From Amycolatopsis aidingensis (GTDB taxonomy: Bacteria > Actinomycetota > Actinomycetes > Mycobacteriales > Pseudonocardiaceae), in contig NZ_CP076538.1 of NCBI RefSeq assembly GCF_018885265.1, positions 5,926,001 to 5,990,000 of the forward strand: 64,000 nucleotides of DNA. The letters run 5' to 3'. Positions 1 through 64,000 of this stretch are shown here, in pieces. The notes under the pieces were generated by a model. The model did not search any database, had not been told where the DNA came from, and saw only the letters and a program-made list of their open reading frames with translations. Position 1 is the stretch's first letter. The number at the start of each line of letters is the position of its first letter. The position numbers were made by a program, and so were the translations under genes.

Positions 1-561
1 CCCTGGGCCGATCCCGCGGTCGGCGCGGCGGGCACCGTGCATCTCGGCGGGCCGCAGGCCGAGGTCTTCGCCACCGAAACCGGTGTGACCAGGGGGCGCA
101 GGCCGGAGGAGCCGTTCGTCCTGCTCGCCCAGCCCGCGGTGGCCGACCCCGGCCGCGCCCGGGACGGCAAGTGGCCGGTGTGGGCGTACTGCCACCTGCC
201 GAACGGCGATCGCACCGACCCGGAGGAGCTGATCCAGTCCCGCATCGAACGGTTCGCCCCCGGCTTCGGCGACACCGTGCTCGCCCGCCGCGGCATGTCC
301 GGGCCCGCGATTGAGGCATACAACCCGAACTACGTCGGCGGCGACATCGGCGCGGGCGCGATGACCCTGCGGCAGACCTTCCTCCGCCCGACCCCGCGGT
401 GGGACCCGCACACCACCCCGCTCGGCGGGGTCTACCTGTGCTCGGCCTCCACCCCGCCCGGCCCCGGCGTGCACGGCATGTCCGGGTACTTCGCGGCCGC
501 CTCGGCCCTGCGCCGCGAGTTCGGCATCCGTGACCTGCCGGAACTCGGTCCCGATCGTTGA
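1..561 (+). CDS. Phytoene desaturase-like FAD oxidoreductase, C-terminal part
   Basis: The frame is open from the first base, so the N-terminal FAD-binding part lies outside the window. The visible ~186 residues contain a stretch around CHLPNGDR, a YNPNYVGGDIGAGAM segment and a closing GGVYLCSASTPPGPGVHGMSG segment. These are typical of the C-terminal half of crtI-like/NAD(P)-FAD amine-oxidase-fold enzymes in actinomycetes, where the last glycine-rich segment closes over the flavin. The substrate cannot be read from this part; carotenoid desaturation is only one option in a broad family. The stop at 559-561 is 62 bases before the tRNA gene. Confidence 0.75.
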   Translation, partial: PWADPAVGAAGTVHLGGPQAEVFATETGVTRGRRPEEPFVLLAQPAVADPGRARDGKWPVWAYCHLPNGDRTDPEELIQSRIERFAPGFGDTVLARRGMSGPAIEAYNPNYVGGDIGAGAMTLRQTFLRPTPRWDPHTTPLGGVYLCSASTPPGPGVHGMSGYFAAASALRREFGIRDLPELGPDR

Positions 562-623
562 GTCCCCCGGTGCGCCAGCGGGTTGAGGCCGTACGCTAGG
601 CTTGTCGAGTCGCGCAGCGATGG

Positions 624-696
624 GCCCTCGTAGCTCAGCGGATAGAGCACTGCCCTCCGGAGGCAGGTGTCGCAGGTTCGAGTCCTGCCGAGGGCG
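624..696 (+). tRNA. tRNA-Arg (anticodon CCG)
   Basis: The 73-base cloverleaf is readable by eye. The acceptor arms GCCCTCG/CGAGGGC pair fully, the D arm is GCTC..GAGC, the anticodon stem is CTGCC/GGCAG with loop CTCCGGA giving anticodon CCG, and the T arm is GCAGG-TTCGAGT-CCTGC. No CCA is encoded. Its last 45 bases form the left attachment site of the integrative element that follows, and the insertion leaves the tRNA intact. Confidence 0.96.
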
Positions 697-697
697 C
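652..697 (+). repeat. attL, 46-bp direct repeat (3' part of tRNA-Arg)
   Basis: This is identical over 46 bases to 12575-12620. It covers the anticodon loop through the 3' end of the tRNA plus one base, so the tRNA stays functional after insertion. The integrase gene ends 130 bases away, the usual arrangement for tRNA-targeting tyrosine recombinases. Confidence 0.96.
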
Positions 698-804
698 TCC
701 AATCAGACCATCAAAAACGGGCCTCGACCAGCGGAAACGCCAGTCGGGACCCGTTCTCGTGTTACCTGGCTGCACCCGGCTATACCCGGCGCCATACGGG
801 CGCC

Positions 805-823
805 CGTGGACAATGCGTGGACA
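805..823 (+). repeat. Arm-type repeat, int-proximal copy
   Basis: The 19-mer CGTGGACAATGCGTGGACA recurs exactly at 12484-12502. Each copy contains two GTGGACA half-motifs in tandem. In the circular form the two copies would flank the att core in the same orientation, about 108 and 72 bases away, which suits integrase arm or excisionase binding sites. Function is inferred. Confidence 0.6.
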
Positions 824-826
824 CGC

Positions 827-2236
827 CTACCCGACGTGCCCGAGCGCGGCCTGTACCCGCTGCCGGGACACGACTTCCTGCCCGTACAGGCAGGCCGCGT
901 AAATCTCCATCAGCACCGACAACGAGTGCCCGGCCCACTCCGCGACCGTGGCAGGGTCCACTCCCCCGCTCAGCCACGTGCTGACTGCGGCGTGCCGCAG
1001 GTCATAGGGCCGCCGCGCCAGCGGCGTCGAATGAGCTTCCTCGGTCAGCGCGAGCCGACGCGCAGCGCGCCAGACCCGGGTGTAGGTGATCATCGGTAGC
1101 TCACCGCCACGCTCGCCCCGGAACAGGAGCCCGTCAGCGCCAACGCCGTACTCCTCGATGTGCTGCCACAACAGCTTGGTGAGGTCTGGCGGGCACGGCA
1201 CGGGTCGGCCCTCGCCCGCCGCACGGGACTTGAGCTGCCGCTTGTCCCGAGGCTTCTTGCCGTTGGTCCACCGCGCGCCCACATGCGGCGAGGCGTCACC
1301 GAGGTGCAGCTCTCCCCACCCGTACTCGTACTCGTCCTTCGTGCCGTTCCAGACAGGCGACGGGATGGCCAGGTGCCGCTTGTGCAAGGCGGCCGCTTCC
1401 TCCGGTCGTAAGGCGGCGTAGTACATCGCGCCGAAGTAGGCAACGAGCCTCGGTCCGCTCCGCTGGACCTCCCGCACGGCTTCCAGCAACGTCCTGGCCT
1501 GGATCGGGTTCGGCACGGCACGCTTGTCGACTTTCCGCTTTCCCTTCGGCATGGCGGTCCATTTGACCCCGTTTAGCGGGTTCGCCTCGATCTGCTTCCG
1601 CTCCACCGCGTAGTCCAGGACGTTCCACAGCACGGAGCGGGTCTTTCGCGCCACGGTCGGCGCGAACGGCCTTCCGTCCAACCGTTTGGTGACGGCTCGT
1701 TGCAGCGCCCGCAGGGTTTCAGGCTCGCCTGCCTCTCTGACGGGAACCGAGTTGCGGGAGCACCAATCGAGCACGCGGCGAACGTCTGGCGGCACGTCGC
1801 CGTTGGTGCGTAGTTCACTGTTGTATCCCCACTGCCGCAATGCCGACCGAACTTCCTTCAGTTTCGGGGCGGTCTTTCCCTGCGCCAAGAACACAGGAGC
1901 GACTCGAATCAGCGACTCGGCGATGGTTTGCCGGGCGGTCGCGGCCAAGTCCGGCCACTTCATGTCCACGTACTCACAGGTGAAGTCGAACCACGACATG
2001 TCAACTTCGGACCGAACCAGCGACCCCGGGAGCCCCGTTGCGGTGTCGAATAGTTCGCCGCGCCGCTGCGCTGAAATGAGGTCCGCCCGGAAACCCTCTG
2101 CTTGGGCACGAACTTTGAACGACCGGTAGAATGATCGCCCGTCGACTGACCATCGAACTCCGTAGCTTGTGACCTTTCCGGACTTGTTCTTGCGGGTCTT
2201 GATTCCCCAGACACGCACGTCGTATGTGCTGCCCAT
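827..2236 (-). CDS. int: Tyrosine site-specific integrase
   Basis: This 469-residue tyrosine recombinase should insert and, with Xis, excise the element at tRNA-Arg. The C-terminal catalytic core shows LRPEEAA around the first catalytic Arg, then PYDLRHAA (His-x-x-Arg), AEWAGHS (second His) and the Tyr in LMEIYAACLY. The N-terminal third is a SAM-like/arm-binding region with a YGVRWSVDGR segment. The start is ATG at 2236, whose A is shared with the xis stop (TGATG). An upstream in-frame start at 2257 lies inside xis and is less likely. Its last ~72 codons are duplicated almost exactly at 22130-22347. Confidence 0.95.
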   Translation of the reverse strand: MGSTYDVRVWGIKTRKNKSGKVTSYGVRWSVDGRSFYRSFKVRAQAEGFRADLISAQRRGELFDTATGLPGSLVRSEVDMSWFDFTCEYVDMKWPDLAATARQTIAESLIRVAPVFLAQGKTAPKLKEVRSALRQWGYNSELRTNGDVPPDVRRVLDWCSRNSVPVREAGEPETLRALQRAVTKRLDGRPFAPTVARKTRSVLWNVLDYAVERKQIEANPLNGVKWTAMPKGKRKVDKRAVPNPIQARTLLEAVREVQRSGPRLVAYFGAMYYAALRPEEAAALHKRHLAIPSPVWNGTKDEYEYGWGELHLGDASPHVGARWTNGKKPRDKRQLKSRAAGEGRPVPCPPDLTKLLWQHIEEYGVGADGLLFRGERGGELPMITYTRVWRAARRLALTEEAHSTPLARRPYDLRHAAVSTWLSGGVDPATVAEWAGHSLSVLMEIYAACLYGQEVVSRQRVQAALGHVG

Positions 2237-2424
2237 CAGGCGGCCACCTCCATACACGAGTCGAGCCAGGTTTCGTAGTCAGAACGACGGATACGAAGCT
2301 TCCCGTTCGGAAGCTTCAGGCATTTCGGTCCGCGCCCCTTTGCGCGCCAGTCATCGAAGGTGGAACGCGCGATGTCGAGTTCTTCGCAGACTTCGTCCAC
2401 TGTGAGATGCCGCTGGGTAGCCAT
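2236..2424 (-). CDS. xis: Excisionase-type helix-turn-helix protein
   Basis: A 62-residue protein starting MATQRHLTVDEVCEELDIARSTFDDWRAKG and then carrying the wing-like PNGKLRIRRSDYETWL segment. This is the small winged MerR-like fold (HTH_17) of AICE excisionases, which bend DNA at the att arms to favour excision. The ATG at 2424 is preferred over GTG/ATG starts upstream because homologous proteins begin at this point and the upstream residues are low-complexity. Its stop overlaps the int start, so both are likely translated together. Confidence 0.88.
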   Translation of the reverse strand: MATQRHLTVDEVCEELDIARSTFDDWRAKGRGPKCLKLPNGKLRIRRSDYETWLDSCMEVAA

Positions 2425-2531
2425 GGTGTTGTAGCCCTTTTCACGCGGTGGTCGGTGGTTCGGCGCGGCATGGGCATGGGCGGTCTCCTTCTGGTGTGGT
2501 GTGACAGCCGGGCGGGGTGTCACAGGGGGTG

Positions 2532-3581
2532 TCACAGGTGTTCTCCCTGGTCAGGGGTGGTTGAGTGACGGAGTGACAGGTGTGACAGTTCGGGGGTGTC
2601 ACCCGGGCTGTCACTGGTGTCGGGTGGGTAGTAGGCCCCGCCGGTGGCGCGGAGCTGGCTTTTGTCGGCCATGCGCTGGCAGGTCTTCCGGACGGTGCCG
2701 GGGTTGAGCTGCAACGCGTCGGCGATGGCGGCGGGTTTGCTGCCGGGGTAGTCGCGGACGAACCGGAGGATGTCGGCGCGGGTGTTCTGCATGAGGTAGT
2801 CCCCGGCCGGGCCGTCGAGCTTGGTCCAGGCCCCGGCGGTGGCGTCGAAGCTCATGGCGTACTCGGCTTCTTCGACGTCCCGCCCGGTCACGTGCAGCAC
2901 GCCATCGGCCTGTCCCCGGGCGCGTTCGAGCACCAGGGTGGCGTCCACGGCGCCGGTGAGGCCGTTGGTGCCGGACACCAGTGCTTGGAAGTCTTCGGCG
3001 CCTTGTTTGCGGACGTGGTGGATGAGCAGGAACGGCACGCTGTAGCGGTCGGCGAGGGCCTTGAACCGGCTGGCGGCGGCGTAGTCGGCGGCGTAGGCCG
3101 AGAGGCCGGGGTCGGTGCGGCCGCGCATCTTCTCGTAGGTGTCGATGATGACCAGCCGGGCGTGCGGGTTCTCTTCCAGCCATTCGGCCAGCACGTCCTC
3201 GCCCCCGCTGGTCATGGTGGGGCAGGCGGTCTCGATGGTCAGCAGCGGCGCGGCCCGGCCCCCGGCGGCGAGCATCTGTCGGCGGCGGCGTTGCAGGCGC
3301 CGCCCGGTGTCTTCCAGCGCGGCGTAGAACACCGGACCGCGTTCGACGTCGATGCCGCCGAGCACGGGGTCGCCGTTGGCGATGTCGGCGCCGAGCCCCA
3401 GGCTCAGCCAGGACTTGCCGAGTTTGGGCGCCCCGGCCAGCAGGTTCAGCCCCTCGCACAGCAGGCCGGGCACGGCCCAGCGGGGTGCCGGGAACTCGGT
3501 GGCCATCAGCTCGGCGTCGGTCCAGCGGGTTTGCCGGGCCGGTGGGTCCGGTACGGGGGTGAGGGGTCGGGCGGCGGTCAT
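2532..3581 (-). CDS. RepA/RecA-fold AAA ATPase (replication)
   Basis: A 349-residue protein with a Walker A GAPKLGKS near residue 48, a Walker B-like LVIIDTYE and an IHHVRKQGAEDF segment, matching the AAA_25/RepA group of hexameric helicase-like ATPases in plasmids and AICEs. A C-terminal winged-helix stretch (SKPAAIADALQLNPGTVRKTCQRM) could contact DNA. It sits between the primase-polymerase cluster and xis, suggesting a helicase/initiator role in autonomous replication after excision. The start at 3581 (MTAARPL) follows an ~85-base gap from the previous gene. Its 3' end carries several TGTCAC/GTGACA repeats. Confidence 0.82.
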   Translation of the reverse strand: MTAARPLTPVPDPPARQTRWTDAELMATEFPAPRWAVPGLLCEGLNLLAGAPKLGKSWLSLGLGADIANGDPVLGGIDVERGPVFYAALEDTGRRLQRRRRQMLAAGGRAAPLLTIETACPTMTSGGEDVLAEWLEENPHARLVIIDTYEKMRGRTDPGLSAYAADYAAASRFKALADRYSVPFLLIHHVRKQGAEDFQALVSGTNGLTGAVDATLVLERARGQADGVLHVTGRDVEEAEYAMSFDATAGAWTKLDGPAGDYLMQNTRADILRFVRDYPGSKPAAIADALQLNPGTVRKTCQRMADKSQLRATGGAYYPPDTSDSPGDTPELSHLSLRHSTTPDQGEHL

Positions 3582-3667
3582 GGCGTGGTCTCCCAACACG
3601 AACGAGACGGGCACGGCGCGAACCGAGCAGGCGCAGCCCGGGCCGGTCGTGGCCCGTGCTGCCGGAC

Positions 3668-4132
3668 TCAGCGGTCCCAGTAGTCGGGTTCGATGGCGAT
3701 CAGGTGTTTGTGCTCGCTGCCGATGCGGACGGAGGCGGCGTGGTCGGCGTCGGTGAGGGTCTTGCGGTTGGAGTCCGGGGCGAGGTGCGCGAGTCCGGTG
3801 CGGGTCATGGCCAGCAGGATTTGGTCCATCTCGGCCTTGTCGGGGTTGCCCAGTGCCTCGCGCAGGCGGGCCAGCCGGATCCAGTCCTGGGGTTTGCTGG
3901 CCAGCTCGGTGTAGGCATCCAGCAGACGGGACTCCAGCCCACCCGCGTCCGCACGCTCGCCCGTGTCGTCTTGCTCGGTTGGTGACGGCTCGACCGGTTC
4001 CGGGCGCGGCTGCTCGGCCGGTTCCTCGGTGGGTGGTTCGGGGCGTGCGGTGGCCTCGGGTGGCAGCAGTGGCTCGGCCGGGCCGTGGTCGGGCTGGCGG
4101 GGTGCGCGGCCTTTTCCTCCTCGGCCTCCCAT
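3668..4132 (-). CDS. Element protein with the PQDW...KHLIAI domain
   Basis: A 154-residue protein in two parts. Residues 1-75 are low-complexity, rich in Pro and Glu and probably disordered. Residues ~80-152 form a compact domain with the blocks KPQDWIRLARLR, LLAMTRTGL, LAPDSNRKTLTDADHAA and VRIGSEHKHLIAI. The same domain ends the winged-helix protein at 40098-40724 (55 of 73 positions identical). It starts at ATG 4132, sharing a base with the stop of the DUF4417 gene (TGATG), so the two are translationally coupled. I do not know the domain's function. The position within the replication block suggests a role there or in controlling it. Confidence 0.8.
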   Translation of the reverse strand: MGGRGGKGRAPRQPDHGPAEPLLPPEATARPEPPTEEPAEQPRPEPVEPSPTEQDDTGERADAGGLESRLLDAYTELASKPQDWIRLARLREALGNPDKAEMDQILLAMTRTGLAHLAPDSNRKTLTDADHAASVRIGSEHKHLIAIEPDYWDR

Positions 4133-4980
4133 CACCGACCACCCCCCGGCCCGGCCTGCGCCTGCTCGGTTCGCGCCGCCCGCCGGTGGGCGCGGTAGGC
4201 TTCGTGGGTGGCCCAGCGGGTGGGGTAGTACCGCACCCGCGTGCCGGGCGGCACCACGGCGGCGGCTGGCTCGGGTAGGGCGCGGCCGTAGACCAGCACC
4301 ACGCTGGGGGCCAGCCGGTGCAGCATGGCGGTGAACCCCTCGGCGAACAGCTGACGGGCCTCGGGGTCGCGGAGGATGCCCACGGTGGAGATCGCCACCA
4401 CCGACCGGGCCGGGATCCCCGAGAACGCGAAGGCGTAGCTGTCCGGGGTGGACCAGGACACGGTGGGAATGACCTGGATGCCGTGGTGCAGCAGCCAGGC
4501 GCCGCACCAGCGGGAGCGGTAGACCTGCCAGAGCTGCATCGCGGGCGGCATGGTGGCCCAGAGGCTGAAGTCCGGCGTGAGCGCCGCACCCACAGCGCGG
4601 CAGCGGGACAGGCCGCGTTCGGGTTTGGTCCACACGGTCTCGAACCGGTAGTCGTCCAGGAAGAAGTGGATCGCGGCCTGCTCGCGGTCCCGGTGGGTGG
4701 CGGCGGTGGTGGCCTGGTGCCGGGCGGTGTAGGGCACCAACCGAGCAGGCATGAGCCGGGCCACCGGCAGGCTGGGGATGCCCCACTCGTTGTCCGAGGC
4801 GAACAAGGCGCGGGTGTTGAGGCGGTCCCAGTTGCCGGGCTGCTCCGTCCAGCGGTGGCTGGTCTTGGTGGCCCCGAGCGCGGCGACCGGCGCCAGCCTG
4901 CTCGGTTCGTGCGCAGTGGTGGTGTGCATCGGGTGGTGTCCTTCCGGTCCAGCGGTGCCGGTCTGGGTGGTGAGCTGCAT
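4132..4980 (-). CDS. DUF4417-like protein
   Basis: A 282-residue soluble protein. The NEWGIPSLP segment, the FFLDDYRFETVW segment, GIQVIPTVSWSTPDSYAFAFSGIP and the late ARSVVAISTVGILRD block resemble DUF4417, a family common on actinomycete plasmids and phages and seen beside replication genes. No catalytic role is established. It overlaps the primase-polymerase stop by one base upstream (TGATG) and the next gene by one base downstream, placing it firmly within the replication operon. Confidence 0.72.
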   Translation of the reverse strand: MQLTTQTGTAGPEGHHPMHTTTAHEPSRLAPVAALGATKTSHRWTEQPGNWDRLNTRALFASDNEWGIPSLPVARLMPARLVPYTARHQATTAATHRDREQAAIHFFLDDYRFETVWTKPERGLSRCRAVGAALTPDFSLWATMPPAMQLWQVYRSRWCGAWLLHHGIQVIPTVSWSTPDSYAFAFSGIPARSVVAISTVGILRDPEARQLFAEGFTAMLHRLAPSVVLVYGRALPEPAAAVVPPGTRVRYYPTRWATHEAYRAHRRAARTEQAQAGPGGGR

Positions 4981-5918
4981 CAGGCCACCTGCCTCGGTCG
5001 CTTGGCTCCGGCCTGCAGGCCGGAGCGGATGGTGATGCGAGCTTGGGCTTCGCTGTAGGCGCGCACGGTCAGGTGGCGCCCTGCGGCGGTCAGGAGCACG
5101 GCTTCGTGCTCGGCCTCGGTGAGCGCTCCCCCGGCCACGAGCTGGCCGAGCGCGAGGGCGGCGGCGTAGAGCGCACTGTTGCGCTGGCCTTCCGGGGCGT
5201 TGTGGACCTTGGCGGCCTCGGCGCGGATGGCGGCTTCGAGGTAGCGGGAGCGCTGCCCGGCCCGGATCGGTGTGGGCGGCGCCGGGGGCGGCGGCGCCGG
5301 AGTCAGCCGCTCGGCCAGCCAGGCGGGTAGCTCGGCCACCGGGGTGTCGGCCAGCACCCGGTAGCGGCGGCCGTCAACGATCGATCCCGGTGCGACGACG
5401 TAGGCGCCCCACGCGCGGGTGTCGATCTTCCAGCCGAGCCCGCTGCCCCGCTCGCCCTCGGTCTTGCGCAGCTCGACCCCGGGCGGGGTGCGGTAGTAGA
5501 GGTGCCAGCCCCCGGACGGCGTGGCCACGGTGAGGGTGTCGCCGGGCACCGGGTGCCCGGCCTGCTCGGCCACGATCGCCAGCACGTCCTCACCCCGGGC
5601 GGCGCCCTGCTCGGCCCAGTGGGCCGGAACCTGCTCGCCGGGCTTGGGCACGTCCAGGTCGATCACGCACAGCCCGGAGGGGCCGGTGGCCAGGCCGATG
5701 TTGTAGGGGGCCTGCCGCCAGGCGGCCCGGATCCGGTCGGGGTCGGTGGTGGCGCGCTGCTGCCAGGTGCGGTGCCCGCCCCGGCACCGGCCGGTGCCGG
5801 GGCATTTCTCGGCGTTGTGCCCGGCGGGCTGCTTGCTGCCAGGGGTGAGCGGGAAGACGTGCCAGCCCCGCTCGGCCGCGTGCAGCGCGGCGGTGGTGAG
5901 GTGGTCGCGGGTGTCCAT
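4980..5918 (-). CDS. Bifunctional DNA primase/polymerase (Prim-Pol)
   Basis: A 312-residue protein opening with AALHAAERGWHVFPLTPGSKQPAG, the standard start of the Prim-Pol domain, followed by a zinc-like CPGTGRCRGGH patch, NIGLATGPSGLCVIDLDVP (the DxD-type metal-binding motif) and GGWHLYYR. The second half (from ~residue 215) is Pro-rich and then helical with EGQRNSALYAAALALGQLVAGG. AICE Prim-Pol proteins prime and copy the excised circle. It leads the four-gene replication block and starts at ATG 5918 (MDTRDHLTTAA). Confidence 0.88.
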   Translation of the reverse strand: MDTRDHLTTAALHAAERGWHVFPLTPGSKQPAGHNAEKCPGTGRCRGGHRTWQQRATTDPDRIRAAWRQAPYNIGLATGPSGLCVIDLDVPKPGEQVPAHWAEQGAARGEDVLAIVAEQAGHPVPGDTLTVATPSGGWHLYYRTPPGVELRKTEGERGSGLGWKIDTRAWGAYVVAPGSIVDGRRYRVLADTPVAELPAWLAERLTPAPPPPAPPTPIRAGQRSRYLEAAIRAEAAKVHNAPEGQRNSALYAAALALGQLVAGGALTEAEHEAVLLTAAGRHLTVRAYSEAQARITIRSGLQAGAKRPRQVA

Positions 5919-6060
5919 CGAGTGCCCTTCCGTTGGTCACGGTGTGTGGCTGTTTTTGGCATGGGGGTGCCGTGGCGGTGACTCGGCAGGGAGTTCCGCC
6001 AGGGGAGGTGCACGGTGTGGTTGTGGGGTGGTGAGGGTGGTGGCCCGGTGGGCTCCCCGG

Positions 6061-6133
6061 CCTCCCTCAGCGGCTGTTTGTGCAGGTCATGCTGAGGGAG
6101 GTCGGTGGGGGAGCTGGTGAGGGAGAACTCCCT
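6061..6133. other. Inverted repeats after traB: terminator or cis-acting transfer/replication site
   Basis: The 11-base arms CCTCCCTCAGC (6061-6071) and GCTGAGGGAGG (6091-6101) pair perfectly around a 19-base loop. A second hairpin, AGGGAG-AA-CTCCCT, is at 6120-6133. The GAGGGAG unit recurs in both, and GCCTCCCTGG follows nearby. The region is the 236-base non-coding gap between the ends of the transfer block and the start of the replication block. It could terminate transcription or serve as a repeat-rich recognition site for TraB or Rep. No T-run is visible. Confidence 0.5.
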
Positions 6134-6154
6134 CGGATCGCCGGGCCTCCCTGG

Positions 6155-8368
6155 TTAGTCGGCGTCGTTCTCGGCGGTGTCGTCGTCGCTGGTGTCGTCA
6201 CGGGCTGCGATGGCCTCGGCGATGCGGGCGGCGGAGACCTGCATGACGCCCTGGGTTTTGTAGGGGGCGGCGTCGTGCTCGGTGAGGTAGGCCGTGAGCC
6301 GCTGCGGGGTCCAGTCGCCGTAGGCGGCCCGGTTGTGCTCGGTGAGGCGCTGCAGCACCGTCTGGGTCTTCATGCGGGGCCGGTCGCCGAGCACGGTGGC
6401 GATGTCGGCCAGCGGGTCGGCCTGCCGGGCGGACTCGAGCGCGGTGGGCTCGGTGCCGCTCTGGCTGCGCAGCTGCAGCGCGCGCTGGGTGACCCGGTGA
6501 GCGTCGTCCTGGTCCACGTAGAAGGAGCGCAGCAGGCCGGGCTTGGCGGTGAACCCGCGCTGCATGCAGGTACCGATGTCCCCGGGGCCTTCGTCGGTCT
6601 TGGGGGTCAGCCCCACCGCCGAGATCCCGGTCTTGTAGCTGCCGGTGCCCAGCACGGCGTCGTTGCCGTTCTGGTCGCCGATGGCGAAGCACGCCTTGTT
6701 CGACGCGATCGTGATGATCTTGCGCGGGAGCGCGTCCTTGGACGGCTCGGGGGTGAGGAACATCAGGGTGATGGCGTACTTGCGGGCGGTGGACATGAGC
6801 TTGGACGCCACCTCGATCGCGGTCCTGCCGTGCTGGCCCAGGAACAGGTTCTGGCACTCGTCAATGACCACCACGCGCGGCCGCAGCCGGGTGTCCTTGG
6901 CGGCGATCGCGCGGGTCACCGCCCGCGCATCGTGCTCACGCAGCGCCGCACCCCGCACCGACAGGTCCTCATACAGCGAGGTCAGCAGGTTCATGCAGGT
7001 GTCCACGGTCTCGTCCCCAGCGCCGGTGTTCAGGCTGCGCAGCCGGGGCCGCATGGGCTCGAAGTCGGCGTTCTCGGCCATCACCACCACGTCGATATCC
7101 ACCAGCGGGTCCAGCATCGCGCCCAGCGTGAGCGTGATGGCCAGCGTGGACTTGCCCGAGCCCATCATGCCGCCGAACACGTAGTTGGCCTCGAACAACC
7201 GGCCCCGCACCACATCGCCCTTGATCGTGACCCCGGCCGGGACCCCGGCGAAGTAGTCCGTGCTGGCCCGCTCCAGATCCTCCAGCAGCGGCCACGGGTC
7301 CACCGGGCCGGACAGGGCACCGGACTTGGCCACCCACAGGTCCAGCAGCGCGGGCTTGGGCTCGGTCGGCCACACCTCGATCGGGTACCGCACCAGATTG
7401 TGCGCCAGGGTGTTCTTGCGCTTGACGATCTCCTCGACCGGGCAGGCCGGGGGCAGCGCCACCTGGGTGCGCCACCCCTTGCCGTCCAGGACCGGCGGCA
7501 TCTCGAACCGCACCCGCCACCCGTCCTTGAGGGCCTGATTGAAGCCCCGGATGTTGAGGTTCTTCAGCGCGTTGATGATGGTGCCCTCGTCCGGCAGTTC
7601 GTCCATGACGTCTCCCCCGTCTGTGTCCGGGGTGGACAGCCAGCCCGGCATCTCGGCGTGCGCCCGGCCCTGCTGGTAGAGGTAGAACACCACGGCGGCG
7701 GTGCCGCCCACCAGCAGCAGCGCCCCGTAAGTGGTCAGGAACCAGGCGGCGAACGCCACCGCCTCGATCACCCCACCGATCGGGGCGATCACATCGGCGA
7801 TCCGGCCGGAGTCGACCGCGAGGATCACGCCGAGCACCAGCAGGAACCCGGCCAGCCCGGCCAGGCCGAGCACCCCGGCCTTGATCCACTGGCCCGGGGC
7901 GGCCAGCCAGTCCATCATCCGCCGGTGCCGCCGGTCCTTCTCGGTCACGTCGGCTTCCTGCCAGTACCGCAGCGCCTCCTGATCCCCGGCCGCCTCAGCG
8001 GCCCGCATCTGCCGTTCATAGCGGGTGGCGCCGTGGGCCTCGCGCCACCGCCGGGCCACCACGCCCATCCCGGCCACCGGGTAGGCCAGGGTGTGCCGCA
8101 GCACCGCCTTGGTGCGCTGGTGGGTGGCGGCGGTCTTCACCACCCGACCGACCGCCACCGCATCCCGCCGGTAGCCCTCGTAGCGGCGCTTGGCCAGCTC
8201 CCGCTGCGAGGTCAACCGGCGGTACTCCTCCTCGGTGACCAGCTCGGCTTCCACCACCTCGGTCTCAGCCATCGCCGGGCTGGCCGGGGCGTCGTCGTCG
8301 GGCCGGTGGGGTAGGTAGTGCACCCGCGCCAGCTCGCCCGGCCCGGCCTGCTCGCTGTTGCTGCTCAC
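6155..8368 (-). CDS. traB: TraB-like FtsK/SpoIIIE DNA translocase
   Basis: A 737-residue protein with hydrophobic segments around residues 165-230, then a RecA-like motor with Walker A GGMMGSGKST near residue 400 and Walker B RVVVIDECQ near 505. The C-terminal ~80 residues (ADIATVLGDRPRMKTQTVLQRL...YGDWTPQRLTAYL) look like the winged-helix DNA-recognition end found in AICE translocases. In this family a single FtsK-like pump moves double-stranded DNA between mycelial cells. It starts with GTG at 8368, overlapping the upstream stop by four bases (GTGA). Confidence 0.92.
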   Translation of the reverse strand: MSSNSEQAGPGELARVHYLPHRPDDDAPASPAMAETEVVEAELVTEEEYRRLTSQRELAKRRYEGYRRDAVAVGRVVKTAATHQRTKAVLRHTLAYPVAGMGVVARRWREAHGATRYERQMRAAEAAGDQEALRYWQEADVTEKDRRHRRMMDWLAAPGQWIKAGVLGLAGLAGFLLVLGVILAVDSGRIADVIAPIGGVIEAVAFAAWFLTTYGALLLVGGTAAVVFYLYQQGRAHAEMPGWLSTPDTDGGDVMDELPDEGTIINALKNLNIRGFNQALKDGWRVRFEMPPVLDGKGWRTQVALPPACPVEEIVKRKNTLAHNLVRYPIEVWPTEPKPALLDLWVAKSGALSGPVDPWPLLEDLERASTDYFAGVPAGVTIKGDVVRGRLFEANYVFGGMMGSGKSTLAITLTLGAMLDPLVDIDVVVMAENADFEPMRPRLRSLNTGAGDETVDTCMNLLTSLYEDLSVRGAALREHDARAVTRAIAAKDTRLRPRVVVIDECQNLFLGQHGRTAIEVASKLMSTARKYAITLMFLTPEPSKDALPRKIITIASNKACFAIGDQNGNDAVLGTGSYKTGISAVGLTPKTDEGPGDIGTCMQRGFTAKPGLLRSFYVDQDDAHRVTQRALQLRSQSGTEPTALESARQADPLADIATVLGDRPRMKTQTVLQRLTEHNRAAYGDWTPQRLTAYLTEHDAAPYKTQGVMQVSAARIAEAIAARDDTSDDDTAENDAD

Positions 8369-9390
8369 TTGCGGCCTCCCTGGTGTTCGTCACGCAGCTG
8401 CCGCGCCCGCTTGACGGAGCAGCGCAAGGTCTTGCGGATGGACTCCGCCGAGGACGGGTCGACCCGGCCCGCCGCGATCGAGTCCCGCAGCAGCGCCCGC
8501 AGATCGGCCAGCGAGCGGGTCGACCGCTCCGGAATCCGGCCCCGCTCCGGCCCTGGGTCGGGGGTCGACTCGTGCTGGTCACCGGCCCGATCGAGGGCTT
8601 CGACGGCGTCCCCGGTCGCCGGGGTCGACCCGGTGACCCCAGCGGACTCGACCGCCGCCGCCGGGGTCGGGGCGGGGGCGAGGTCGGCAAAGGCGGCCAG
8701 GATGCGCGGCAGGCAGGTCACCACCGTCACCGCGACGATCGGGCCGAGCAGGTGCAGCACCAGCGCCGACACCGAGAACACCTCGGCGATGCCGGGCAGG
8801 TACGGCCAGGCGTTCATGGCCAGGGTCAGCCCAAGGAACACCCACTCCGCACGCCGCACCGCCCGGTCGTTCAACGGCCGGTGCCGCACCGCCAGGTAGG
8901 CGCGGGCACCCACCACGGTCAGCAGCGCCAGCGAGCAGAACGGCTCCACCAGCCACGCGAACAGCCACCGTGGCGTCCACGGCTGGGCTCCCTCGGCGGC
9001 GAACGCCTGCACCCCGGCGGTGGACCAGGCCAGCGCCAGCCCCAGCGCCACCAGCGCCACCGTGACCAGCAGCCGCCGCATCCGGGAGTCCCGGTAGGCC
9101 AGCACCATCGGGTCCTGCTCCAGCCGCCACAGCTGCCCCGCCTCCCGCACCCGGCGCCGGCGGGCACGCAGCCGGTCGGTCTCCACCAGGAACGGGGTCT
9201 CGTCGGTGTCCAGCTCCACCAGCTGCCGCGCCTCGGCATGCTCCGCGCGGCGCTGCCGCACCCGCTTGGACACCGGCGGCGGGGCGGCCGCTGCCGGGGC
9301 GGTGTCGGCCAGGTGCCGCTCCAGCGCGGCCATGCCCCGGGCCACCTCGTCATCCCCCGGGCCGTCCACGAACTCGATCCCGGTGCTCAT
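8365..9390 (-). CDS. Element membrane protein (Spd/DUF2637-like)
   Basis: A 341-residue protein with four or so transmembrane helices between residues ~105 and 225 (LLVTVALVALGLALAW, LVEPFCSLALLTVVGARAYLA, WVFLGLTLAMNAWPYLPG, LVLHLLGPIVAVTVV). It has long charged tails, and the C-terminal tail looks like a helix-turn-helix (SIRKTLRCSVKRARQLRDEH). The membrane part with the MNAWPY motif resembles the DUF2637/Spd proteins that AICEs and conjugative plasmids encode just before traB and that affect spread. Overlaps of four bases on both sides tie it to the operon. Confidence 0.68.
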   Translation of the reverse strand: MSTGIEFVDGPGDDEVARGMAALERHLADTAPAAAAPPPVSKRVRQRRAEHAEARQLVELDTDETPFLVETDRLRARRRRVREAGQLWRLEQDPMVLAYRDSRMRRLLVTVALVALGLALAWSTAGVQAFAAEGAQPWTPRWLFAWLVEPFCSLALLTVVGARAYLAVRHRPLNDRAVRRAEWVFLGLTLAMNAWPYLPGIAEVFSVSALVLHLLGPIVAVTVVTCLPRILAAFADLAPAPTPAAAVESAGVTGSTPATGDAVEALDRAGDQHESTPDPGPERGRIPERSTRSLADLRALLRDSIAAGRVDPSSAESIRKTLRCSVKRARQLRDEHQGGRK

Positions 9391-9713
9391 GCGCTCACCC
9401 CCTTGTCCTCACCGGCCCCGTCCGTGCCGGGGTCCTCAGCGGGCTCGGTGTCCTCGGCCGGGGTGCCGGTGGCGGCCAGGGCGCGCCGGTCCCGGATACG
9501 GGCCTGCTCCCGGCGGGTGCGGGTCTCATGCACCGCCCACCCGGCCGCGACCACAGCCGAGGCGGTGGCGAACCAGCCGTTGATCGTGACCGCCAGCAGC
9601 CCGGGGCCAGTGATCCCGGCCAGCTCGGCGAAGTGCCACACCGCCCACTCCGTGGCCACCTCGGTGCGAGTCCGGGGCTTGCCGGTGTGGATGTCGAGTT
9701 CACGCGAGGCCAT
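9387..9713 (-). CDS. Small element protein with membrane segment
   Basis: A 108-residue protein starting MASRELDIHTGKPRTRTEVATEWAVWHF. A hydrophobic stretch (LLAVTINGWFATASAVVAAGWAV) spans residues ~45-68, followed by a charged acidic tail. I recognise no family. Its place between other spread-type genes, with a four-base overlap into the next gene, argues for a transfer-accessory membrane protein. The ATG at 9713 is preferred over the ATG at 9734 because of homolog-like length and less overlap. Confidence 0.6.
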   Translation of the reverse strand: MASRELDIHTGKPRTRTEVATEWAVWHFAELAGITGPGLLAVTINGWFATASAVVAAGWAVHETRTRREQARIRDRRALAATGTPAEDTEPAEDPGTDGAGEDKGVSA

Positions 9714-9960
9714 GACCAGCCTCCTTCCGCGCATAGGACTGAGCAGAGAAGTGGTAGAAGTCGTTCACCGGCCCACGCGGCGGGCGGGAAGCCTGCCGGG
9801 CGGCGTAGCCATCCAGCCGCCGCAGCACCCCCTCCAGCACCCGCGCCACCAGCACCACCGGGATACGCACCAGGTGCAGCAGCAGGAACAGCAACACCGC
9901 ACCCACGAACCGCAACAACGCGGCCGTGCCGAACCGGGCCAGCACATCGAACAGCGACAT
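9700..9960 (-). CDS. Small element membrane protein
   Basis: An 86-residue protein beginning MSLFDVLARFGTAALLRF with one strong membrane helix (LVGAVLLFLLLHLVRIPVVLVARVL). A basic, aromatic tail ending FSAQSYARKEAGHGLA follows. No family is recognised. Its ATG at 9960 shares a base with the stop of the previous gene, and its tail overlaps the start of the next. It is probably a pore or spread accessory protein by position only. Confidence 0.6.
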   Translation of the reverse strand: MSLFDVLARFGTAALLRFVGAVLLFLLLHLVRIPVVLVARVLEGVLRRLDGYAARQASRPPRGPVNDFYHFSAQSYARKEAGHGLA

Positions 9961-10244
9961 CACGCAGCCACCTCCCGGACTGCCTCGCGATACCGCGCCT
10001 GGCACCGCTCGCACTCACAGGTGCGCACCCCCGACACCAGCCGGTAGCCCGGCTCGTGCACGGTGGTTTCCCGCCTGGTCGGCTCCATCCCGGCCGACCA
10101 CGACGGGATCACCTCCGGACCGCCGTACGCGGCCTTGGAACAGCCGCACTGGCCCAGGCAGGCGCCGGTGCGCCGGTCCTTCTCATCCAGGGCGTGCCAC
10201 AGATCGATGTGCCCGCACTGGCAGCGATGCACGATCAACATCAC
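9960..10244 (-). CDS. Cysteine-rich putative zinc-binding protein
   Basis: A 94-residue protein with paired CxC/CxxC-like knuckles: HRCQCGHIDLWH, ACLGQCGCSKAAYG and VRTCECERCQARY. Small proteins of this composition are common in AICE operons and are assumed to bind zinc. Function is unknown. Start is either GTG 10244 (four-base overlap) or ATG 10241 (TGATG). Both imply coupling to the upstream gene. Confidence 0.6.
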   Translation of the reverse strand: MMLIVHRCQCGHIDLWHALDEKDRRTGACLGQCGCSKAAYGGPEVIPSWSAGMEPTRRETTVHEPGYRLVSGVRTCECERCQARYREAVREVAA

Positions 10245-10603
10245 CGCTCACCCCCGTTGGCGCGCCGGTTCAACTCGGTGTCGATCGTGTCGAGCAGCCG
10301 CAGCAGGCTCTCCGCGCTCAACCCTCCGTCGCAGTGCGCCTGCACCGCCCCGGCCAGCAGCCCGTAGGCGTAGGCATGGCGGCGCTTGTCGTGCAACCAG
10401 TGCCGCGAACGAGGCATCGTGGCCCAGCCGCGCCGCTCGATCTCGCTGGCCGCCCCGGGCGCAGGGCAGGAAACTCGGCCTACCATGGGTGTCCTCTCCG
10501 TCTCGCTTGCTGAGTGGATAGAGAGCCCCGGCCCGGCGGGCACGTTCTTGGCGGAAGGGTCCGCCGAGCCAGGGTCAGAACCAGTGATCAGAAGGCGGGT
10601 CAT
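10241..10603 (-). CDS. Element protein of unknown function
   Basis: A 120-residue protein from ATG 10603, overlapping the upstream stop by four bases (ATGA). The first ~60 residues are low-complexity. The last ~60 (RHWLHDKRRHAYAYGLLAGAVQAHCDGGLSAESLLRLLDTIDTEL) are predicted helical and are the part most likely conserved. I recognise no family. An open frame extends further upstream to 10747 but covers the neighbouring gene. Confidence 0.5.
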   Translation of the reverse strand: MTRLLITGSDPGSADPSAKNVPAGPGLSIHSASETERTPMVGRVSCPAPGAASEIERRGWATMPRSRHWLHDKRRHAYAYGLLAGAVQAHCDGGLSAESLLRLLDTIDTELNRRANGGER

Positions 10604-10794
10604 CGGCGGCCGCCCTCCCGCTTGATGCGCTGGCAGGCCGGGCACTTCCGACCGGACCAGAACCCGAACGGATACCAGGTATCCGTCTCGTACTCGCCCG
10701 CCTCGGCCGTCCAGCCACACAGCGCGGTCACCCGGCCGTTCCACCACGACTTCTTCGCCTTGACGTGGATGACCTGCTCGTTCTTACCCATCAC
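10600..10794 (-). CDS. Small zinc-ribbon-like element protein
   Basis: A 64-residue protein with ALCGW and KCPACQRIK, i.e. a split CxxC-like ribbon, plus an aromatic middle (WYPFGFWSGR). The pattern resembles small zinc-ribbon proteins of actinomycete phages and AICEs that begin VIHVK..W. Function unknown. It overlaps its neighbours by four bases at both ends. Confidence 0.55.
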   Translation of the reverse strand: MMGKNEQVIHVKAKKSWWNGRVTALCGWTAEAGEYETDTWYPFGFWSGRKCPACQRIKREGGRR

Positions 10795-11102
10795 GCGGCC
10801 TCCCCATCCAGGTCGGCCACGTCCAACCGGGCAGGCAGCGACCGCAACACCGCCCGCTCGGCCCGGCGCGCCACCCGACGCGCCTGCCGCGGATCGGCGA
10901 AGTCATGCGACACCCGCACCGAGGCCACACGGTGCTCGGCCGCCAGCTCCCGATCCACCTCATCCAGCAGCGCGTCCACGTCTGCCTCGGTCAGCCCGTC
11001 CGGATACACCACCGCCGGACCGCCATCCCCATCCGCCAGGTCCCTGACCAGGCGACTCGTCATCCGTCCCGTACGCATTGACATCCCTTCGTCCATTGCC
11101 AT
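10791..11102 (-). CDS. First gene of the transfer operon, unknown
   Basis: A 103-residue soluble, charged protein with PDGLTEADVDALLDEVDRELAAEHRVASVRVSHDFADPRQARRVARRAERAVLRSLP. No family is recognised. It is the promoter-proximal gene of the eight-gene transfer block, starting 83 bases from the divergent repressor gene, so it is a candidate for a regulatory or assembly role. Start may be at 11102 or at one of the next Met codons (MSMRTG, MTSRLV). Confidence 0.5.
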   Translation of the reverse strand: MAMDEGMSMRTGRMTSRLVRDLADGDGGPAVVYPDGLTEADVDALLDEVDRELAAEHRVASVRVSHDFADPRQARRVARRAERAVLRSLPARLDVADLDGEAA

Positions 11103-11184
11103 CTAGGCTATCTAGATAGCTAGTACGATGGGACTGTACATAGGTAGCCTGGAGTTGTCTAGATAGCGTGGATAGGATGCGTCA
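11103..11184. promoter_or_regulatory. Divergent promoter/operator for GntR repressor and transfer operon
   Basis: The 82-base gap is AT-richer than its surroundings. It contains a perfect 14-base palindrome GCTATCTAGATAGC at 11107-11120 and a second TCTAGATAGC at 11158-11167. A further related CTAG and two TAGG elements lie between. These fit operators for the GntR protein encoded immediately to the right, allowing it to silence both its own gene and the transfer operon, as KorSA-type repressors do in AICEs. Binding is inferred. Confidence 0.75.
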
Positions 11185-11967
11185 ATGCAGACGAAGCCGT
11201 GGGTCGAGATCGCCGATGAGCTCCGTGCCGAGATTCAGCGTGGGGGCTACGAGCCGGGCCAGCGGCTCCCATCCGGCTCTGACTTGATGTCCAGGTACGG
11301 CGTTGCGCGACAGACCGTCCAGAACGCGATCGACCAGCTCCGAGCCGAAGGATTGGTGCTGAGTGTGGCAGGACGCGGATGGTACGTACACGAGCGGAAG
11401 CCGATTGTTCGGCTCGCGCGGAACCGATTGACCAAGGCCGAACGAACCGCCGGACGGGGCGCGTTCATGTCGGACGCGGCTGTCGGCAACTGGAAACCTG
11501 CCGTCACAGTAAAGATCCGCAGGGAAGAAGCCACTACTGAGGTGGCCGAGTACCTAGAGCTAGGCTCCGGGCAACGTCAGGAGGTTGTGGTTCGGGACCG
11601 AGTCATGCGGGCCGACGGCGAGGTCGTACAGCTCGCCACGTCGTACCTGCCGACGGACATCGCGGCTGGTACGCAACTCGAAGAGACGGACACCGGACCA
11701 GGTGGCAGCTACGCACGCCTGGACGAACTGGGCTACGAGTTGACCCATTACACCGAGCTCGTTTCAGCAAGGTCACCACGGCCCAAGGAAGCCGATCTGC
11801 TCCAACTTCCTTACGGCTTCCCGGTAATCCAGGTGGTCCGAGTCGCGTACGCAGGCGACCGTCCTGTCGAAGTCAACTTCATCACTATGAGCAGCGAGCG
11901 ATACAATCTCGTGTACCAAATCGATGCCGATCCGCCCGCCGAGTCAGGCAACTCCAGATCTACGTGA
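11185..11967 (+). CDS. GntR/HutC-family repressor (KorSA-like)
   Basis: A 260-residue regulator. The N-terminal winged helix (RAEIQRGGYEPGQRLPSGSDLMSRYGVARQTVQNAIDQLRAEGLV) is classic GntR. Residues ~85-250 form a UTRA-type ligand domain (VVVRDRVMRADGEVVQLATSYLP; GFPVIQVVRVAYAGDRPVEVNF). In AICEs this regulator represses transfer and replication. Two palindromic sites in the adjoining divergent promoter are probable targets. It is the only plus-strand gene of the element. Confidence 0.9.
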   Translation: MQTKPWVEIADELRAEIQRGGYEPGQRLPSGSDLMSRYGVARQTVQNAIDQLRAEGLVLSVAGRGWYVHERKPIVRLARNRLTKAERTAGRGAFMSDAAVGNWKPAVTVKIRREEATTEVAEYLELGSGQRQEVVVRDRVMRADGEVVQLATSYLPTDIAAGTQLEETDTGPGGSYARLDELGYELTHYTELVSARSPRPKEADLLQLPYGFPVIQVVRVAYAGDRPVEVNFITMSSERYNLVYQIDADPPAESGNSRST

Positions 11968-11983
11968 TGGCGCGCCATCGTAG
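11960..11983. terminator. Hairpin between converging genes
   Basis: CTAC...GATGGCGCGCCATC...GTAG forms a stem with a perfect 14-base palindromic core at 11966-11979, two bases unpaired on one side. It overlaps the GntR stop and lies just before the 3' end of the converging coiled-coil pseudogene. No strong U-tract follows. Confidence 0.45.
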
Positions 11984-11989
11984 CGGGGT

Positions 11990-12261
11990 TCACCGGTCGA
12001 GTGCGCGGACAAGTAGGTCCTTGACCTCTGCCAGGTTGTCCTCGATCGAACGGACTCGGGTGTTCGTGTCGCCCTGCTGCTGGGCCAGAGTGCGAAGCTG
12101 TGCCGTCGTTTCGGCTTGCTGCTCGGTCAAGGTACGGAGCTGAACGGCGTGCTCGCGCTGATTCTCGCCCAGGGCGTTGACGGCCGCGGAACGGCCCGGT
12201 AGTCGGCACGCTCGGCCTCCAGCGCGGCTACGCGGGCCTCCAGCTCAGCCATGGTCGCCAT
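11990..12261 (-). pseudogene. Frameshifted coiled-coil protein gene
   Basis: From ATG 12261 the frame reads MATMAELEARVAALEAERADY and then derails. One base shift near 12185-12195 restores AAVNALGENQREHAVQLRTLTEQQ, TAQLRTLAQQQGDTNTRVRSIEDNLAEVKDLLVRALDR and a stop at 11990. Joined, this is an ~90-residue coiled coil, as often found at the distal end of AICEs. A sequencing error is possible. Otherwise this is the one broken gene of the element. Confidence 0.7.
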
Positions 12262-12304
12262 GGGGCGATCGTACCGGCTGCGCGCCGTCACGCACGAGCG
12301 TTCC

Positions 12305-12460
12305 GGGTGGCAGTGACACCCTGGTCCTGTCGACGCTGTCACACCTGTCACTCTGTCACTCTATGCCGGTTGACCTGCGGAAATAGGTGTGACAGGAGAG
12401 TGACACCCACGGGGTGCTATCACTTCCCACTCTCTTTCTATGTCACACCAGTCACGGGCG
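12305..12460. repeat. Cluster of TGTCAC/GTGACA repeats near attR
   Basis: At least seven TGTCAC or GTGACA hexamers, several extended to GTGTGACAGG or TGTCACACC in both orientations, are packed into ~150 bases. A similar cluster lies at 2500-2620 over the xis leader and the end of the ATPase gene. Such iteron-like groups are candidate binding sites for replication or excision proteins. The gap between 12262 and attR holds no supported gene. Confidence 0.55.
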
Positions 12461-12483
12461 GCTGGAACAGATAGGGGGACGCG

Positions 12484-12502
12484 CGTGGACAATGCGTGGA
12501 CA
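12484..12502 (+). repeat. Arm-type repeat, attR-proximal copy
   Basis: Exact second copy of the 19-mer at 805-823, lying 72 bases before the attR core. Confidence 0.6.
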
Positions 12503-12574
12503 ATCCCCACCTGTTCCAGCCTCTCGCCGAGCATTTCCGCAGGTGAGCGCGCTTCTCCCGGGTGATGCGGCTGA

Positions 12575-12620
12575 GCCCTCCGGAGGCAGGTGTCGCAGGT
12601 TCGAGTCCTGCCGAGGGCGC
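12575..12620 (+). repeat. attR, 46-bp direct repeat
   Basis: Perfect copy of 652-697 holding only the 3' half of tRNA-Arg; the 5' half is missing, so this is not a functional tRNA. It marks the right end of the element. Confidence 0.95.
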
Positions 12621-12875
12621 AGTAGAGCCAGTATCCGAACCATTCGAGATTTTGCACGTCGAACGGCAACGGTGATCGGACCGTTACCTCGTCGCTCGGC
12701 GGTGTCGACAGCCACGTCGTACGCGGCTGGCTGCCCACCGGTGTCGAGCCAGTCGTGCTCGTTATTGCGCGCTCAGCGGCATGAGCGTGGGTTCACCGCA
12801 GGAGACAACGGACGATCCGCGCCTTGCCATGACCAGTGGGCGCTACCCTCCGCTACAGGTCATCGAGTCCGCCGA

Positions 12876-12971
12876 TATCCCTCGCGCCGGATCTTCGCGT
12901 GAGTGGGTTCACGGACACTGGTAGGCCGCTGACCAGCAGGTTCAGGTTCGTATATTGCCTTGTTGGTGCGC
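12876..12971. repeat. Diverged direct repeat, left copy, in the 12621-13062 gap
   Basis: About three quarters identical to 19111-19208 and in the same orientation. Read on the minus strand both encode a segment NLNLLVSGLPVSV, so they may be relics of one gene. The remainder of 12621-13062 contains no gene I can support. Confidence 0.5.
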
Positions 12972-13062
12972 AACTGCGCCGAATGATCTGGAAATCTGCG
13001 CGTTGACCTGTGAAAATACCGAGACTCTCCTGATCAGTGGGTCCGGCCACACCGCGGGTCGT

Positions 13063-14109
13063 CTAGGTGGCCTCGCAACCAGGACGGCGCAACGGCGCAC
13101 TCGCGGCGTGCAGGTGCCGAAGGACATGCGCGTAGGAGCGCACCAGCCCGCACTGGCTGTAGGAGACGCCGTGCCGTGCGCAGAACTCGCGCACGAGTGG
13201 CTTGGCGCGGCGCAGGTTGGGACGCGGCATGTTGGGGAACAGGTGGTGCTCGATCTGATGGTTCAGCCCGCCGAGCAGGAAGTCCACCCATTTGCCGCCG
13301 CGGATGTTCCTGGCGGTCAGCACCTGCTTGCGCAGGTAGTCCGGCTTCTCGCCGCCCGACATTATCGGCATGCCCTTGTGGTTCGGCGCGAAGGAGCACC
13401 CCAGGTACACGCCCATCAACCCCTGGTGCACGACGATGAACAAGACCGCCTTCACCGGTGACAACACGTGGAAGACAGCCGTCAGGTAGCACCCGATGTG
13501 GCCGAGCAACAGGGCCGCTTCCAGCCTGCGGGACTTCACCTCGCGCCGCAGGAGTGCCTGCACGCTGCCGATACGCAACATGATCGCTTCAGCGAGGAGC
13601 AACGGGAAGAACAGGGCCGCCTGGTGCTTGGTGATCCACCGGAACAGCCCACGTTTCGTCTCGGACTGTCCCCGGCTGAAGGCGATCGCGGTGATTTCGA
13701 GATCGGGGTCCTCGTCCTCATGGTTCGGGTTGGCGTGGTGCTGGTTGTGCTTGCCGACCCACCACCGGTAGCTGATCCCGGTGAGCGCGCCATGCACGTG
13801 CCCGACGAGGTCGTTACGCCTGCGGGACCGGAAGATCTGCTTGTGCCCCGCGTCGTGGCCCACGAACGCGAACTGGGTGAACATCACCGCGAAAAAGGCG
13901 GCGACGCCCAGTTGCCACCACGAGTCACCGAGGAGCACGAACGCCGCGACCCCGCCAGCGAACAGCACGGCGTTGACGGCGATCCGCGCGGCGTAGTAGC
14001 CGTATCGACGCCGCAGCAGCCCGGCCCGCTTGATCCATCGGGACAGCTCGGCGAAATCGCTGCCCCGTTTCTCTACCGGTGGTGCGGCGGATCCGGATGC
14101 GGTAGTCAT
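13063..14109 (-). CDS. Membrane fatty acid desaturase
   Basis: A 348-residue di-iron desaturase with the three histidine boxes HDAGH (~108), HNQHH (~140) and QIEHH (~298). The last box has the Q-x-x-H-H form of linoleoyl-CoA/front-end-like desaturases (the DesA3 type in mycobacteria). Four membrane helices are visible. It should introduce a cis double bond into a membrane acyl chain using O2 and reduced electron carrier. A decayed homologous copy lies at 23270-23795. The region between this gene and 14414 (about 300 bases) shows only its upstream sequence and no other gene. Confidence 0.88.
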   Translation of the reverse strand: MTTASGSAAPPVEKRGSDFAELSRWIKRAGLLRRRYGYYAARIAVNAVLFAGGVAAFVLLGDSWWQLGVAAFFAVMFTQFAFVGHDAGHKQIFRSRRRNDLVGHVHGALTGISYRWWVGKHNQHHANPNHEDEDPDLEITAIAFSRGQSETKRGLFRWITKHQAALFFPLLLAEAIMLRIGSVQALLRREVKSRRLEAALLLGHIGCYLTAVFHVLSPVKAVLFIVVHQGLMGVYLGCSFAPNHKGMPIMSGGEKPDYLRKQVLTARNIRGGKWVDFLLGGLNHQIEHHLFPNMPRPNLRRAKPLVREFCARHGVSYSQCGLVRSYAHVLRHLHAASAPLRRPGCEAT

Positions 14110-14413
14110 CCCACAATACCCTCTTGGCCAGTAGTTTTTCTTCTCTGCCAGTGGAATTCCCGCAACGACGGCAGCAGAAACGTACTGCGTCGCCGGCGGT
14201 GCTCGAGCGCGGTGTTCAACTCTCGGGCCTGTCCACTAGGCGGGGGCCGCGTCGGCGTGGCCGCATGGTCGGCTCGCGAGCCGACCACTCCGCAGTCTCC
14301 AACAGCCTTCACCGTGACCGATGCGACTGAGTTCCACGCGTTTAAGGTTTGCGGCGTTTGGTAATCCTGGCGCCATCGTTCGACAGTGAGCGCGAGAGGT
14401 GAGAGTCGTGACC

Positions 14414-14588
14414 ATGCAACCGGACCAGGAGGCCGATACCGTCGCGTCCGGGCACATTCCGTTCCCTCGGCCAGCCGACCCAGCGACGCTGCGGACCGCA
14501 GTGGATGAGCTGACTGTGGACGCACAGCTTCGAACGAGACGCCACCGGCGAGACCTACTCGGCCGACGTGGCACGTCAACTCCGCTGA
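14414..14588 (+). pseudogene. Small frameshifted ORF
   Basis: ATG 14414 opens MQPDQEADTVASGHIPFPRPADPATLRTAVDELTVDA. A single-base shift near 14530 leads to SFERDATGETYSADVARQLR and a stop at 14586-14588. The two halves read like one 58-residue soluble protein, but I recognise no family. Either a frameshift or a chance pairing. Confidence 0.35.
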
Positions 14589-14676
14589 TCAGCGTGCGAC
14601 CGCTGGTGTGGCGCTATTGGGACTCTGCTCGGGGATGGACGAATGGCCATCGCCACGGTATGCCTCGGAGGTCGCC

Positions 14677-14835
14677 GTGTTAATCTTGTTGATCGTTCTG
14701 CTCGTGCTCTGGCTCATCGTGGCGATCGTCGGGTTCGCCGTGGACGGGCTGATGTGGATCGCGATTGTGGGGATCGTGCTGTTCGTCGGCACGGCCGTGG
14801 TCGGGTTCGTCCGGCGAAGGCAACTCCGCCGTTAG
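14677..14835 (+). CDS. Small hydrophobic membrane protein
   Basis: A 52-residue protein of two membrane helices (LILLIVLLVLWLIVAIVGFAV and GLMWIAIVGIVLFVGTAVVGFV) and a basic end RRRQLRR. GTG 14677 is chosen because CGGAGG lies five bases upstream; the open frame continues further 5' without such a site. It matches the pattern of the conserved hydrophobic mini-proteins of actinomycetes, function unknown. Confidence 0.7.
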   Translation: MLILLIVLLVLWLIVAIVGFAVDGLMWIAIVGIVLFVGTAVVGFVRRRQLRR

Positions 14836-15057
14836 CGGACGATCATCCGGCTCGATCTCGCGTGTTTGGCCCGCCAGCTCGGGCCAGGGCTGATCGCCGT
14901 CGCGCTCGGTATGAACCGGCCTTCACCGGGACCAGCAACCCACCGGAAGGCGTATGATTGATGGTGTCGAGAGCATTCCGTATGCGGGTGGCCAAGCCCG
15001 CGTCGTTCTCGGCGGCAGTCCGGCTGGCAGGTTCAGGCCGGAGGTAGGAGTACCGAC

Positions 15058-15600
15058 GTGAGGTCGGTCCCGAGTACGTTGATCGCTACCGGTTCCGCGA
15101 TGGCCGTTGTGCCGTCCCGAGCACGGTTGAAGTTGAAGCCACAGGTCGCTTCGAGTACTGGGTTTGTCGATGGTGCGTGGTGGCCTCGGTCGCGGAACCT
15201 GTGTGCCGAGTTGCCTGCGTTGCTGGCGGCGTTGGGGCCCCGGCTCGGCCGGGTCGAGCGGGTTACCTACAACCTGAGTGTCTGGGATCTGGCCGTGCGC
15301 AAGGCGCCGGTCGGCAACCAGGTGGTGCGGCTGGACGGGTTCTTCTCGCAAGCTCCCGATCTGGTGACGGTGGTCGGGGCAGGTGGTCGGCGCTTGACGT
15401 TGCTGGTTGTGCCGCCGGATACGGCGGGAGTGGCCGCGCACCGGGTGCTGATGACGGCGTCGACGCCGGATAACGTCGACGGTACCGATGTGCTGCTCGC
15501 CGCCCGCCCTGTCGCGGCCGGCGGCGACTCGGCCGATGAACCGGATATGGCCGCCGAGCGCTGGGAGGGTGACGGCGGCCGCATGTACGAACACGCCTAG
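15058..15600 (+). CDS. DUF5994 family protein
   Basis: A 180-residue protein with the family landmarks RLKLKPQ, FVDGAWWPRSRNLCAELPALLAAL, RVTYNLSVWD and LLVVPPDTAGVAAHRVLMTAS. DUF5994 proteins are actinomycete-specific and uncharacterised. GTG 15058 follows GGAGGTAGGAG at good spacing. It precedes the desaturase gene by 65 bases and may be co-transcribed with it. Confidence 0.82.
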   Translation: MRSVPSTLIATGSAMAVVPSRARLKLKPQVASSTGFVDGAWWPRSRNLCAELPALLAALGPRLGRVERVTYNLSVWDLAVRKAPVGNQVVRLDGFFSQAPDLVTVVGAGGRRLTLLVVPPDTAGVAAHRVLMTASTPDNVDGTDVLLAARPVAAGGDSADEPDMAAERWEGDGGRMYEHA

Positions 15601-15665
15601 CCGTCCCGGCCCCGCGCGTGCGGGCCGCTGTGGCTCGCACGGGGCGGCCCCCTCTGCGATCTGAA

Positions 15666-16646
15666 ATGGCGATTGCCATGACCACAACTGATGTGACCAC
15701 CCCGGCACCGCGGTTCCCCACGGGCCCGCAACCGTTGGTGTCGGGGCAGCATTCCCGGGGTGAGCTGGTGACGATCCGGCTGTTCCTGATCTTCCCGTTC
15801 CTCGCGCTGATCACGCTCGTGGTCCTGGTGTGGGGATGGGGGTTGAGCTGGCTGGACATCGGGCTGGCGGCCGGGTTCTACATGCTGACCACGCTCGGGG
15901 TGACCGTGGGCTATCACCGATACTTCACCCACGGCGCGTTCAAGGCGGTCCGGCCGCTGAGGGTTGCGCTGGCGGTCGTCGGCGGCCTCGCCGCCCAGGG
16001 CCCGGTCATCGGGTGGGTGGCCGATCACCGCCGCCATCATGCCTTCTCCGACCGGGAGGGCGACCCGCACTCGCCGTGGCTGTACGGAACCTCCCCGCTC
16101 GCGTTGGCCCGCGGGTTCTGGCACGCACACTTGGGGTGGCTGTTCGGCAGGGACAAAACCAACTACGCCCGATTCGCCCCGGACCTGCTCGCCGACCACG
16201 ACATCCGGGTGGTGGACCGGCTCTTCCCGGCCTGGGTCGCGTGCAGCGTGCTGCTCCCCGCCGGGATCGGCGGACTGGTCACCCAGTCGTGGTGGGGCGC
16301 GATCACGGCGTTCTGCTGGGCCGGGCTGGCCCGGATTTCCCTGCAACACCACGTGACGTGGTCGGTGAACTCGATCTGCCACATGATCGGGTCCCGCCCG
16401 TTCGCCGGCCGCGACAAATCCGCCAACTTCTGGCCGCTGGCAATCTTGTCAATGGGTGAGTCCTGGCACAACTCCCACCACGCCGATCCCACCTGCGCCC
16501 GGCACGGCATGCAGCGCGGCCAGATCGACATCTCCGCCCGCACCATCTGGATCTTCGAAAGACTCGGCTGGGTCCACGACGTCCGCTGGGTACGCCCGCA
16601 ACACCTCGCCCGCGCGAAAACGGCCCCACCCCAACCACCTGACTGA
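15666..16646 (+). CDS. Acyl-CoA delta-9 desaturase
   Basis: A 326-residue membrane desaturase with the three boxes HRYFTH, HRRHH and HNSHH, the standard stearoyl-CoA/acyl-CoA desaturase pattern, and four hydrophobic helices. It should form oleate/palmitoleate-type chains for membrane fluidity. ATG 15666 (or 15678, MTTTDVTT) is chosen over the GTG at 15618 since the extra residues are atypical. With the desaturase at 13063 and small membrane proteins nearby it suggests a membrane-adaptation cluster. Confidence 0.9.
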   Translation: MAIAMTTTDVTTPAPRFPTGPQPLVSGQHSRGELVTIRLFLIFPFLALITLVVLVWGWGLSWLDIGLAAGFYMLTTLGVTVGYHRYFTHGAFKAVRPLRVALAVVGGLAAQGPVIGWVADHRRHHAFSDREGDPHSPWLYGTSPLALARGFWHAHLGWLFGRDKTNYARFAPDLLADHDIRVVDRLFPAWVACSVLLPAGIGGLVTQSWWGAITAFCWAGLARISLQHHVTWSVNSICHMIGSRPFAGRDKSANFWPLAILSMGESWHNSHHADPTCARHGMQRGQIDISARTIWIFERLGWVHDVRWVRPQHLARAKTAPPQPPD

Positions 16647-16658
16647 AAGCCGACGATC

Positions 16659-17039
16659 ATGTCGCTGCTACACCGACCTCGTCCCACCTCCGAACCCGAA
16701 ACCATCCCCACACCGCCGGACACCGATAACGCCCCTACCAACCCCGAAACAGCACCACGCACCGAGGTACCGCCACGGGCAGCCCGAGGCGTACCCCGGA
16801 CTCGCGCGGGAGCAGCCTGGGTGGCCGTCGCCGCCGCAGGCCTGCTCACGGTCGCGCTGATCATCTTTCTCGCCCAGAACACGCGTAGCACGGAAATCTC
16901 GTTCCTGTGGATGACCGCGAGCACGCCACTGGCACTGGCCCTGCTGATCGCCGCGGTCGGCGCGACACTGCTCACCCTGGTCCTGGGCACCGCGCGGATC
17001 ACCCAACTGCGCCGCCTGATCCGGAAACGTCGCAATTGA
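16659..17039 (+). CDS. LapA-domain (DUF1049) membrane protein
   Basis: A 126-residue protein: 50 low-complexity residues, then two membrane helices (AWVAVAAAGLLTVALIIFLAQNT and LALALLIAAVGATLLTLVLG) separated by the typical RSTEISFLWMTAS turn, and a basic tail RITQLRRLIRKRRN. This is the lipopolysaccharide-assembly protein A domain, widespread in actinomycetes with unknown function there. It lies 12 bases after the desaturase stop. Confidence 0.82.
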   Translation: MSLLHRPRPTSEPETIPTPPDTDNAPTNPETAPRTEVPPRAARGVPRTRAGAAWVAVAAAGLLTVALIIFLAQNTRSTEISFLWMTASTPLALALLIAAVGATLLTLVLGTARITQLRRLIRKRRN

Positions 17040-17512
17040 CCCGCCCCGCGCCGCGACACTGATCGCCCCGGCGCCGTGTTCGTGGTGAACATGACGTCGG
17101 TCGCAGCCGTCGCGGCCACCATCGCAGCGGTAGGTCCAGGAGGACGGCCGCCCGTGCCGCCGGTTCCAGAACGATGCGCCAGAGCAGGCCCTGGCCGAAC
17201 CTCCAGCGGCGACCATCTCGACCTGGCCGAGGGAATGGAGTGGGCGGGGAGATCGCCGTGCACATCCTCCCCAGTCCCTACCGTCGGATCCGCGCTCGCC
17301 GCCACACGTCCCCCGGGGCCGTTCAGGGTTGCGGCAGCGGTGGGCGCTACCTCGACCCAGAATGTCCAGGAAAGCGGCCTCCAGGGCGGCCAGCGAGCCC
17401 GTGACCCCGCCAACATCACCCACCCGAGAGGCTGTCCGGACTGCCAGAGGCCGCCGCGACCGCCACTATGAACGCGGTGACGATCCCACGAGGCTGAAGC
17501 GGGAGCCTACGC
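17040..17512. other. Gap without a supported gene
   Basis: I see no conserved frame or RNA here. The open frames on both strands are Pro/Arg-rich translations typical of non-coding high-GC DNA. Confidence 0.5.
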
Positions 17513-18694
17513 ATGGCAGTGCCTGCCCTAACCTGGGGGCTGACCGTTGCGGCGATCATTGGCCTGCTCCTGTTCGACTTCTTCTTTCACGTGCGCAAGG
17601 CGCACACCCCCACCCTTCGGGAAGCCGCCCTCTGGTCCGCCATCTATGTGGGAATCGCCGTCGTGTTCGGCATCGGGGTATGGACGTTCGGCGGCAGCAC
17701 GACGGGAACCGAGTACTTCGCCGGCTATGTGACAGAAAAGGCACTGTCGGTCGACAACCTCTTCGTGTTCCTCATCATCATGACCAGCTTCAAGGTCCCC
17801 CGCGCCGACCAGCAGAAGGTGCTGCTCTTCGGGATCGTCTTCTCACTGATCGCCCGGACCGGATTCATCCTGCTGGGCGCCACGCTCATCAACTCGTTTG
17901 CCTGGGTGTTCTACCTCTTCGGCCTGATCCTGCTCCTCACCGCCGGTAACCTGATCAAACCCGAAGCATCCGAGAACCATACCGCGGACAACCTCCCGAT
18001 CCGCCTCGCGAAACGACTGTTCCACACCACGGCCAGCTACGACGGCGACAAACTGTTCACAACCCGCAACGGCACGCGAACCATGACCCCGATGCTGCTG
18101 GTCATGGTGGCCATCGGCGGAACCGATCTGCTCTTCGCCCTGGACTCCATCCCCGCCATCTTCGGCCTGACCCAGAACCTGTACCTCGTGTTCACGGCCA
18201 CGGTCTTCTCCCTGCTCGGCCTGCGCCAGCTCTACTTCCTCATCGACGGATTGCTCGATCGCCTCGTCTACCTGACCTACGGCCTCGCGGTCATCCTGGG
18301 CTTTATCGGGGTGAAACTCATTCTGCACGCGCTACACGAGAACAACGTGCCGTTCATCAACGATGGTCAGCCGGTCAAGGTCATGGAGATCAGCACCGGC
18401 CTGTCGCTGAGCGTCATCCTCGGCGTCCTGATCGTCACCATCATCGCCTCGCTGGTCAGCCCCAAAGGCAAAGCCCAGAACGCGGCTTCCGCGGCCAAAC
18501 GCCACGCGATCGCCTACCTCGACATCGAGACCGACCCCGCGCTACGCGAGAACATCTTCCACCGACTACTCGCTCAAGAAGAGCAAATCACGAGGCTCCC
18601 GGACAAATACCGAGCAAAAATCCGTCAACAAGACACACTGATGGCCCTGCTCAACCAGGCCCATACCGCGCGCGATTCCCCCACGACACGCTGA
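17513..18694 (+). CDS. TerC family membrane protein
   Basis: A 393-residue protein with about nine membrane helices and the TerC signature blocks VDNLFVFLIIMTSF and GGTDLLFALDSIPAIFGLTQ; the Asp residues in these helices are thought to coordinate metal. TerC/Alx proteins export manganese or protect against metal/tellurite stress. A soluble C-terminal tail of ~70 residues ends the protein. A second TerC gene is at 52505-53506. Strong length and motif agreement. Confidence 0.9.
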   Translation: MAVPALTWGLTVAAIIGLLLFDFFFHVRKAHTPTLREAALWSAIYVGIAVVFGIGVWTFGGSTTGTEYFAGYVTEKALSVDNLFVFLIIMTSFKVPRADQQKVLLFGIVFSLIARTGFILLGATLINSFAWVFYLFGLILLLTAGNLIKPEASENHTADNLPIRLAKRLFHTTASYDGDKLFTTRNGTRTMTPMLLVMVAIGGTDLLFALDSIPAIFGLTQNLYLVFTATVFSLLGLRQLYFLIDGLLDRLVYLTYGLAVILGFIGVKLILHALHENNVPFINDGQPVKVMEISTGLSLSVILGVLIVTIIASLVSPKGKAQNAASAAKRHAIAYLDIETDPALRENIFHRLLAQEEQITRLPDKYRAKIRQQDTLMALLNQAHTARDSPTTR

Positions 18695-19296
18695 CCAACC
18701 AACGCACCGTTCGAACAGTCCGCGAAAGAGCAGGGCCGCACATCAGGAGGCCGGCCTGGTCAGGAACAGTCGGGGCAACGGGATCACCGCTGGATCGGTG
18801 TCGGCCAACTCCCCTCCGGGATCAAGGCAAGTGCCGTCCTCGTCGAGGACCATCAGCCGCGGCAGCGCCACATCCAGCGCTGTCCGCGCAGTCCGTCCTC
18901 TCCGGTCTGGTCGTACAGTTCGCCGTGGCCGGGGTGTTCGCGTAGCGGTTAGCGACGTCGGGGTGCCCTGGGTGAAGTCGGCAAGCACGCCCGGCGGCGG
19001 TCACCGCTCGGCCCACAACGACGCTGGTGGCGGTTCTGACGCCGCCCTTCCTAACAGCGCAGACTGTCACACAGAGTCATCCTCATCGTTTCTCCGGGCG
19101 GGGCTGGCGGTATCCATCGCGCCGAACCTTGGCATGGGCGACCTTCACCGAGACCGGCAAGCCGCTGACCAGGAGGTTTAGGTTCGGATACTGGCTTGTT
19201 GGGTGCGCTCCAAGGATGGGAACGGGAGAGATTCCGGACATAGCATCCTCCTCGTTCTCATCATTACGTTTACGCTGGTCAAGCTGCTTGTTGCGG
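18695..19296. other. Gap with diverged direct repeat copy (19111-19208)
   Basis: Apart from the ~98-base repeat matching 12876-12971, no gene is supported. A minus-strand frame ending PGGELADTDPAVIPLPRLFLTRPAS (to 18743) could be the end of a lost gene. Confidence 0.4.
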
Positions 19297-19640
19297 TTAA
19301 ACGGCAAGAATGATGGCCTCGTGAGCGGCCTGACGTGCCGCTGGCACGGTCGGCCCGAGTAGCGTGATCTGGTTGGTGCTCTTGTTGTAATGCAGTTCGA
19401 GCCGGAGGACTTCGAAGAGCCGCCGTGCGACGTCTTCGGGTAGATCCTCGACCCGAACCCTCTCCCATGGGCAGGGCGTCGAGCAGGTCAGGTTTGGCCG
19501 CCTGCTGTTGGCCTTCCTCTTCATTTCGGCGAGTTGGGGCTTCGAGTCGATATTGTGGAACGGGCCCGCCCGCCTCGACCCGTTGGTCAAGACTGGCCAC
19601 TTCCAAGCTGTATCTCTGACGATAGAGCGCTGCGTGGCAC
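19297..19640 (-). pseudogene. Serine recombinase C-terminal remnant
   Basis: Three frames read in succession give YRQRYSLEVASLD, RRNEEEGQQQAAKPDLLDALPMGE and then VEDLPEDVARRLFEVLRLELHYNKSTNQITL. PDLLDALP followed by LP..VARRLFE..RLE..Y is the familiar end of large serine recombinases of actinomycete elements. The N-terminal catalytic part is absent, and at least two frameshifts occur. It points to a former integrative element or recombinase cassette. Confidence 0.6.
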
Positions 19641-19672
19641 GTGGTGTCGGGTGAACGCCCCAGGGGTTGCAT

Positions 19673-19856
19673 TCAAGTGTCGTGGGGTTTCTCGTCGAGT
19701 TCGGCGAGTGTGATGAGGCCGTCGTAGAGTGCTCGGATGACCAGTGCGCTCTTGGTGGTGGCGGCTCGGCCGACCTTGGCGTACTTGGTCCGCACTCGTT
19801 CGATGTAGGTGTCGACCGTTCACGCTGATGTTGAGTGTGCGGCTGACGGAGATCAA
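19673..19856 (-). pseudogene. LuxR/NarL response-regulator HTH remnant
   Basis: The minus strand reads VSRTLNISVN then, after a one-base shift near 19820, VDTYIERVRTKYAKVGRAATTKSALVIRALYDGLITLAEL and a stop at 19673. The (I)S.NTVDTYI.R...K group is the recognition helix of NarL-type regulators. The receiver domain is missing. The gap from here to 20118 holds nothing else I can support. Confidence 0.6.
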
Positions 19857-20118
19857 CTACACGGCCGAGGCCTCGGCTTGTTTCTGCTGGCGCCGTTTCC
19901 GAGACAGCAACCGATGTGCGTACCCGACACAGCGACCCCCAACCGAGCGTGACCCCCGGTTGGGTGATGTCCACATCGACGGAACCGGAGGTGATTCGAT
20001 TTCCCGATCGAAACGCAGTCTCAGCGGGCTGACCATCGCGGATGCGCCGACCCGGCTACTCACAACCAGCCACCGCACCACCGGACTGCTGGCGCGATGA
20101 CCAGCCCACACGCTGCCG

Positions 20119-21141
20119 TTATGTATCCGGGGTCCGTTGGAGTGGCCTTCCGGACGCGGGCAGGTCACGCAGAACTCGGACCGCGACGACCCCGAGCGGT
20201 ACCGTCACGGCCGATACCGCAGCGGCCTCCACGACGCAGGCGATGACCAGCGCGTCCGGCCATTCGACGTTCACTGAGAACCGGAGATAGTCCAGCAGCG
20301 TCAGAACGCGCACCCCGAGCACGGCGACGGCGAGCAGCGCGAGGGTCGCCGGCCAGGACGCGGTGCGCGGCCGCGATGCCAGGGCGGACACGGCCAGATA
20401 CCCGGTCGCCGCGAAAAACACCGCCGCGCAGAGAATGGCCGGCTGGTCCACCAGTAGTCCAAAACTCTGAGCGAGCAGATATGCGGCCACGACCAAGACG
20501 GCACCGGCCGGTAGGGCGACGAGCCAGGGCCGGGGCTTCACCGGCGGGGCATTCCGGTGGAACGCGGCCAACGCCAGGACCGGCAGTACGTCCAGCGACA
20601 GCACGCCGAGTGCCGAGGCCAGGTACACGCTCCCGGCATCGGTCACCACCGAGCCGGTACTGACCAGGCCCGGCACCAGGGCCAGACCGGCGAGTATCCG
20701 CGCCGCACGCCGGCGCCCGGCGACCAACGCGAGGTATGCCGGCACCCACAGCAACGCGGCCAGTTGCCAGGCCACCGAGTCGATCCCGAACAGACCCGGT
20801 GACCGGGTCCAGGACCACAGCAATCCCCCTGCCCCGACCAGCGCCATCACGGCATGGGCCAGCAGACCCACCAGAGCCACCCGCCGCACCGTCTCACCCC
20901 ACGTGAGGTAACGGGGTGGCGCGCCCGCTCCGCCGAGACGCAGCCGCACCGCGAGCGCCAGCACGCTGGCCACCTCCGGCCAGCTCGGGCGGCCGTAGTC
21001 GGCGGCGAACTCGGCCTCCTCGAGGTCGGAAGGCTGCGCGGTCAGCAGGAAGGTGGCCACCATGTCCTCCTCCCACTCCCGCCGGTAGAACGCCGGAAGC
21101 AGTCGCAGAACTCGCCGGTAGCGCCGCTCGAGCTGGTTCAT
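20119..21141 (-). CDS. Polytopic membrane protein next to PadR regulator
   Basis: A 340-residue protein. The first ~60 residues are soluble (MNQLERRYRRVLRLLPAFYRREWEEDMVATFL), then eight or so hydrophobic helices follow. The N-terminal RRYR.LLR.LP..YR.EREEEML pattern is common to actinomycete membrane proteins paired with PadR regulators; their function is not known. Its ATG overlaps the PadR stop by four bases, so the regulator and membrane protein form one unit. Confidence 0.72.
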   Translation of the reverse strand: MNQLERRYRRVLRLLPAFYRREWEEDMVATFLLTAQPSDLEEAEFAADYGRPSWPEVASVLALAVRLRLGGAGAPPRYLTWGETVRRVALVGLLAHAVMALVGAGGLLWSWTRSPGLFGIDSVAWQLAALLWVPAYLALVAGRRRAARILAGLALVPGLVSTGSVVTDAGSVYLASALGVLSLDVLPVLALAAFHRNAPPVKPRPWLVALPAGAVLVVAAYLLAQSFGLLVDQPAILCAAVFFAATGYLAVSALASRPRTASWPATLALLAVAVLGVRVLTLLDYLRFSVNVEWPDALVIACVVEAAAVSAVTVPLGVVAVRVLRDLPASGRPLQRTPDT

Positions 21142-21485
21142 GCCGTACCGCCAGCGCTCGCCGGTCGCCAGGCACCCAGCCGCGCCGAGGCGGCACGAGC
21201 GTTCGCCGCCTGCCGGGCGGCCTCGGCGGCGAGGGCATCCCGCCCTCGCTCGGTCAACCGGTAGTACCGGCGCAGCCGGCCGTTGGCGACCTCCTCCCGG
21301 TCCGGCTCGACCAGACCGTCGCCGGCCAGGCGGTCCAGCACCCCGTAGAGCGTGCCCACCCTGAGCCGCACCCTCCCCTCGGAGAGCTCGGCCACCTCGC
21401 CCACGATGCCGTAACCGTGGCGCGGGGTGTCCACCAACGCCGTGAGGACGAAGAACGCCTGCTCCGTCATCACCCGACCAGCCAT
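21138..21485 (-). CDS. PadR family transcriptional regulator
   Basis: A 115-residue winged-helix protein from ATG 21485 (MAGRVMTEQAFFVLTALVDTPRHGYGIVGEVAELSEGRVRLRVGTLYGVLDRLAGDGLVE), with the family's HGYGI and GTLYGVLDRL motifs and a short C-terminal dimerisation helix. An in-frame GTG at 21506 would add seven residues but starts inside the AT-rich palindrome, so it is less likely. Usually a repressor of itself and the adjoining membrane gene. Confidence 0.88.
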   Translation of the reverse strand: MAGRVMTEQAFFVLTALVDTPRHGYGIVGEVAELSEGRVRLRVGTLYGVLDRLAGDGLVEPDREEVANGRLRRYYRLTERGRDALAAEAARQAANARAASARLGAWRPASAGGTA

Positions 21486-21489
21486 GAAC

Positions 21490-21517
21490 CGAATATATCG
21501 GAACACGATATATATCG
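21490..21517. promoter_or_regulatory. AT-rich palindromic operator upstream of padR
   Basis: Perfect 12-base palindrome CGATATATATCG at 21506-21517 and a related CGAATATATCG at 21490-21500 stand out in GC-rich DNA just upstream of the padR start. PadR proteins bind such ATAT-rich dyads, so autoregulation is likely. Confidence 0.65.
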
Positions 21518-21679
21518 CCAGCAGTTAGGTCCTCCCTAACCCGGTGCCTTCATGGGGGACTGTCCGTGATCTTGATGTGCGGGTTGCCCGGGAGTTGATC
21601 GAGAAGGCCCGTGCGGATGGCGTGTGGTCGGCCCGAACGGGCTGTTGCGGCAGGTGACAAAGACAGTGCTGGCATTCTC

Positions 21680-21887
21680 CAGCGCACACCGGATCAGCCA
21701 CATTCAACAACAGCGTCACCACGCTCGCCGCCAACAGCAGGCGTCGTGCCGGCCGCAACATGTCCTCGCTGGCCCCAGCCAGGGCCAGGTGCCGCGTACC
21801 GACGAACCCAAGGAAGAATGTGAGCCCGATGACCAGCCCCATCGTGACCGTGACAAACCGAGCGGCTGTTTGCGAGTTGGCGTTCAT
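21680..21887 (-). pseudogene. Truncated small membrane protein remnant
   Basis: The frame reads MNANSQTAARFVTVTMGLVIGLTFFLGFVGTRHLALAGA and then MLRPARRLLLAASVVTLLLNVADPV before turning into non-conserved residues. The layout resembles the first helices of DUF2637/Spd-type proteins of integrative elements, which would fit its place beside an integrase leftover. The family call is tentative. Confidence 0.4.
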
Positions 21888-21983
21888 GACCGGCTCCCAC
21901 CCAAACCCGGAAGCTCGAAGCTCGCCTCGACTACCAACGTGCCGTTGAAAAGTTCCTGGTCAGTCCCGTTCCCATCCTTTGGT

Positions 21984-22347
21984 AGTCCCGCCGAGGGCGC
22001 TCCAACCAGACCGTCAAAAACGGGCCTCGACCAGCGGAAACGCCAGTCGGGACCCGTTCTCGTGTTACCTGGCTGCACCCGGCTATACCCGGCGCCATAC
22101 GGGCGCCCGTGGACAATGCGTGGACACGCCTACCCGACGTGCCCGAGCGCGGCCTGTACCCGCTGCCGGGACACGACTTCCTGTCCGTACAGGCAGGCCG
22201 CGTAAATCTCCATCAGCACCGACAACGAGTGCCCGGCCCACTCCGCGACCGTGGCAGGGTCCACTCCCCCGCTCAGCCACGTGCTGACTGCGGCGTGCCG
22301 CAGGTCATAGGGCCGCCGCGCCAGCGGCGTCGAATGAGCTTCCTCGG
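21984..22347 (-). pseudogene. Leftover of a second integrase gene and attachment site
   Basis: This 364-base block matches 681-1044 with only about four differences. It contains the last 17 bases of the att/tRNA sequence, the int 3' flank including the GTGGACA arm repeat, and the last ~72 codons of int (stop at 22130). Upstream of codon equivalent 1044 the similarity stops abruptly and the frame runs into unrelated residues, so no functional integrase is made. Confidence 0.92.
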
Positions 22348-22722
22348 CACTGCGGGTGGCGACGTCGGCGATGGCAATCGCGCTGGCCAAGGTCCGGATC
22401 CAGCGCACCGCGGGGTCCGGTTTCGCCTGTAGGCAGACCGGCGACGTCAGCCATCGGAACAATGACGGCACCCCGTTCCGCAACGGGCGAGCAGGTGACG
22501 TGCGACACGTCGCCGCGCCGTTGGGAACGAATCCGATGCCGGGCCGGTTGTACGGGGTGGTCGTAGAGTTTTGGGTTCGTGGTTCATCACGCTCGCGGAA
22601 ACGATGTGGCGGGCACTTCCTTCTTTTCTTGCGGGACAAGCTGGAGAAAGTCGCAGTCTGACACCGGCCATGGGACCGCACAGTGCGGCACCCATATTCA
22701 GTCCCAAGTAAGGACATTAGGT
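22348..22722. other. Gap before cold-shock genes
   Basis: No supported gene. The last ~100 bases probably hold the promoter and long 5' leader of the cold-shock gene. Confidence 0.4.
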
Positions 22723-22923
22723 ATGACACAAGGAACCGTGAAGTGGTTCAACTCGGAGAAGGGCTTCGGCTTCCTCTCCCGCGAGGACGGCCCGGACGTC
22801 TTCGTGCACTACTCGGAGATCGACGGCTACGGCTTCCGCAGCCTGGACGAGAACCAGCACGTCGAGTTCGAGGTCACCCAGGGCGCCAAGGGCCCGCAGG
22901 CCACCGGCGTCCGCGTCGTCTGA
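22723..22923 (+). CDS. Cold-shock protein (CspA family)
   Basis: A 66-residue single cold-shock domain, [36 protein letters not shown]1 (KGFGFL) and RNP2 (VFVHY) are intact. These proteins bind single-stranded nucleic acid and relax mRNA structure. Length and sequence are standard for actinomycete CspA. ATG 22723 is the only start matching homologs. Confidence 0.95.
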
Positions 22924-22947
22924 GCCCGACGGCAGCAGAGGAACTCC

Positions 22948-23172
22948 ATGGCATACGGAATAGTGACGTGGTTCGACGCGGGGCGGGGCTTCGGGTTCAT
23001 CTCCCGTGCGGGCTTCGTCTCTCGTGACGAGGGTGGCGCGGATGTCTTCGTGCACCACTCCCAGGTCAGCGCCGACAGCCCTCGCCCCCTCGGCACTGGC
23101 GACCGGGTGAGGTTCAGCCTGCGACCGCACGCGCAAGGGCTGCGCGCCGCGGACGTCCACCCCGTTTACTGA
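22948..23172 (+). CDS. Divergent cold-shock-domain protein
   Basis: A 74-residue protein, MAYGIVTWFDAGRGFGFISRAGFVSRDEGGADVFVHHSQV. RNP1 (RGFGFI) and RNP2 (VFVHH) are present but separated by a ~10-residue insertion (AGFVSRDEGG) that looks like an internal repeat of FISR. The end LRAADVHPVY differs from CspA. It lies 24 bases after the first csp gene, suggesting a tandem duplication followed by divergence. Expressed protein is plausible. Confidence 0.75.
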   Translation: MAYGIVTWFDAGRGFGFISRAGFVSRDEGGADVFVHHSQVSADSPRPLGTGDRVRFSLRPHAQGLRAADVHPVY

Positions 23173-23269
23173 CACAGATCGTGCTCCGAGCAGCGGACAC
23201 GCTGACGGAGACACCAAGAACCCGGTGCCCTTCAACCGTATCCCGGTTGGAGGGCACCGGCCTGTCCGA

Positions 23270-23795
23270 ACAGGCGCATCCCTGCGATGGTTCAACGTTG
23301 CACTGCTCGCCGGTGGCGGGGTCTCGTTCATGCTGCTGGGCGACTCGTTGTGGCAGTAGCTCACTGCGGTGCTGTTGGCGGGGTGTTCACGCAGTTCGCG
23401 TTCAGCGATGAGCAGACCCGGGCCAAACGCGGCCTGCTGCAGTGGGTTACCCGGGTGCGGTGTTCCTCGTGCTCTCCCCGCTCAGGGCAGTCTTGTGCAT
23501 CGGGGTGCACCAGGGACTGATGGGCGTGTACCTGGGATGCTCGTTCGCCCGCAACCACAAGGGCATGCCCATCCCGGGCAAGGACGAGCGCGTCTGGACT
23601 ACCTGCGCAAGCAGGTACTCGCCTTCCGCCCCCTCCCCATCCTCGGCGGCCGGTGCGCAGACGACCTGCTGGCGGGTTGAACTACCAGATCGAGCACCAC
23701 CTTTCCCCAGCACGCCGCGCCTCCTGCGCCCAGGTCCTGCGCCACCTGCATGCCGTCTGCGCGGCCTTCGCCGTCCCCACCGTCCGGTACGCCCG
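23270..23795 (+). pseudogene. Decayed fatty acid desaturase copy
   Basis: Pieces in different frames match the desaturase at 13063-14109 in order: LLGDSLWQ (then a stop codon), FTQFAF, KRGLLQWVT, VLSPLRAVLCIGVHQGLMGVYLGCSFARNHKGMPI, YLRKQVL, GGLNYQIEHHL and VLRHLHA. The first two histidine boxes are deleted. So a second desaturase once lay here and has been lost by deletions and frameshifts. Confidence 0.85.
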
Positions 23796-23989
23796 CAGGG
23801 CTGACCCGAGCGGAGCACCGCGCAAGGGTGACCGGTCCTCGACCTCGGCCCCGTGCCCGGTCGACGCCGGAACGCCGTGGGCAACAGGATTCGTGTCCTT
23901 CGCCGAACCACGTTCCATCTATGCGTTCGACATGCTGGTTCACCCCCCGTTACCGTTTTCGTGGCTCTTGATCAAGGGCCCTGGTCGCC

Positions 23990-24153
23990 AGGCCGGGCAT
24001 GACTGAGTCCCCCAGTCGAAGGCATGATCCGGGGGGTGGTGTCACCCGGCTTGGTGGCACCGGTGGACCGCTGATAGAGACACGGCCGCCCGTGGGGTAG
24101 GTCTCGTCGTAACGTGGCTGCCGGCCGTTGGTGCTCGATCGGCGACCAGGACG
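23990..24153 (+). ncRNA. Candidate IS110 5' non-coding (bridge RNA) region
   Basis: IS110-family elements of the IS110 subgroup encode a structured bridge RNA in the non-coding end before the transposase gene. About 160-190 bases lie here between the desaturase relic and the transposase, with GC-rich potential hairpins (for example around CCCCCAG...CCGGGGGG at 24008-24037). Boundaries and structure are not determined. The call rests on position and family knowledge. Confidence 0.4.
24074..24083 (+). repeat. 10-bp repeat ATAGAGACAC flanking transposase (other copy 25400-25409)
   Basis: Identical decamers lie 71 bases before and 8 bases after the longest transposase frame, in the same orientation. 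They may relate to the ends or to guide-matched sequences of the element, or be coincidence. Confidence 0.4.
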
Positions 24154-25392
24154 GTGACGATACGAAAGACCTGGTGGATGGACAACACTTCGGCCGGCTA
24201 CGGCGTGTTCCTCGGCTTGGACGTGGGCAAAGGCGAGCACCACGCCATCGGCCTCGACCCCACCGGCAAACGGCTGCACGACGCGCCACTGCCCAACAAC
24301 GAGCCCAAGCTGCGGGAAGTCTTCGACCGTCTCGCCGAACACGGACGCCTGCTCGTAGTGGTCGACCAGCCCGCCACGATCGGCGCGCTGCCGGTCGCGG
24401 TCGCCCGTGCGTGCGGCCACCAGGTGGCCTACCTGCCCGGCCTGGCCATGCGCCGCATCGCCGACCTCTACCCCGGCAACGCCAAGACCGACGCCCGCGA
24501 CGCCTACGTCATCGCCGACGCTGCCCGCACCCTGCCGCACACCCTGCGCCAAGTCGACGTCGGAGACGACACCCTCGCCGAACTCGACGTGCTGGTCGGC
24601 TACGACGATGACCTCACCGCAGAGGCGACCCGGCTGTCCAACCGCATCCGCGGCCTGCTCACCGGCATCCACCCCGCCCTCGAACGCGTCCTCGGCCCCC
24701 GCATCACGCATGCGGCGGTGCTGGAGATCCTGTCGCGCTGCGGCGGCCCGGCCGGCATCCGCCAGGCTGGGCGCCGCAAGCTCACCGCCATGGCGGCCAA
24801 GCACGCGCCGCGTATGGGCACCAAGCTGGTCGAGAACATCCTCACCGCACTGCAGGAGCAGACCGTGACCGTTCCCGGCACCACCGCGGCCGACACCGTT
24901 CTGCCCCGCCTGGCCGACAGCCTGAAAACCGTGCTGGCGCAACGGAAACAGGTCGCGTCCGAGGTGGAGGAGATCCTCGATGCGCACCCTCTTGCCGGGG
25001 TCCTGACATCGATGCCCGGCATCGGGGTCAGGACCGCCGCCCGCATCCTCCTCGAGATCGGCGACGCCTCCGCCTTCGCCAGCTCCGGCCACCTCGCCGC
25101 CTACGCCGGGATCGCACCGGTCACCCACCGCTCCGGCAGCTCGATCAAGGGCGAACACCCCGCCCGCACCGGCAACCGCAAACTCAAACGCGCCTTCTTC
25201 CTCGCCGCCTTCGCCGCCCTGTCCGACCCCACCAGCAGGGCCTACTACCAACGAAAACGCGACGAAGGCAAGAAACACAACGCCGCCCTCATCTGCCTCG
25301 CACGCCGCCGCTGCGACGTGCTCTACGCCATGCTCCGCAACCACACCTACTACCGGCATCCCCAACCGGACTCCACGCCCGCTGCGGCTTGA
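24154..25392 (+). CDS. IS110 family transposase
   Basis: A 412-residue DEDD-type recombinase, or ~404 if it starts at ATG 24178. The N-terminal RuvC-like domain shows GLDVGKGEH, VVVDQPATIGAL (Asp where many members have Glu) and KTDARDAYVIADAART. The C-terminal Tnp20 domain has SMPGIGVRTAARILLEIGD and AYAGIAPVTHRSGSS with the candidate nucleophile Ser. The frame is intact, so the element may be active. It borders the desaturase relic on the left. Confidence 0.94.
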   Translation: MTIRKTWWMDNTSAGYGVFLGLDVGKGEHHAIGLDPTGKRLHDAPLPNNEPKLREVFDRLAEHGRLLVVVDQPATIGALPVAVARACGHQVAYLPGLAMRRIADLYPGNAKTDARDAYVIADAARTLPHTLRQVDVGDDTLAELDVLVGYDDDLTAEATRLSNRIRGLLTGIHPALERVLGPRITHAAVLEILSRCGGPAGIRQAGRRKLTAMAAKHAPRMGTKLVENILTALQEQTVTVPGTTAADTVLPRLADSLKTVLAQRKQVASEVEEILDAHPLAGVLTSMPGIGVRTAARILLEIGDASAFASSGHLAAYAGIAPVTHRSGSSIKGEHPARTGNRKLKRAFFLAAFAALSDPTSRAYYQRKRDEGKKHNAALICLARRRCDVLYAMLRNHTYYRHPQPDSTPAAA

Positions 25393-25441
25393 CAACCACA
25401 TAGAGACACCCCCCCACTCTGCGTACACTTCACACTCCAAT

Positions 25442-25490
25442 GTTACCTAAAATTACCTATTGAACAGAACTACAGGGATGTTAAGGTAAC
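25442..25490. promoter_or_regulatory. TTACCT-box operator upstream of HTH gene
   Basis: Two direct TTACCT boxes (25443-25448, 25453-25458) and one inverted copy (AGGTAA within TTAAGGTAAC, 25481-25490) occur in an AT-rich block ending four bases before the GTG start. The outer pair, GTTACCTAAA and TTAAGGTAAC, forms a dyad with one mismatch. Autoregulation by the encoded protein is the simplest reading. Confidence 0.55.
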
Positions 25491-25493
25491 GAT

Positions 25494-25913
25494 GTGACCA
25501 GGCGGCTCTACTCGATGGAAGAGGTGGCCGAGCAGCTCGGACTGCACGTGCGTACCGTCCGCGGCTATGTCCGGGACGGGCGGCTGCGGGCCGTCCGCAT
25601 CGGGAGGCAGTACCGAGTCGCGCGCGAGGATCTCGAAGCGTTCGTCGGCTCACCGGTGACGGATCCTCCCGAGACTCGACGGCACCGGCAGGTCGAAGTG
25701 TCGAGCATCGTCGAGATCGACGCGGTCAGCCCGGAACTCGCACATCGCGTCAGCACCCTGCTCACGGCGACGCGCACGCACCCGGCCGACCAGCCACTGC
25801 GAGTGGAGACGGCCTATGACGAAGGAAAGGCACGGATGAAGATCATCATTCTTGGCGGACTGGCCGACACCAGACAACTCCTCGAGTACCTGCAGGCGGT
25901 GCTCGAGTCATGA
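25494..25913 (+). CDS. Excisionase-type HTH regulator with C-terminal ligand-like domain
   Basis: A 139-residue protein. Residues 1-52 form a MerR/HTH_17 domain (RLYSMEEVAEQLGLHVRTVRGYVRDGRLRAVRIGRQYRVAREDLEAFVG). Residues ~65-138 (VSSIVEIDAVSPELAHRVSTLLTA; RMKIIILGGLADTRQLLEYLQAVLE) form a small alpha/beta domain I do not recognise, perhaps for dimerisation or sensing. It overlaps the hydrolase gene by four bases (ATGA) and is likely its regulator. Confidence 0.78.
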   Translation: MTRRLYSMEEVAEQLGLHVRTVRGYVRDGRLRAVRIGRQYRVAREDLEAFVGSPVTDPPETRRHRQVEVSSIVEIDAVSPELAHRVSTLLTATRTHPADQPLRVETAYDEGKARMKIIILGGLADTRQLLEYLQAVLES

Positions 25914-26743
25914 TCTACAAGACCGAGGCAGGCGAGCGGGAGATCCTGCGCCGCTACGAGCAATCCCTTGCGAACTGGCCCATACCGGCCGAGCATCGCC
26001 GGGTGCCGACCCGTGAAGGTGACACGTTCGTCCTCGTCTGCGGCCCAGTCGACGCACCGCCCCTCGTGCTGTTCCACGGATCGGGTTCCAACGCGACGAT
26101 ATGGATGGGGGACGTCCCGGCGTGGGCCGAGCACTTCCGCGTCCACGCCATCGACATGATCGGCGAACCGGGATTTTCCGCACCCGCACGCCCGCCACTG
26201 CACTCCCCCGCCTACGCCCGGTGGCTGGACGACGTCCTGGAACAGCTCGGGCTCGACCGCGTCGCGATCACCGGAGCCTCGCTCGGCGGATGGCTGGCGC
26301 TGGACTACGCCACCCGGCGCCCGGACAGGATCGAGAAGCTCGCATTGCTGTGCCCTGGCGGCGTCGGACGCCAGAAAATCGGGTTCCTCTTCAAAGCCCT
26401 GCTGTACAAGCCGTTCGGGACATGGGGCACCCGCCGGTCGATCCAGGCGGTCGCGGGTGTCGACCCACGGGAGGAGCCGGAGATCGCCGAGTACCTCACG
26501 CTGATGTTCACGCACTTCCTACCTCGCCGAGACCGGCTACCCGTGTTCTCCGACGAAGCCCTGGGCAAACTGGCCATGCCGGTAATGGTGATCGTCGGCG
26601 GACGGGACGCGATGTTCGACTCGCACGACACGGCCAGGCGCATCAACCGCGCCGTGCCACACGCGAGCGTGACCGTGCTGCCCGAGGTGGCGCACTCCAT
26701 CATCGGCCAGACCCAGCCGATCCTGAATTTCCTGCGAACCTAG
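25910..26743 (+). CDS. Alpha/beta hydrolase
   Basis: A 277-residue hydrolase: LVLFHGSGSNATIW supplies the oxyanion-hole HG, GASLGG the nucleophile Ser near residue 125, VIVGGRDAMFD the acid and EVAHSI the His. The cap region is helical. The natural ester or related substrate is unknown. Co-operonic with the HTH gene; its last 44 bases are overlapped on the other strand by the LLM gene. Confidence 0.85.
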   Translation: MIYKTEAGEREILRRYEQSLANWPIPAEHRRVPTREGDTFVLVCGPVDAPPLVLFHGSGSNATIWMGDVPAWAEHFRVHAIDMIGEPGFSAPARPPLHSPAYARWLDDVLEQLGLDRVAITGASLGGWLALDYATRRPDRIEKLALLCPGGVGRQKIGFLFKALLYKPFGTWGTRRSIQAVAGVDPREEPEIAEYLTLMFTHFLPRRDRLPVFSDEALGKLAMPVMVIVGGRDAMFDSHDTARRINRAVPHASVTVLPEVAHSIIGQTQPILNFLRT

Positions 26744-27653
26744 TTGTGGTCAGCGGGGCCAGTGTGCGCCATTGGTCGACCGGCAGGTCGGTGCGGGTCG
26801 CCGGAAGCGCCTGCAGGCATACCTGGTTCGCACCCGCCGCGAGATGGGCGGCGACCCGCGCCAGGACCTGGTCCTCGCCGATCGCGACCAGCGATTCGAC
26901 CAGGCGGTCGCTTCCGCCTTCGGCGAGGTCCGCTTCGTCGAAGCCGAGTCGTCGCAGGCTCGCCTGATAGGGCTTTCCGTTGAGATACGCCGAGACATGC
27001 TCCCGCGCGCGGGCCCGAGCGTCGGCGCTCCGGGCGCCGACGACCACCGCCTGCTCGACAACCAGGACCCGATCTGGCCCGAGGATGGAGCGCGCCTGCG
27101 CGGTGTGTTCCGGTGTCACCAGGTAGCTGAACGCCCCGGCGGCGTGGTCGCGCGCCAGGCCGAGCGCCTTCGGTCCGAGTGCCGCGAGCAGGCGCGGCAC
27201 GGATCCTGGCTCGTGGCGCTCGATTCCGGCGAGCTCGAGGATCGGGTCGGGCGCGTCGAGTCGATCGAGGTGCTCGCGCAACGCTGACAACGGCCGTTCG
27301 TAACGGAGGCCGAGACCCCCTTCGACCACGGCGGCGTGCGAGGTACCAAGGCCGAGCACGAACCGGCCGCGGTGACTGTCGTCGAGCGCTCGTGTCATCG
27401 ACCTGAGGTGGCGCGGATGGCGCCCCCAGATGACCGCGATCCCGGTACCCACGACCAGGGATCTGGTGGCGTTGAGCAGCGTGAATGACTCCATGAAGGG
27501 GTCGCGCAGCAGTCCTTCGCTCAGCCAGAGTGCGCCGTATCCGAGCGACTCGACCTCCGCGGCCGCCTCGGCGGACTCAGCCGGTGGCCGAAGGTCGAGG
27601 CCGCCTGCCCACAGTCCGACCGTGCCGATCGATGCCAAGGCCGAGTAGCTCAC
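26700..27653 (-). CDS. LLM-class (F420/FMN) oxidoreductase
   Basis: A 317-residue TIM-barrel luciferase-like protein (TIGR03620-like group) with GTVGLWAGGLDLRP, ESLGYGALWLSEGL, TGIAVIWGRHPRHLRSMTRAL, RFVLGLGTSHA and GANQVCLQAL. These actinobacterial enzymes often use coenzyme F420. Start GTG 27653 is chosen because AAGGGG lies ten bases upstream; a longer frame to 28055 is a shadow of the tetR gene. Divergent from tetR, whose operators lie in the shared promoter, so it is probably its target. Confidence 0.85.
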   Translation of the reverse strand: MSYSALASIGTVGLWAGGLDLRPPAESAEAAAEVESLGYGALWLSEGLLRDPFMESFTLLNATRSLVVGTGIAVIWGRHPRHLRSMTRALDDSHRGRFVLGLGTSHAAVVEGGLGLRYERPLSALREHLDRLDAPDPILELAGIERHEPGSVPRLLAALGPKALGLARDHAAGAFSYLVTPEHTAQARSILGPDRVLVVEQAVVVGARSADARARAREHVSAYLNGKPYQASLRRLGFDEADLAEGGSDRLVESLVAIGEDQVLARVAAHLAAGANQVCLQALPATRTDLPVDQWRTLAPLTTTRFAGNSGSAGSGR

Positions 27654-27674
27654 GGCAGTACCCCTTTCGCTAGA

Positions 27675-27713
27675 ATCGGAGCGGTACTCCGATAATACGG
27701 AGTGACGCTCCGT
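27675..27713. promoter_or_regulatory. Paired TetR operators (CGGAG-N5-CTCCG)
   Basis: Two inverted repeats with the same half-sites: ATCGGAGCGGTACTCCGAT (27675-27693) and ACGGAGTGACGCTCCGT (27697-27713). Their centres are 21 bases apart, two helical turns. They fill the gap between the divergent LLM and tetR genes. Confidence 0.8.
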
Positions 27714-27735
27714 TTGCAACCCTCTGGAGGTGCCG

Positions 27736-28350
27736 ATGAGTGGTGCCGCGTCCGCGCCCCGAACGCCGCCCGCGCGATCAGATGCGCGTCGTAACCGAGA
27801 ACGGCTGCTCGACGCCGCCCGTGCTCTGTTCAACGAGGTTGGCGTGGAACAGGCCTCGATGAACGATGTCGCTCGGCGGGCAGGCGTGGGGCCGGGCACG
27901 CTGTGGCGCCATTTCCCGAACCGGGACGCTCTGGTCGCCGCCGTTGTCGGGGACAGCCTCGATGGGCTGGTGCGGTTGGCGGACGAGTTGCTCGGTTCCT
28001 TGCCGCCGGGCGAGGCCCTCGCGCGATGGACAGCGGCTCTCGTTGGCCACATCACCCGCTATCGCGGCCTTGCCACGATGGTCATGCACGCGGCCGCAGA
28101 GGGGGACGGCCCGCTGGGGACGCACTGCCGGGAAGCCGAGCGGTCCGCGGCCGAGATGGTGGAACGGGCGCGGCAAGCCGGCCAGGTACGCAACGACCTG
28201 GCGGTGGCCGAGCTGATCCGGTTGGCCACCGCCGTTGCCGTGGCCGGCGAACCGGCAACAGGACCGATCCCGGCCGAGCGGCTGCTCACGCTCGTTTTCG
28301 ACGGTTTGCGGGGATCAGTCAATCCCGCACGCGGTCGGGAAAGTCACTGA
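27736..28350 (+). CDS. TetR family transcriptional regulator
   Basis: A 204-residue regulator. The N-terminal HTH reads RNRERLLDAARALFNEVGVEQASMNDVARRAGVGPGTLWRHFPNRDALVAAV, followed by an all-helical ligand domain. ATG 27736 has CTGGAGG five bases upstream; a GTG at 27730 falls in the ribosome site. It should repress itself and the LLM gene through the paired operators. Its 3' end overlaps the convergent phosphodiesterase by 32 bases. Confidence 0.9.
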   Translation: MSGAASAPRTPPARSDARRNRERLLDAARALFNEVGVEQASMNDVARRAGVGPGTLWRHFPNRDALVAAVVGDSLDGLVRLADELLGSLPPGEALARWTAALVGHITRYRGLATMVMHAAAEGDGPLGTHCREAERSAAEMVERARQAGQVRNDLAVAELIRLATAVAVAGEPATGPIPAERLLTLVFDGLRGSVNPARGRESH

Positions 28351-28987
28351 CGATCCCGTCGACGCCGAGCGCGCGTGCCCGGTCGATCTCCCGGGGATCG
28401 TTCACCGTCCAGGTGAACACTTGGAGCCCGGCGTCCTGGATCGCGCGGACCTGCTCCGCTCGGATCGACTCGAATCCCAGCCCGGCGTACCCGGCGCCGC
28501 AGTCGGTCAGCAACCGGACCGGATCGACCGGGGCTCCTTCCCACAGCGCCAGCGTGGGGACATCGGGACGGAGCGCTTTCGCGTCCCGCAACGCGTCGTG
28601 CTGGAAGGACGCCAGCAGGTACTGGTCCGTATCGAGGGATTCGTCCAACACCTTCAGCGTGAGCTCCGTGACGGCCGGGGAAAGGATCTCCGCCATCAAG
28701 CGCACCGAAGTGCCACGCAGCACCTCGCAGAGTTCGCCGAGCAGTGGGATCGGCTCGCCGCCCACTGTCGTCGTGGTGAGGTCCGCGTAGTCGTGATCCC
28801 ACACGTAGCCGGTGGCGCCGGTGACCCGGTCGAGCAGCTTGTCGTGAAAGACGACGAGTTGCCCGTCCCTGGTCGCCTGGATGTCCGCCTCCACGTAGTC
28901 GACGCCCAGATCGACGGCGGCGCGGAAGGATGCCAGGGTGTTCTCCGGGGCGTGCCCGGCGGCCCCGCGGTGTCCGATGATCAGCAT
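28319..28987 (-). CDS. Glycerophosphodiester phosphodiesterase
   Basis: A 222-residue GDPD with HRGAAGHAPENT, YVEADIQATRDGQLVVFHD (metal-binding Glu, Asp and catalytic His), and the late FTWTVNDPREIDRA segment. It hydrolyses glycerophosphodiesters to glycerol-3-phosphate plus an alcohol. No signal peptide is seen, so it is probably cytoplasmic. Nineteen bases separate it from the upstream ankyrin-like gene. Confidence 0.9.
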   Translation of the reverse strand: MLIIGHRGAAGHAPENTLASFRAAVDLGVDYVEADIQATRDGQLVVFHDKLLDRVTGATGYVWDHDYADLTTTTVGGEPIPLLGELCEVLRGTSVRLMAEILSPAVTELTLKVLDESLDTDQYLLASFQHDALRDAKALRPDVPTLALWEGAPVDPVRLLTDCGAGYAGLGFESIRAEQVRAIQDAGLQVFTWTVNDPREIDRARALGVDGIVSDFPDRVRD

Positions 28988-29006
28988 GCGGCGTCCTCCG
29001 CGCTCG

Positions 29007-29999
29007 TCAGGCTCCGCACAGGACGGTTCCCCGATTCCAGTAGTACGCGAACCACGACCGGTACATGCGGAAGAGATGTGCCGTCATCTCGTCGGATTTC
29101 CGGTGACGCAGATAGTAGTAGGCGAACTCGCCGCCATGCAGCTTGCCATGGCTGAACTCGGTGAACCCGAGGTAGAGGTGGGAGTCCCCGATGAGGAAGC
29201 CGTGCACCGTGGGCGGGAGGTCGTAGGACCGGATCTCGATCGAGATGTTCCGCTGCTCCAGCAGTGTCTCGTTCTCGGCGATCTGGTTGTTCACCTTCTC
29301 CACGACCGCGGCCGCGGTTCCGGAGTGGATGGAGCTTCCGCCATCGATGATCGGGCCGATGAGTTCCGCGTCCGTGTCGACGAGCAGGCCCCGGTAGCTC
29401 AGGTTGCGGAAGTTCTTCCGGAAGATGAGGCGGTACAGCAGGAACGTCTGCACCACCTCGAGGTCGAGCCCCAGGTTGAGCATCTCGGTGCGCTCCTCGG
29501 GGTCGAGTTCGGTGGCGATGAGCCGTTGCAGGTGATCCACCACCTCCTGCACCCCGGCCAGGACTTCGCCGCCGGGCGGCCCACCGGACGATGCCTGCCA
29601 CGGCGGACCGGCTTCCTGGACGAGGGTGGCCGCGACCTCGGCTGCGTGGCCGTTGTCGAGCAGCGTCCGCAGGGCCGTCTCGTTCCTCGTCGCGAGCGCG
29701 GCCTGGATGGGGGTGCGGCCGCCGATCGGGACGTCCGGGCGGATTCCCGCGCGCAGCAGGAGCACCACCGCGCGGTCGTCGCGATCGTCGATGCGCCGGA
29801 CCAGCGAATCGTCCGACACTTCGATGCCAAGGCGGTTGAGCGCGGATCTGGCGCGGGCCTTCTTCGAGAAGATCCAGGCGATGCCGGTGATTCCGAACAA
29901 CGCGAGCAGACCAACCACGATGGCGATCACATCGGTCCAGCTCCCGGGTTCGAGCGCGAATTGGACCGCGGCGTCGGGCAGGGTTGCGGGACGCGTCAC
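29007..29999 (-). CDS. Membrane-anchored ankyrin-like protein of unknown function
   Basis: A 330-residue protein starting at GTG 29999 (AGGGAGAG upstream). One membrane helix (VIAIVVGLLALFGITGIAWIF, ~22-42) is followed by one or two ankyrin-like repeats (DDRAVVLLLRAGIRPDVPIGGRTPIQAALATRNETALRTLLDNG). The C-terminal half ends in HGFLIGDSHLYLGFTEFSHGKLHGGEFAYYYLRHRKSDEMTAHLF. That end recalls the HKD-less phospholipase-D-like tails of some prokaryotic sensors, but I cannot name the family. Confidence 0.65.
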   Translation of the reverse strand: MTRPATLPDAAVQFALEPGSWTDVIAIVVGLLALFGITGIAWIFSKKARARSALNRLGIEVSDDSLVRRIDDRDDRAVVLLLRAGIRPDVPIGGRTPIQAALATRNETALRTLLDNGHAAEVAATLVQEAGPPWQASSGGPPGGEVLAGVQEVVDHLQRLIATELDPEERTEMLNLGLDLEVVQTFLLYRLIFRKNFRNLSYRGLLVDTDAELIGPIIDGGSSIHSGTAAAVVEKVNNQIAENETLLEQRNISIEIRSYDLPPTVHGFLIGDSHLYLGFTEFSHGKLHGGEFAYYYLRHRKSDEMTAHLFRMYRSWFAYYWNRGTVLCGA

Positions 30000-30097
30000 G
30001 TCGACTCTCCCTGAGGTCCGGGGCAGCGGCCGATCATACGGCCGGCAGCGGCCCCGCGCCACGGTTTCCCGCGTTCACGGCAAGCATGGTGCGGGCT

Positions 30098-30298
30098 TCA
30101 GGTCAGGGCACGCAGCGCCGCCGCGTCCCGCGCGATGCAGGTGGCGAGGTCGGGTGGCTCGTCGGCCGAGACCCAGCGTCCGAACGCGACCTGGAAGACG
30201 GCCACCGCGCTGTGCGCGGCGAGGTCGGCAGTGGGCTCGGCTGGACCCCACCGGGCCCACCCTCTTCGCGGACATCGCGGCCGGGGCGTACGCACCAC
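30098..30298 (-). pseudogene. TetR C-terminal remnant beside rox
   Basis: The last ~35 residues (TADLAAHSAVAVFQVAFGRWVSADEPPDLATCIARDAAALRALT) look like the end of an actinomycete TetR regulator. No HTH exists upstream: the frame runs into the rox stop. The regulator gene has been truncated by deletion next to the monooxygenase. Confidence 0.55.
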
Positions 30299-30310
30299 CG
30301 GAGTGAGTGC

Positions 30311-32889
<2,579 letters not shown>

Positions 32890-33009
32890 CGCCCGGCAGC
32901 CTGCGGCGTCCGGGTGGACCAAACGTGGACAGAACGTTGACTCCCGATACCCGGACGGCCGCTTGCGCGATGTGATTTACGGAAAGCAAGCTCTGCCAGG
33001 GGAGGCGTA

Positions 33010-35946
33010 GTGGAGTTTCGGATGCTGGGCCCGCTGGAGGCATGGCATGACGGTGTCCAGGTGCCGTTGGGTGATCAGCAACAACGGTTCGTCCTCGTGG
33101 TACTTCTGCTGCACGCGAACAGGCCGGTTTCCACCTTCCGGCTGACCGAGATCGTCTGGGGCGGCAACCCGGCGCGGCGCGACCTGGTGCGTGGCTACAT
33201 CAACAAGCTGCGCAACGCGTTCCAGGACAACGACGACGTGCGCATCGAGACGACACCGACCGGCTATCTGTTGCGGATCGGCGCGGACCAGTTGGACACC
33301 AGCCGGTTCGACCGGCTGCGGGCCGAAGCGGAAGAGCTCCGGGGCACCGATCCGCGGCGGGCGATCGCGCTGTTGCGCACCGCGGTCGGCCTGTGGCGCG
33401 GCGGGTTCCTCGAGGACATCGACGTCGACCGGGTTGGTGGTCCGGAGGTGATTCCCCCGGACGAGAGCAGGCTGGACGCGATCGGTGATCTGGCCGAACT
33501 GGAACTGGAGACAGGCGATCACCGTTCGGCTCGCGACCGGCTGCGCCCGGTGGTGCGGGCGGACCCGGCCAGCCAGAAGCATGCCGAGCTGCTGATGCGC
33601 GCACTACTCGCGGGCGGGGACCGGGTCGCGGCGGTCCGCGTGTTCCACGGCACCCGGCAAGCCCTCGCCGAACTCGGCGTCGAGCCGGGTTTTGTGCTGC
33701 GTAACCTTTCCGCGCGGGCCGAGCGCGGTGAGCCTGCCGGTTCCCTTCCGTCCCGGCCCGCCGCGTTCACCGGCCGCGGCACGGAACTCGCCGTGATCGA
33801 GGCGGCCGCTTCGGCGGTCGGCGAGCGCCGCGCAGTGTGGGTGAGCGGCACCCCCGGCGTCGGGAAGACCGGCCTGGCGGTGGAGGCGGCGTACCGGCTC
33901 CGTGGCCGGTTCCCGGACGGGCAGGTGCTGGTGCGGCTGAACGGGTTCACCCCCGAGGTGCCCGCGTTGACCGTCGCGGAGGCCCTCACCCAGTTGCTGG
34001 TCGAGCTCGGCGTGCCGACCGAACGAATTCCGGCCACGGTGAGCCGGAAAATCGCGCTGTACCGCGCGGAGCTGTGCGGAACCAGAACGCTGGTGGTGCT
34101 GGACAACGCGGCCTCGCCGGAACAGATCCGGCCGCTGCTGCCGGAGGAGCCGGGCTGCTTCGCCATCGCGACCAGCAGGAAAGTGGGTGAGCTGGACACC
34201 GGGGAGCACATCCGGCTTTCGCCGCTGCCGCCGGAGGACGCCGTCGGGTTGTTCCACGCCCTGACCGATCCCACCCGCGCCGGTGGCCGGTCGGCCGAGG
34301 TGGTCCGGCGGTGTGGTTTCCTGCCGATGCCGATCAAGGTGGCGGCCGCGCTGTTGCGCAGGTACGACCAGTGGCCACTCGATCGTCTGCTCCGCCTGCT
34401 GGAGGAGAGCGGGCCGTGGTGCGCGGACACCGGTGAGCTGGAAGACGCCACGGCGGTGCGTGCGTCCTACCAACAGCTCGGCCACCCACAGCGGGCCATG
34501 TTCCGGTTGCTCGGCCACCTGCCGGGGCCGGACCTCGAGGTGACCGGCGCGGCGGCGTTCGCCCAGTGCGATGTCCCGAAGGCCCGCATCCTGCTCGGCG
34601 ACCTGCACGAGGTGAGCCTGGTGGAGGAGACCGGGCCGGAGCGGTACCAGCTACTGGACCCGCTCAAGGAGTTCGCCGCGGGGCAACCGCCGACGGTGCC
34701 GACCGAGCATGCTGACGCCACCCTCCGGCTGCTCGACTTCTATCTGGTCACGCTGGCCGCCGCGGTCGGCGCTGGCTACCCGTTCGACCGCGCCCAACTG
34801 CCCACTGTGCACCGTTCCTCCCCGGCGGCGCTGACCTTCGCCAGCCGGGACACGGCGCTGGGGTGGATAGCCGCCGAGCGGGACAACCTGGTGGCGGCGA
34901 TCCACTACGCTGCCACGCACGACCTTCCGGGGCACGCCTGGCGGCTGGCGGTGCTGATGTGCCGCCACTTCAACGCGACCAGCGAGTTCGAGGCCTGGAT
35001 CGAGACCATGGAGCTCGCCTGGAAGGTCGTCGCCCCCGGGCTGGACGAGGACTACGGTCAGGCGCACGTCCTGCTTCGCCTCGCCGTCGCGCACAACCGT
35101 GCCGGGCGGCCCACCAAGGCATTGGAACTGGCCGCGCAGGCACTGCCGAAATGGGTTCGACTGGGTGAGGTTCCTGGCGAGGCGGCCACCTTGTGCGCAA
35201 TTGCCGTTCCCACCATGGAACTCGGCAGGTATGACCAGGCGATCGCGCATTTCGCGGCCGCATTGGCCAAATACGAGCAGAGCGCGGACCAACGTGGGCA
35301 CGCCCACGCACTGAGCATGCTCGGCTGCCTCAACGAACTGCACGGCAACCTGGGCGTCGCACTGCGACAGCACCGGACCGCGGTGCGGATGCTGCACCAG
35401 ATCGGTCACCTGGCCGGGGTGGCGCACGCACTGAACAATCTCGGCTCGGTACAGCAACGGCTTGGGCTGCTGTCCGAGGCGCTGGCCAGCCATACCGAGG
35501 CACACGGGCACGCCGGCGCGGCCGGCGATCGCCGCGCGATGGTGCACGCGCTGAACAACATCGGGAACGTGCACCGCTTGCGTGGCAAGCTACCGGAGGC
35601 ACGGCGTTACCAGGAACGGGCCACGGTGGTGGCGGCCGAACTGTCCGACGCGGACCTGCACACCCGGCTCGATCTCGATCGCGGTGCGACCGCGCGCGCA
35701 GCCGGTGATCTGGCCGAGGCGCTGCGCGCCTACCAGGCCGCGCTGGAACGTGCGGCAAGTACGGACGGCCGCGCGCACCAGGCCCGAGCCCATCGCCATG
35801 TCGCGGAGGCCCTGCACACGCTGGGCAATCACGAGCGCGCCATTCCCCATTGGGACTCGGCCGAGGCGGAGTTCGCCCGGCTCGGGCTGCCGGATGCGGT
35901 CGAGATTCGCTCGGAACGCGCGGCGCTGGTATGCGCATGCCGGTAA
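33010..35946 (+). CDS. AfsR/SARP-type regulator with NB-ARC and TPR domains
   Basis: A 978-residue STAND protein. The winged-helix (LGPLEAWHDGVQVPLGDQQQRFVLVVLLLHANRPVST...GYINKLRNAF) is followed by a BTAD domain (~95-245), an NB-ARC ATPase with P-loop GTPGVGKTGL near residue 280 and LVVLDNA Walker B, and TPR repeats (~700-950, e.g. ALNNLGSVQQRLG, ALNNIGNVHRLRG). Such proteins activate secondary metabolism; NB-ARC/TPR proteins also act as sensors. GTG 33010 has GGGGAGG eight bases upstream. Its neighbour is a TIR-fold protein, not a biosynthetic cluster, which leaves its target open. Confidence 0.9.
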   Translation: MEFRMLGPLEAWHDGVQVPLGDQQQRFVLVVLLLHANRPVSTFRLTEIVWGGNPARRDLVRGYINKLRNAFQDNDDVRIETTPTGYLLRIGADQLDTSRFDRLRAEAEELRGTDPRRAIALLRTAVGLWRGGFLEDIDVDRVGGPEVIPPDESRLDAIGDLAELELETGDHRSARDRLRPVVRADPASQKHAELLMRALLAGGDRVAAVRVFHGTRQALAELGVEPGFVLRNLSARAERGEPAGSLPSRPAAFTGRGTELAVIEAAASAVGERRAVWVSGTPGVGKTGLAVEAAYRLRGRFPDGQVLVRLNGFTPEVPALTVAEALTQLLVELGVPTERIPATVSRKIALYRAELCGTRTLVVLDNAASPEQIRPLLPEEPGCFAIATSRKVGELDTGEHIRLSPLPPEDAVGLFHALTDPTRAGGRSAEVVRRCGFLPMPIKVAAALLRRYDQWPLDRLLRLLEESGPWCADTGELEDATAVRASYQQLGHPQRAMFRLLGHLPGPDLEVTGAAAFAQCDVPKARILLGDLHEVSLVEETGPERYQLLDPLKEFAAGQPPTVPTEHADATLRLLDFYLVTLAAAVGAGYPFDRAQLPTVHRSSPAALTFASRDTALGWIAAERDNLVAAIHYAATHDLPGHAWRLAVLMCRHFNATSEFEAWIETMELAWKVVAPGLDEDYGQAHVLLRLAVAHNRAGRPTKALELAAQALPKWVRLGEVPGEAATLCAIAVPTMELGRYDQAIAHFAAALAKYEQSADQRGHAHALSMLGCLNELHGNLGVALRQHRTAVRMLHQIGHLAGVAHALNNLGSVQQRLGLLSEALASHTEAHGHAGAAGDRRAMVHALNNIGNVHRLRGKLPEARRYQERATVVAAELSDADLHTRLDLDRGATARAAGDLAEALRAYQAALERAASTDGRAHQARAHRHVAEALHTLGNHERAIPHWDSAEAEFARLGLPDAVEIRSERAALVCACR

Positions 35947-36072
35947 TATTCCGGGCAGAAGCCGAGAATTCACCTCCACGCGTAATCCACGTCTGGTCCA
36001 CACGGCACCGTAATGCTGTGCCGGTACCCGGAAGTCCGGCCGCGTGCCGGTATGACCAAGGAGGTTCGGCTA

Positions 36073-36969
36073 GTGATCGAAACAGCCAGCTACGACTTCG
36101 CGGTGTCGTTCGCCGAAGATCAGGGGGAAGCCGTCGAGGAGGTGGTGGCGGCGTGCCGGCAGCGCGGGTTGACCGTGCTGTGCGAGCCCGAGCAGACCCA
36201 CGAGTGGTGGGCGCGTAAGAGCGAGGGCGACCTGCCGGAAGCCCAGGTCCGGTTCTTCGTTCCGATGGTGTCCGCGACGGACGATTTCGTCGCCGCCATG
36301 TTGCATGCGGTCAAGGCTGGCGAGCAGCACGTGCTGCCGGTGTTGCTGGACGATGTGGCGGTGCCTGCGGATCTGTTGCACCCGCACGTGAACTACCTGC
36401 GCGGCTCCGAGTCGCAACCGCACCAGCTCGCCGAGGCACTCGCAGGCCGGGTGGAGCAGGCCGAGGCCGCTGGGTGGGGCCTGGACCGGCTTGCCGCCGT
36501 GGTCACCAGGGCCAGGGCGATCGAGCCACCCGCGACCGTGCCGGTGGCGTTCAGCCGCTATGCGGAGCAGGAGGCGGCGATTCGCTACCTCGGCGAGCAA
36601 CTCGCCGCAGCCGTTCCGGCGCTGGGCAGGCACGGATTCGTCGGCACCGTGCACCGCGGGGACGCGCGGGTCGCGCTCCGGGTCGAGCGGGCCGGGGACA
36701 CGCTGTACGCGCTGGACATCCAGCGCGGCGGCATCGGCGGGGACGAGACGCTGAACTTCGTAGTCGGCAGGCACGATGCCGGAAGCGCCTGCACCAACGG
36801 CTGGGCGCGCCCGGTTTACGACACCGGCGCGGGAACGGCCAAACTGGAGCTGCACGACCGGTCGGTGTTCGGCCGGGAGGCAGCCGAAGCCTCCACCTAC
36901 ACTCGCGAAGAGCTGTTCACCGCGCTCTGGAAGCGAATCAACACGGTGCTCGCGGCGACCGCTGCCTGA
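36073..36969 (+). CDS. TIR-fold domain protein with C-terminal unknown domain
   Basis: A 298-residue protein from GTG 36073 (AAGGAGG eight bases upstream; a longer frame from 36013 is less likely). Residues ~6-110 resemble a TIR domain: YDFAVSFAEDQGEAVEEVVAACRQRGLTVLCEPEQTHEWW, then VRFFVPMVSATDDFVAAMLHAVKAGEQHVLPVLLDDV. The usual catalytic Glu of the S-x-W-C-x-x-E motif is not evident, so NADase activity is doubtful. The C-terminal ~150 residues (GFVGTVHRGDARVALRVERAGDTLYALDIQRGG...WKRINTVLAA) form a separate domain, unrecognised. It converges on the TIR/HerA operon across a strong terminator. Confidence 0.75.
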   Translation: MIETASYDFAVSFAEDQGEAVEEVVAACRQRGLTVLCEPEQTHEWWARKSEGDLPEAQVRFFVPMVSATDDFVAAMLHAVKAGEQHVLPVLLDDVAVPADLLHPHVNYLRGSESQPHQLAEALAGRVEQAEAAGWGLDRLAAVVTRARAIEPPATVPVAFSRYAEQEAAIRYLGEQLAAAVPALGRHGFVGTVHRGDARVALRVERAGDTLYALDIQRGGIGGDETLNFVVGRHDAGSACTNGWARPVYDTGAGTAKLELHDRSVFGREAAEASTYTREELFTALWKRINTVLAATAA

Positions 36970-36978
36970 CCCGAATCC

Positions 36979-37023
36979 ACAAGGGACGCGCTCCGCACCA
37001 ACGGCGCGGAGCGCGTCCCTTGT
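36979..37023. terminator. Strong bidirectional terminator
   Basis: Perfect 18-base arms at 36979-36996 and 37006-37023 (core GGGACGCGCTCCGC) around a 9-base loop, placed 9 bases after the TIR gene and just before the end of the converging 1024-residue ATPase gene. A and T flanks (ACAA/TTGT) make it work in both directions. Confidence 0.9.
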
Positions 37024-37026
37024 TCG

Positions 37027-40000
37027 TCAGCGGTCCACCCGGCCGTTGCGGGCCCGGTCGAGCACCTCCTCCAGGCGCAGCGGGCCGGGTGGGTGGTGGC
37101 TCAGGCACAGCGGAGCCCGCATGCGGCGGAACCCGAAGGTCTCCCCGGTGACGTAGAACTGCCCGCGTTCCAGCCGCGAGATGTCCCCCACCGTGCTGCC
37201 CTTGGCCCTGGCCATCTCGTTCGCCGCTGCGATCTGCGCCGGGCTGTTCAGACGGCCGAAGAACTGCGTGGTGGCGTTGCCGATCACCTGGTTGTGCAGG
37301 CCCTTCGGGGCCTGCGTCGCCAGCAGCAGGCCGAGCCCGTACTTGCGCGCCTGCGAGGCCAGCAGGATGGTGCTCTGCGTACTGGCCGTCCAGGCGCCGG
37401 ACGGCGCGATCGTCTGTGCCTCGTCCATCACGAACAGCCCGCCGAGAGGCCGGTCCACCGCCGGGTTGTGCTTGATCCAGGCGAACACCTCCAGCTGGAG
37501 CTGACTGATGAATCCCTGCCGCTGCTCATCGGACGGCAGCCCGACGAAGTTGATCACCGAGATCCGGGCCCGCTTGCCCTGCGCCGGGGTGAGCAGGACC
37601 CCCGGTTCGGCGGGCTCGCCCGCGCCGCCGAGCAGCGGGTCGTTGACCATCGCCGCCCGCAGGGTCTCGGCAAGGTCGGCGGCCATCCTGGTGGCGGTGC
37701 TGAGCTTGCTCACCCCCTCCGGCAGCTCGGCGAGCATCTCCACGAACCCGGACAGGCTGCGCGCCTCGGTACGCGCGTAGTGGGTCAGCGCCTCCCGCAA
37801 CACCGCCTGGCCCCGGATGGCGGCCTTCGTCCCGCCGCCGACCCTGGCGTGCGGCACCAGGCCTGCCACCGCCGCCTCGACCGCGGCGGCGAACTCGTCC
37901 TCGTCCTCGCGCACCCCGGCGAAGTCCGGTAGCGGGTGGAAGCTGAGCGGCCGACCGCTGGTACGGCCCGGGGTCCACACCACGACCTCGGTGTTGGCGA
38001 GGTAGTCGGCGGCGCTGGGGGCATCACCCTGCCGCCAGCCCGCAGGCGGTTGCGGCCAGGCCTCCCCCAGGCGCGCCAGGTCGTTGTTCGGATCCAGCAC
38101 GATCGCCGAGACGCCGCGCAGCGCGCACTCCTCCACGATGCGCCGCAGCAGCACGGTCTTGCCGGTGCCGGAGCCCGCGAAGATCACCGCGTGCTTGCGT
38201 AGCGACTCCAGCTCGATCCGGATCTCGCCCTCCATCCCGAGCACGATCTCCCCGGCCGGTGGTGGCCGTGTCTCCTGGTGACTGGTCTGGGACTGCCCCG
38301 GATCGGGCAGAATCTTGCGCAGCACGGTCGTCCGGCTCGCCGGTTTACGCGCCACCAGCCAGTTCAGCAACTCGTAGGTCTGCTTGGTCAGCATCTCCTT
38401 GAGCGCACAGAACGTCCGGACGTCGTCCCTGCTGATCTCGACCCGCGGGCTGCCCGCGTCCGCCAGCTCACTGACCTCGGACCTGGTCACATGGCCCGCC
38501 CAGCCCTTCGCTCCGCAGTGGAGCAACACCAGATACCGGTTGCGCACACCGGTCCGGATTCCGGCCGCCGCCTTGGCCTCCCGTACCTTGCGCAGCACCT
38601 TGAGCCCGTGCTGGGGCCCGATAGCGCGGAACATCCAGCGTTCCGCGATATCGCGTTCCTCGTCCAGGATCCGGCGCAGACCGGCATGCAACTGGCCACC
38701 ACCGTCTGGTGACGGCTCGGTCTCCCAAGACCTGTCGTCGTTGCCGACCTCGGTGATCCAGGACCGCAATGCCGCCTGCAACAGGTCCGGCATCACCGAA
38801 TCCTCGGTGTGCTGGTTCAACGCCGCCTCCACATCGGCGCACTCGCACAGCTTTTCGAACTGCCGATCGAAGTCGGCGAAGTACCCCGGCTCCGGCCCGG
38901 CCTGCTGCGGCACCTCGACTACTTCTTCGTCGAAAGAGACGAGCTCCCGGATCTCCCCATGCAGGCAGACCTCCGCGTGGGCTTGTACCCGTCGAAGCAG
39001 CTGCCGCGGGGTGTAGGTGTGCCACGTCCCACCGAACGCACTCGGTGCTACCGGCCAAGTGGGATGTGGTGGCGTGAAGTCGATTCGTTGATAGATCACA
39101 TCCAGCCACTTCCTGACCAGTTCACGCGCAAACTGCGGATCAGCGACAGCGGAAAGAATCGGTGCGTCGGTGAACCGGTCCGCTACGGTGTCGGTTGCCA
39201 CAGAGTTCAACAGCTTCCAGGTGTTCGGCAGGCACGCAACGATCGAAAGAGTCCGCCGCGTCGTCTCTCGCAACTGCATCAAGCCGTCGGCGATGAGCCC
39301 GAGCTCACTTACCGTCTCCGCGTCCGTCACCTGTTCATCAATGATGCTGCTCGTTCTGTCGACCAACGAATCCAACTGGTCGATGGCGACGACGCTCGGT
39401 CCCGTCAGCGCGAGCACGCGCGACATGTCCGTGACGAGGGCACGACGTGGTTTCGGCTGCGACTGCAGGTCCCAGGCTGCTCGCTCCCCATCGTTGTCCT
39501 CGGGCAGCCCCGCCAGATAATGCTTGCCGATGATGTGCTTGCTGTCCGTGGACGCATACAGCACCAGCGCGCGTATGGTGTCCCCGCACTCGACGGCGAC
39601 CTGGGCATCGACCTGACGGAGAGCACCGACAAATCTGTGCAGGTCAGCGAGGGCAAGTGGACCCTCGCCGAGGATGGACTTGACGACGGGAGCAGGAACT
39701 TCGGCCCGATCGCACAACCGTCGTAGCAGTTTGGTCAGCTGAAGTTCCCCGTCACCACTCTTGCGCAACAGTTCGCTGCGCATGGCCTCCGCGACGTCTT
39801 CCCAGAATGCGGCACCGGCCGTGAGATCGATCAGGAAGAAATAGCCACCCTCACCCTGCACCAGCTGCCTGACGCCACCGAGCAGATGGGTCTTTCCCAC
39901 ACCCTTCTGACCTTGCAGCGCAATGCCAATGGGGCTCGGGCCGTCACTGTCTTTCGCATCCCTGATCCTCGTCTGGATGCCGTGCTCCGCCCTGATATGC

Positions 40001-40101
40001 AATCCATCGACATGGGATGGCGACGTACGCCACACATCGTCTGGCGTGGCGGCGGAGTTGAAACGGAGCGCGGCAAGCGCCTGGCGAAGCTGTTCAGTCA
40101 T
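37027..40101 (-). CDS. AAA ATPase fused to HerA/FtsK-like ATPase
   Basis: A 1024-residue protein with two P-loops: GQKGVGKT at 64-71 within an N-terminal AAA module (VVAIDQLDSLVD as Walker B), and GSGTGKT near residue 643 opening a HerA/DUF87-type motor with VLDPNNDLARLG, GLFVMDEAQTIAPSGAW (Walker B), SQARKYGLGLLLATQAPKGL and GRLNSPAQIAAANEMARAKG. Between them are ~400 helical residues and a C-terminal charged tail. HerA motors pump DNA in repair and in several phage-defence systems. Last gene of a four-gene overlapping operon; ATG 40101 overlaps the upstream stop by four bases. Confidence 0.85.
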   Translation of the reverse strand: MTEQLRQALAALRFNSAATPDDVWRTSPSHVDGLHIRAEHGIQTRIRDAKDSDGPSPIGIALQGQKGVGKTHLLGGVRQLVQGEGGYFFLIDLTAGAAFWEDVAEAMRSELLRKSGDGELQLTKLLRRLCDRAEVPAPVVKSILGEGPLALADLHRFVGALRQVDAQVAVECGDTIRALVLYASTDSKHIIGKHYLAGLPEDNDGERAAWDLQSQPKPRRALVTDMSRVLALTGPSVVAIDQLDSLVDRTSSIIDEQVTDAETVSELGLIADGLMQLRETTRRTLSIVACLPNTWKLLNSVATDTVADRFTDAPILSAVADPQFARELVRKWLDVIYQRIDFTPPHPTWPVAPSAFGGTWHTYTPRQLLRRVQAHAEVCLHGEIRELVSFDEEVVEVPQQAGPEPGYFADFDRQFEKLCECADVEAALNQHTEDSVMPDLLQAALRSWITEVGNDDRSWETEPSPDGGGQLHAGLRRILDEERDIAERWMFRAIGPQHGLKVLRKVREAKAAAGIRTGVRNRYLVLLHCGAKGWAGHVTRSEVSELADAGSPRVEISRDDVRTFCALKEMLTKQTYELLNWLVARKPASRTTVLRKILPDPGQSQTSHQETRPPPAGEIVLGMEGEIRIELESLRKHAVIFAGSGTGKTVLLRRIVEECALRGVSAIVLDPNNDLARLGEAWPQPPAGWRQGDAPSAADYLANTEVVVWTPGRTSGRPLSFHPLPDFAGVREDEDEFAAAVEAAVAGLVPHARVGGGTKAAIRGQAVLREALTHYARTEARSLSGFVEMLAELPEGVSKLSTATRMAADLAETLRAAMVNDPLLGGAGEPAEPGVLLTPAQGKRARISVINFVGLPSDEQRQGFISQLQLEVFAWIKHNPAVDRPLGGLFVMDEAQTIAPSGAWTASTQSTILLASQARKYGLGLLLATQAPKGLHNQVIGNATTQFFGRLNSPAQIAAANEMARAKGSTVGDISRLERGQFYVTGETFGFRRMRAPLCLSHHPPGPLRLEEVLDRARNGRVDR

Positions 40102-40724
40102 GAGTCCTCGATCGCCAAGAGGTGCTTTTGTTCACTACCGATACGGACCGCTGCGGCGTGGTCGGCTTCGGTCAGCGTCTTGCGGTTGGAATCCGGAGCG
40201 AGGTGGACGAGTCCGGTCCTGGTCATCGCCAGCAGCACCTGGTCAACCTCGTCCTTGGCGGTGCCGTCGAGCCTGGGGCGGAGCTTGGCCAGCCGTACCC
40301 AGTCCTGCGGCTTCGTGGACAGTTCGCGATACGCCGCGCGGATCAGGGTCTCCAGGTCGGCTGGATGGACCACATCGGCAAGGCGGACGTTTTGCTGCTG
40401 GAGATACTTGATAACAGGAGCAATCAGCTCACAGAGAACCCCCAGCAAGGCAACGGACGACCGAGCTGATCGCTCGCCGGAGGCAAGCACCTCCTCGCAC
40501 TTCGATTTCCCGTCCGCGGTGATCTCGTGCACATGTGGAGCCTTCTCCGTTCGGCTCTTGATGAAACCCGCCTTGTTCAGCTTGTCCCGAGTCTCCTTGC
40601 GGAGATCCACCCGATGACGCTTCTTGAGCTCAGGGGTCGTTATCTCCGTGCCGACCAGCAGCAGCGCGAACAACGCGGCCTTTTCCGCATTTCCCAGCGT
40701 TTCCGCCATTCCGTTACCTTTCAC
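40098..40724 (-). CDS. Winged-helix protein with PQDW...KHLLAI domain
   Basis: A 208-residue protein (203 if it starts at ATG 40709, preceded by AAAGG). Residues ~8-80 look like a winged helix (NAEKAALFALLLVGTEITTPELKKRHRVDLRKETRDKLNKAGFIKS). The C-terminal ~73 residues (KPQDWVRLAKLR...LLAMTRTGLVHLAPDSNRKTLTEADHAAAVRIGSEQKHLLAIE) match the element protein at 3668-4132 at 55 of 73 positions. Coupled by GTGA/ATGA overlaps to its neighbours, it may be the DNA-binding or sensing part of the system. Confidence 0.8.
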   Translation of the reverse strand: MKGNGMAETLGNAEKAALFALLLVGTEITTPELKKRHRVDLRKETRDKLNKAGFIKSRTEKAPHVHEITADGKSKCEEVLASGERSARSSVALLGVLCELIAPVIKYLQQQNVRLADVVHPADLETLIRAAYRELSTKPQDWVRLAKLRPRLDGTAKDEVDQVLLAMTRTGLVHLAPDSNRKTLTEADHAAAVRIGSEQKHLLAIEDS

Positions 40725-42343
40725 TTGTGGGACACATTGATTCGGCGGTCGAGCCGTTCGATCAGCTCGCCGATCCGGGTACCGAGGCCATCCGGCGCTG
40801 TGAACCGGTCACTGTTCGCGCGGACCTCGTTCAGCTGTTCCAGGTCCACCGTGAGGTCCTGGAACAGGGCCAGGTCGTCGGCGTCCAGCGCCGCGGTCAT
40901 CTCCCGCACGGTCTGCTCGATGAGGGTCCAACGCCCGCGATGCGCCACCTCCTCCGGCACATTGCGTAGTGCGGCGGCCGCCTCCCGTAGCGCCGTCCGG
41001 GCGGAGTCGGCCCGGCTCGGCGAGGTTCTGTTCAGGAGCTCGTACAGTTGCTGCGCCACCTGCCGGGGCCGCACGACCGTGTCGAACTCGAGGTGCCGCA
41101 GGTTACGCAGGAACCAGGGCAGCCGCTCGCGGTCGGTGTTGCGGGTCAGCACACAGAACAAACGGCGGTCGCCGTCGGCGTCCAGTGCGTGCCGCAGGAA
41201 CCGCTCAGCTTCGGTGGCCTGCCAGCGGCTCACCTCCTTGTCCACGATGAGACACAGGTGCCTGGCAGGGTCCGGGTTCCGGTCGAGGAAGTCGGGATGA
41301 CCGGACAGTGACCGGTGCGCCCGCACGCCGAGCGCGCCCAGTTCGTCGATGAACTGGGTCGCCATGTCCAGTACCGACCGCGGGGTCGACACCAGCAGGT
41401 CCAGCTCGTACTCCCGCTCCTGGGTGCGGGCCGAGGCCACATAGGCATCCCGGTTGTCCGCGAGCAGGTCGGTACGGTCGAACTGCTGCGCGATCACCGC
41501 GGCCACGGTCTCCAGTGCGAAGGAGATCTGGTCCGCCGAGGGGCTACGTTCCTCCAGCACCGGCAACTGCTCGCCGAAACTCCAGTAGGAGACGTACGGC
41601 AAGGTGAGATGGCGAAGCATTACGTCCGTCGGCACGCCTCTCGACACCCAGTTGTGGAACAGCGGCGCAACGGTCTCGGCACATCTGCGCTGCCAGGACT
41701 CGGCCCGCTCGTACTCCACCCGGTTGTCCAGGCGGGCCAGGATCGGCAGCACCATATGTACCGCCCGGTCGTAGGGCAGCCGGTCCCTGGCACGATCGGC
41801 GAGCCGGGCCGCATCCACGACTCCTTCGACGCTCTGCTGGTTGGCGGTGAACACGACGACCAGCCGATCGGGCAGCTGTGCGGTACAGATTCCACCGATG
41901 TCGGAAAGGCCGGTCCGGCTGTCGATCAGCACGAAGTCGTAGCTTGCCGCCCACTCCCTCCGGCAACGTTCGAGGAAGCTGGCGAACCCGCGCTGGTAAA
42001 GGTCGTCCCAGTCGATGTCTTGTACCCGCCGGGTGTAGCCCTCGTCCTGCCTGCCCGCGGCCAGTAGCGCCACGATGCCGTCCTCGATGTCGAGCCGGAC
42101 GGCGTGATCGGCCGGCCGTTTCGCACCGGCGAGGAAGTCGTAGGCGAGATCGACCACCCCGCCATCCGGCGCCTTGGGCAGCATCGGCGCGAAGTAGTGG
42201 TGCAGCCCGGGCGCCTCCAGGTCCCAGTCGATGGTGAGCACCCGGTAACCCCACCTGGCCAGCAGCACTGCGACATTGGCCAGCGCGAAGCTACGCCCGA
42301 CCCCGCCCTTGTAGGAGTAGAAGGTGACGATGGTCCCGGTCAT
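40721..42343 (-). CDS. KGGVGR-motif MinD/ParA-like ATPase with TIR-like domain
   Basis: A 540-residue protein. The deviant Walker A is YSYKGGVGRS (residues 9-18), followed by the switch/Walker B group YDFVLIDSRTGLSDIGGICT, the KGGVGR-variant family of SIMIBI ATPases. From about residue 307 a second domain reads YELDLLVSTPRSVLDMATQFIDELGALGVRAHRS...HLCLIVDKEVSRWQATEAERFLRHALDAD, a TIR-like fold, and ~100 helical residues close the protein. It starts at ATG 42343 overlapping the TIR gene stop (ATGA). The ATPase may control assembly or activity of the TIR subunits. Confidence 0.85.
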   Translation of the reverse strand: MTGTIVTFYSYKGGVGRSFALANVAVLLARWGYRVLTIDWDLEAPGLHHYFAPMLPKAPDGGVVDLAYDFLAGAKRPADHAVRLDIEDGIVALLAAGRQDEGYTRRVQDIDWDDLYQRGFASFLERCRREWAASYDFVLIDSRTGLSDIGGICTAQLPDRLVVVFTANQQSVEGVVDAARLADRARDRLPYDRAVHMVLPILARLDNRVEYERAESWQRRCAETVAPLFHNWVSRGVPTDVMLRHLTLPYVSYWSFGEQLPVLEERSPSADQISFALETVAAVIAQQFDRTDLLADNRDAYVASARTQEREYELDLLVSTPRSVLDMATQFIDELGALGVRAHRSLSGHPDFLDRNPDPARHLCLIVDKEVSRWQATEAERFLRHALDADGDRRLFCVLTRNTDRERLPWFLRNLRHLEFDTVVRPRQVAQQLYELLNRTSPSRADSARTALREAAAALRNVPEEVAHRGRWTLIEQTVREMTAALDADDLALFQDLTVDLEQLNEVRANSDRFTAPDGLGTRIGELIERLDRRINVSHK

Positions 42344-42936
42344 GGGCCGAACCTCGGAATCGACGGCGGAGGCATCAACAGGGGTTGAGGTGACCGAATG
42401 ACCGGCCAGTCGGGCTGCCAGTCGGGCACCTGTTTCAACAGTTCGGAGAGATCCTCGGCGAACCTGACGACCTTCTCGTGAAAATTGGACCAGCCTGGGC
42501 TTACCTGAAAGACCGCCTCGGGCATGGCTACGTCTTTGAAGTCCCACCAGGCCCGCATCGTGCCCTTTTCTGGAAAGTTGTTCGAGTCGGAGTACAGAAT
42601 GGGGTAGATCAGACCTTGCGGGCAGTCAGAACCGGCAAGCCCGAGCACCCTCTCCCGCTCACACATACTGTCCCATTCCGCCATGCACCACGCCGACTCG
42701 AAGTAAGGCGGGCTGAGCACCGGGATCAGGATCTTGCTACGAAGCAATACCCTGGCCAGCTTCTCCGGCCAGGACACGCCACGGTGCATCGTCCGGTCGA
42801 GGAACACTCTTGGCGCGGGCGCGATCTGGTCGGCAAGGCAGTCCTGGAACTTCGGGAAGAAGTTATTCACCAACCATTTCGGTGCGCTGCCGACGTTGCT
42901 GTAACTGATGAACACGTCGTACTCGTAGCCGGGCAC
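42340..42936 (-). CDS. TIR domain protein (predicted NADase)
   Basis: A 198-residue protein made almost wholly of a TIR domain: YDVFISYSNVGSAPK, RVFLDRTMHRGVSWPEKLARVLLRSKILIPVLSPPYFESAWCMAEWDSM. The SAWCMAE motif carries the catalytic Glu (E87) typical of NAD-cleaving TIR domains. No membrane segment or extra sensor exists, so it is likely the effector of the operon it leads. GTG 42936 (MPGYEYDVF) is the natural start. Confidence 0.88.
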   Translation of the reverse strand: MPGYEYDVFISYSNVGSAPKWLVNNFFPKFQDCLADQIAPAPRVFLDRTMHRGVSWPEKLARVLLRSKILIPVLSPPYFESAWCMAEWDSMCERERVLGLAGSDCPQGLIYPILYSDSNNFPEKGTMRAWWDFKDVAMPEAVFQVSPGWSNFHEKVVRFAEDLSELLKQVPDWQPDWPVIRSPQPLLMPPPSIPRFGP

Positions 42937-43194
42937 GCGCCTGATGATAAACAGCTGACACCAGGGAAGAACAGACGAAAAAGTGGGCGATTACCGCCAT
43001 TCTGGACAAAAAATGGGCAAAAACAGGACATCAGGCGCCGTCGGCGGACATTACCACCGATAGTGACTGTCTTAGTGCATACCGTCAGCGGTGTCGGCGG
43101 GGTGTTGGCCGGACGTAGACGATCTGTCTGCGCCGGATCCGAGACTGTCCACAGATGCGGGCCGCGGTTCGGCCCGGCACTCCACAGTCGGAAG
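42937..43194. promoter_or_regulatory. Upstream region of the TIR/ATPase operon
   Basis: The ~250 bases upstream are AT-richer than the surroundings near 42950-43020, which suits a promoter for the minus-strand operon, but no clear hexamers or dyads are convincing. No gene seen. Confidence 0.35.
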
Positions 43195-44214
43195 GAGACC
43201 CTGTGTCGAAGTCAACGCGACTCACGTCAGTAGCCCTCAACAGCGTGCAGGTGTACGTATCCCGGCTACGGCAGGTGTTGCGCGAGCCAGGACTGATCCT
43301 CACCCGGCCCGGTGGTTACGAACTGCGGATCGAGCCACACCGGCTGGACGTGGCCCGGTTCGAGGACCTGCTCGCACGGGCCGAGGAGGCCGCCGCGGCA
43401 GGCTGTCCGGACGAGCAGCTCGGCCTGCTCGACGAAGCACTGGGGCTGCGGCGCGGCCCGCACTGGCCGATATCGAGTCGGAGGTACTGCGGGGGCGGGC
43501 GGCCGTCCGGTTGGCCGAGGCCCGTTTGCAGGCCGAGGAGCGACGGATCGACGCCGGGCTGCACCTTGGCAGGGGCGCCGAGCTGGTCAGCGCGCTGCGC
43601 GAACTGACAGCGGCTCACCCGTTCCGGGAGCGTTTCTGGGCGCAGCTGATGCTGGCCTTGTACCGGTCCGGGCGGCAGGCCGAGGCGCTGGAAGTGTTCC
43701 GGGACGCGGCGCGGCTGATGAACGAGGAGCTCGGCGTGAGCCCATCCGCCGAGTTGCAGACGATGCAGCAGCGGATCCTGCAGGCCGATCCGGCGCTACT
43801 GCCGCCCCCGGCGCGGGGTCACAGGCCCCGCGCGAGCTGCCACCCGGCATCGCCTACTTCACCGGCCGGGACACCGAACTCCACCGGCTCACCCAGCTCG
43901 CGAAGGCCACCGAGACGGCGGCGGTGGCCGCGATCGACGGGATGGCCGGTGTCGGCAAGACCACGCTGGCCGTCCAGGTCGCTGCTGGTGCTGGACAACG
44001 CGCGCGACTCCACCCAGGTACTACCACCTGCGCAGGCGACCCGGCTGGTCAGCCGGTTGCTCGGAGACTCGCGCGCGGCGCCGAGCCCGAAGAGCTAGCC
44101 GAACTGCTGCGGCTATGCGGCTACCTGCCATTGGCCATCCGGATCGCGGCCGCCCCGCTGCGGCACCGCCCGAACTGGACCGTGGCGGACCTGGTGCAGC
44201 GGCTGCGCGAGTAG
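43195..44214 (+). pseudogene. Broken AfsR/SARP regulator
   Basis: Pieces in order: the end of the winged helix (SVQVYVSRLRQVL..PGGYELRI), a BTAD domain interrupted by a frameshift near 43470 (ADIESEVLRGRAAVRLAEARLQAEERRIDAGLH), an NB-ARC start (AIDGMAGVGKTTLAVQV), then a deletion joining directly to LLVLDNARDSTQV and the later LCGYLPLAIRIAAAPLRHRPNWTVADLV. The DNA-binding start and TPR end are gone. Confidence 0.8.
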
Positions 44215-44217
44215 TCG

Positions 44218-44460
44218 GCGTACCGCGGCAGCAGCCCGGCGGCCTCGGCCTCGGTGAGGGTGGGCGCCACCCGGTCCCGTTCGGACAGGATCGGCACCAG
44301 CCCGGCAGGCAGGCTCAGCCCCAGCGCCGGGTCGAAAGGGGACAGCGCGAGCTCGTTCTCCGGCACGTACCCGCCGGAGATCAGGTAGCACATCACGGTG
44401 TCCTCGGCCGGCGCGACAAAGGCGTGCCCGACCCCCGCCAGGAAGTACACCGCGCGGAGG
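44218..44460 (-). pseudogene. dTDP-sugar 3,5-epimerase (RmlC) C-terminal remnant
   Basis: The minus strand reads AVYFLAGVGHAFVAPAEDTVMCYLISGGYVPENELALSPFDPALGLSLPAGLVPILSERDRVAPTLTEAEAAGLLPRYADY. This is the C-terminal half of an RmlC/EvaD-type epimerase used for deoxysugars of antibiotics. The N-terminal half is missing: similarity ends where the plus-strand NB-ARC piece begins. Confidence 0.75.
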
Positions 44461-44719
44461 GCACAACTGCGCGGGCTCGACGAGCTGCTCGGGACCAAGG
44501 CGGCGGGCACGGTGGTGATCTCGGTCATCACCGGCACCGCGGGTGTCGGCAAACGGCACTGGCCGTGCACTGGGTCCGCAACTGCTTTCCCGACGACCAG
44601 CTGTATGTGAACCTGCGCGGGTACGCCACCGACCCGGCCATGCGGCCGATCGAGGCGCTGGCCCGGTTCCTGCGCGCGCTCGGGGTGCCCGCGGACCAGA
44701 TTCCAGCCGACCTCGCCGT
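44461..44719 (+). pseudogene. NB-ARC fragment of a SARP-type regulator
   Basis: Plus strand: LRGLDELLGTKAAGTVVISVITGTAGVGK, a frameshift, then ALAVHWVRNCFPDDQLYVNLRGYATDPAMRPIEALARFLRALGVPADQIPADL. It covers the part of an NB-ARC domain missing from the pseudogene at 43195-44214, but both carry a P-loop, so they derive from two regulators. Confidence 0.75.
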
Positions 44720-45219
44720 ACCCGGTGTCGACGAACCTGCCGTTGGCGACGTCGAGCTCCCGGTTCTTGGTGAACTCGATGGTGATCCGCCTGACCGCAT
44801 CGCCCGCGCTCGCACTCCGGACGAGCTTCGCGAAAACCCGCACCGCCCTGCTGTGCGCGTAGACGTCGTTGACGATCACCCGGCATCGGCGGTACCGCCG
44901 GAGGGTGTCCGCGAGGCCCGCGATCTCGGCCGGGGTAGCAGGCGGGCTTCTCCAGCAGCACCCTGGCGTCCGACTGGCACCGCAGGACTTCGGTGAGCAC
45001 CGGCAGATGTGTCGAGGTGGGCGTGGCGATGACCCACGCGGTGACCCCGGACGGTTCGGGAACCCGCATCACGGTGTCGACGTCCCCGGTGCCGTCTCGG
45101 TCCACGGTGATGGTCTCGTACCCGGCCCTCGCGAAACACCCGCGATGCCGCGAGCCGATGGTGCCGAGGCCGACGATCGCGATCCGCGGCCCGGAAGAAG
45201 GGCGGTTCCGCTCCGGCAT
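44720..45219 (-). pseudogene. Gfo/Idh/MocA-type sugar oxidoreductase remnant
   Basis: Starting at ATG 45219 the strand reads RIAIVGLGTIGSRHRGCFARAGY, then VIATPTSTHLPVLTEVLRCQSDARVLLEKPACYPG. After a frameshift near 44940 it continues CRVIVNDVYAHSRAVRVFAKLV and RRITIEFTKNRELDVANGRFVDTGYGEVGW. This is the Rossmann part and start of the catalytic domain of a Gfo/Idh/MocA dehydrogenase; the rest is lost at the junction with the NB-ARC piece. Confidence 0.78.
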
Positions 45220-45401
45220 GGTCAGTGAGCGCACTGTTCCCGCCACGCAACTCCCGCGGAGCGGACTCGAGAATGACAACCGAGGTGGCGCCCGCCTGCA
45301 GGGCCGCGATTCCGGCACCAGCGCATCGAACGTCGAAGGCGAAGCTACGGAGCACCGTTGGGCTGCCGCTGAGTCGCCCTTGAGCCGGCTGCCGATGTAT
45401 C

Positions 45402-45417
45402 TGATACGCTTGTATCA
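45402..45417. promoter_or_regulatory. Inverted repeat TGATAC-gctt-GTATCA
   Basis: Perfect 6-base arms with a 4-base spacer, 39 bases before the DUF1992 start. Candidate operator or promoter element; no regulator is adjacent. Confidence 0.4.
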
Positions 45418-45455
45418 ACATCAGCGAGACGATGGCGCCGAGGCAGGTGCGGGCG

Positions 45456-45857
45456 ATGACCGAGCGCAAACCAGCGGGCATGAGCTTCGAGTCGTGGATC
45501 GACAAGCAGATCCGCGAGGCGACCGAGCGCGGCGAGATGGACAACCTCCCCGGTGCGGGCAAGCCCCTACCCGACAGCAACCGGCCGCTCGAGGAGAACT
45601 GGTGGCTGAAGGGCTACCTCAGGCAAGAGGGGCTGTCCGCTGAGCCACTGCTGCCGGAGTCCCTGCGGCTACGCAAGGAACTGGACCGGCTGCCGGAGAC
45701 GGTGCGGACGCTGCGCACCGAGCGGGAGGTCCGGGAGGCGGTGGCCGAGCTCAACCGGCAGATCGCGGCCTGCATCCGGGCCGGTACCGGCCCGCGGGTC
45801 CGACTGGCACCGGCCGATGTCGACGCCGTGCTCCAGCAGTGGCGCGCTGGCCGCTGA
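45456..45857 (+). CDS. DUF1992 (DnaJ-related) domain protein
   Basis: A 133-residue protein: MTERKPAGMSFESWIDKQIREATERGEMDNLPGAGKPLP is the DUF1992 signature, followed by helices (LRKELDRLPETVRTLRTEREVREAVAELNRQI). The domain also occurs in the eukaryotic DNAJC28 protein; function is unknown. ATG 45456 is taken since homologs begin here; an ATG at 45432 is possible. Confidence 0.85.
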   Translation: MTERKPAGMSFESWIDKQIREATERGEMDNLPGAGKPLPDSNRPLEENWWLKGYLRQEGLSAEPLLPESLRLRKELDRLPETVRTLRTEREVREAVAELNRQIAACIRAGTGPRVRLAPADVDAVLQQWRAGR

Positions 45858-45928
45858 CGGCACTGTTCGATTCCGCGTCACCCGATCGTGTATCGAACAC
45901 ATGAGCGACTACGCGGTACTGTGGGGTT

Positions 45929-46984
45929 GTGACCAGGACCTTCGGCATCGACACCTCCCGCATGAGCGAGGAGGAACTCCTGACCGCGCTGGGCGACCTC
46001 GAACAGCAGCGGCGAGTGCTGTACGCCCGGGAGCTGGCGGTCCTGGCCGAGTTGGACGGGCGCGGCACCGCCAGCCAGAAGGGGTATCGCGACCTGCCGG
46101 TGTTGACGCGGGAGATGCTGCGGGTCAACCCGTCTGACGCCCGCCAACGGGTCGCGCATGCGCGGGCGGTGGTGCGGCGCTACGGACCGGGTGGGATGCC
46201 CCAGGAGCCGGACCTGCCCGAGGTCGGTGCCGCCGCGGCCGAGGGCGTGATCGGGCCGGAGCACATCGAGACCATCCGCGCCACCATCGCCCGCTTCCCG
46301 CAGCCGGTCAGCCTGCCGGACCGGGAGCATGCCGAAGCGTTGTTGACCAAGGCGGCGCGGGAGTACGAACCCCACACCGTCACCGCGCTGGGTAAAGAGA
46401 TTCTGGCGCGGCTGGACCAGGACGGGAATCCACCGAGCGAGGAGGAACTGGCCCGGCCGGAACGCTCCCTGGACTGGCGCGAAACCCGCGGCGGACGACT
46501 CCGCGGCACCTTCGAGCTGGACGCCGAAACCGCCGCGGTGTTGACCGGGCTGATCGAACCCCGCGCCAAACCCGCCGGCACGAAAGAGGAGCCGGACCGG
46601 CGCAGCAAGTACCAACGCCAGGGGGACGCGTTCGCCGACGTGCTGCGCGTGGCAGCCGGATGCCCCGAAGAAGGGCCCACCGAGGCCGGGGAACCCTTCA
46701 CCGTCATGGTCACGGTGACCCTGGAGGACTTGAAGCACGGCACCGGATACGGGCTCCTGCACGGGCAGGAGTCCTACTCCGCCGCCCAAATCCGCCGGAT
46801 GGCCTGCGACTCCTACCTCGTGCCCGCCGTCCTGGGCAGCAAGGGCGAGACCCTCGACATCGGACAACGCACCCGCACCGTACCCCTGGCCATCCGCAGA
46901 GCCTTGATCCTGCGCGACCGCGGATGCACCTTCCCCGGCTGCCGCAGAAAACCCAAACAATGCCAAGCCCACCACGTCATCCCC
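45929..46984 (+). CDS. DUF222/HNH endonuclease, exon 1 (interrupted by group II intron)
   Basis: 352 codons of a 13E12-type protein: DUF222 helical region (MSEEELLTALGDLEQQRRVLYARELAVLAELDGRG) and the beginning of the HNH domain (LILRDRGCTFPGCRRKPKQCQAHHVIP). The reading frame breaks exactly at GTGCG, the 5' end of the intron. The frame continuing to 47077 reads intron sequence. With exon 2 (49144-49338) splicing would give 416 residues with a complete HNH motif. The biological role of these repeated actinobacterial HNH proteins is unclear. Confidence 0.88.
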
Positions 46985-47531
46985 GTGCGCCATGAGGCGC
47001 GTGTTTGTCCGATCGGAGGTGAGAGACCTCCGGCGCTGGACCGTCACAGTGGTTCGGTGAAGCTGAGGGCAGCCTGATTCACGGGAATGGGTGGATTGAG
47101 GTGGCAAGCGGCCCTGACAAAGTCGAGTCGTGCCAGCACTGCCAGATGGTGCGGGCTCGGTGAGCGAGACGAGAAGGTATACGAATAGGAATCAGTGTCT
47201 GAGGCCTCGTTATGTGGAGCCGACTCGAAACCTGGCGGATCTGAGTCGGTATCGCAGTGCGCGTGAACCAAGTGAAGGGTGTAGCGCCCGCCTGGGATTG
47301 TATTCCTGGGTAGTCTGTGGAGAAAGTCTGTGGCGTATTCACAGGGGCTGCCGGGGTAAAGCTGAGTGCCTCACTCGTCGATCGGGAACACGTGAACATG
47401 GGAACCACCGCGAGCTTTCCATGCCTGGGCGCAATCCGGTGTCCCAGATGTGGATAGGTGCATTGCCCGCCGAGGGGCTCTGTGGTGGGGCGGAGTCGCC
47501 GTAGTACTCCGAGGGCGGGAAAACCGTCCGC

Positions 47532-49031
47532 ATGGGGAAGGGCGACAGCGAATCGAGCAGGGAAGTTGGGGTAATGCCAGAAGAGGCCTCACCGGTGAAC
47601 ATCGGTGATCTGCTGCTGGTGCCGTTCACGGCAGGGCAGCGGGTACTGGGAATGCAGACGAAACTGCACCGTTGGGCGGCGGCCGATCCCGGTCGCCGGT
47701 TTGATGATCTCTACAACCTCGTGGCCGACCCCGCGTTCCTCGCCGTGGCGTGGGAGCGGGTGTCAGGGAACACCGGAGCACGCAGCGCGGGCGTCGATCG
47801 CCGAACGGTGCGGTCGATCACCGACTCGGCGCTGGGTGTGGTCGGGTTGTTGGAGGAAATCCGCGCCGATCTGAAAGCGCGGACGTTCCGTCCGCTCCCG
47901 GTCCGGGAACGACACATCCCCAAAGCCGGTGGGAAGACCCGTCGGCTGGGGATACCGACCGTGACCGATCGGGTCGTTCAAGCCTCGCTGAAGCTGGTCC
48001 TGGAACCGATCTTCGAGGCCGGGTTCCAGTCCTCCAGCTATGGTTTCCGGCCCAGGCGCCGGGCCCAGGACGCCATCGAAGAAATCCGCAAACATGCCCG
48101 TGAGGGCTACGAATGGGTCTTCGAGGGCGACATCACCGCCTGCTTCGACGAGATCGACCACACCGCCCTGCTGGGTTTGGTGCGGCGACGCGTCAAGGAC
48201 AAGCGGATTCTGGAACTCATCAAGGCGTTCCTGCGCGCCGGAATCCTCAGCGAGGATGGTCCTGACCGGGACACCCATACCGGAACCCCGCAGGGCGGCA
48301 TCCTGTCGCCTCTGCTGGCCAACATCGCCCTCTCCGAGCTGGACGACTATTTCCACCAGTTGTGGGAGAACCACAAGAACGCCACCAACCGGCAACGGCA
48401 CCGTGAACGCGGCGGTGCGACGTTCCGCCTGACCCGATACGCCGACGACTTCGTCGTCATGGTCAACGGAACCCGGGAACACACGGAATCCTTGTGGGGC
48501 GAGATCGAGGCGATCCTGGCCGGGATCGGGCTACGGCTCGCACCCGAGAAAACCGGAATCGCCCACATCGACGAGGGGTTCGACTTCCTCGGGTTCCGCA
48601 TCCAGCGGTATCGCCAATATGGAAGCGATCGGCGACTGATCTACACCCTCCCCTCGAAGAAGTCGATGACTTCGATCAAGCGGAAGATCAAGACAGTTAC
48701 CAAACGGATCACCCATCAGGACGCGGACCAACTGTTCCGGCAACTCGGAACGATGACCCGCGGATGGGCCCAGTACTTCCGGCACGGCTCTTCCAGCAAG
48801 GCCTACCACCACCTGCAAGACTACCTGTGGTGGCGGGTCTGGGAATGGCTGAAGAACAAACACCCCCGTACCAGTAAACGGGACATCATAAACCGTTACT
48901 ACAACCGGTGGTGGCCGGAATATAACGGTGTCGAACTATGGAGACCCACAACGATGACCATCCAACGTTATCGCTACCGAGGAAACCAAATCTCGACACC
49001 CTGGGACAAACCAGCCATAACGGCAACCTAA
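47532..49031 (+). CDS. Group II intron reverse transcriptase/maturase
   Basis: A 499-residue LtrA-type protein. It shows the RT blocks RHIPKAGGKTRRLGIPTVTDRVVQ, SSYGFRPRRRAQDAI, EGDITACFDEIDH, GTPQGGILSPLLANIAL, RLTRYADDFVVMV (catalytic YADD) and FDFLGFR. The maturase domain X follows (RGWAQYFRHGSSSKAYHHLQDYLWWRVWEWLKNKH). No HNH endonuclease follows; the protein ends ~40 residues after domain X, so target-site second-strand cleavage must rely on other means. Start ATG 47532 or 47574. Confidence 0.95.
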   Translation: MGKGDSESSREVGVMPEEASPVNIGDLLLVPFTAGQRVLGMQTKLHRWAAADPGRRFDDLYNLVADPAFLAVAWERVSGNTGARSAGVDRRTVRSITDSALGVVGLLEEIRADLKARTFRPLPVRERHIPKAGGKTRRLGIPTVTDRVVQASLKLVLEPIFEAGFQSSSYGFRPRRRAQDAIEEIRKHAREGYEWVFEGDITACFDEIDHTALLGLVRRRVKDKRILELIKAFLRAGILSEDGPDRDTHTGTPQGGILSPLLANIALSELDDYFHQLWENHKNATNRQRHRERGGATFRLTRYADDFVVMVNGTREHTESLWGEIEAILAGIGLRLAPEKTGIAHIDEGFDFLGFRIQRYRQYGSDRRLIYTLPSKKSMTSIKRKIKTVTKRITHQDADQLFRQLGTMTRGWAQYFRHGSSSKAYHHLQDYLWWRVWEWLKNKHPRTSKRDIINRYYNRWWPEYNGVELWRPTTMTIQRYRYRGNQISTPWDKPAITAT

Positions 49032-49045
49032 CGGCGACTCGTGGA

Positions 49046-49079
49046 GAGCCGGATGCGGTGAAAGCCGCACGTCCGGTTC
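49046..49079 (+). ncRNA. Group II intron domain V
   Basis: 34-base hairpin: GAGCCGGATGCGG, loop GAAA, then the pairing CCGCACGTCCGGTTC. This closely follows the bacterial domain V consensus with the conserved AGC-like base, the bulge and the GNRA loop. Domain VI and the 3' splice site follow within 64 bases. Confidence 0.92.
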
Positions 49080-49143
49080 GGGGGAGCGGCATGGGGAAAC
49101 GGCCCGGCGAAATCCGGACACCGCGCCCCATGCCGACTCCCAC

Positions 49144-49338
49144 TGGGCTCACGGAGGGGCCACAGCGCTATACAACCTGGCCCTGCTGTGCTGGTACCAC
49201 CACAACCTCATCCACCACACCGACTGGTCGATGCGCATACGCAACGGGTTGCCAGAGTTCATCCCACCCGCGTTCCTGGACCCCGAGCGAAGACCCAGAC
49301 GCAACCTCCTCCACCGCCAAAGAAAGGGGGCCCCATAA
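49144..49338 (+). CDS. DUF222/HNH endonuclease, exon 2
   Basis: 64 codons and a TAA: WAHGGATALYNLALLCWYHHNLIHHTDWSMRIRNGLPEFIPPAFLDPERRPRRNLLHRQRKGAP. The LC..HH..IH segment completes the HNH active site that exon 1 begins. Translation requires intron splicing, or the gene is dead. Confidence 0.88.
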   Translation, partial: WAHGGATALYNLALLCWYHHNLIHHTDWSMRIRNGLPEFIPPAFLDPERRPRRNLLHRQRKGAP

Positions 49339-49344
49339 GCGGTG

Positions 49345-49890
49345 TCAACCGCGCGGCAACTCGGCCACGAACGCTTCGCTGGGGTTCACGACGCGGACCG
49401 AACCGCCATCCGGCGCGGTGTGCGCGCCCACCAGGCGCGGGAGGCTGCCGTAGTGGAAGGGGAAGGCAGCCAGGACCAGCAGCACGAACCCCGCCACCGC
49501 CACCCCGGCGAGCCACCGCACGGTGCCCTGCTCCGCAAGGATTCCGGTCAGCAGGGAACCAGCGAAAGCCAGCAGCCCTCCAAAGAACATGACAGCTGAA
49601 ACGGCAAGCCAGGACGCCCTGGTACGGGCACATGTCCGGCACAGCGGCCACCCCTTGACCTGCGTGACCCGGACCTTGCGTCCGTGCTGACCGAGCCGGT
49701 CGGCCATACCGGCGGCACCGAGGGCTCCCACCTGGCGTACCCGGCTACCCTCGATCTTCACTTTGGACTGCAGGGTGAAGTCGACCCGCCGCGCCGCCGG
49801 GCGGCCGTGCCGAGTGCAGTGTGCCGGAAGGTTCCCGGGTTGCTGTACGAAGTCTGCTGGCAACGCGATGACGTTCGGCTGTTGCTGCAC
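49345..49890 (-). CDS. Small membrane protein with N-terminal soluble part
   Basis: A 181-residue protein from GTG 49890 (AGGAG five bases upstream), MQQQPNVIALPADFVQQPGNLPAHCTRHGRPAARRVDFTLQSKVKI. The second half has two membrane helices (WLAVSAVMFFGGLLAFAGSLLTGIL and WLAGVAVAGFVLLVLAAFPFHY), separated by a short loop, and CxxC (PLCRTCART) just before. No family recognised. Divergent from the type VII secretion genes, as often seen for accessory membrane proteins. Confidence 0.65.
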   Translation of the reverse strand: MQQQPNVIALPADFVQQPGNLPAHCTRHGRPAARRVDFTLQSKVKIEGSRVRQVGALGAAGMADRLGQHGRKVRVTQVKGWPLCRTCARTRASWLAVSAVMFFGGLLAFAGSLLTGILAEQGTVRWLAGVAVAGFVLLVLAAFPFHYGSLPRLVGAHTAPDGGSVRVVNPSEAFVAELPRG

Positions 49891-49997
49891 TCGAACTCCT
49901 GTCCTGCGGGTTGTCGCGAAAACCGGCGCCGACCGGAGTCTACTTGATACATTTCGCCGACCGATGACACAGCAAGCGACAAAGCATCGGAGGACCA

Positions 49998-50309
49998 TTG
50001 GATTTCAAGGCGGAACCCGGAACCATCCGGAAGTTCGGTGAACGGATGGACGAACTGGTCGCCGACGCGAACGCGGCGACGACGTACGCCGAGGATCACC
50101 TGCAGATCACCGGCGCCGACACCCGGATATTCGCGACGGTCGCAGGCGCCGCCTCGGACGCCAAGGCCGCGCTCAGCGAGAACTACCAGCGGTTGGCCAA
50201 GATCCAGCAGACCGCGGCCACCGAGCTGGACAAGGCAGCGGCCATGTACCAGGAGACCGACGATGCCAAGGCCGAGCGCCTTGACAGCACCTACCCGACG
50301 GGCGAATGA
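49998..50309 (+). CDS. ESX/WXG100-like type VII secretion protein
   Basis: A 103-residue helical protein with TTG start 49998 preceded by GGAGG. DFKAEPGTIRKFGERMDELVADANAATTYAEDHL and AKAALSENYQRLAKIQQTAATELDKAAAMYQETDD are two long helices typical of the ESX-associated (DUF2580-like) secreted proteins of actinomycetes. It overlaps the next gene by four bases. Confidence 0.75.
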   Translation: MDFKAEPGTIRKFGERMDELVADANAATTYAEDHLQITGADTRIFATVAGAASDAKAALSENYQRLAKIQQTAATELDKAAAMYQETDDAKAERLDSTYPTGE

Positions 50310-51031
50310 CTGTGAGTGAATCACCTGCCACGATGTTGGCCGACCCTACCGCATCCGATCCCGTTCCGGACCTCCTGGAGAGCGTGATCGGGATCAGCCA
50401 GTATCTCAGTGTTTCCTACTGGGTCGGCGAAGCCATCGAGCTCGTCTTCGATGTGCATCCCTTCGAATGGGTCGCCGAGCAGTACGCCGGCGACTGGGAG
50501 CTGGTCCAGAAGGCCGGTATCGCGCTGGAGAATCTCGGCAAGTTCAACGCGGCCTATTCCGACGCCATCACGAACGAGTTGAAGACCGTCGCGAACGGCT
50601 GGCAGGGCAACGCCGCCGACAGCGCGAGCGCCTACTTCGACGGCCTGGCCCAGACGATCCAGGACCAGCAGGACACCCTGAACGCGATGGGCAGCGAGTT
50701 CAAGCAGAGCGCGGTCGGGATGTACGAAACGGCCAACGCGATCAAGGGCCTGCTGGACACCCTGATGGATCTGGTCATCGCGATCGGGCTCGAACTGGCC
50801 GCCGCCGCGGCGAGCAGCTGGACCATTATCGGACCCATCCTGTCCGGTGCCGCCGCGGCCGCCACGATCAGCAAGGCTCTTGGCGTCTGGGATGAGGTGC
50901 TGACGTATCACACCGCGGCATGGAACGCCGCGCAGGGACTGGTCGGGCTCATGGCGGGATACCTGAGCACGCTCGGCGACATCGAGAAGCACGCCCTTCC
51001 GGGAAGCAACTACGACCACCCGGGGGTATGA
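50306..51031 (+). CDS. WXG100-type type VII secretion target
   Basis: A 241-residue protein. A WXG turn NGWQGNAADSA sits in the middle of a helical hairpin (AYSDAITNELKTVANGWQGNAADSASAYFDGLAQTI), followed by a hydrophobic region (LLDTLMDLVIAIGLELAAAAASSWTIIGPILSGAAAAATISKAL). It is likely exported, with a membrane-active or channel-like C-terminal region. Its partner is probably the small helical protein upstream. No ESX core genes lie in the window. Confidence 0.78.
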   Translation: MTVSESPATMLADPTASDPVPDLLESVIGISQYLSVSYWVGEAIELVFDVHPFEWVAEQYAGDWELVQKAGIALENLGKFNAAYSDAITNELKTVANGWQGNAADSASAYFDGLAQTIQDQQDTLNAMGSEFKQSAVGMYETANAIKGLLDTLMDLVIAIGLELAAAAASSWTIIGPILSGAAAAATISKALGVWDEVLTYHTAAWNAAQGLVGLMAGYLSTLGDIEKHALPGSNYDHPGV

Positions 51032-51034
51032 GAG

Positions 51035-51421
51035 ATGAACCAGCCCGAACCGGAGCCTGCCCTGGATATCGCGCGGGGCGACGCGGCGCTGTCGAAACAC
51101 CTGAAGAACTCGCTGAACCTGTTGCGGAGCAAGAGCGACGACCCCGAGTTCAAGCGCCTCGTGGACGACATCACCGCAGGCCGCAGGAGCCTGCGCGACG
51201 CCGTCACCTCGCCGGTACTCGCCCGCGAGCTCAATCCGTTGATGGACCAGGCTACCCAGCACTACCGGAACCTCTCCGAGGAAGAGCGGGAGGAACTGGC
51301 CAGGACTGGCGAGCGACAGTTCGCGGAGCTGCGCCAGGAGGAGGAACAGGAAGCCGCAGGACGCGCCGAGACCGGCGAGGACGACGAAGGGGACTTCAGC
51401 GACCGAAACTGGGTGCGGTGA
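51035..51421 (+). CDS. Charged helical protein in the ESX-like cluster
   Basis: A 128-residue, strongly charged helical protein (LSKHLKNSLNLLRSKSDDPEFKRLVDDITAGRRSLRDAV and an acidic end). No family recognised. It starts three bases after the previous stop, so it is co-translated with the WXG100 genes and may act as an accessory or chaperone. Confidence 0.62.
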   Translation: MNQPEPEPALDIARGDAALSKHLKNSLNLLRSKSDDPEFKRLVDDITAGRRSLRDAVTSPVLARELNPLMDQATQHYRNLSEEEREELARTGERQFAELRQEEEQEAAGRAETGEDDEGDFSDRNWVR

Positions 51422-51560
51422 CGCCGCGGCCGTCGAACCCCTGGGAGTCAGCGGTATCCGCCGGACGGCGATGATCAGTTCGTCCGCTCGGTGGTACGTC
51501 GCGACAGCCGTGATCGAAATACTGAGGAGGTCCAGACCAATACTTGCTCAGGAGGGGATC

Positions 51561-51977
51561 ATGCGCGAAACGCGCTATCGCAAGTTCATCGGCACCACTC
51601 TCGGCACCCTGGCCGCGGCGGCCGGTGTGGCCACCATGACCGCCACCCCCGCGGCCGCCACCGGAACGGAGGCGGCGCAGGCTGCCTGCGTCACCCACGA
51701 GATCCACCTCGACCCGGCCCAGCGGGAGGCAGGCTGGACCGTCGAGTGCAGCAGCCGCCGCTACGTTTTCGCCGACGTGACGGTGTTCGCGGGCGGGGTC
51801 GCGGACAGCAACCCGCGCGAGGCCCAGTGGGTGGAAGCGGGTGACACCTGGAAGGACCTCAACGTCTACGAGCAGACCGACCCGCCGATCGACCACCTGT
51901 GCGTGCACCTGGTGAGCTACGTGGATCCCACCGATCCACTGGAGATCCCGACCCAGATCGGCCACCTCTGCGAGTAG
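51561..51977 (+). CDS. Small secreted protein
   Basis: A 138-residue protein from ATG 51561 with GAGGGG upstream. The signal peptide MRETRYRKFIGTTLGTLAAAAGVATMTATPAAATG has Ala-x-Ala cleavage near residue 33. The mature protein has four Cys (AACVTHE, TVECSSR, HLCVHL, HLCE) that could form two disulfides. No known family. Confidence 0.7.
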   Translation: MRETRYRKFIGTTLGTLAAAAGVATMTATPAAATGTEAAQAACVTHEIHLDPAQREAGWTVECSSRRYVFADVTVFAGGVADSNPREAQWVEAGDTWKDLNVYEQTDPPIDHLCVHLVSYVDPTDPLEIPTQIGHLCE

Positions 51978-52050
51978 GCCGTGTTCAAGAAGGCGCGCAA
52001 TCGCCGGACCGGGTGCCCGCGCCAGCACGGCGCCGTGGGCGCGGCCCCGG

Positions 52051-52422
52051 TCACGCCGGCGCCGGATCGTCCAGCTGGGCCACCAGCTTCTTCGGGGCGA
52101 CCATCCGGTAGGCGTCGGTGACGATCTCGGTGATCTCGGCCCAGTCGACGTCCACGTCGAGCCGGACGCCCAGCCAGCCCCGGTGCCCCACGTATGGCGG
52201 CCGGTAGAACCGCTCCGGTTCCTGCGCCACCAGCTCCTCCTGCACTCCGGGCGGGGCCGGGCACCAGAAGCCCAGCCGATCGTCGTGATGATGGTCGGCG
52301 TACATCACGAAGGTCTTCTTGCCGCGGATGAACCAGGTCGGCTCGCCGTGGCTCAGCCGCTCGGTGACCTCCGGCAAAGCCAGGCAGATGCGTCGTAATG
52401 ACTCAAGTCGATCGTGAGACAT
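52051..52422 (-). CDS. MmcQ/YjbR family protein
   Basis: A 123-residue protein: RRICLALPEVTERLSHGEPTWFIRGKKTFVMYADHHHDDRLGFWCPAPPG, then YRPPYVGHRGWLGVRLD and DWAEITEIVTDAYRMVAPKKL. This is the CyaY-like YjbR fold, thought to bind DNA, function unclear. Nothing in the neighbourhood points to a pathway. Confidence 0.88.
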   Translation of the reverse strand: MSHDRLESLRRICLALPEVTERLSHGEPTWFIRGKKTFVMYADHHHDDRLGFWCPAPPGVQEELVAQEPERFYRPPYVGHRGWLGVRLDVDVDWAEITEIVTDAYRMVAPKKLVAQLDDPAPA

Positions 52423-52504
52423 GCGGTTATCGTGCCCGGAGCGTGAGCCGTCATGCGAGCCCTCGCATGATCCCCTAGCCTCGGATCAGGAGGAAGGGGG
52501 CGCC

Positions 52505-53506
52505 GTGACCACCGATATCGTGCTCGCCGCACCCCTGGAGACCATCGGGACCTGGCAGCTGTGGGCCATCTCTATCGCGGCCCTGCTGACCCTGCTCACC
52601 CTGGACTTCGCGCTGACCCACCGGCCGCATGAGGTGTCCATGCGCGAGGCGGTCGGGTGGTCGGTCTTCTACTTGCTGCTGCCGGTGGTGTTCGGGTTCT
52701 ACCTTTTCGCCGACTACGGCGGCACCGTCGCGACCGAGTTCTTCACCGGCTTCGTGGTGGAGAAGTCGCTCTCGGTGGACAACCTGTTCGTCTTCATCCT
52801 GCTGCTGCCCGCGTTCGGGGTGCCGAAGACGCTGGAGCAGCGGGTCCTGTTGTTCGGCATCGTGGGCGCGCTCGTACTACGCGGCATCTTCATCGCGCTC
52901 GGCGCGGCCGCCCTGCAGTCCGGGACCTGGGCCTTCCTGCTCTTCGGCGGGATTCTGCTGCTCACCGCGGTCAAGACGTTCAAGGACGCGCTGGCGGGCC
53001 AGAACGCGGGCGACCGCACCGAGTCCAGCGAGGCCGACGTCTCCGACATGCGCTCCATCCGGTTCATCCGCAGGGCGCTTCCGGTGACCCCGGAGTACCG
53101 CGGCACCAGCCTGTTCGGCCGGCACGATGGCAAACTCGCCCTCACCCCGCTCGCGGCGGTCATCGTGGCGGTGTTCGCAACCGACGTGGTGTTCGCCGTG
53201 GACTCGGTACCCGCCGTCTACGGCATCACCAACGACCCCTACCTGGTGTTCAGCACCAACGCCTTCGCGCTACTCGGCCTGCGCGCGCTCTACTTCGTGC
53301 TGCAGGGCGTGCTGAGCAAGCTGGCGTACCTGCACCACGGGCTGGCGATCATCCTGGGCTTCATCGGGATCAAGCTGGTACTGCACTGGGCGCACGAGAC
53401 CTGGGAGCAGGTGCCGTCCGTGCCTACCTGGCTCTCCCTGGTGGTCATCGTGCTGGTACTGGCCGTGGTCACCCTCGCCAGCCTGCGCGCCAGGGCCCGC
53501 CACTGA
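52505..53506 (+). CDS. TerC family membrane protein (second copy)
   Basis: A 333-residue protein from GTG 52505 (AGGAGGAAGGGGG upstream), with VDNLFVFILLLPAFGVP and FATDVVFAVDSVPAVYGIT. Nine helices and the short C-terminal end without the 70-residue tail of the copy at 17513. Predicted manganese/metal exporter or metal stress protein. Both TerC genes share the LGLRALYF/LGLRQLYF block. Confidence 0.9.
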   Translation: MTTDIVLAAPLETIGTWQLWAISIAALLTLLTLDFALTHRPHEVSMREAVGWSVFYLLLPVVFGFYLFADYGGTVATEFFTGFVVEKSLSVDNLFVFILLLPAFGVPKTLEQRVLLFGIVGALVLRGIFIALGAAALQSGTWAFLLFGGILLLTAVKTFKDALAGQNAGDRTESSEADVSDMRSIRFIRRALPVTPEYRGTSLFGRHDGKLALTPLAAVIVAVFATDVVFAVDSVPAVYGITNDPYLVFSTNAFALLGLRALYFVLQGVLSKLAYLHHGLAIILGFIGIKLVLHWAHETWEQVPSVPTWLSLVVIVLVLAVVTLASLRARARH

Positions 53507-53507
53507 G

Positions 53508-54305
53508 CTACCCGAACTCGTGACGGCCGCGGATCTCGGCGGCAGGCACGTCGGTGACGAACATCCGGCCAGGGGCATGCGTGATGGCAAGCTCCGGCGC
53601 GGCCGCCCTGATCACCGCCTGCGGGGTGACCCCGCAGGCCCAGAACACGGCGACCTCGGTGGCCAGCGGAACCATCGGATCGCCCCAGTCCGGGGTGGTG
53701 AGATCCGCGATGCCGATCTCGGCGGGGTCGCCGATGTGCACCGGTCCACCATGCGCCAGCGGGTACTCCCCGGTGACGGCCACCGCCTCGGCGAGTTGCT
53801 CCCGCTCGATCGGCCGCATGGAAACCACCATCGGGCCGTGGAACCCGCCCGCGGGCTCGCAGCCGAGATCGGTGACGAACATCGGAGGCACCACGCCCTC
53901 CGCCACGTGCCGCAACCGCACCCCGGCGGCCAGCAGCGCGGCCTCGGCCGTGTAACTGCATCCGAGCAGGAAGGTCACGAAGTCCGTCCGCCAGAATTCC
54001 TCGATCGAGGTCACCTCGGCCTCGAACAACCCGTGCCGGTGCACGTGGTAGGCGGGGGCGTCGGTGCGGATGTCGGCGCCGGGCGCCGTGCGCAGCCCGG
54101 TGTACTCCCCCGGCTCCGTCCGCTCCAGCAGCGGCAGCGGGGTCGGGTTCGCCCGGCACAGCCGCGCGAAGCCCGCCGCATCCCGCTCGCCAAGGATCAC
54201 CAGGTTCGCCTGCAGGTACCCTGCGCACGCACCCGCGGTGGCGCCGGTCCAGGAACCGGAACGGCACCGTTGCCGCAGCCGCGCTGGGGACAGGGCGCCG
54301 CTCAT
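53508..54305 (-). CDS. DUF1445 putative hydro-lyase/cyclase
   Basis: A 265-residue protein of the YcsI/D-glutamate-cyclase-like family: TAGACAGYLQANLVILGERDAAGFARLCRANPTPLPLLE, FLLGCSYTAEAALLAAG, GPMVVSMRPI and DPMVPLATEVAVFWACGVTPQAVI. ATG 54305 overlaps the SDR stop (ATGA). Some relatives hydrate or cyclise small acids. Substrate unknown; it may share one with the SDR and the thiamine-diphosphate enzyme upstream. Confidence 0.85.
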   Translation of the reverse strand: MSGALSPARLRQRCRSGSWTGATAGACAGYLQANLVILGERDAAGFARLCRANPTPLPLLERTEPGEYTGLRTAPGADIRTDAPAYHVHRHGLFEAEVTSIEEFWRTDFVTFLLGCSYTAEAALLAAGVRLRHVAEGVVPPMFVTDLGCEPAGGFHGPMVVSMRPIEREQLAEAVAVTGEYPLAHGGPVHIGDPAEIGIADLTTPDWGDPMVPLATEVAVFWACGVTPQAVIRAAAPELAITHAPGRMFVTDVPAAEIRGRHEFG

Positions 54306-55108
54306 CCCGCTCCGAGCTCGAAGTCCAGGCTGTAGCGCGCGGCGGGCAGGGCGCCGGCCGACTTGGCGCCGTCGATCGGCAGGGCCACCCCGTTGACGAA
54401 CTTCGCCTCGTCGCTGGCAAGGAACACCACCGCCTTGGCGACCTCCCATGCCTCGCCGACCCGTGCGGCCGGGGTACTCGCCACCAGCTGGTGCCGTTTG
54501 CCTTCGAACTCCTCCGGCGAGCTCAGCGTGCCGCGCAGCATGTCGGTGTCGATGGCGCCGGGGTTCACCGTGTTGGCGCGGATGCCCTGCTGCGCGTGCG
54601 CCACCGCGACCGAGCGCATCAGCCCGACCAGCGCGTGCTTGCTCGCGTTGTACACCGGGTCACCCGGCCTGCCCATCACCCCGCCGTTGGAGGAGGTGGT
54701 GATGATGCTGCCGGAGCGCCTGCCAATCATGTGCGGCAGCACCGCGCGGGTGCCGAGGAAGGCGGTGCGCACGTTCAGCGCGAACACCTGGTCGAACTCC
54801 GCGAGGGTGGTCTCGGCCAGCGGCTTGCCGAGATGGGTGCCGACGTTGTTGAACAGCACGTCGACCCGGCCCCTGGTGTCCACCACGTCCTCGACGAACC
54901 GGTTCACCTGCTCCTCGTCGGTCGCGTCCAGCACGACGGTGTTGTACTGCGCGCTGCCCGCCAGCGCCAGCTCCTCGGCTGGCTCCCGGATATCCGCGGA
55001 ATACACCACGGCGCCCTCGGTGAGCATCTCGCGCACCGTGGCCAGCCCGATGCCCCGCGCGCCGCCGAACACCACCACGACCTTGTCCTGTAACCGGCCC
55101 ATGTTCAC
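54302..55108 (-). CDS. Short-chain dehydrogenase/reductase
   Basis: A 268-residue SDR, with cofactor loop FGGARGIG (GGxxGxG), NNVG, the catalytic Ser in ITTSS and YNASK (Tyr-x-x-x-Lys), and the NPGAIDTDM segment. NAD(P)-dependent alcohol/ketone oxidoreductase of unknown substrate. It starts at GTG 55108 or ATG 55102. Middle gene of a coupled operon (TPP enzyme, SDR, DUF1445). Confidence 0.9.
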   Translation of the reverse strand: MNMGRLQDKVVVVFGGARGIGLATVREMLTEGAVVYSADIREPAEELALAGSAQYNTVVLDATDEEQVNRFVEDVVDTRGRVDVLFNNVGTHLGKPLAETTLAEFDQVFALNVRTAFLGTRAVLPHMIGRRSGSIITTSSNGGVMGRPGDPVYNASKHALVGLMRSVAVAHAQQGIRANTVNPGAIDTDMLRGTLSSPEEFEGKRHQLVASTPAARVGEAWEVAKAVVFLASDEAKFVNGVALPIDGAKSAGALPAARYSLDFELGAG

Positions 55109-55188
55109 CCCTTCTCGCGCAGCCGCGCGGTTTCCGCATCCTCGATTTCGTACTCCGCGATGGTTATCCCGCCTGCTTCCGGTACCAA
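55105..55188 (-). CDS. Possible 27-residue ORF between TPP enzyme and SDR
   Basis: From TTG 55188 the frame reads MVPEAGGITIAEYEIEDAETARLREKG and stops with a GTGA overlap onto the SDR start. It overlaps the end of the TPP enzyme in another frame. There is no clear ribosome site. It may link translation of the two genes, or be chance. Confidence 0.25.
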   Translation of the reverse strand: MVPEAGGITIAEYEIEDAETARLREKG

Positions 55189-56831
55189 CGGGGCGAGGTG
55201 TTCAACGGCGGCCGCAGCGCCGCGCTCACCACCAGGATGTTGGGTTCCGCGGCACTGGTGAACTCGCGCAGCAGCCTGCGAAAGGCCCGGCCGAAGCCGT
55301 CCACCCGGTCGGCGTGCACGCCGAAGGAGCGGGCGAGGCCCACGAAGTCCGGGGTGACAAGGTCCACCCCGCGATGCGGGAGGCCGGCCAGGTCCTGGTC
55401 GTGCCGCAACATCCCGTAGCCGGCGTCGTCGACCAGGATCACCGTCACCGGCAGCTGCTCCTGGGCCAGGGTGGCCAGCTCGCCACAGCCGTACAGGAAC
55501 CCGCCGTCGCCGCTGACGCAGACCACCCGCCCACCACCGGCCACGGCGCTGCCCAGCGCGGCGGGAAAGCCGAACCCGAGGGTGCCCCAGCCCATCGGAT
55601 AGGCCAGGGCGCGCGGCGCAGGCACCCGGTGAAACCCGCCGATCCAGTAGCCCGCGACGCACATGTCGGTGACCAGCCTGCTGGCATCGGGCAGGGTCTC
55701 CCGTAGCGCGGCAAGGAACTCCGCGGCCTGCGGCTCCTCCTGGCGCACCCGGCGCCACACCCTGGCGCCGATCCGCTCCAGCCGCGCGGTCAGCTCGGGG
55801 CGGCCGGGCCGCGGCGCGAGACCCGCCCCGAGCTCGCGCACGAGATCCCTGGCATCGCCGACCAGGCTCTGCTGGGGCCGGTAGTTCTTGGCCGCGTCCG
55901 CGGCGTCCACATTGACCGTGATCAGGGTGGGTGGCGGTGGCATCAGCCAGTTCTGGGTCATCAGGCCGTCGAAGTCGGTGCCGACACCCAGCACCACGTC
56001 CGCCTCGTCCCACAGCTCGCCGACCTCGGGCGCGTGCACCGGGTTCGGGGCCAGGCACGGATGCCCCGGCGGAAGCACGCCACGGGCACCGAAGGTGGTG
56101 ATCACCGGCGCGGCCAGCTTCTCCGCCAGCTCGCCGAGCACCGGCCCCGCCCCGGCACGCAGGGCGCCGCCGCCCGCCCACACCAGCGGGCGGCGCGCAC
56201 CGGCCAAACTCCGCCGGGCCCGCTCGATCTCGGCAAGGCCGACGGCGGGGAACCGGTCGGTGCGGGTCTCGGCGTCCGGGTGCCGGGCCGCCTGCTGGCG
56301 CAGATGATCGGCTGGAATGCCGAGGTAGACCGGGCCGCTCTGGGGCAGCAGGGCCATGCTGGCCGCCGCGCGCACGGCGGGCGCGATCTCCCCGGCCGAG
56401 CCGATGGTGTGCGCCTGCTTGGTGACCGGCGCGAACATGGCCTGCTGGTCCCGGCACTCGTGCAGCACGCCCCGCACCACCCCGGGTGTGCGCAGGGCCG
56501 AGGGAATGTCGGTGGCGAGTACCAGTACCGGGCTGGCCGAGGCCATGGCCTCGCCGACTCCGGCGAGGGTGTTGGCCGCGCCGGGTCCGGTGGTGACGAC
56601 GGCGACGCCGAGCCTGCCGGTGGCCCGGGCGTAACCGTCGGCCGCGTAGGCGGCGGCCTGCTCGTGCCGCACGCCGATCAGCCGGATGCCGGTCGCCGCC
56701 AGCGCCTCCCATACCGGCAGGTTGTGCACTCCCGGCAGCCCGAAGGCGACCTCGACACCGAGCTCGGTGAGCGCGTCCGCCAGATGCTGTGCCCCGGTGC
56801 GCACTCCCTGGTGTGCTCTGCTGTGCGGCAC
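55164..56831 (-). CDS. Thiamine-diphosphate enzyme (acetolactate synthase-like)
   Basis: A 555-residue TPP enzyme with the three expected domains. PYR: FGLPGVHNLPVWEAL, VRHEQAAAYAADGYARATG (catalytic Glu), TGPGAANTLAGVGEA. Central: TTFGARGVLPPGHP, VLGVGTDFD. PP: SGDGGFLYGCGELATLAQEQLPVTVILVDDAGYGML (GDG...N-like metal motif). It is of the acetolactate synthase/benzoylformate-decarboxylase type; substrate unknown. Start GTG 56831. Confidence 0.9.
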   Translation of the reverse strand: MPHSRAHQGVRTGAQHLADALTELGVEVAFGLPGVHNLPVWEALAATGIRLIGVRHEQAAAYAADGYARATGRLGVAVVTTGPGAANTLAGVGEAMASASPVLVLATDIPSALRTPGVVRGVLHECRDQQAMFAPVTKQAHTIGSAGEIAPAVRAAASMALLPQSGPVYLGIPADHLRQQAARHPDAETRTDRFPAVGLAEIERARRSLAGARRPLVWAGGGALRAGAGPVLGELAEKLAAPVITTFGARGVLPPGHPCLAPNPVHAPEVGELWDEADVVLGVGTDFDGLMTQNWLMPPPPTLITVNVDAADAAKNYRPQQSLVGDARDLVRELGAGLAPRPGRPELTARLERIGARVWRRVRQEEPQAAEFLAALRETLPDASRLVTDMCVAGYWIGGFHRVPAPRALAYPMGWGTLGFGFPAALGSAVAGGGRVVCVSGDGGFLYGCGELATLAQEQLPVTVILVDDAGYGMLRHDQDLAGLPHRGVDLVTPDFVGLARSFGVHADRVDGFGRAFRRLLREFTSAAEPNILVVSAALRPPLNTSPRWYRKQAG

Positions 56832-56871
56832 GCCGCCACCCTACGAATCGCTCAACAATCCGGCAACAAGC

Positions 56872-57873
56872 TCACCACTGGGGCGGCAGCGTCTCCTCGG
56901 CCGGCGGCGGGCCGGGTGGCGTGCCCTCGCCGAACGGCCGCCCGCCGAGTTCCTCCCTGCCGTGCGGCCGCGCCCATTCGGACAGCACCGGCCCGTTCGG
57001 CACGATCCGGGTCGGGTTGACGTTCTCGTGCACCTGGTAGTAATGACGCTTGATGTGGTCGAAGTCGACCGTGTCGCCGAACCCGGGGGTCTGGAAGAGG
57101 TCCCGCGCGTAGGCCCACAGCACCGGTAGCTCGGTGAGCTTGTGCCGGTTGCACTTGAAGTGCCCGTGGTACACCGCGTCGAACCGGACCAGGGTGGTGA
57201 ACAACCGGATGTCGGCCTCGGTGATGGTGTCGCCGACCAGGTAACGCTGCCGCTCCAGCCGCGCGGACAGCTCGTCCAGCTTGGCGAACAGCCGCCGGTA
57301 GGCGTCGTCGTATGCGGACTGCTTCGCGGCGAAGCCCGCCTCGTACACGGCGGCGTTCACATCGGCGTGCACACCGCGGTTGACCTCGTCGATCTCCTCC
57401 CGTAGCCGCTCGGGGTACAGCTGGGGCGCGCCCGCACGGTGATACGCGGTCCATTCGGTGGAAAGGTCCAGGGTGATCTGCGGGTAGTCGTTGGTGACCA
57501 GCTTCCCGCTCGGGATGTCCACCACGGCCGGCACGCTGATCCCGCCGGTGTAGTCCGGATCGGCGGCGTAGTAGGCCTGGCCCAGGTACTTGATGCCCAG
57601 CACGGGGTCCACATCGCCGGGGTCCAGAGTGAACCGCCAGCTCCGCTCGTCCTGGATCGGGTCGGCCACCGCGACCGAGAGGACCCGCTCGAGGCCGAGC
57701 AGCCGGCGCACGACGAGACCGCGGCTGGCCCAGGGACAGGCCCTGCTCACCACCAGCCGGTAGCGGCCGGGCTCCACCGGCCACCCGGACGAGCCGTCGG
57801 CCGTGATACGCGCATCGAAGTGGTTGGGAGCGCGGACGAACTCGCCGGTGTCCGGATCGGTCGGGATGGCCAT
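56872..57873 (-). CDS. Glutathionyl-hydroquinone reductase-like protein (GST Xi class)
   Basis: A 333-residue protein: a thioredoxin-like domain with RACPWASR (catalytic Cys in the CPWA motif) near residue 46, then an all-helical GST-C domain (YLVGDTITEADIRLFTTLVRFDAVYHGHFKCNR) with the Xi-class YHGHFKCN block. Length agrees with the family. Actinomycetes lack glutathione, so the real thiol partner may be mycothiol or another. It acts in reduction of thiol-quinone adducts. Confidence 0.92.
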   Translation of the reverse strand: MAIPTDPDTGEFVRAPNHFDARITADGSSGWPVEPGRYRLVVSRACPWASRGLVVRRLLGLERVLSVAVADPIQDERSWRFTLDPGDVDPVLGIKYLGQAYYAADPDYTGGISVPAVVDIPSGKLVTNDYPQITLDLSTEWTAYHRAGAPQLYPERLREEIDEVNRGVHADVNAAVYEAGFAAKQSAYDDAYRRLFAKLDELSARLERQRYLVGDTITEADIRLFTTLVRFDAVYHGHFKCNRHKLTELPVLWAYARDLFQTPGFGDTVDFDHIKRHYYQVHENVNPTRIVPNGPVLSEWARPHGREELGGRPFGEGTPPGPPPAEETLPPQW

Positions 57874-58013
57874 GCCTCCACACTAGATCCTCCACGGCGG
57901 GGCGGCATTATGCCTGGCCACTGTTCATGAAGGTGATTACCTGTTCTAACACAGCCTAGACTCGGCGACTCGGCGTGCACGCGTCGATGCCGACGCTCAA
58001 GGAGGGGTCCCCG

Positions 58014-59381
58014 ATGCCGTTGATGCCCGTTACGGACTCGATGTTCCTGCTGGTGGAGACCAGGGAACACCCGATGCATGTCGGCGGCCTGCAGCTGTTC
58101 CGCAAGCCGGAGGGCGCGGGCCCGGAGTACCTCAGCACGCTCCGGCAGCACCTGCTGGAGGCGACCGAGCTGCGCGACCTCTTCCGGCGCAGGCCGGCGC
58201 GGCCGGTGAACACGCTCGGGCACCTCGCCTGGACCGAGGACAACGAGCTGGACCTCGACTACCACTTCCGGCATTCGGCGCTGCCGCAGCCCGGCCGGAT
58301 CAGGGAGCTGCTGGAGCTGACCTCACGCTGGCACAGCACCCTGCTCGACCGGCACCGGCCGCTGTGGGAGATCCACCTGGTGGAGGGGCTGCGGGACGGA
58401 CGGTTCGCCCTCTACAGCAAGGTGCACCACGCGCTGCTGGACGGGGTGTCCGCACTGCGGCACCTGCAGAACATGCTCAGCGAGGATCCGGCCGCGATGG
58501 ACTGCCCGCCGCCGTGGGGTGCCCGTGGCCGCCCGCGTTCACGCGCCGGGCGCGGGCGCGGTTCCCCGCTCGGCGCGCTCGGCCGCACCGCGGGCCAGCT
58601 GGCCGGGCTCGCCCCGGCCGCGTTCAAGGTCGCCAACGAGGCCTTCCGCGAGCACACCCTGACCATGCCGCTGCAGGCCCCGAAGACCATGCTGAACGTG
58701 CCGATCGGGGGTGCCCGGCGGTTCGCGGCGCAGTCCTGGCCGCTGAGCAGGGTACGGGCGATCGCCTCCGCGGCGGGCGTATCGCGCAACGACGTCGTGC
58801 TGGCCATGTGTGCCGGTGCGCTGCGCGACTACCTCATCGAGCAGCGCGCGCTGCCGGACACGGCGCTCACCGCGATGGTCCCGGTGTCCCTGCGCAAGCC
58901 ATCCGAGGGGCTCGCCGACGCATCCGGCAACTCGATCGGCGCGCTGCTGTGCAACCTCGGCACCGACATCGCCGACCCCGCGCGGCGGCTGGCCGCCATC
59001 CACAAGTCGATGTGCGACGGCAAGGCCCTGTTCAAGCAGCTGACTCCACTTCAGACACTCCTGCTGTCGGCGATCAACGTGGCCGCGCTCGGCGCGTCCC
59101 CGGTTCCCGGGGTGGTGAACAACACCCGCCCGCCGTTCAACATCGTGATCTCGAACGTGCCCGGCCCGCGCAGGCAGATGTACTGGAACGGCGCGGCACT
59201 GGACGGGGTGTACCCGGCGTCGGTGCTACTGGACGGGCAGGCGCTGAACATCACCCTCACCAGCAACGGCGACAACCTGGACTTCGGTATCACCGGATGC
59301 CGGCGCAGCGTGCCGCACCTGCAGCGCATCCTGCTGCACCTGGACACCGCGCTGGCCGAGCTGGAGGCCGCTATCCGGTGA
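58014..59381 (+). CDS. WS/DGAT-type acyltransferase
   Basis: A 455-residue wax-ester synthase/diacylglycerol acyltransferase with the catalytic HHALLDG (HHxxxDG) motif near residue 141, the N-terminal DSMFLLVETREHPMHVGGLQLF segment and the C-terminal block NIVISNVPGPRRQMYWNGAALDGVYPASVLLDGQALNIT. It forms triacylglycerol or wax esters from acyl-CoA and diacylglycerol/fatty alcohol. Start ATG 58014 follows AAGGAGG at ~10 bases; divergent from the GST-type gene. Confidence 0.92.
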   Translation: MPLMPVTDSMFLLVETREHPMHVGGLQLFRKPEGAGPEYLSTLRQHLLEATELRDLFRRRPARPVNTLGHLAWTEDNELDLDYHFRHSALPQPGRIRELLELTSRWHSTLLDRHRPLWEIHLVEGLRDGRFALYSKVHHALLDGVSALRHLQNMLSEDPAAMDCPPPWGARGRPRSRAGRGRGSPLGALGRTAGQLAGLAPAAFKVANEAFREHTLTMPLQAPKTMLNVPIGGARRFAAQSWPLSRVRAIASAAGVSRNDVVLAMCAGALRDYLIEQRALPDTALTAMVPVSLRKPSEGLADASGNSIGALLCNLGTDIADPARRLAAIHKSMCDGKALFKQLTPLQTLLLSAINVAALGASPVPGVVNNTRPPFNIVISNVPGPRRQMYWNGAALDGVYPASVLLDGQALNITLTSNGDNLDFGITGCRRSVPHLQRILLHLDTALAELEAAIR

Positions 59382-59480
59382 CCGGCGATCCGCCGTTCGG
59401 GTGTAACCGGACGGAGCTCGCCAGCCGCGTCAGCGCCGAGCCACTACCGTGCAAACCGCGGAGGGAGGGGGCTGGCTCGG

Positions 59481-60032
59481 ATGATGCCGGATGTCGTCGT
59501 CCTCGGGTCGGGCGAGGCCGCCGAAGCGCTCGCGGGGAGCGGGTTGATCCTGCTGCGCCGCTGGCTCGCCCATCGGGACGCCCGCCGCCGCGCGGCGCTG
59601 GAGTCCCTGTGGCGACGGCTCTCCCCGGTGCTGCCCCCTGGGCGGCGCCCCGGTCAGGTGCCCGAGCCACCGGTGTGCTGGCTGGTGCCGGTGATCTGGG
59701 AGGGACTGCACACCCTCCGGCTGCACCTTCCGACCCAGCTGCACGCCCAGGCCCTGCTGGACTGCCGGTACCGGCGGACGGCGGACGCGGCCGTGCTGGT
59801 GGCCGAGGCCGCGGAAATCCTGGTGGCGCTGAAGGCGCATGCCCGTGGCCTGCTCCCGCGCGCCGGTAGCACCCCGTCCGGCACCGAACCGGATGCCGCG
59901 GGCGCGGTGGCCGACACCGAGATCATCCGGCTGGTACGGCTCTCCGAAGCCATCCGCTCGCCCTGCGCCGCCCGCCTCGCCGCCCGCGCGGGCGGGCCGG
60001 TCGTCACCCGGCCGCGCACCACGGCACAGTGA
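59481..60032 (+). CDS. Unknown protein, resembles DUF6545-like C-terminal domain
   Basis: A 183-residue protein: LLRRWLAHRDARRRAALESLWRRLSPVLPP, then LHTLRLHLPTQLHAQALLDCRYRRTADAAVLVAEAAEILVALKAHA. LxPLW..L....P and LR.RLYRR..EI.D.LL.L are hallmarks of the MAB_1171c/DUF6545 C-terminal domain; the membrane part of that family is absent. Tentative. Confidence 0.45.
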   Translation: MMPDVVVLGSGEAAEALAGSGLILLRRWLAHRDARRRAALESLWRRLSPVLPPGRRPGQVPEPPVCWLVPVIWEGLHTLRLHLPTQLHAQALLDCRYRRTADAAVLVAEAAEILVALKAHARGLLPRAGSTPSGTEPDAAGAVADTEIIRLVRLSEAIRSPCAARLAARAGGPVVTRPRTTAQ

Positions 60033-60135
60033 AAGGCTGCCTGCCGGCCCGCCGTACCTGTCGTGACCGAGTCGCGGCCCGTAGCCGGGTTCGGCGACCC
60101 CTCGACGACATCGTCGAATAACCGACGGCCGAAAT

Positions 60136-61095
60136 TCACGTGGATGCGCCACCCGCCGCGCGGCGGAACCTCGTCGCGAGGCGATCGAACGCCACCGCGA
60201 GCTCCTCTCCGTCGATCACCTCGATGTCGACTTCGAGCTGTGTCATCCACAACGCGAGCCGGTCCGGGTCGTCGGAACCCACCTCGACATGGCACGTGGA
60301 CTCGTCGACCACCTCGATATCGACCGGGATGTGGATCTTCGCGGCGACCTTGGCGGCGGGAGCATGCACGAGTACCCGGGCGCGGTACTTCCCAGCCCCC
60401 TTGCTGACGCGTCCGACGACGTACTCGACGACCCTGCCATCCGGGATCACGCGCGGCCGGAACCGCGCACCCGTCGGTGCGTGCGGAACCATGCGGTCGA
60501 CCCGAAAGACCCGCCAGTCGTCACGGTCGAGATCCCACGCGAGCAGGTACCAGAGCGCTCCCCAGCTCACCAACCGTTGCGGTTCTGTGTGGCGCGCCTC
60601 TTCGTCGCCCCAGGGCTTCGTGTATCCGAACCGGAGCCGTTCGTGGCCGCGGACCGCGGCAGCGACCGCGCCGAGAACCGAGAGATCGAGCGACGGCCCA
60701 GCCCCTGGGACAACGCTCGTCGCCTCGCGTACCGCCGCCACGCGCCGACGCAGACGCGCGGGCAGCACCTGCTCCAGCTTCGCGAGCGCGGTGAGCGAAG
60801 TCTCTTCGACTCCGAGCCGCTGTGTCGCGACCGCACCCAGTCCGACCGCGACGGCGACGGCCTCGTCGTCGTCGAGCAGCAGTGGGGGCATCGCCGTCCC
60901 GGCGGCCAGCCGGTACCCACCCGCGACGCCGGGGCGCGCGTCCACGGGATAGCCGAGCGACCGCAGCTTGCCGATGTCGGCGCGCACAGTCCTCGTGCTC
61001 ACGTCAAGCCGACTGGCGAGCTCGGAGCTCGTCCAGTCGCGCTTGAGCTGGAGCAATGACAGCAGTTCGAGCAGGCGGGCCGAGGTCTCCAACAT
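60136..61095 (-). CDS. WYL-domain transcriptional regulator (YafY-like)
   Basis: A 319-residue regulator. The N-terminal HTH_11 reads MLETSARLLELLSLLQLKRDWTSSELASRLDVSTRTVRADIGKLRSLGYPVDARPGVAGGYRLAAGT. The WYL domain (LVSWGALWYLLAWDLDRDDWRVFRVDRM, ~185-240) and WCX end follow. WYL proteins are ligand/nucleic-acid-sensing repressors or activators. Divergent from the epoxide hydrolase by 63 bases, so probably its regulator. ATG 61107 is an alternative. Confidence 0.92.
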   Translation of the reverse strand: MLETSARLLELLSLLQLKRDWTSSELASRLDVSTRTVRADIGKLRSLGYPVDARPGVAGGYRLAAGTAMPPLLLDDDEAVAVAVGLGAVATQRLGVEETSLTALAKLEQVLPARLRRRVAAVREATSVVPGAGPSLDLSVLGAVAAAVRGHERLRFGYTKPWGDEEARHTEPQRLVSWGALWYLLAWDLDRDDWRVFRVDRMVPHAPTGARFRPRVIPDGRVVEYVVGRVSKGAGKYRARVLVHAPAAKVAAKIHIPVDIEVVDESTCHVEVGSDDPDRLALWMTQLEVDIEVIDGEELAVAFDRLATRFRRAAGGAST

Positions 61096-61158
61096 GTTCT
61101 CGATCATTTCAGCAATTGCGGAAGCTAACCTGCCGCATTGCCTGGGAACGTCGGTGTC

Positions 61159-62301
61159 ATGACCGAGAACAACGCACTCACACCGTTCCACATCGACATC
61201 CCGCAGGCCGACATCGACGACCTGCGTAACCGGCTGGCACACACGCGCTGGCCGATCCCCGTGCCGGGCCGGGACGATCGCACCGACTTCAGCCGCGGCA
61301 TCCCGCTGGTGTACCTGAAGGAGCTCGCCGAGTATTGGCGCGACGGGTTCGACTGGCGTGCACAGGAGGAGAAGCTCAACGAGTACGAACAGTTCACGAC
61401 GGTCGTCAACGGCCAGACGTTCCACGTCGTCCACGCGCGATCGGCGAGCCCGGAGGCCACCCCGCTGGTCCTGAACCACGGCTGGCCGGGCTCGTTCGTC
61501 GAGTATCAGCGACTCATCCCGCTGTTGACCGATGAGTTCCACGTGGTCATCCCGTCGCTGCCCGGCTTCGGGTTCTCCACCCCGCTGTCAGGGACCGGCT
61601 GGGAGCTGGCGCGGACGACGCAGGCCTACGCCGAGATCATGACGCGCCTCGGCTACGAGAGGTTCGCGGCCCACGGCACCGACGTCGGTGCGGGCACCAC
61701 CAGCCGCCTCGCAGCGCTCTACCCGGAGCGCGTCATCGGCACGCACATCGGCAGCGACCCACATTGGCTCCGATTGGTGGGCGACAAGTTCCCTCACCCC
61801 GACGGCCTGTCCGATAACGAGATCGCCCAGCTCGAGGCCGTGCGCACCGAATATGCGGCCGAGCGCGGGTATCTCGAGATGCAGAACCACTGTCCCGACA
61901 CGATCGGCGCAGCGCTCACCGACTCGCCGGTCGGTCAGCTCGCGTGGATCGCCGAGAAGTTCAAGACCAGGACCAGCGGCGCCTACCGGACGCCTGACGA
62001 GACGGTCGACCGCGACCAGCTCCTCACGAACATCAGCCTGTACTGGTTCACCCGCAGCGGCGCGTCGAGCGCGCAGTTCTACTACGAGTCCGAGCACTCC
62101 GGACTCGACTTGGTCATGGCCTCCGGCGTGCCGTCCGGATGGGCCGTGTTCGACACCCATCCGCTCATGCGCCGCGTGATGGACCCGTGGAAAGCGATCG
62201 GCCACTGGAGCGAATTCACCGCAGGCGGTCACTTCCCCGCAATGGAGGAGCCGAAGCTGCTCGCGAACGACATCCGCACCTTCTTCCGCGGCATTTCCTG
62301 A
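61159..62301 (+). CDS. Epoxide hydrolase family protein
   Basis: A 380-residue alpha/beta hydrolase with the EHN domain at the start (LTPFHIDIPQADIDDLRNRLAHTRWP), HGWPGSF (oxyanion hole), HGTDVGAG (nucleophile Asp near residue 176) and GGHFPAMEEP (catalytic His). EphA/microsomal-type epoxide hydrolases open epoxides with water. ATG 61159 fits homologs (MTENNALTPF) better than 61138. Confidence 0.92.
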   Translation: MTENNALTPFHIDIPQADIDDLRNRLAHTRWPIPVPGRDDRTDFSRGIPLVYLKELAEYWRDGFDWRAQEEKLNEYEQFTTVVNGQTFHVVHARSASPEATPLVLNHGWPGSFVEYQRLIPLLTDEFHVVIPSLPGFGFSTPLSGTGWELARTTQAYAEIMTRLGYERFAAHGTDVGAGTTSRLAALYPERVIGTHIGSDPHWLRLVGDKFPHPDGLSDNEIAQLEAVRTEYAAERGYLEMQNHCPDTIGAALTDSPVGQLAWIAEKFKTRTSGAYRTPDETVDRDQLLTNISLYWFTRSGASSAQFYYESEHSGLDLVMASGVPSGWAVFDTHPLMRRVMDPWKAIGHWSEFTAGGHFPAMEEPKLLANDIRTFFRGIS

Positions 62302-62524
62302 CCCCGCGTCAGGCCCGCAGGCCACGAAGACCCATTCAAGGCCGGCCGGTCGGGCACGTCCAAGGCCTCGTCGACCTCAAACCCAGCGGCATTCAGCGCC
62401 CTGCTGCCCGCCGTGAGGGCCACGTGGGCGCCCCGCGGGGCAGACTCCAGAGCCCGTCACCCTGGTCTGGGACGGCTTGCCATCCCACCGGTCGAAAGCC
62501 ATACCGAAAGATCTTTAAACACGG

Positions 62525-62703
62525 CTAGTGCCGCATCAAGCAACGTTGCCTAGCTAATCGCCCGGAGGGCCCTGAACGTGGCGTTCGAGACGTCAGACGT
62601 CTCGGATGTGCCGCTCGCGACGGTGAGCGTCCGGAAAGCTACGTTCAGGGCACCCCCGGCGGGCAACGCGTAACAGCGGCAACGTTCTGTGCGGCGGCAC
62701 TAG
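62525..62703. repeat. MITE-like nested palindrome
   Basis: The ends CTAGTGCCGC (62525-62534) and GCGGCACTAG (62694-62703) are inverted. AACGTTGCC/GGCAACGTT lie inside them. The main arms GCCCTGAACGTGGCGTTC (62569-62586) and GAAAGCTACGTTCAGGGC (62634-62651) match at 16 of 18 positions, and a central GAGACGTCAGACGTCTC is near-perfect. No coding capacity. Its right end overlaps the stop codon of the aldo/keto reductase gene. The gap 62302-62524 holds nothing else I can support. Confidence 0.7.
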
Positions 62704-63674
62704 GCGATCCCCTCGGGGCTGGCGCCGTCCACCTGGACGCCCTGTGCGGTGATCCGCTCGATCTCGGCGACATCCTCGGCGCTGAGGTCGATGTCGGCCG
62801 CGGCGAGGCTGGACTCGATGTTGGCAGGCCTGCGCGCCCCGACGATCGCCACGTGGATCCCCGGCTTGGCCAGCACCCAGGCAATGGCGAGCTGGCTGAC
62901 CGAGACACCCTTGGCCGCGGCGAACTCCTTCAGTTCGGCCACCACGGCAAGGTTGCGCCGCAGCCGCTCGCCATGGAAAGCCGAGGACTGGGAACGCCAG
63001 TCATCGGCGGGGAAGGTGCTGTCCGGAGTGAGCGCGCCGGTCAGCAGCCCGCTGCCGAGCGGGCTGTACACCAGCACCCCGATGTCCCGCTCCCGGCAGT
63101 ACGGCAGCGGGTCGTCCTCGATCCCCCTGCGGAACAGGTGGTATGGCGGCTGCAGGGTCTCCACCGGCCGGGTCAGGTCGAACTCGGCGAGCTGTGCCGC
63201 GTGGTAGTTGGAGACGCCGACATGCCGGATCTTGCCCTCGTCGACCAGTTCCTGCAGCGCGGCCGCGGTCTCCTCGGCCGGGGTGTCCTGGTCCGGCCAG
63301 TGCACCTGATACAGGTCGATATGCTCCAGGTCCAGCGCCCGCAGGCTCTGCTCAACCCCGTCCCGCAGCATCGCCCTGCGCGCGTCCCGCGGCCGCTCGC
63401 TACCCGGGTTGATCCCGCCCTTGGTGGCGATCACCAGGCTGTCCCGGTCCCGGTTCAGCTCCGCGCGCAGCGCCTTGCCGAGCAGCGCCTCAGACTTGCC
63501 GAAACCGTAGGCCTGCGCGGTGTCGAAGAAGTTCACCCCCAGCTCACGGGCATGCTGGATGGCGGCGATGGCGGTGTCCTCGTCGAACTCGCCCCAGTCA
63601 CCACCGATCTGCCAGGTGCCGAAGGCGATCCTCGATACGTTCAGTCCGCTCCTGCCCAGAGTGGTCGTACGCAT
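62700..63674 (-). CDS. Aldo/keto reductase
   Basis: A 324-residue TIM-barrel AKR: FGTWQIGGDWGEFDED, NFFDTAQAYGFGKSEALLGKAL (catalytic Asp/Tyr), VIATKGGIN (Lys), HIDLYQVHWPD (His), GVSNYH and the C-terminal NADPH-binding KPGIHVAIVGARRPANIESSLAA. Reduces aldehydes/ketones with NADPH. Its stop codon is part of the palindromic element. Confidence 0.94.
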   Translation of the reverse strand: MRTTTLGRSGLNVSRIAFGTWQIGGDWGEFDEDTAIAAIQHARELGVNFFDTAQAYGFGKSEALLGKALRAELNRDRDSLVIATKGGINPGSERPRDARRAMLRDGVEQSLRALDLEHIDLYQVHWPDQDTPAEETAAALQELVDEGKIRHVGVSNYHAAQLAEFDLTRPVETLQPPYHLFRRGIEDDPLPYCRERDIGVLVYSPLGSGLLTGALTPDSTFPADDWRSQSSAFHGERLRRNLAVVAELKEFAAAKGVSVSQLAIAWVLAKPGIHVAIVGARRPANIESSLAAADIDLSAEDVAEIERITAQGVQVDGASPEGIA

Positions 63675-63735
63675 GACTCCAGCAGATCACAGGTGCCGCG
63701 ACGACGCACCGTGAAGCCACCCACCCTGCCCGCCG

Positions 63736-64000
63736 CTAGGGCTGGGGCTTGCGGGCGACACCGGCGTAGGAGAGCTCGTTCATCTCCGTGTTGTCGGTGA
63801 TATCGCCCGGCCCGCTCACCCGCCAGGTCCCTGTCGGAACGAGGCCCGGCTCGAGCAGCTCGAAGTCGCCGAAAAGGGCGGCGATCTCCGCGCGGCTACG
63901 GGGAAAGACCTGGCCGTCACCGCGGCTGCTGCGCACGATCCCGGCCACCGTATCGATCTTGTCCTTCTGCGCGTCATCGGTCATATGCGTGATCACCAGA
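63736..64000 (-). CDS. SAM-dependent methyltransferase (DUF574), C-terminal part
   Basis: The C-terminal ~88 residues run to a stop at 63736: VITHMTDDAQKDKIDTVAGIVRSSRGDGQVFPRSRAEIAALFGDFELLEPGLVPTGTWR and YAGVARKPQP. The PRS..EIA..FGDFELLEPGLV block and the GV.RKP end are typical of the actinomycete S-adenosyl methyltransferase family (DUF574/methyltransf_19). The start is beyond the window. Confidence 0.85.
   Translation of the reverse strand, partial: LVITHMTDDAQKDKIDTVAGIVRSSRGDGQVFPRSRAEIAALFGDFELLEPGLVPTGTWRVSGPGDITDNTEMNELSYAGVARKPQP

Follow-up and report, generated by a model that had tools for sequence, protein, structure and literature searches.

A winged-helix–HerA core with TIR and KGGVGR-ATPase genes in Amycolatopsis aidingensis, a candidate TIR-armed version of a modular immune system

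The window analysed here, a stretch of 64,000 nucleotides from Amycolatopsis aidingensis, carries four minus-strand genes (g1 to g4) that encode a TIR protein, a KGGVGR ATPase, a winged-helix protein and an AAA+–HerA protein. The overlaps reported in the first-pass annotation are all present in the sequence, with ATGA joining g1 to g2 (g2 ATG at 42343-42341), GTGA joining g2 to g3 and ATGA joining g3 to g4. The genes, their domains and the adjoining features are as follows.

42340..42936, minus strand: g1, TIR-domain protein, 198 aa, GTG start (Pfam TIR_2 42 bits, TIR 32 bits)
40721..42343, minus strand: g2, KGGVGR-variant MinD-like ATPase (putative), 540 aa from the ATG at 42343 (NF047398 160.5 bits, cut-off 90)
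42290..42310, minus strand: KGGVGRS P-loop variant of g2, residues 12-18 (invariant, 37/37)
41012..41422, minus strand: possible TIR-like central domain of g2, residues 308-444, with W374-x3-E378 (hhalign to the g1 family)
40745..40984, minus strand: CATASP (CATRA-associated small protein) domain at the g2 C-terminus (PF20271 34.9 bits, cut-off 29)
40098..40724, minus strand: g3, tandem winged-helix protein, 208 aa, or 203 aa from an internal ATG (AlphaFold2 model)
37027..40101, minus strand: g4, 1024 aa, with an AAA+ module (~1-380), a middle alpha/beta domain (~433-570) and a HerA/FtsK ATPase (614-1015)
38392..38805, minus strand: g4 middle domain, helix, three strands, helix, strand (model secondary structure; conservation in 67 rows)
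36979..37023, no strand: inverted repeat of 21 nt with a 3-nt loop between the convergent ends of g4 and c7, possible terminator
36013..36969, plus strand: c7, accessory gene, 318 aa, convergent with g4 (present in 17/37 TIR+KGGVGR loci)

The domain assignments of g1, g2 and g4 are beyond chance, given TIR_2 at E 1.6e-10, AAA_KGGVGR at 160.5 bits and DUF87 at E 3e-8. In plant TIRs the motif glutamate is catalytic. The active-site residues are kept in the relatives of this operon, where the Glu of the S-x-W-C-x-x-E motif is invariant in all 37 loci that hold both the TIR and the KGGVGR gene. In g1 the motif reads SAWCMAE, is of the NADase type (Glu87 codon at 42676-42678, minus strand) and aligns to WCLDE of 7xoz, and profile search matched the protein to TIR structures, so that the earlier reading of a TIR domain with an NADase-type motif stands. 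The g1 TIR probably destroys or converts cellular NAD.

The long ORF of g2 comprises 608 aa, starting at 42547 and reaching back into g1, and we take the 540-aa form because its start fits the relatives (527-570 aa in the 120 homologs listed). Homologs are numerous (3091 at E <= 0.001 among 8000 scored candidates), and many among the matches listed are named 'CATRA system-associated protein'. The P-loop holds Arg at a position where Lys is usual, which makes the ATPase activity of g2 only putative. The MinD-like assignment with KGGVGRS was borne out, whereas the fused TIR-like domain proposed with it is suggestive only: the central domain aligns to the g1 family at hhalign E 0.086 and probability 0.7%, which gives no statistical support. 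W374 of this domain is kept in 37/37 loci. E378 was considered as a second TIR glutamate and rejected, since it is invariant in 23 rows yet kept in 35/37 of the wider set. The CATASP domain at the C-terminus had gone unmentioned in the earlier reading.

The AlphaFold2 model of g3 contains two winged-helix domains with a mean pLDDT of 92.6, in agreement with the winged helix first proposed; an 'element-derived' domain, proposed with it, was not found in the protein. The match of g3 to MksE is weak (E 0.042). In g4, both ATPase modules of the earlier reading, the second HerA-like, were found (AAA_22 31.8 bits and DUF87 in Pfam). Placement of the AAA+ module in the Orc/CDC6 clade is putative: most of the listed matches to the N-terminal profile (60 of 155, best E 7.5e-4) were short segments from AAA+ proteins of a general kind. 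A fold search in the PDB returned a list filled by HerA, by which the AAA+ and middle domains were barely probed. The order of strands and helices in the model makes an inactive REase-like fold possible for residues 433-570, and no conserved D...(E/Q)xK set was found there in 67 rows. The HerA part is predicted to contain a helical insert at ~734-820, and where an N-terminal HAS barrel was looked for before Walker A, the model has only the short strands 618-621 and 627-630.

The start positions of g3 and g4 are not certain and alternatives exist. The database entries of the same contig give 203 aa for g3 and 957 aa for g4 and thereby place both starts later; the relatives of g4 align from the first residues of the 1024-aa form.

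The winged-helix–HerA core travels together. Among 124 loci found through g4 (123 fetched plus the window), a winged-helix gene lies directly before HerA in all 124, and TIR and KGGVGR genes precede the pair in 37, so the gene order proposed earlier is kept in relatives; the HMMs for TIR, KGGVGR, winged helix and DUF559 were built largely from the same loci, so these counts record detection and are no independent test. The g4-alignment scan took the best 80 of 208 confirmed loci, and the sample therefore leans to near relatives. From the matches in 57 genomes, 40 places were taken, and a search of genome contigs with the single g4 sequence gave no match. Measured from stop codon to nearest in-frame start, a choice that favours overlaps, the spacing is -4 to +5 bp for TIR/KGGVGR and -4 or -1 bp for winged helix/HerA (37 TIR+KGGVGR loci each), and -4 to +75 bp for KGGVGR/winged helix (36 loci measured).

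On the HerA tree (FastTree, local support only; 119 loci, as the HerA sequences of L083, L084, L096, L100 and L112 repeat others), the TIR+KGGVGR loci form one clade (35/36 rows), nearly all from Pseudonocardiaceae. These two genes thus joined the core once on the tree, and their tie to it rests on a single acquisition, kept since except in L044. In 298 genomes, strong KGGVGR homologs adjoin HerA in 19/19 cases; 21 weaker matches (136-301 bits) belong to larger frames with no HerA beside them, and the KGGVGR domain as such is therefore not tied to HerA.

The module beside the core varies among unrelated effector types. A DUF559 nuclease lies next to it in 37 loci, and no locus among the 124 has TIR/KGGVGR and DUF559 together. 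An AIPR-type gene, AIPR being a nuclease, is downstream of the core in seven loci (the AIPR search covered six of these genomes, all but L069). The loci classed as 'other' by script were divided by hand, on the basis of blastp clustering and of one or two members taken to represent each family. They include seven with the PADLOC candidate PDC-M02B (up to 346.8 bits, resting on one scanned member, L088) and five with an NTPase-TPR partner (two members scanned, no family above cut-off). Three more (L067, L068 and L070) have a divergent gene, whose one scanned member showed WD40 among the Pfam hits and in which visual inspection suggested trypsin- and ATPase-like parts. No recognised partner was found in 28/124 loci (27/119 distinct). 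pPIWI_RE was considered as a slot effector and rejected: it occurs near the core only in L118 and L129, both of which also carry a downstream AIPR-type gene, so it may be a joined second system, as may the HsdR (type I R subunit) of L144.

Of the 37 TIR+KGGVGR loci, 35 also carry an accessory gene, a SEFIR type (SEFIR-NPCBM) in 18 and c7 in 17, never both, and the type follows two sub-clades; neither is in the fetched stretch of L078 and L079. For c7 itself no match was found in Pfam, NCBIfam or PADLOC. Its N-terminus is weakly SEFIR-like (hhalign E 0.0054, probability 6.7%), and alignment of c7 with the TIR family gave a probability of 1%, a relation to either family being putative.

The proposed clustering in defence islands gave no signal. 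No PADLOC enrichment was seen among 105 genes flanking 18 loci (17 out of 37 with TIR+KGGVGR, plus L044): these matched six PADLOC families with one member each (at most 6/105 genes at 1e-15), whereas 105 control genes from 17 other, hand-picked regions of the same contigs matched 33 families with up to three members, many of them overlapping kinase-type models, the results being counted as families and not as genes matched. Both sets came from crude gene calling, took at most six (flank) or seven (control) genes per stretch, and were limited to complete genes of 100-700 aa other than the core, c5 and c7. A PADLOC scan of 10 more genes in the window gave a single match, an intron-type reverse transcriptase.

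The partners of HerA immune motors include NAD-cleaving SIR2 and DNA-cleaving DUF4297. The earlier statement that no described system has this four-part layout agrees with our search of the literature, which covered few subscription journals, bioRxiv papers or supplements and returned no description of the layout, no paper for 'KGGVGR' and nothing relevant for 'CATASP'. No PADLOC system covers all four genes, and the matches are partial or weak (g1 to PDC-S66, 23.7 bits; g2 to PDC-M28B, a KGGVGR domain, 91.9 bits; g4 to mad8, 69 bits; none for g3). The g4 score against NF042943 is 25.2 bits (cut-off 800). The closest known kinds are the HerA/FtsK capture systems and SIR2-/DUF4297-HerA.

The capture systems, which the first-pass annotation did not name, are characterized in the accessible part of PMC10853773 by an Orc/CDC6 AAA+ ATPase, an iREase, an REase and a wHTH. 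They share with the present loci an AAA+ ATPase, HerA/FtsK and a winged-helix partner, with nuclease genes in many of our relatives, and the g4 model adds a predicted likeness in the helical insert of HerA and the possible inactive REase-like middle domain. In contrast, a single protein here combines AAA+ and HerA, and TIR and KGGVGR stand where an REase would be expected (Pfam found no active REase in g1-g4; DUF559 is present in relatives). Section 22 of that paper does not mention such a gene set, and refers to TIR in Orc/CDC6 fusions from other neighbourhoods; 'KGGVG' is absent from its main text. SIR2-HerA (Nezha) and DUF4297-HerA (the latter in PMC11291478) have two genes instead of four, and here the effector is a TIR and HerA carries an N-terminal AAA+ module and a middle domain; neither a SIR2 nor a DUF4297 effector was found in g1-g4 by Pfam. 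BREX-Related Capture shares an AAA+ of Orc/Cdc6 type (putatively so in g4), HerA/FtsK and a DNA-binding module and has PglZ, DUF6079, DUF4007 and a STAND NTPase of its own, with no 'TIR', 'MinD' or 'DUF559' in the main text of PMC12839542. The vWA-MoxR conflict systems, in the accessible part of PMC7159879, include MinD/ParA-like and FtsK-type ATPase domains and TIR among the effector domains, but there the ATPases are linked to vWA-MoxR and predicted to lack activity, and no MoxR or vWA gene was found among the window genes scanned.

We consider it rather more probable than not that the operon is the TIR-armed form of a modular actinobacterial HerA immune system. The constant winged-helix–HerA pair, its differing neighbours and the mutual exclusion of TIR/KGGVGR and DUF559 point to an immune core with an exchangeable effector slot. 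The immune role that we infer is supported circumstantially by this constancy and by the DUF559, AIPR-type, pPIWI_RE and PDC-M02B neighbours; no defence-island signal was seen in the flanks. In a possible mechanism, g4 would form a ring on DNA, a HerA hexamer with an AAA+ tier, and the tandem winged helix of g3 would assist its recognition of, or loading onto, DNA that is invading or replicating. Translocation powered by ATP, or stalling, could then be relayed through the KGGVGR ATPase, whose CATASP and possible TIR-like domains would serve as an adaptor, to the small TIR protein, which would oligomerise and cleave NAD, so that the infected cell is killed or arrested or a nucleotide signal is made. 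In relatives, the same core would instead hand over DNA to a nuclease, either DUF559 or AIPR-type. More broadly, and with confidence evenly balanced, we propose a large unnamed actinobacterial family in which one DNA-sensing core (tandem winged helix plus AAA+-HerA) exchanges at least four or five unrelated killing modules, the Pseudonocardiaceae module being a two-protein NAD switch whose MinD-type KGGVGR ATPase, with a possible second TIR-like domain, licenses a bare TIR on foreign DNA. One HerA core with several unrelated partners would allow what the motor senses, and how the attached enzyme is switched on, to be tested by effector exchange; a function could further be proposed for KGGVGR ATPases and CATASP domains, which are widespread but so far unexplained, and these bacteria, producers of many antibiotics, would gain one more type of defence.

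Thoeris, composed of ThsA and ThsB, has a small TIR protein in common with g1, and its ThsB makes an ADPR-type cyclic nucleotide signal. By analogy, the TIR here might produce such a signal rather than empty NAD and leave the killing to a separate executioner, perhaps the SEFIR-NPCBM gene or c7, which we regard as somewhat unlikely. The small, nearly bare TIR and the near-constant accessory gene, whose type tracks the sub-clades, fit this proposal, but c7 has no recognised effector domain, L078 and L079 have neither accessory gene in the fetched stretch, and no SIR2 domain, ThsA-type domain or nucleotide-binding effector was found by Pfam among the window proteins scanned; the only Thoeris model matched was Thoeris_type3_ThcB4, which scored 15.9 bits (cut-off 220).

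An FxSxx-COOH or CATRA-type system with a regulatory or peptide-linked role, serving conflict or development in multicellular bacteria and not mainly directed against phage, appears improbable. It would account for the resemblance of g1 to FxsC (FxsC_Nterm 57.1 bits), the CATASP domain of g2, the CATRA-type names of many g2 homologs, and the next gene but one (33010-35946), a TPR, AfsR-like protein that resembles AfsR, HaaT and the FxSxx TPR protein and matched only a TPR model in PADLOC. All these FxsC, AfsR, HaaT and FxSxx-TPR scores are nevertheless under their cut-offs (130 bits for FxsC), the caspase and TPR partner of the CATRA system were not found in the window proteins scanned, Pfam found no caspase-like peptidase or radical SAM enzyme among 24 window proteins (g1-g4 plus 20), and relatives of the core carry nuclease genes instead. 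More improbable still is a DNA segregation or mobility module, in which the MinD/ParA-like ATPase, a TubR/MarR-like winged helix and an FtsK/HerA pump would serve chromosome or plasmid partition or transfer, with the TIR as a regulator. Against it stand the AIPR-type, DUF559, pPIWI_RE and type I R subunit neighbours of the core, the restriction of KGGVGR to 37 of the 124 loci, and the rarity of g4 relatives on mobile elements (3/72,556 plasmid records, 0/50,697 phage records and 0/147 viral-contig candidates).

The inverted repeat between g4 and c7 is one of four terminator-like sites in the region, near the chance expectation of 3.1. A fold search of viral models with g4 returned HerA- and packaging-type ATPases among the best matches.

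The candidate immune system proposed in the first-pass annotation is an operon of four genes:

37027-42936, minus strand, operon g1-g4, encoding a TIR protein, a KGGVGR ATPase, a winged-helix (wH) protein and an AAA+-HerA protein

The g1/g2 and g3/g4 overlaps read ATGA and the g2/g3 overlap GTGA, provided that g3 and g4 begin at their ORF starts; one database places both starts later. Between g4 and its downstream neighbour, a convergent gene, lies a 21-nt inverted repeat. The TIR protein g1 has 198 aa. Counted from the ATG at 42343, g2 has 540 aa (a longer ORF form overlaps g1), with a KGGVGR-variant MinD-like ATPase at the N-terminus (160.5 bits, cut-off 90) and a CATASP domain at the C-terminus. 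Its central part aligns over its full length with the TIR family of g1 at a weak score (E 0.086, probability 0.7%), and W374 and E378, the latter kept in 35/37 loci, are spaced as in the TIR W-x3-E. No above-cut-off family match was found for g3 (208 aa), whose AlphaFold2 model (mean pLDDT 92.6) contains two winged helices, the first MarR/TubR-like. g4 (1024 aa) carries an AAA+ module at its N-terminus, an alpha/beta domain in the middle and a HerA/FtsK ATPase at its C-terminus.

Of 298 genomes sampled from the order, 57 have relatives of g4, as do 6 of 396 from the phylum, own genome included. Such relatives also occur in 3 of 72,556 plasmid records, one of which is 11.9 Mb long; none was found in the phage records searched or among viral-contig candidates. 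We compared 124 neighbourhoods, comprising 40 loci, the 3 plasmid records, 80 named loci (of 208 confirmed) and the window. In every one of the 124 the wH gene is immediately upstream of HerA. The four-gene order, which the first-pass annotation proposed to look for, recurs, with TIR+KGGVGR preceding wH-HerA in 37. In these 37 loci the wH/HerA spacing, computed like the others to the nearest in-frame start, is -4 in 27 and -1 in 10; TIR/KGGVGR spacing ranges from -4 to +5 and KGGVGR/wH from -4 to +75 (36 measured). All 19 KGGVGR matches of at least 500 bits in the 298 genomes, window included, adjoin a HerA match, and in 21 weaker ones (136-301 bits) the same domain sits within different, larger frames. 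The four proteins have correlated pairwise distances (Spearman 0.76-0.88, 35 loci), as expected under co-inheritance, a pattern that common ancestry of the hosts would yield likewise.

The module beside the wH-HerA core is not the same in all relatives: TIR+KGGVGR occupies 37 loci, a DUF559-type nuclease another 37, never both together (0/124), and the remaining 50 have something else or nothing. These 50 comprise PDC-M02B, a PADLOC candidate family (7; 346.8 bits in the member scanned, L088), an AIPR-type gene downstream (7), an NTPase-TPR protein of unassigned family (5), a divergent gene with WD40 repeats and, judged by eye, trypsin- and ATPase-like parts (3), and 28 loci, about a quarter of those with the core, in which no partner was recognised. 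The AIPR-type gene (572-594 aa) starts within 25 bp after HerA, and in all six genomes searched, of the seven concerned, AIPR (PF10592) scored 139-156 bits (cut-off 25) where the record ranges would place the gene; pPIWI_RE also lies upstream in two of the seven loci. At L144 the wH-HerA pair comes after a type I R subunit. There (2449-15035) an apparent type I restriction operon, judged from HsdR, the gene scanned and recognised by Pfam, and from two genes before it, continues via a 72-aa ORF to wH, HerA and the AIPR-type gene; the junctions are short overlaps or gaps. At L123, L133, L128 and L050 the slot upstream of wH holds a 620-730-aa protein; the two members scanned (L050, L123) gave no above-cut-off Pfam family and no PADLOC match, and that of L050 has a P-loop-like motif by eye. 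On the Tsukamurella tyrosinosolvens plasmid record NZ_LR134464.1 (L071, 7293-12261), a DUF559-wH-HerA cassette with 4-bp overlaps splits a plasmid-borne ribosomal-protein gene cluster and has VapB/PIN-type and DEAD-box helicase genes next to it.

In a FastTree built from 119 distinct HerA proteins, the TIR+KGGVGR loci make up a single clade (35 of 36 rows; node value 100), whose named members are Pseudonocardiaceae save one record named Nocardia. The exception, L044, is without TIR and KGGVGR; it retains a SEFIR gene adjoining wH-HerA. All labels together require 16 changes, against 66.4 when shuffled, with DUF559 changing 9 times and PDC-M02B and AIPR 3 times each. TIR+KGGVGR joined the core a single time, which counts against the immune reading, as does the quarter of core loci in which no partner was recognised. 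Of the 119 proteins, 27 have no recognised partner, and 20 of these fall in one Mycobacteriaceae-rich clade; in loci of this clade from several species (e.g. L057, L059, L061, L147), wH-HerA without a recognised effector sits behind a reductase-like gene (by eye).

Active-site residues are conserved. TIR Glu87 and the KGGVGRS of g2 are invariant in the 37 TIR+KGGVGR loci, D292, E303 and D305 are all kept in the 37 DUF559 proteins, and g4 retains GKT in each of its P-loops, as well as the DEAQ motif of HerA, in 67/67 rows. In plant TIRs the Glu corresponding to Glu87 is catalytic. The 7xoz entry, which bears the name ADP-ribosyl cyclase/hydrolase, has the glutamate of a WCLDE stretch aligned with Glu87.

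The most fitting reading of the wH-HerA core is a motor engaged on DNA and accompanied by a DNA-binding partner of its own. The core would act on DNA and the exchanged neighbour would be the weapon, in the window operon the TIR, for which the KGGVGR protein may serve as a coupling or licensing ATPase; we infer every step from DNA to NAD. Since the same core adjoins nuclease and AIPR-type genes elsewhere, a role of g1-g4 in DNA segregation is less probable. A TIR that signals rather than depletes NAD is a live rival. Also against the immune reading, the clustering in defence islands that the first-pass annotation proposed to test was not seen: the flanks of 18 loci are not enriched for PADLOC families (105 flank genes against a 105-gene control), and among 10 window neighbours scanned only the intron-type reverse transcriptase had a PADLOC match.

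Neither PADLOC nor NCBIfam offers a set of models that matches g1-g4, and the literature searched contained no account of the layout, in agreement with the first-pass annotation. The nearest described kind is the HerA/FtsK capture class (PMC10853773) with its relative BREX-Related Capture (PMC12839542). An active REase is one of the defining features there; the operon lacks one by Pfam and is therefore likened to both in working, not classed as a member.

Two accessory genes accompany TIR+KGGVGR: a SEFIR-NPCBM gene divergently upstream in 18/37 loci (PADLOC bSEFIR, 97.6 bits in L040) and c7 convergently downstream in 17/37, including the window. They never co-occur (0/37), and L078 and L079 are without both. 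Elsewhere in the window, 33010-35946 encodes an AfsR/SARP-like BTAD-NB-ARC-TPR protein resembling HaaT and the FxSxx TPR protein below cut-offs; genes of the same cluster lie near several HerA loci. The group II intron-type reverse transcriptase with a maturase domain (47532-49031) lies about 4.6 kb past the TIR gene start. The window also contains an IS110-family transposase gene (24154-25392), two TerC-family membrane protein genes (17513-18694 and 52421-53506), and, at 49998-51031, a pair overlapping by 4 bp, EspC-like (43.5 bits, cut-off 23.5) and WXG100-like (28.2 bits, cut-off 27.3), of the type VII secretion substrate type.
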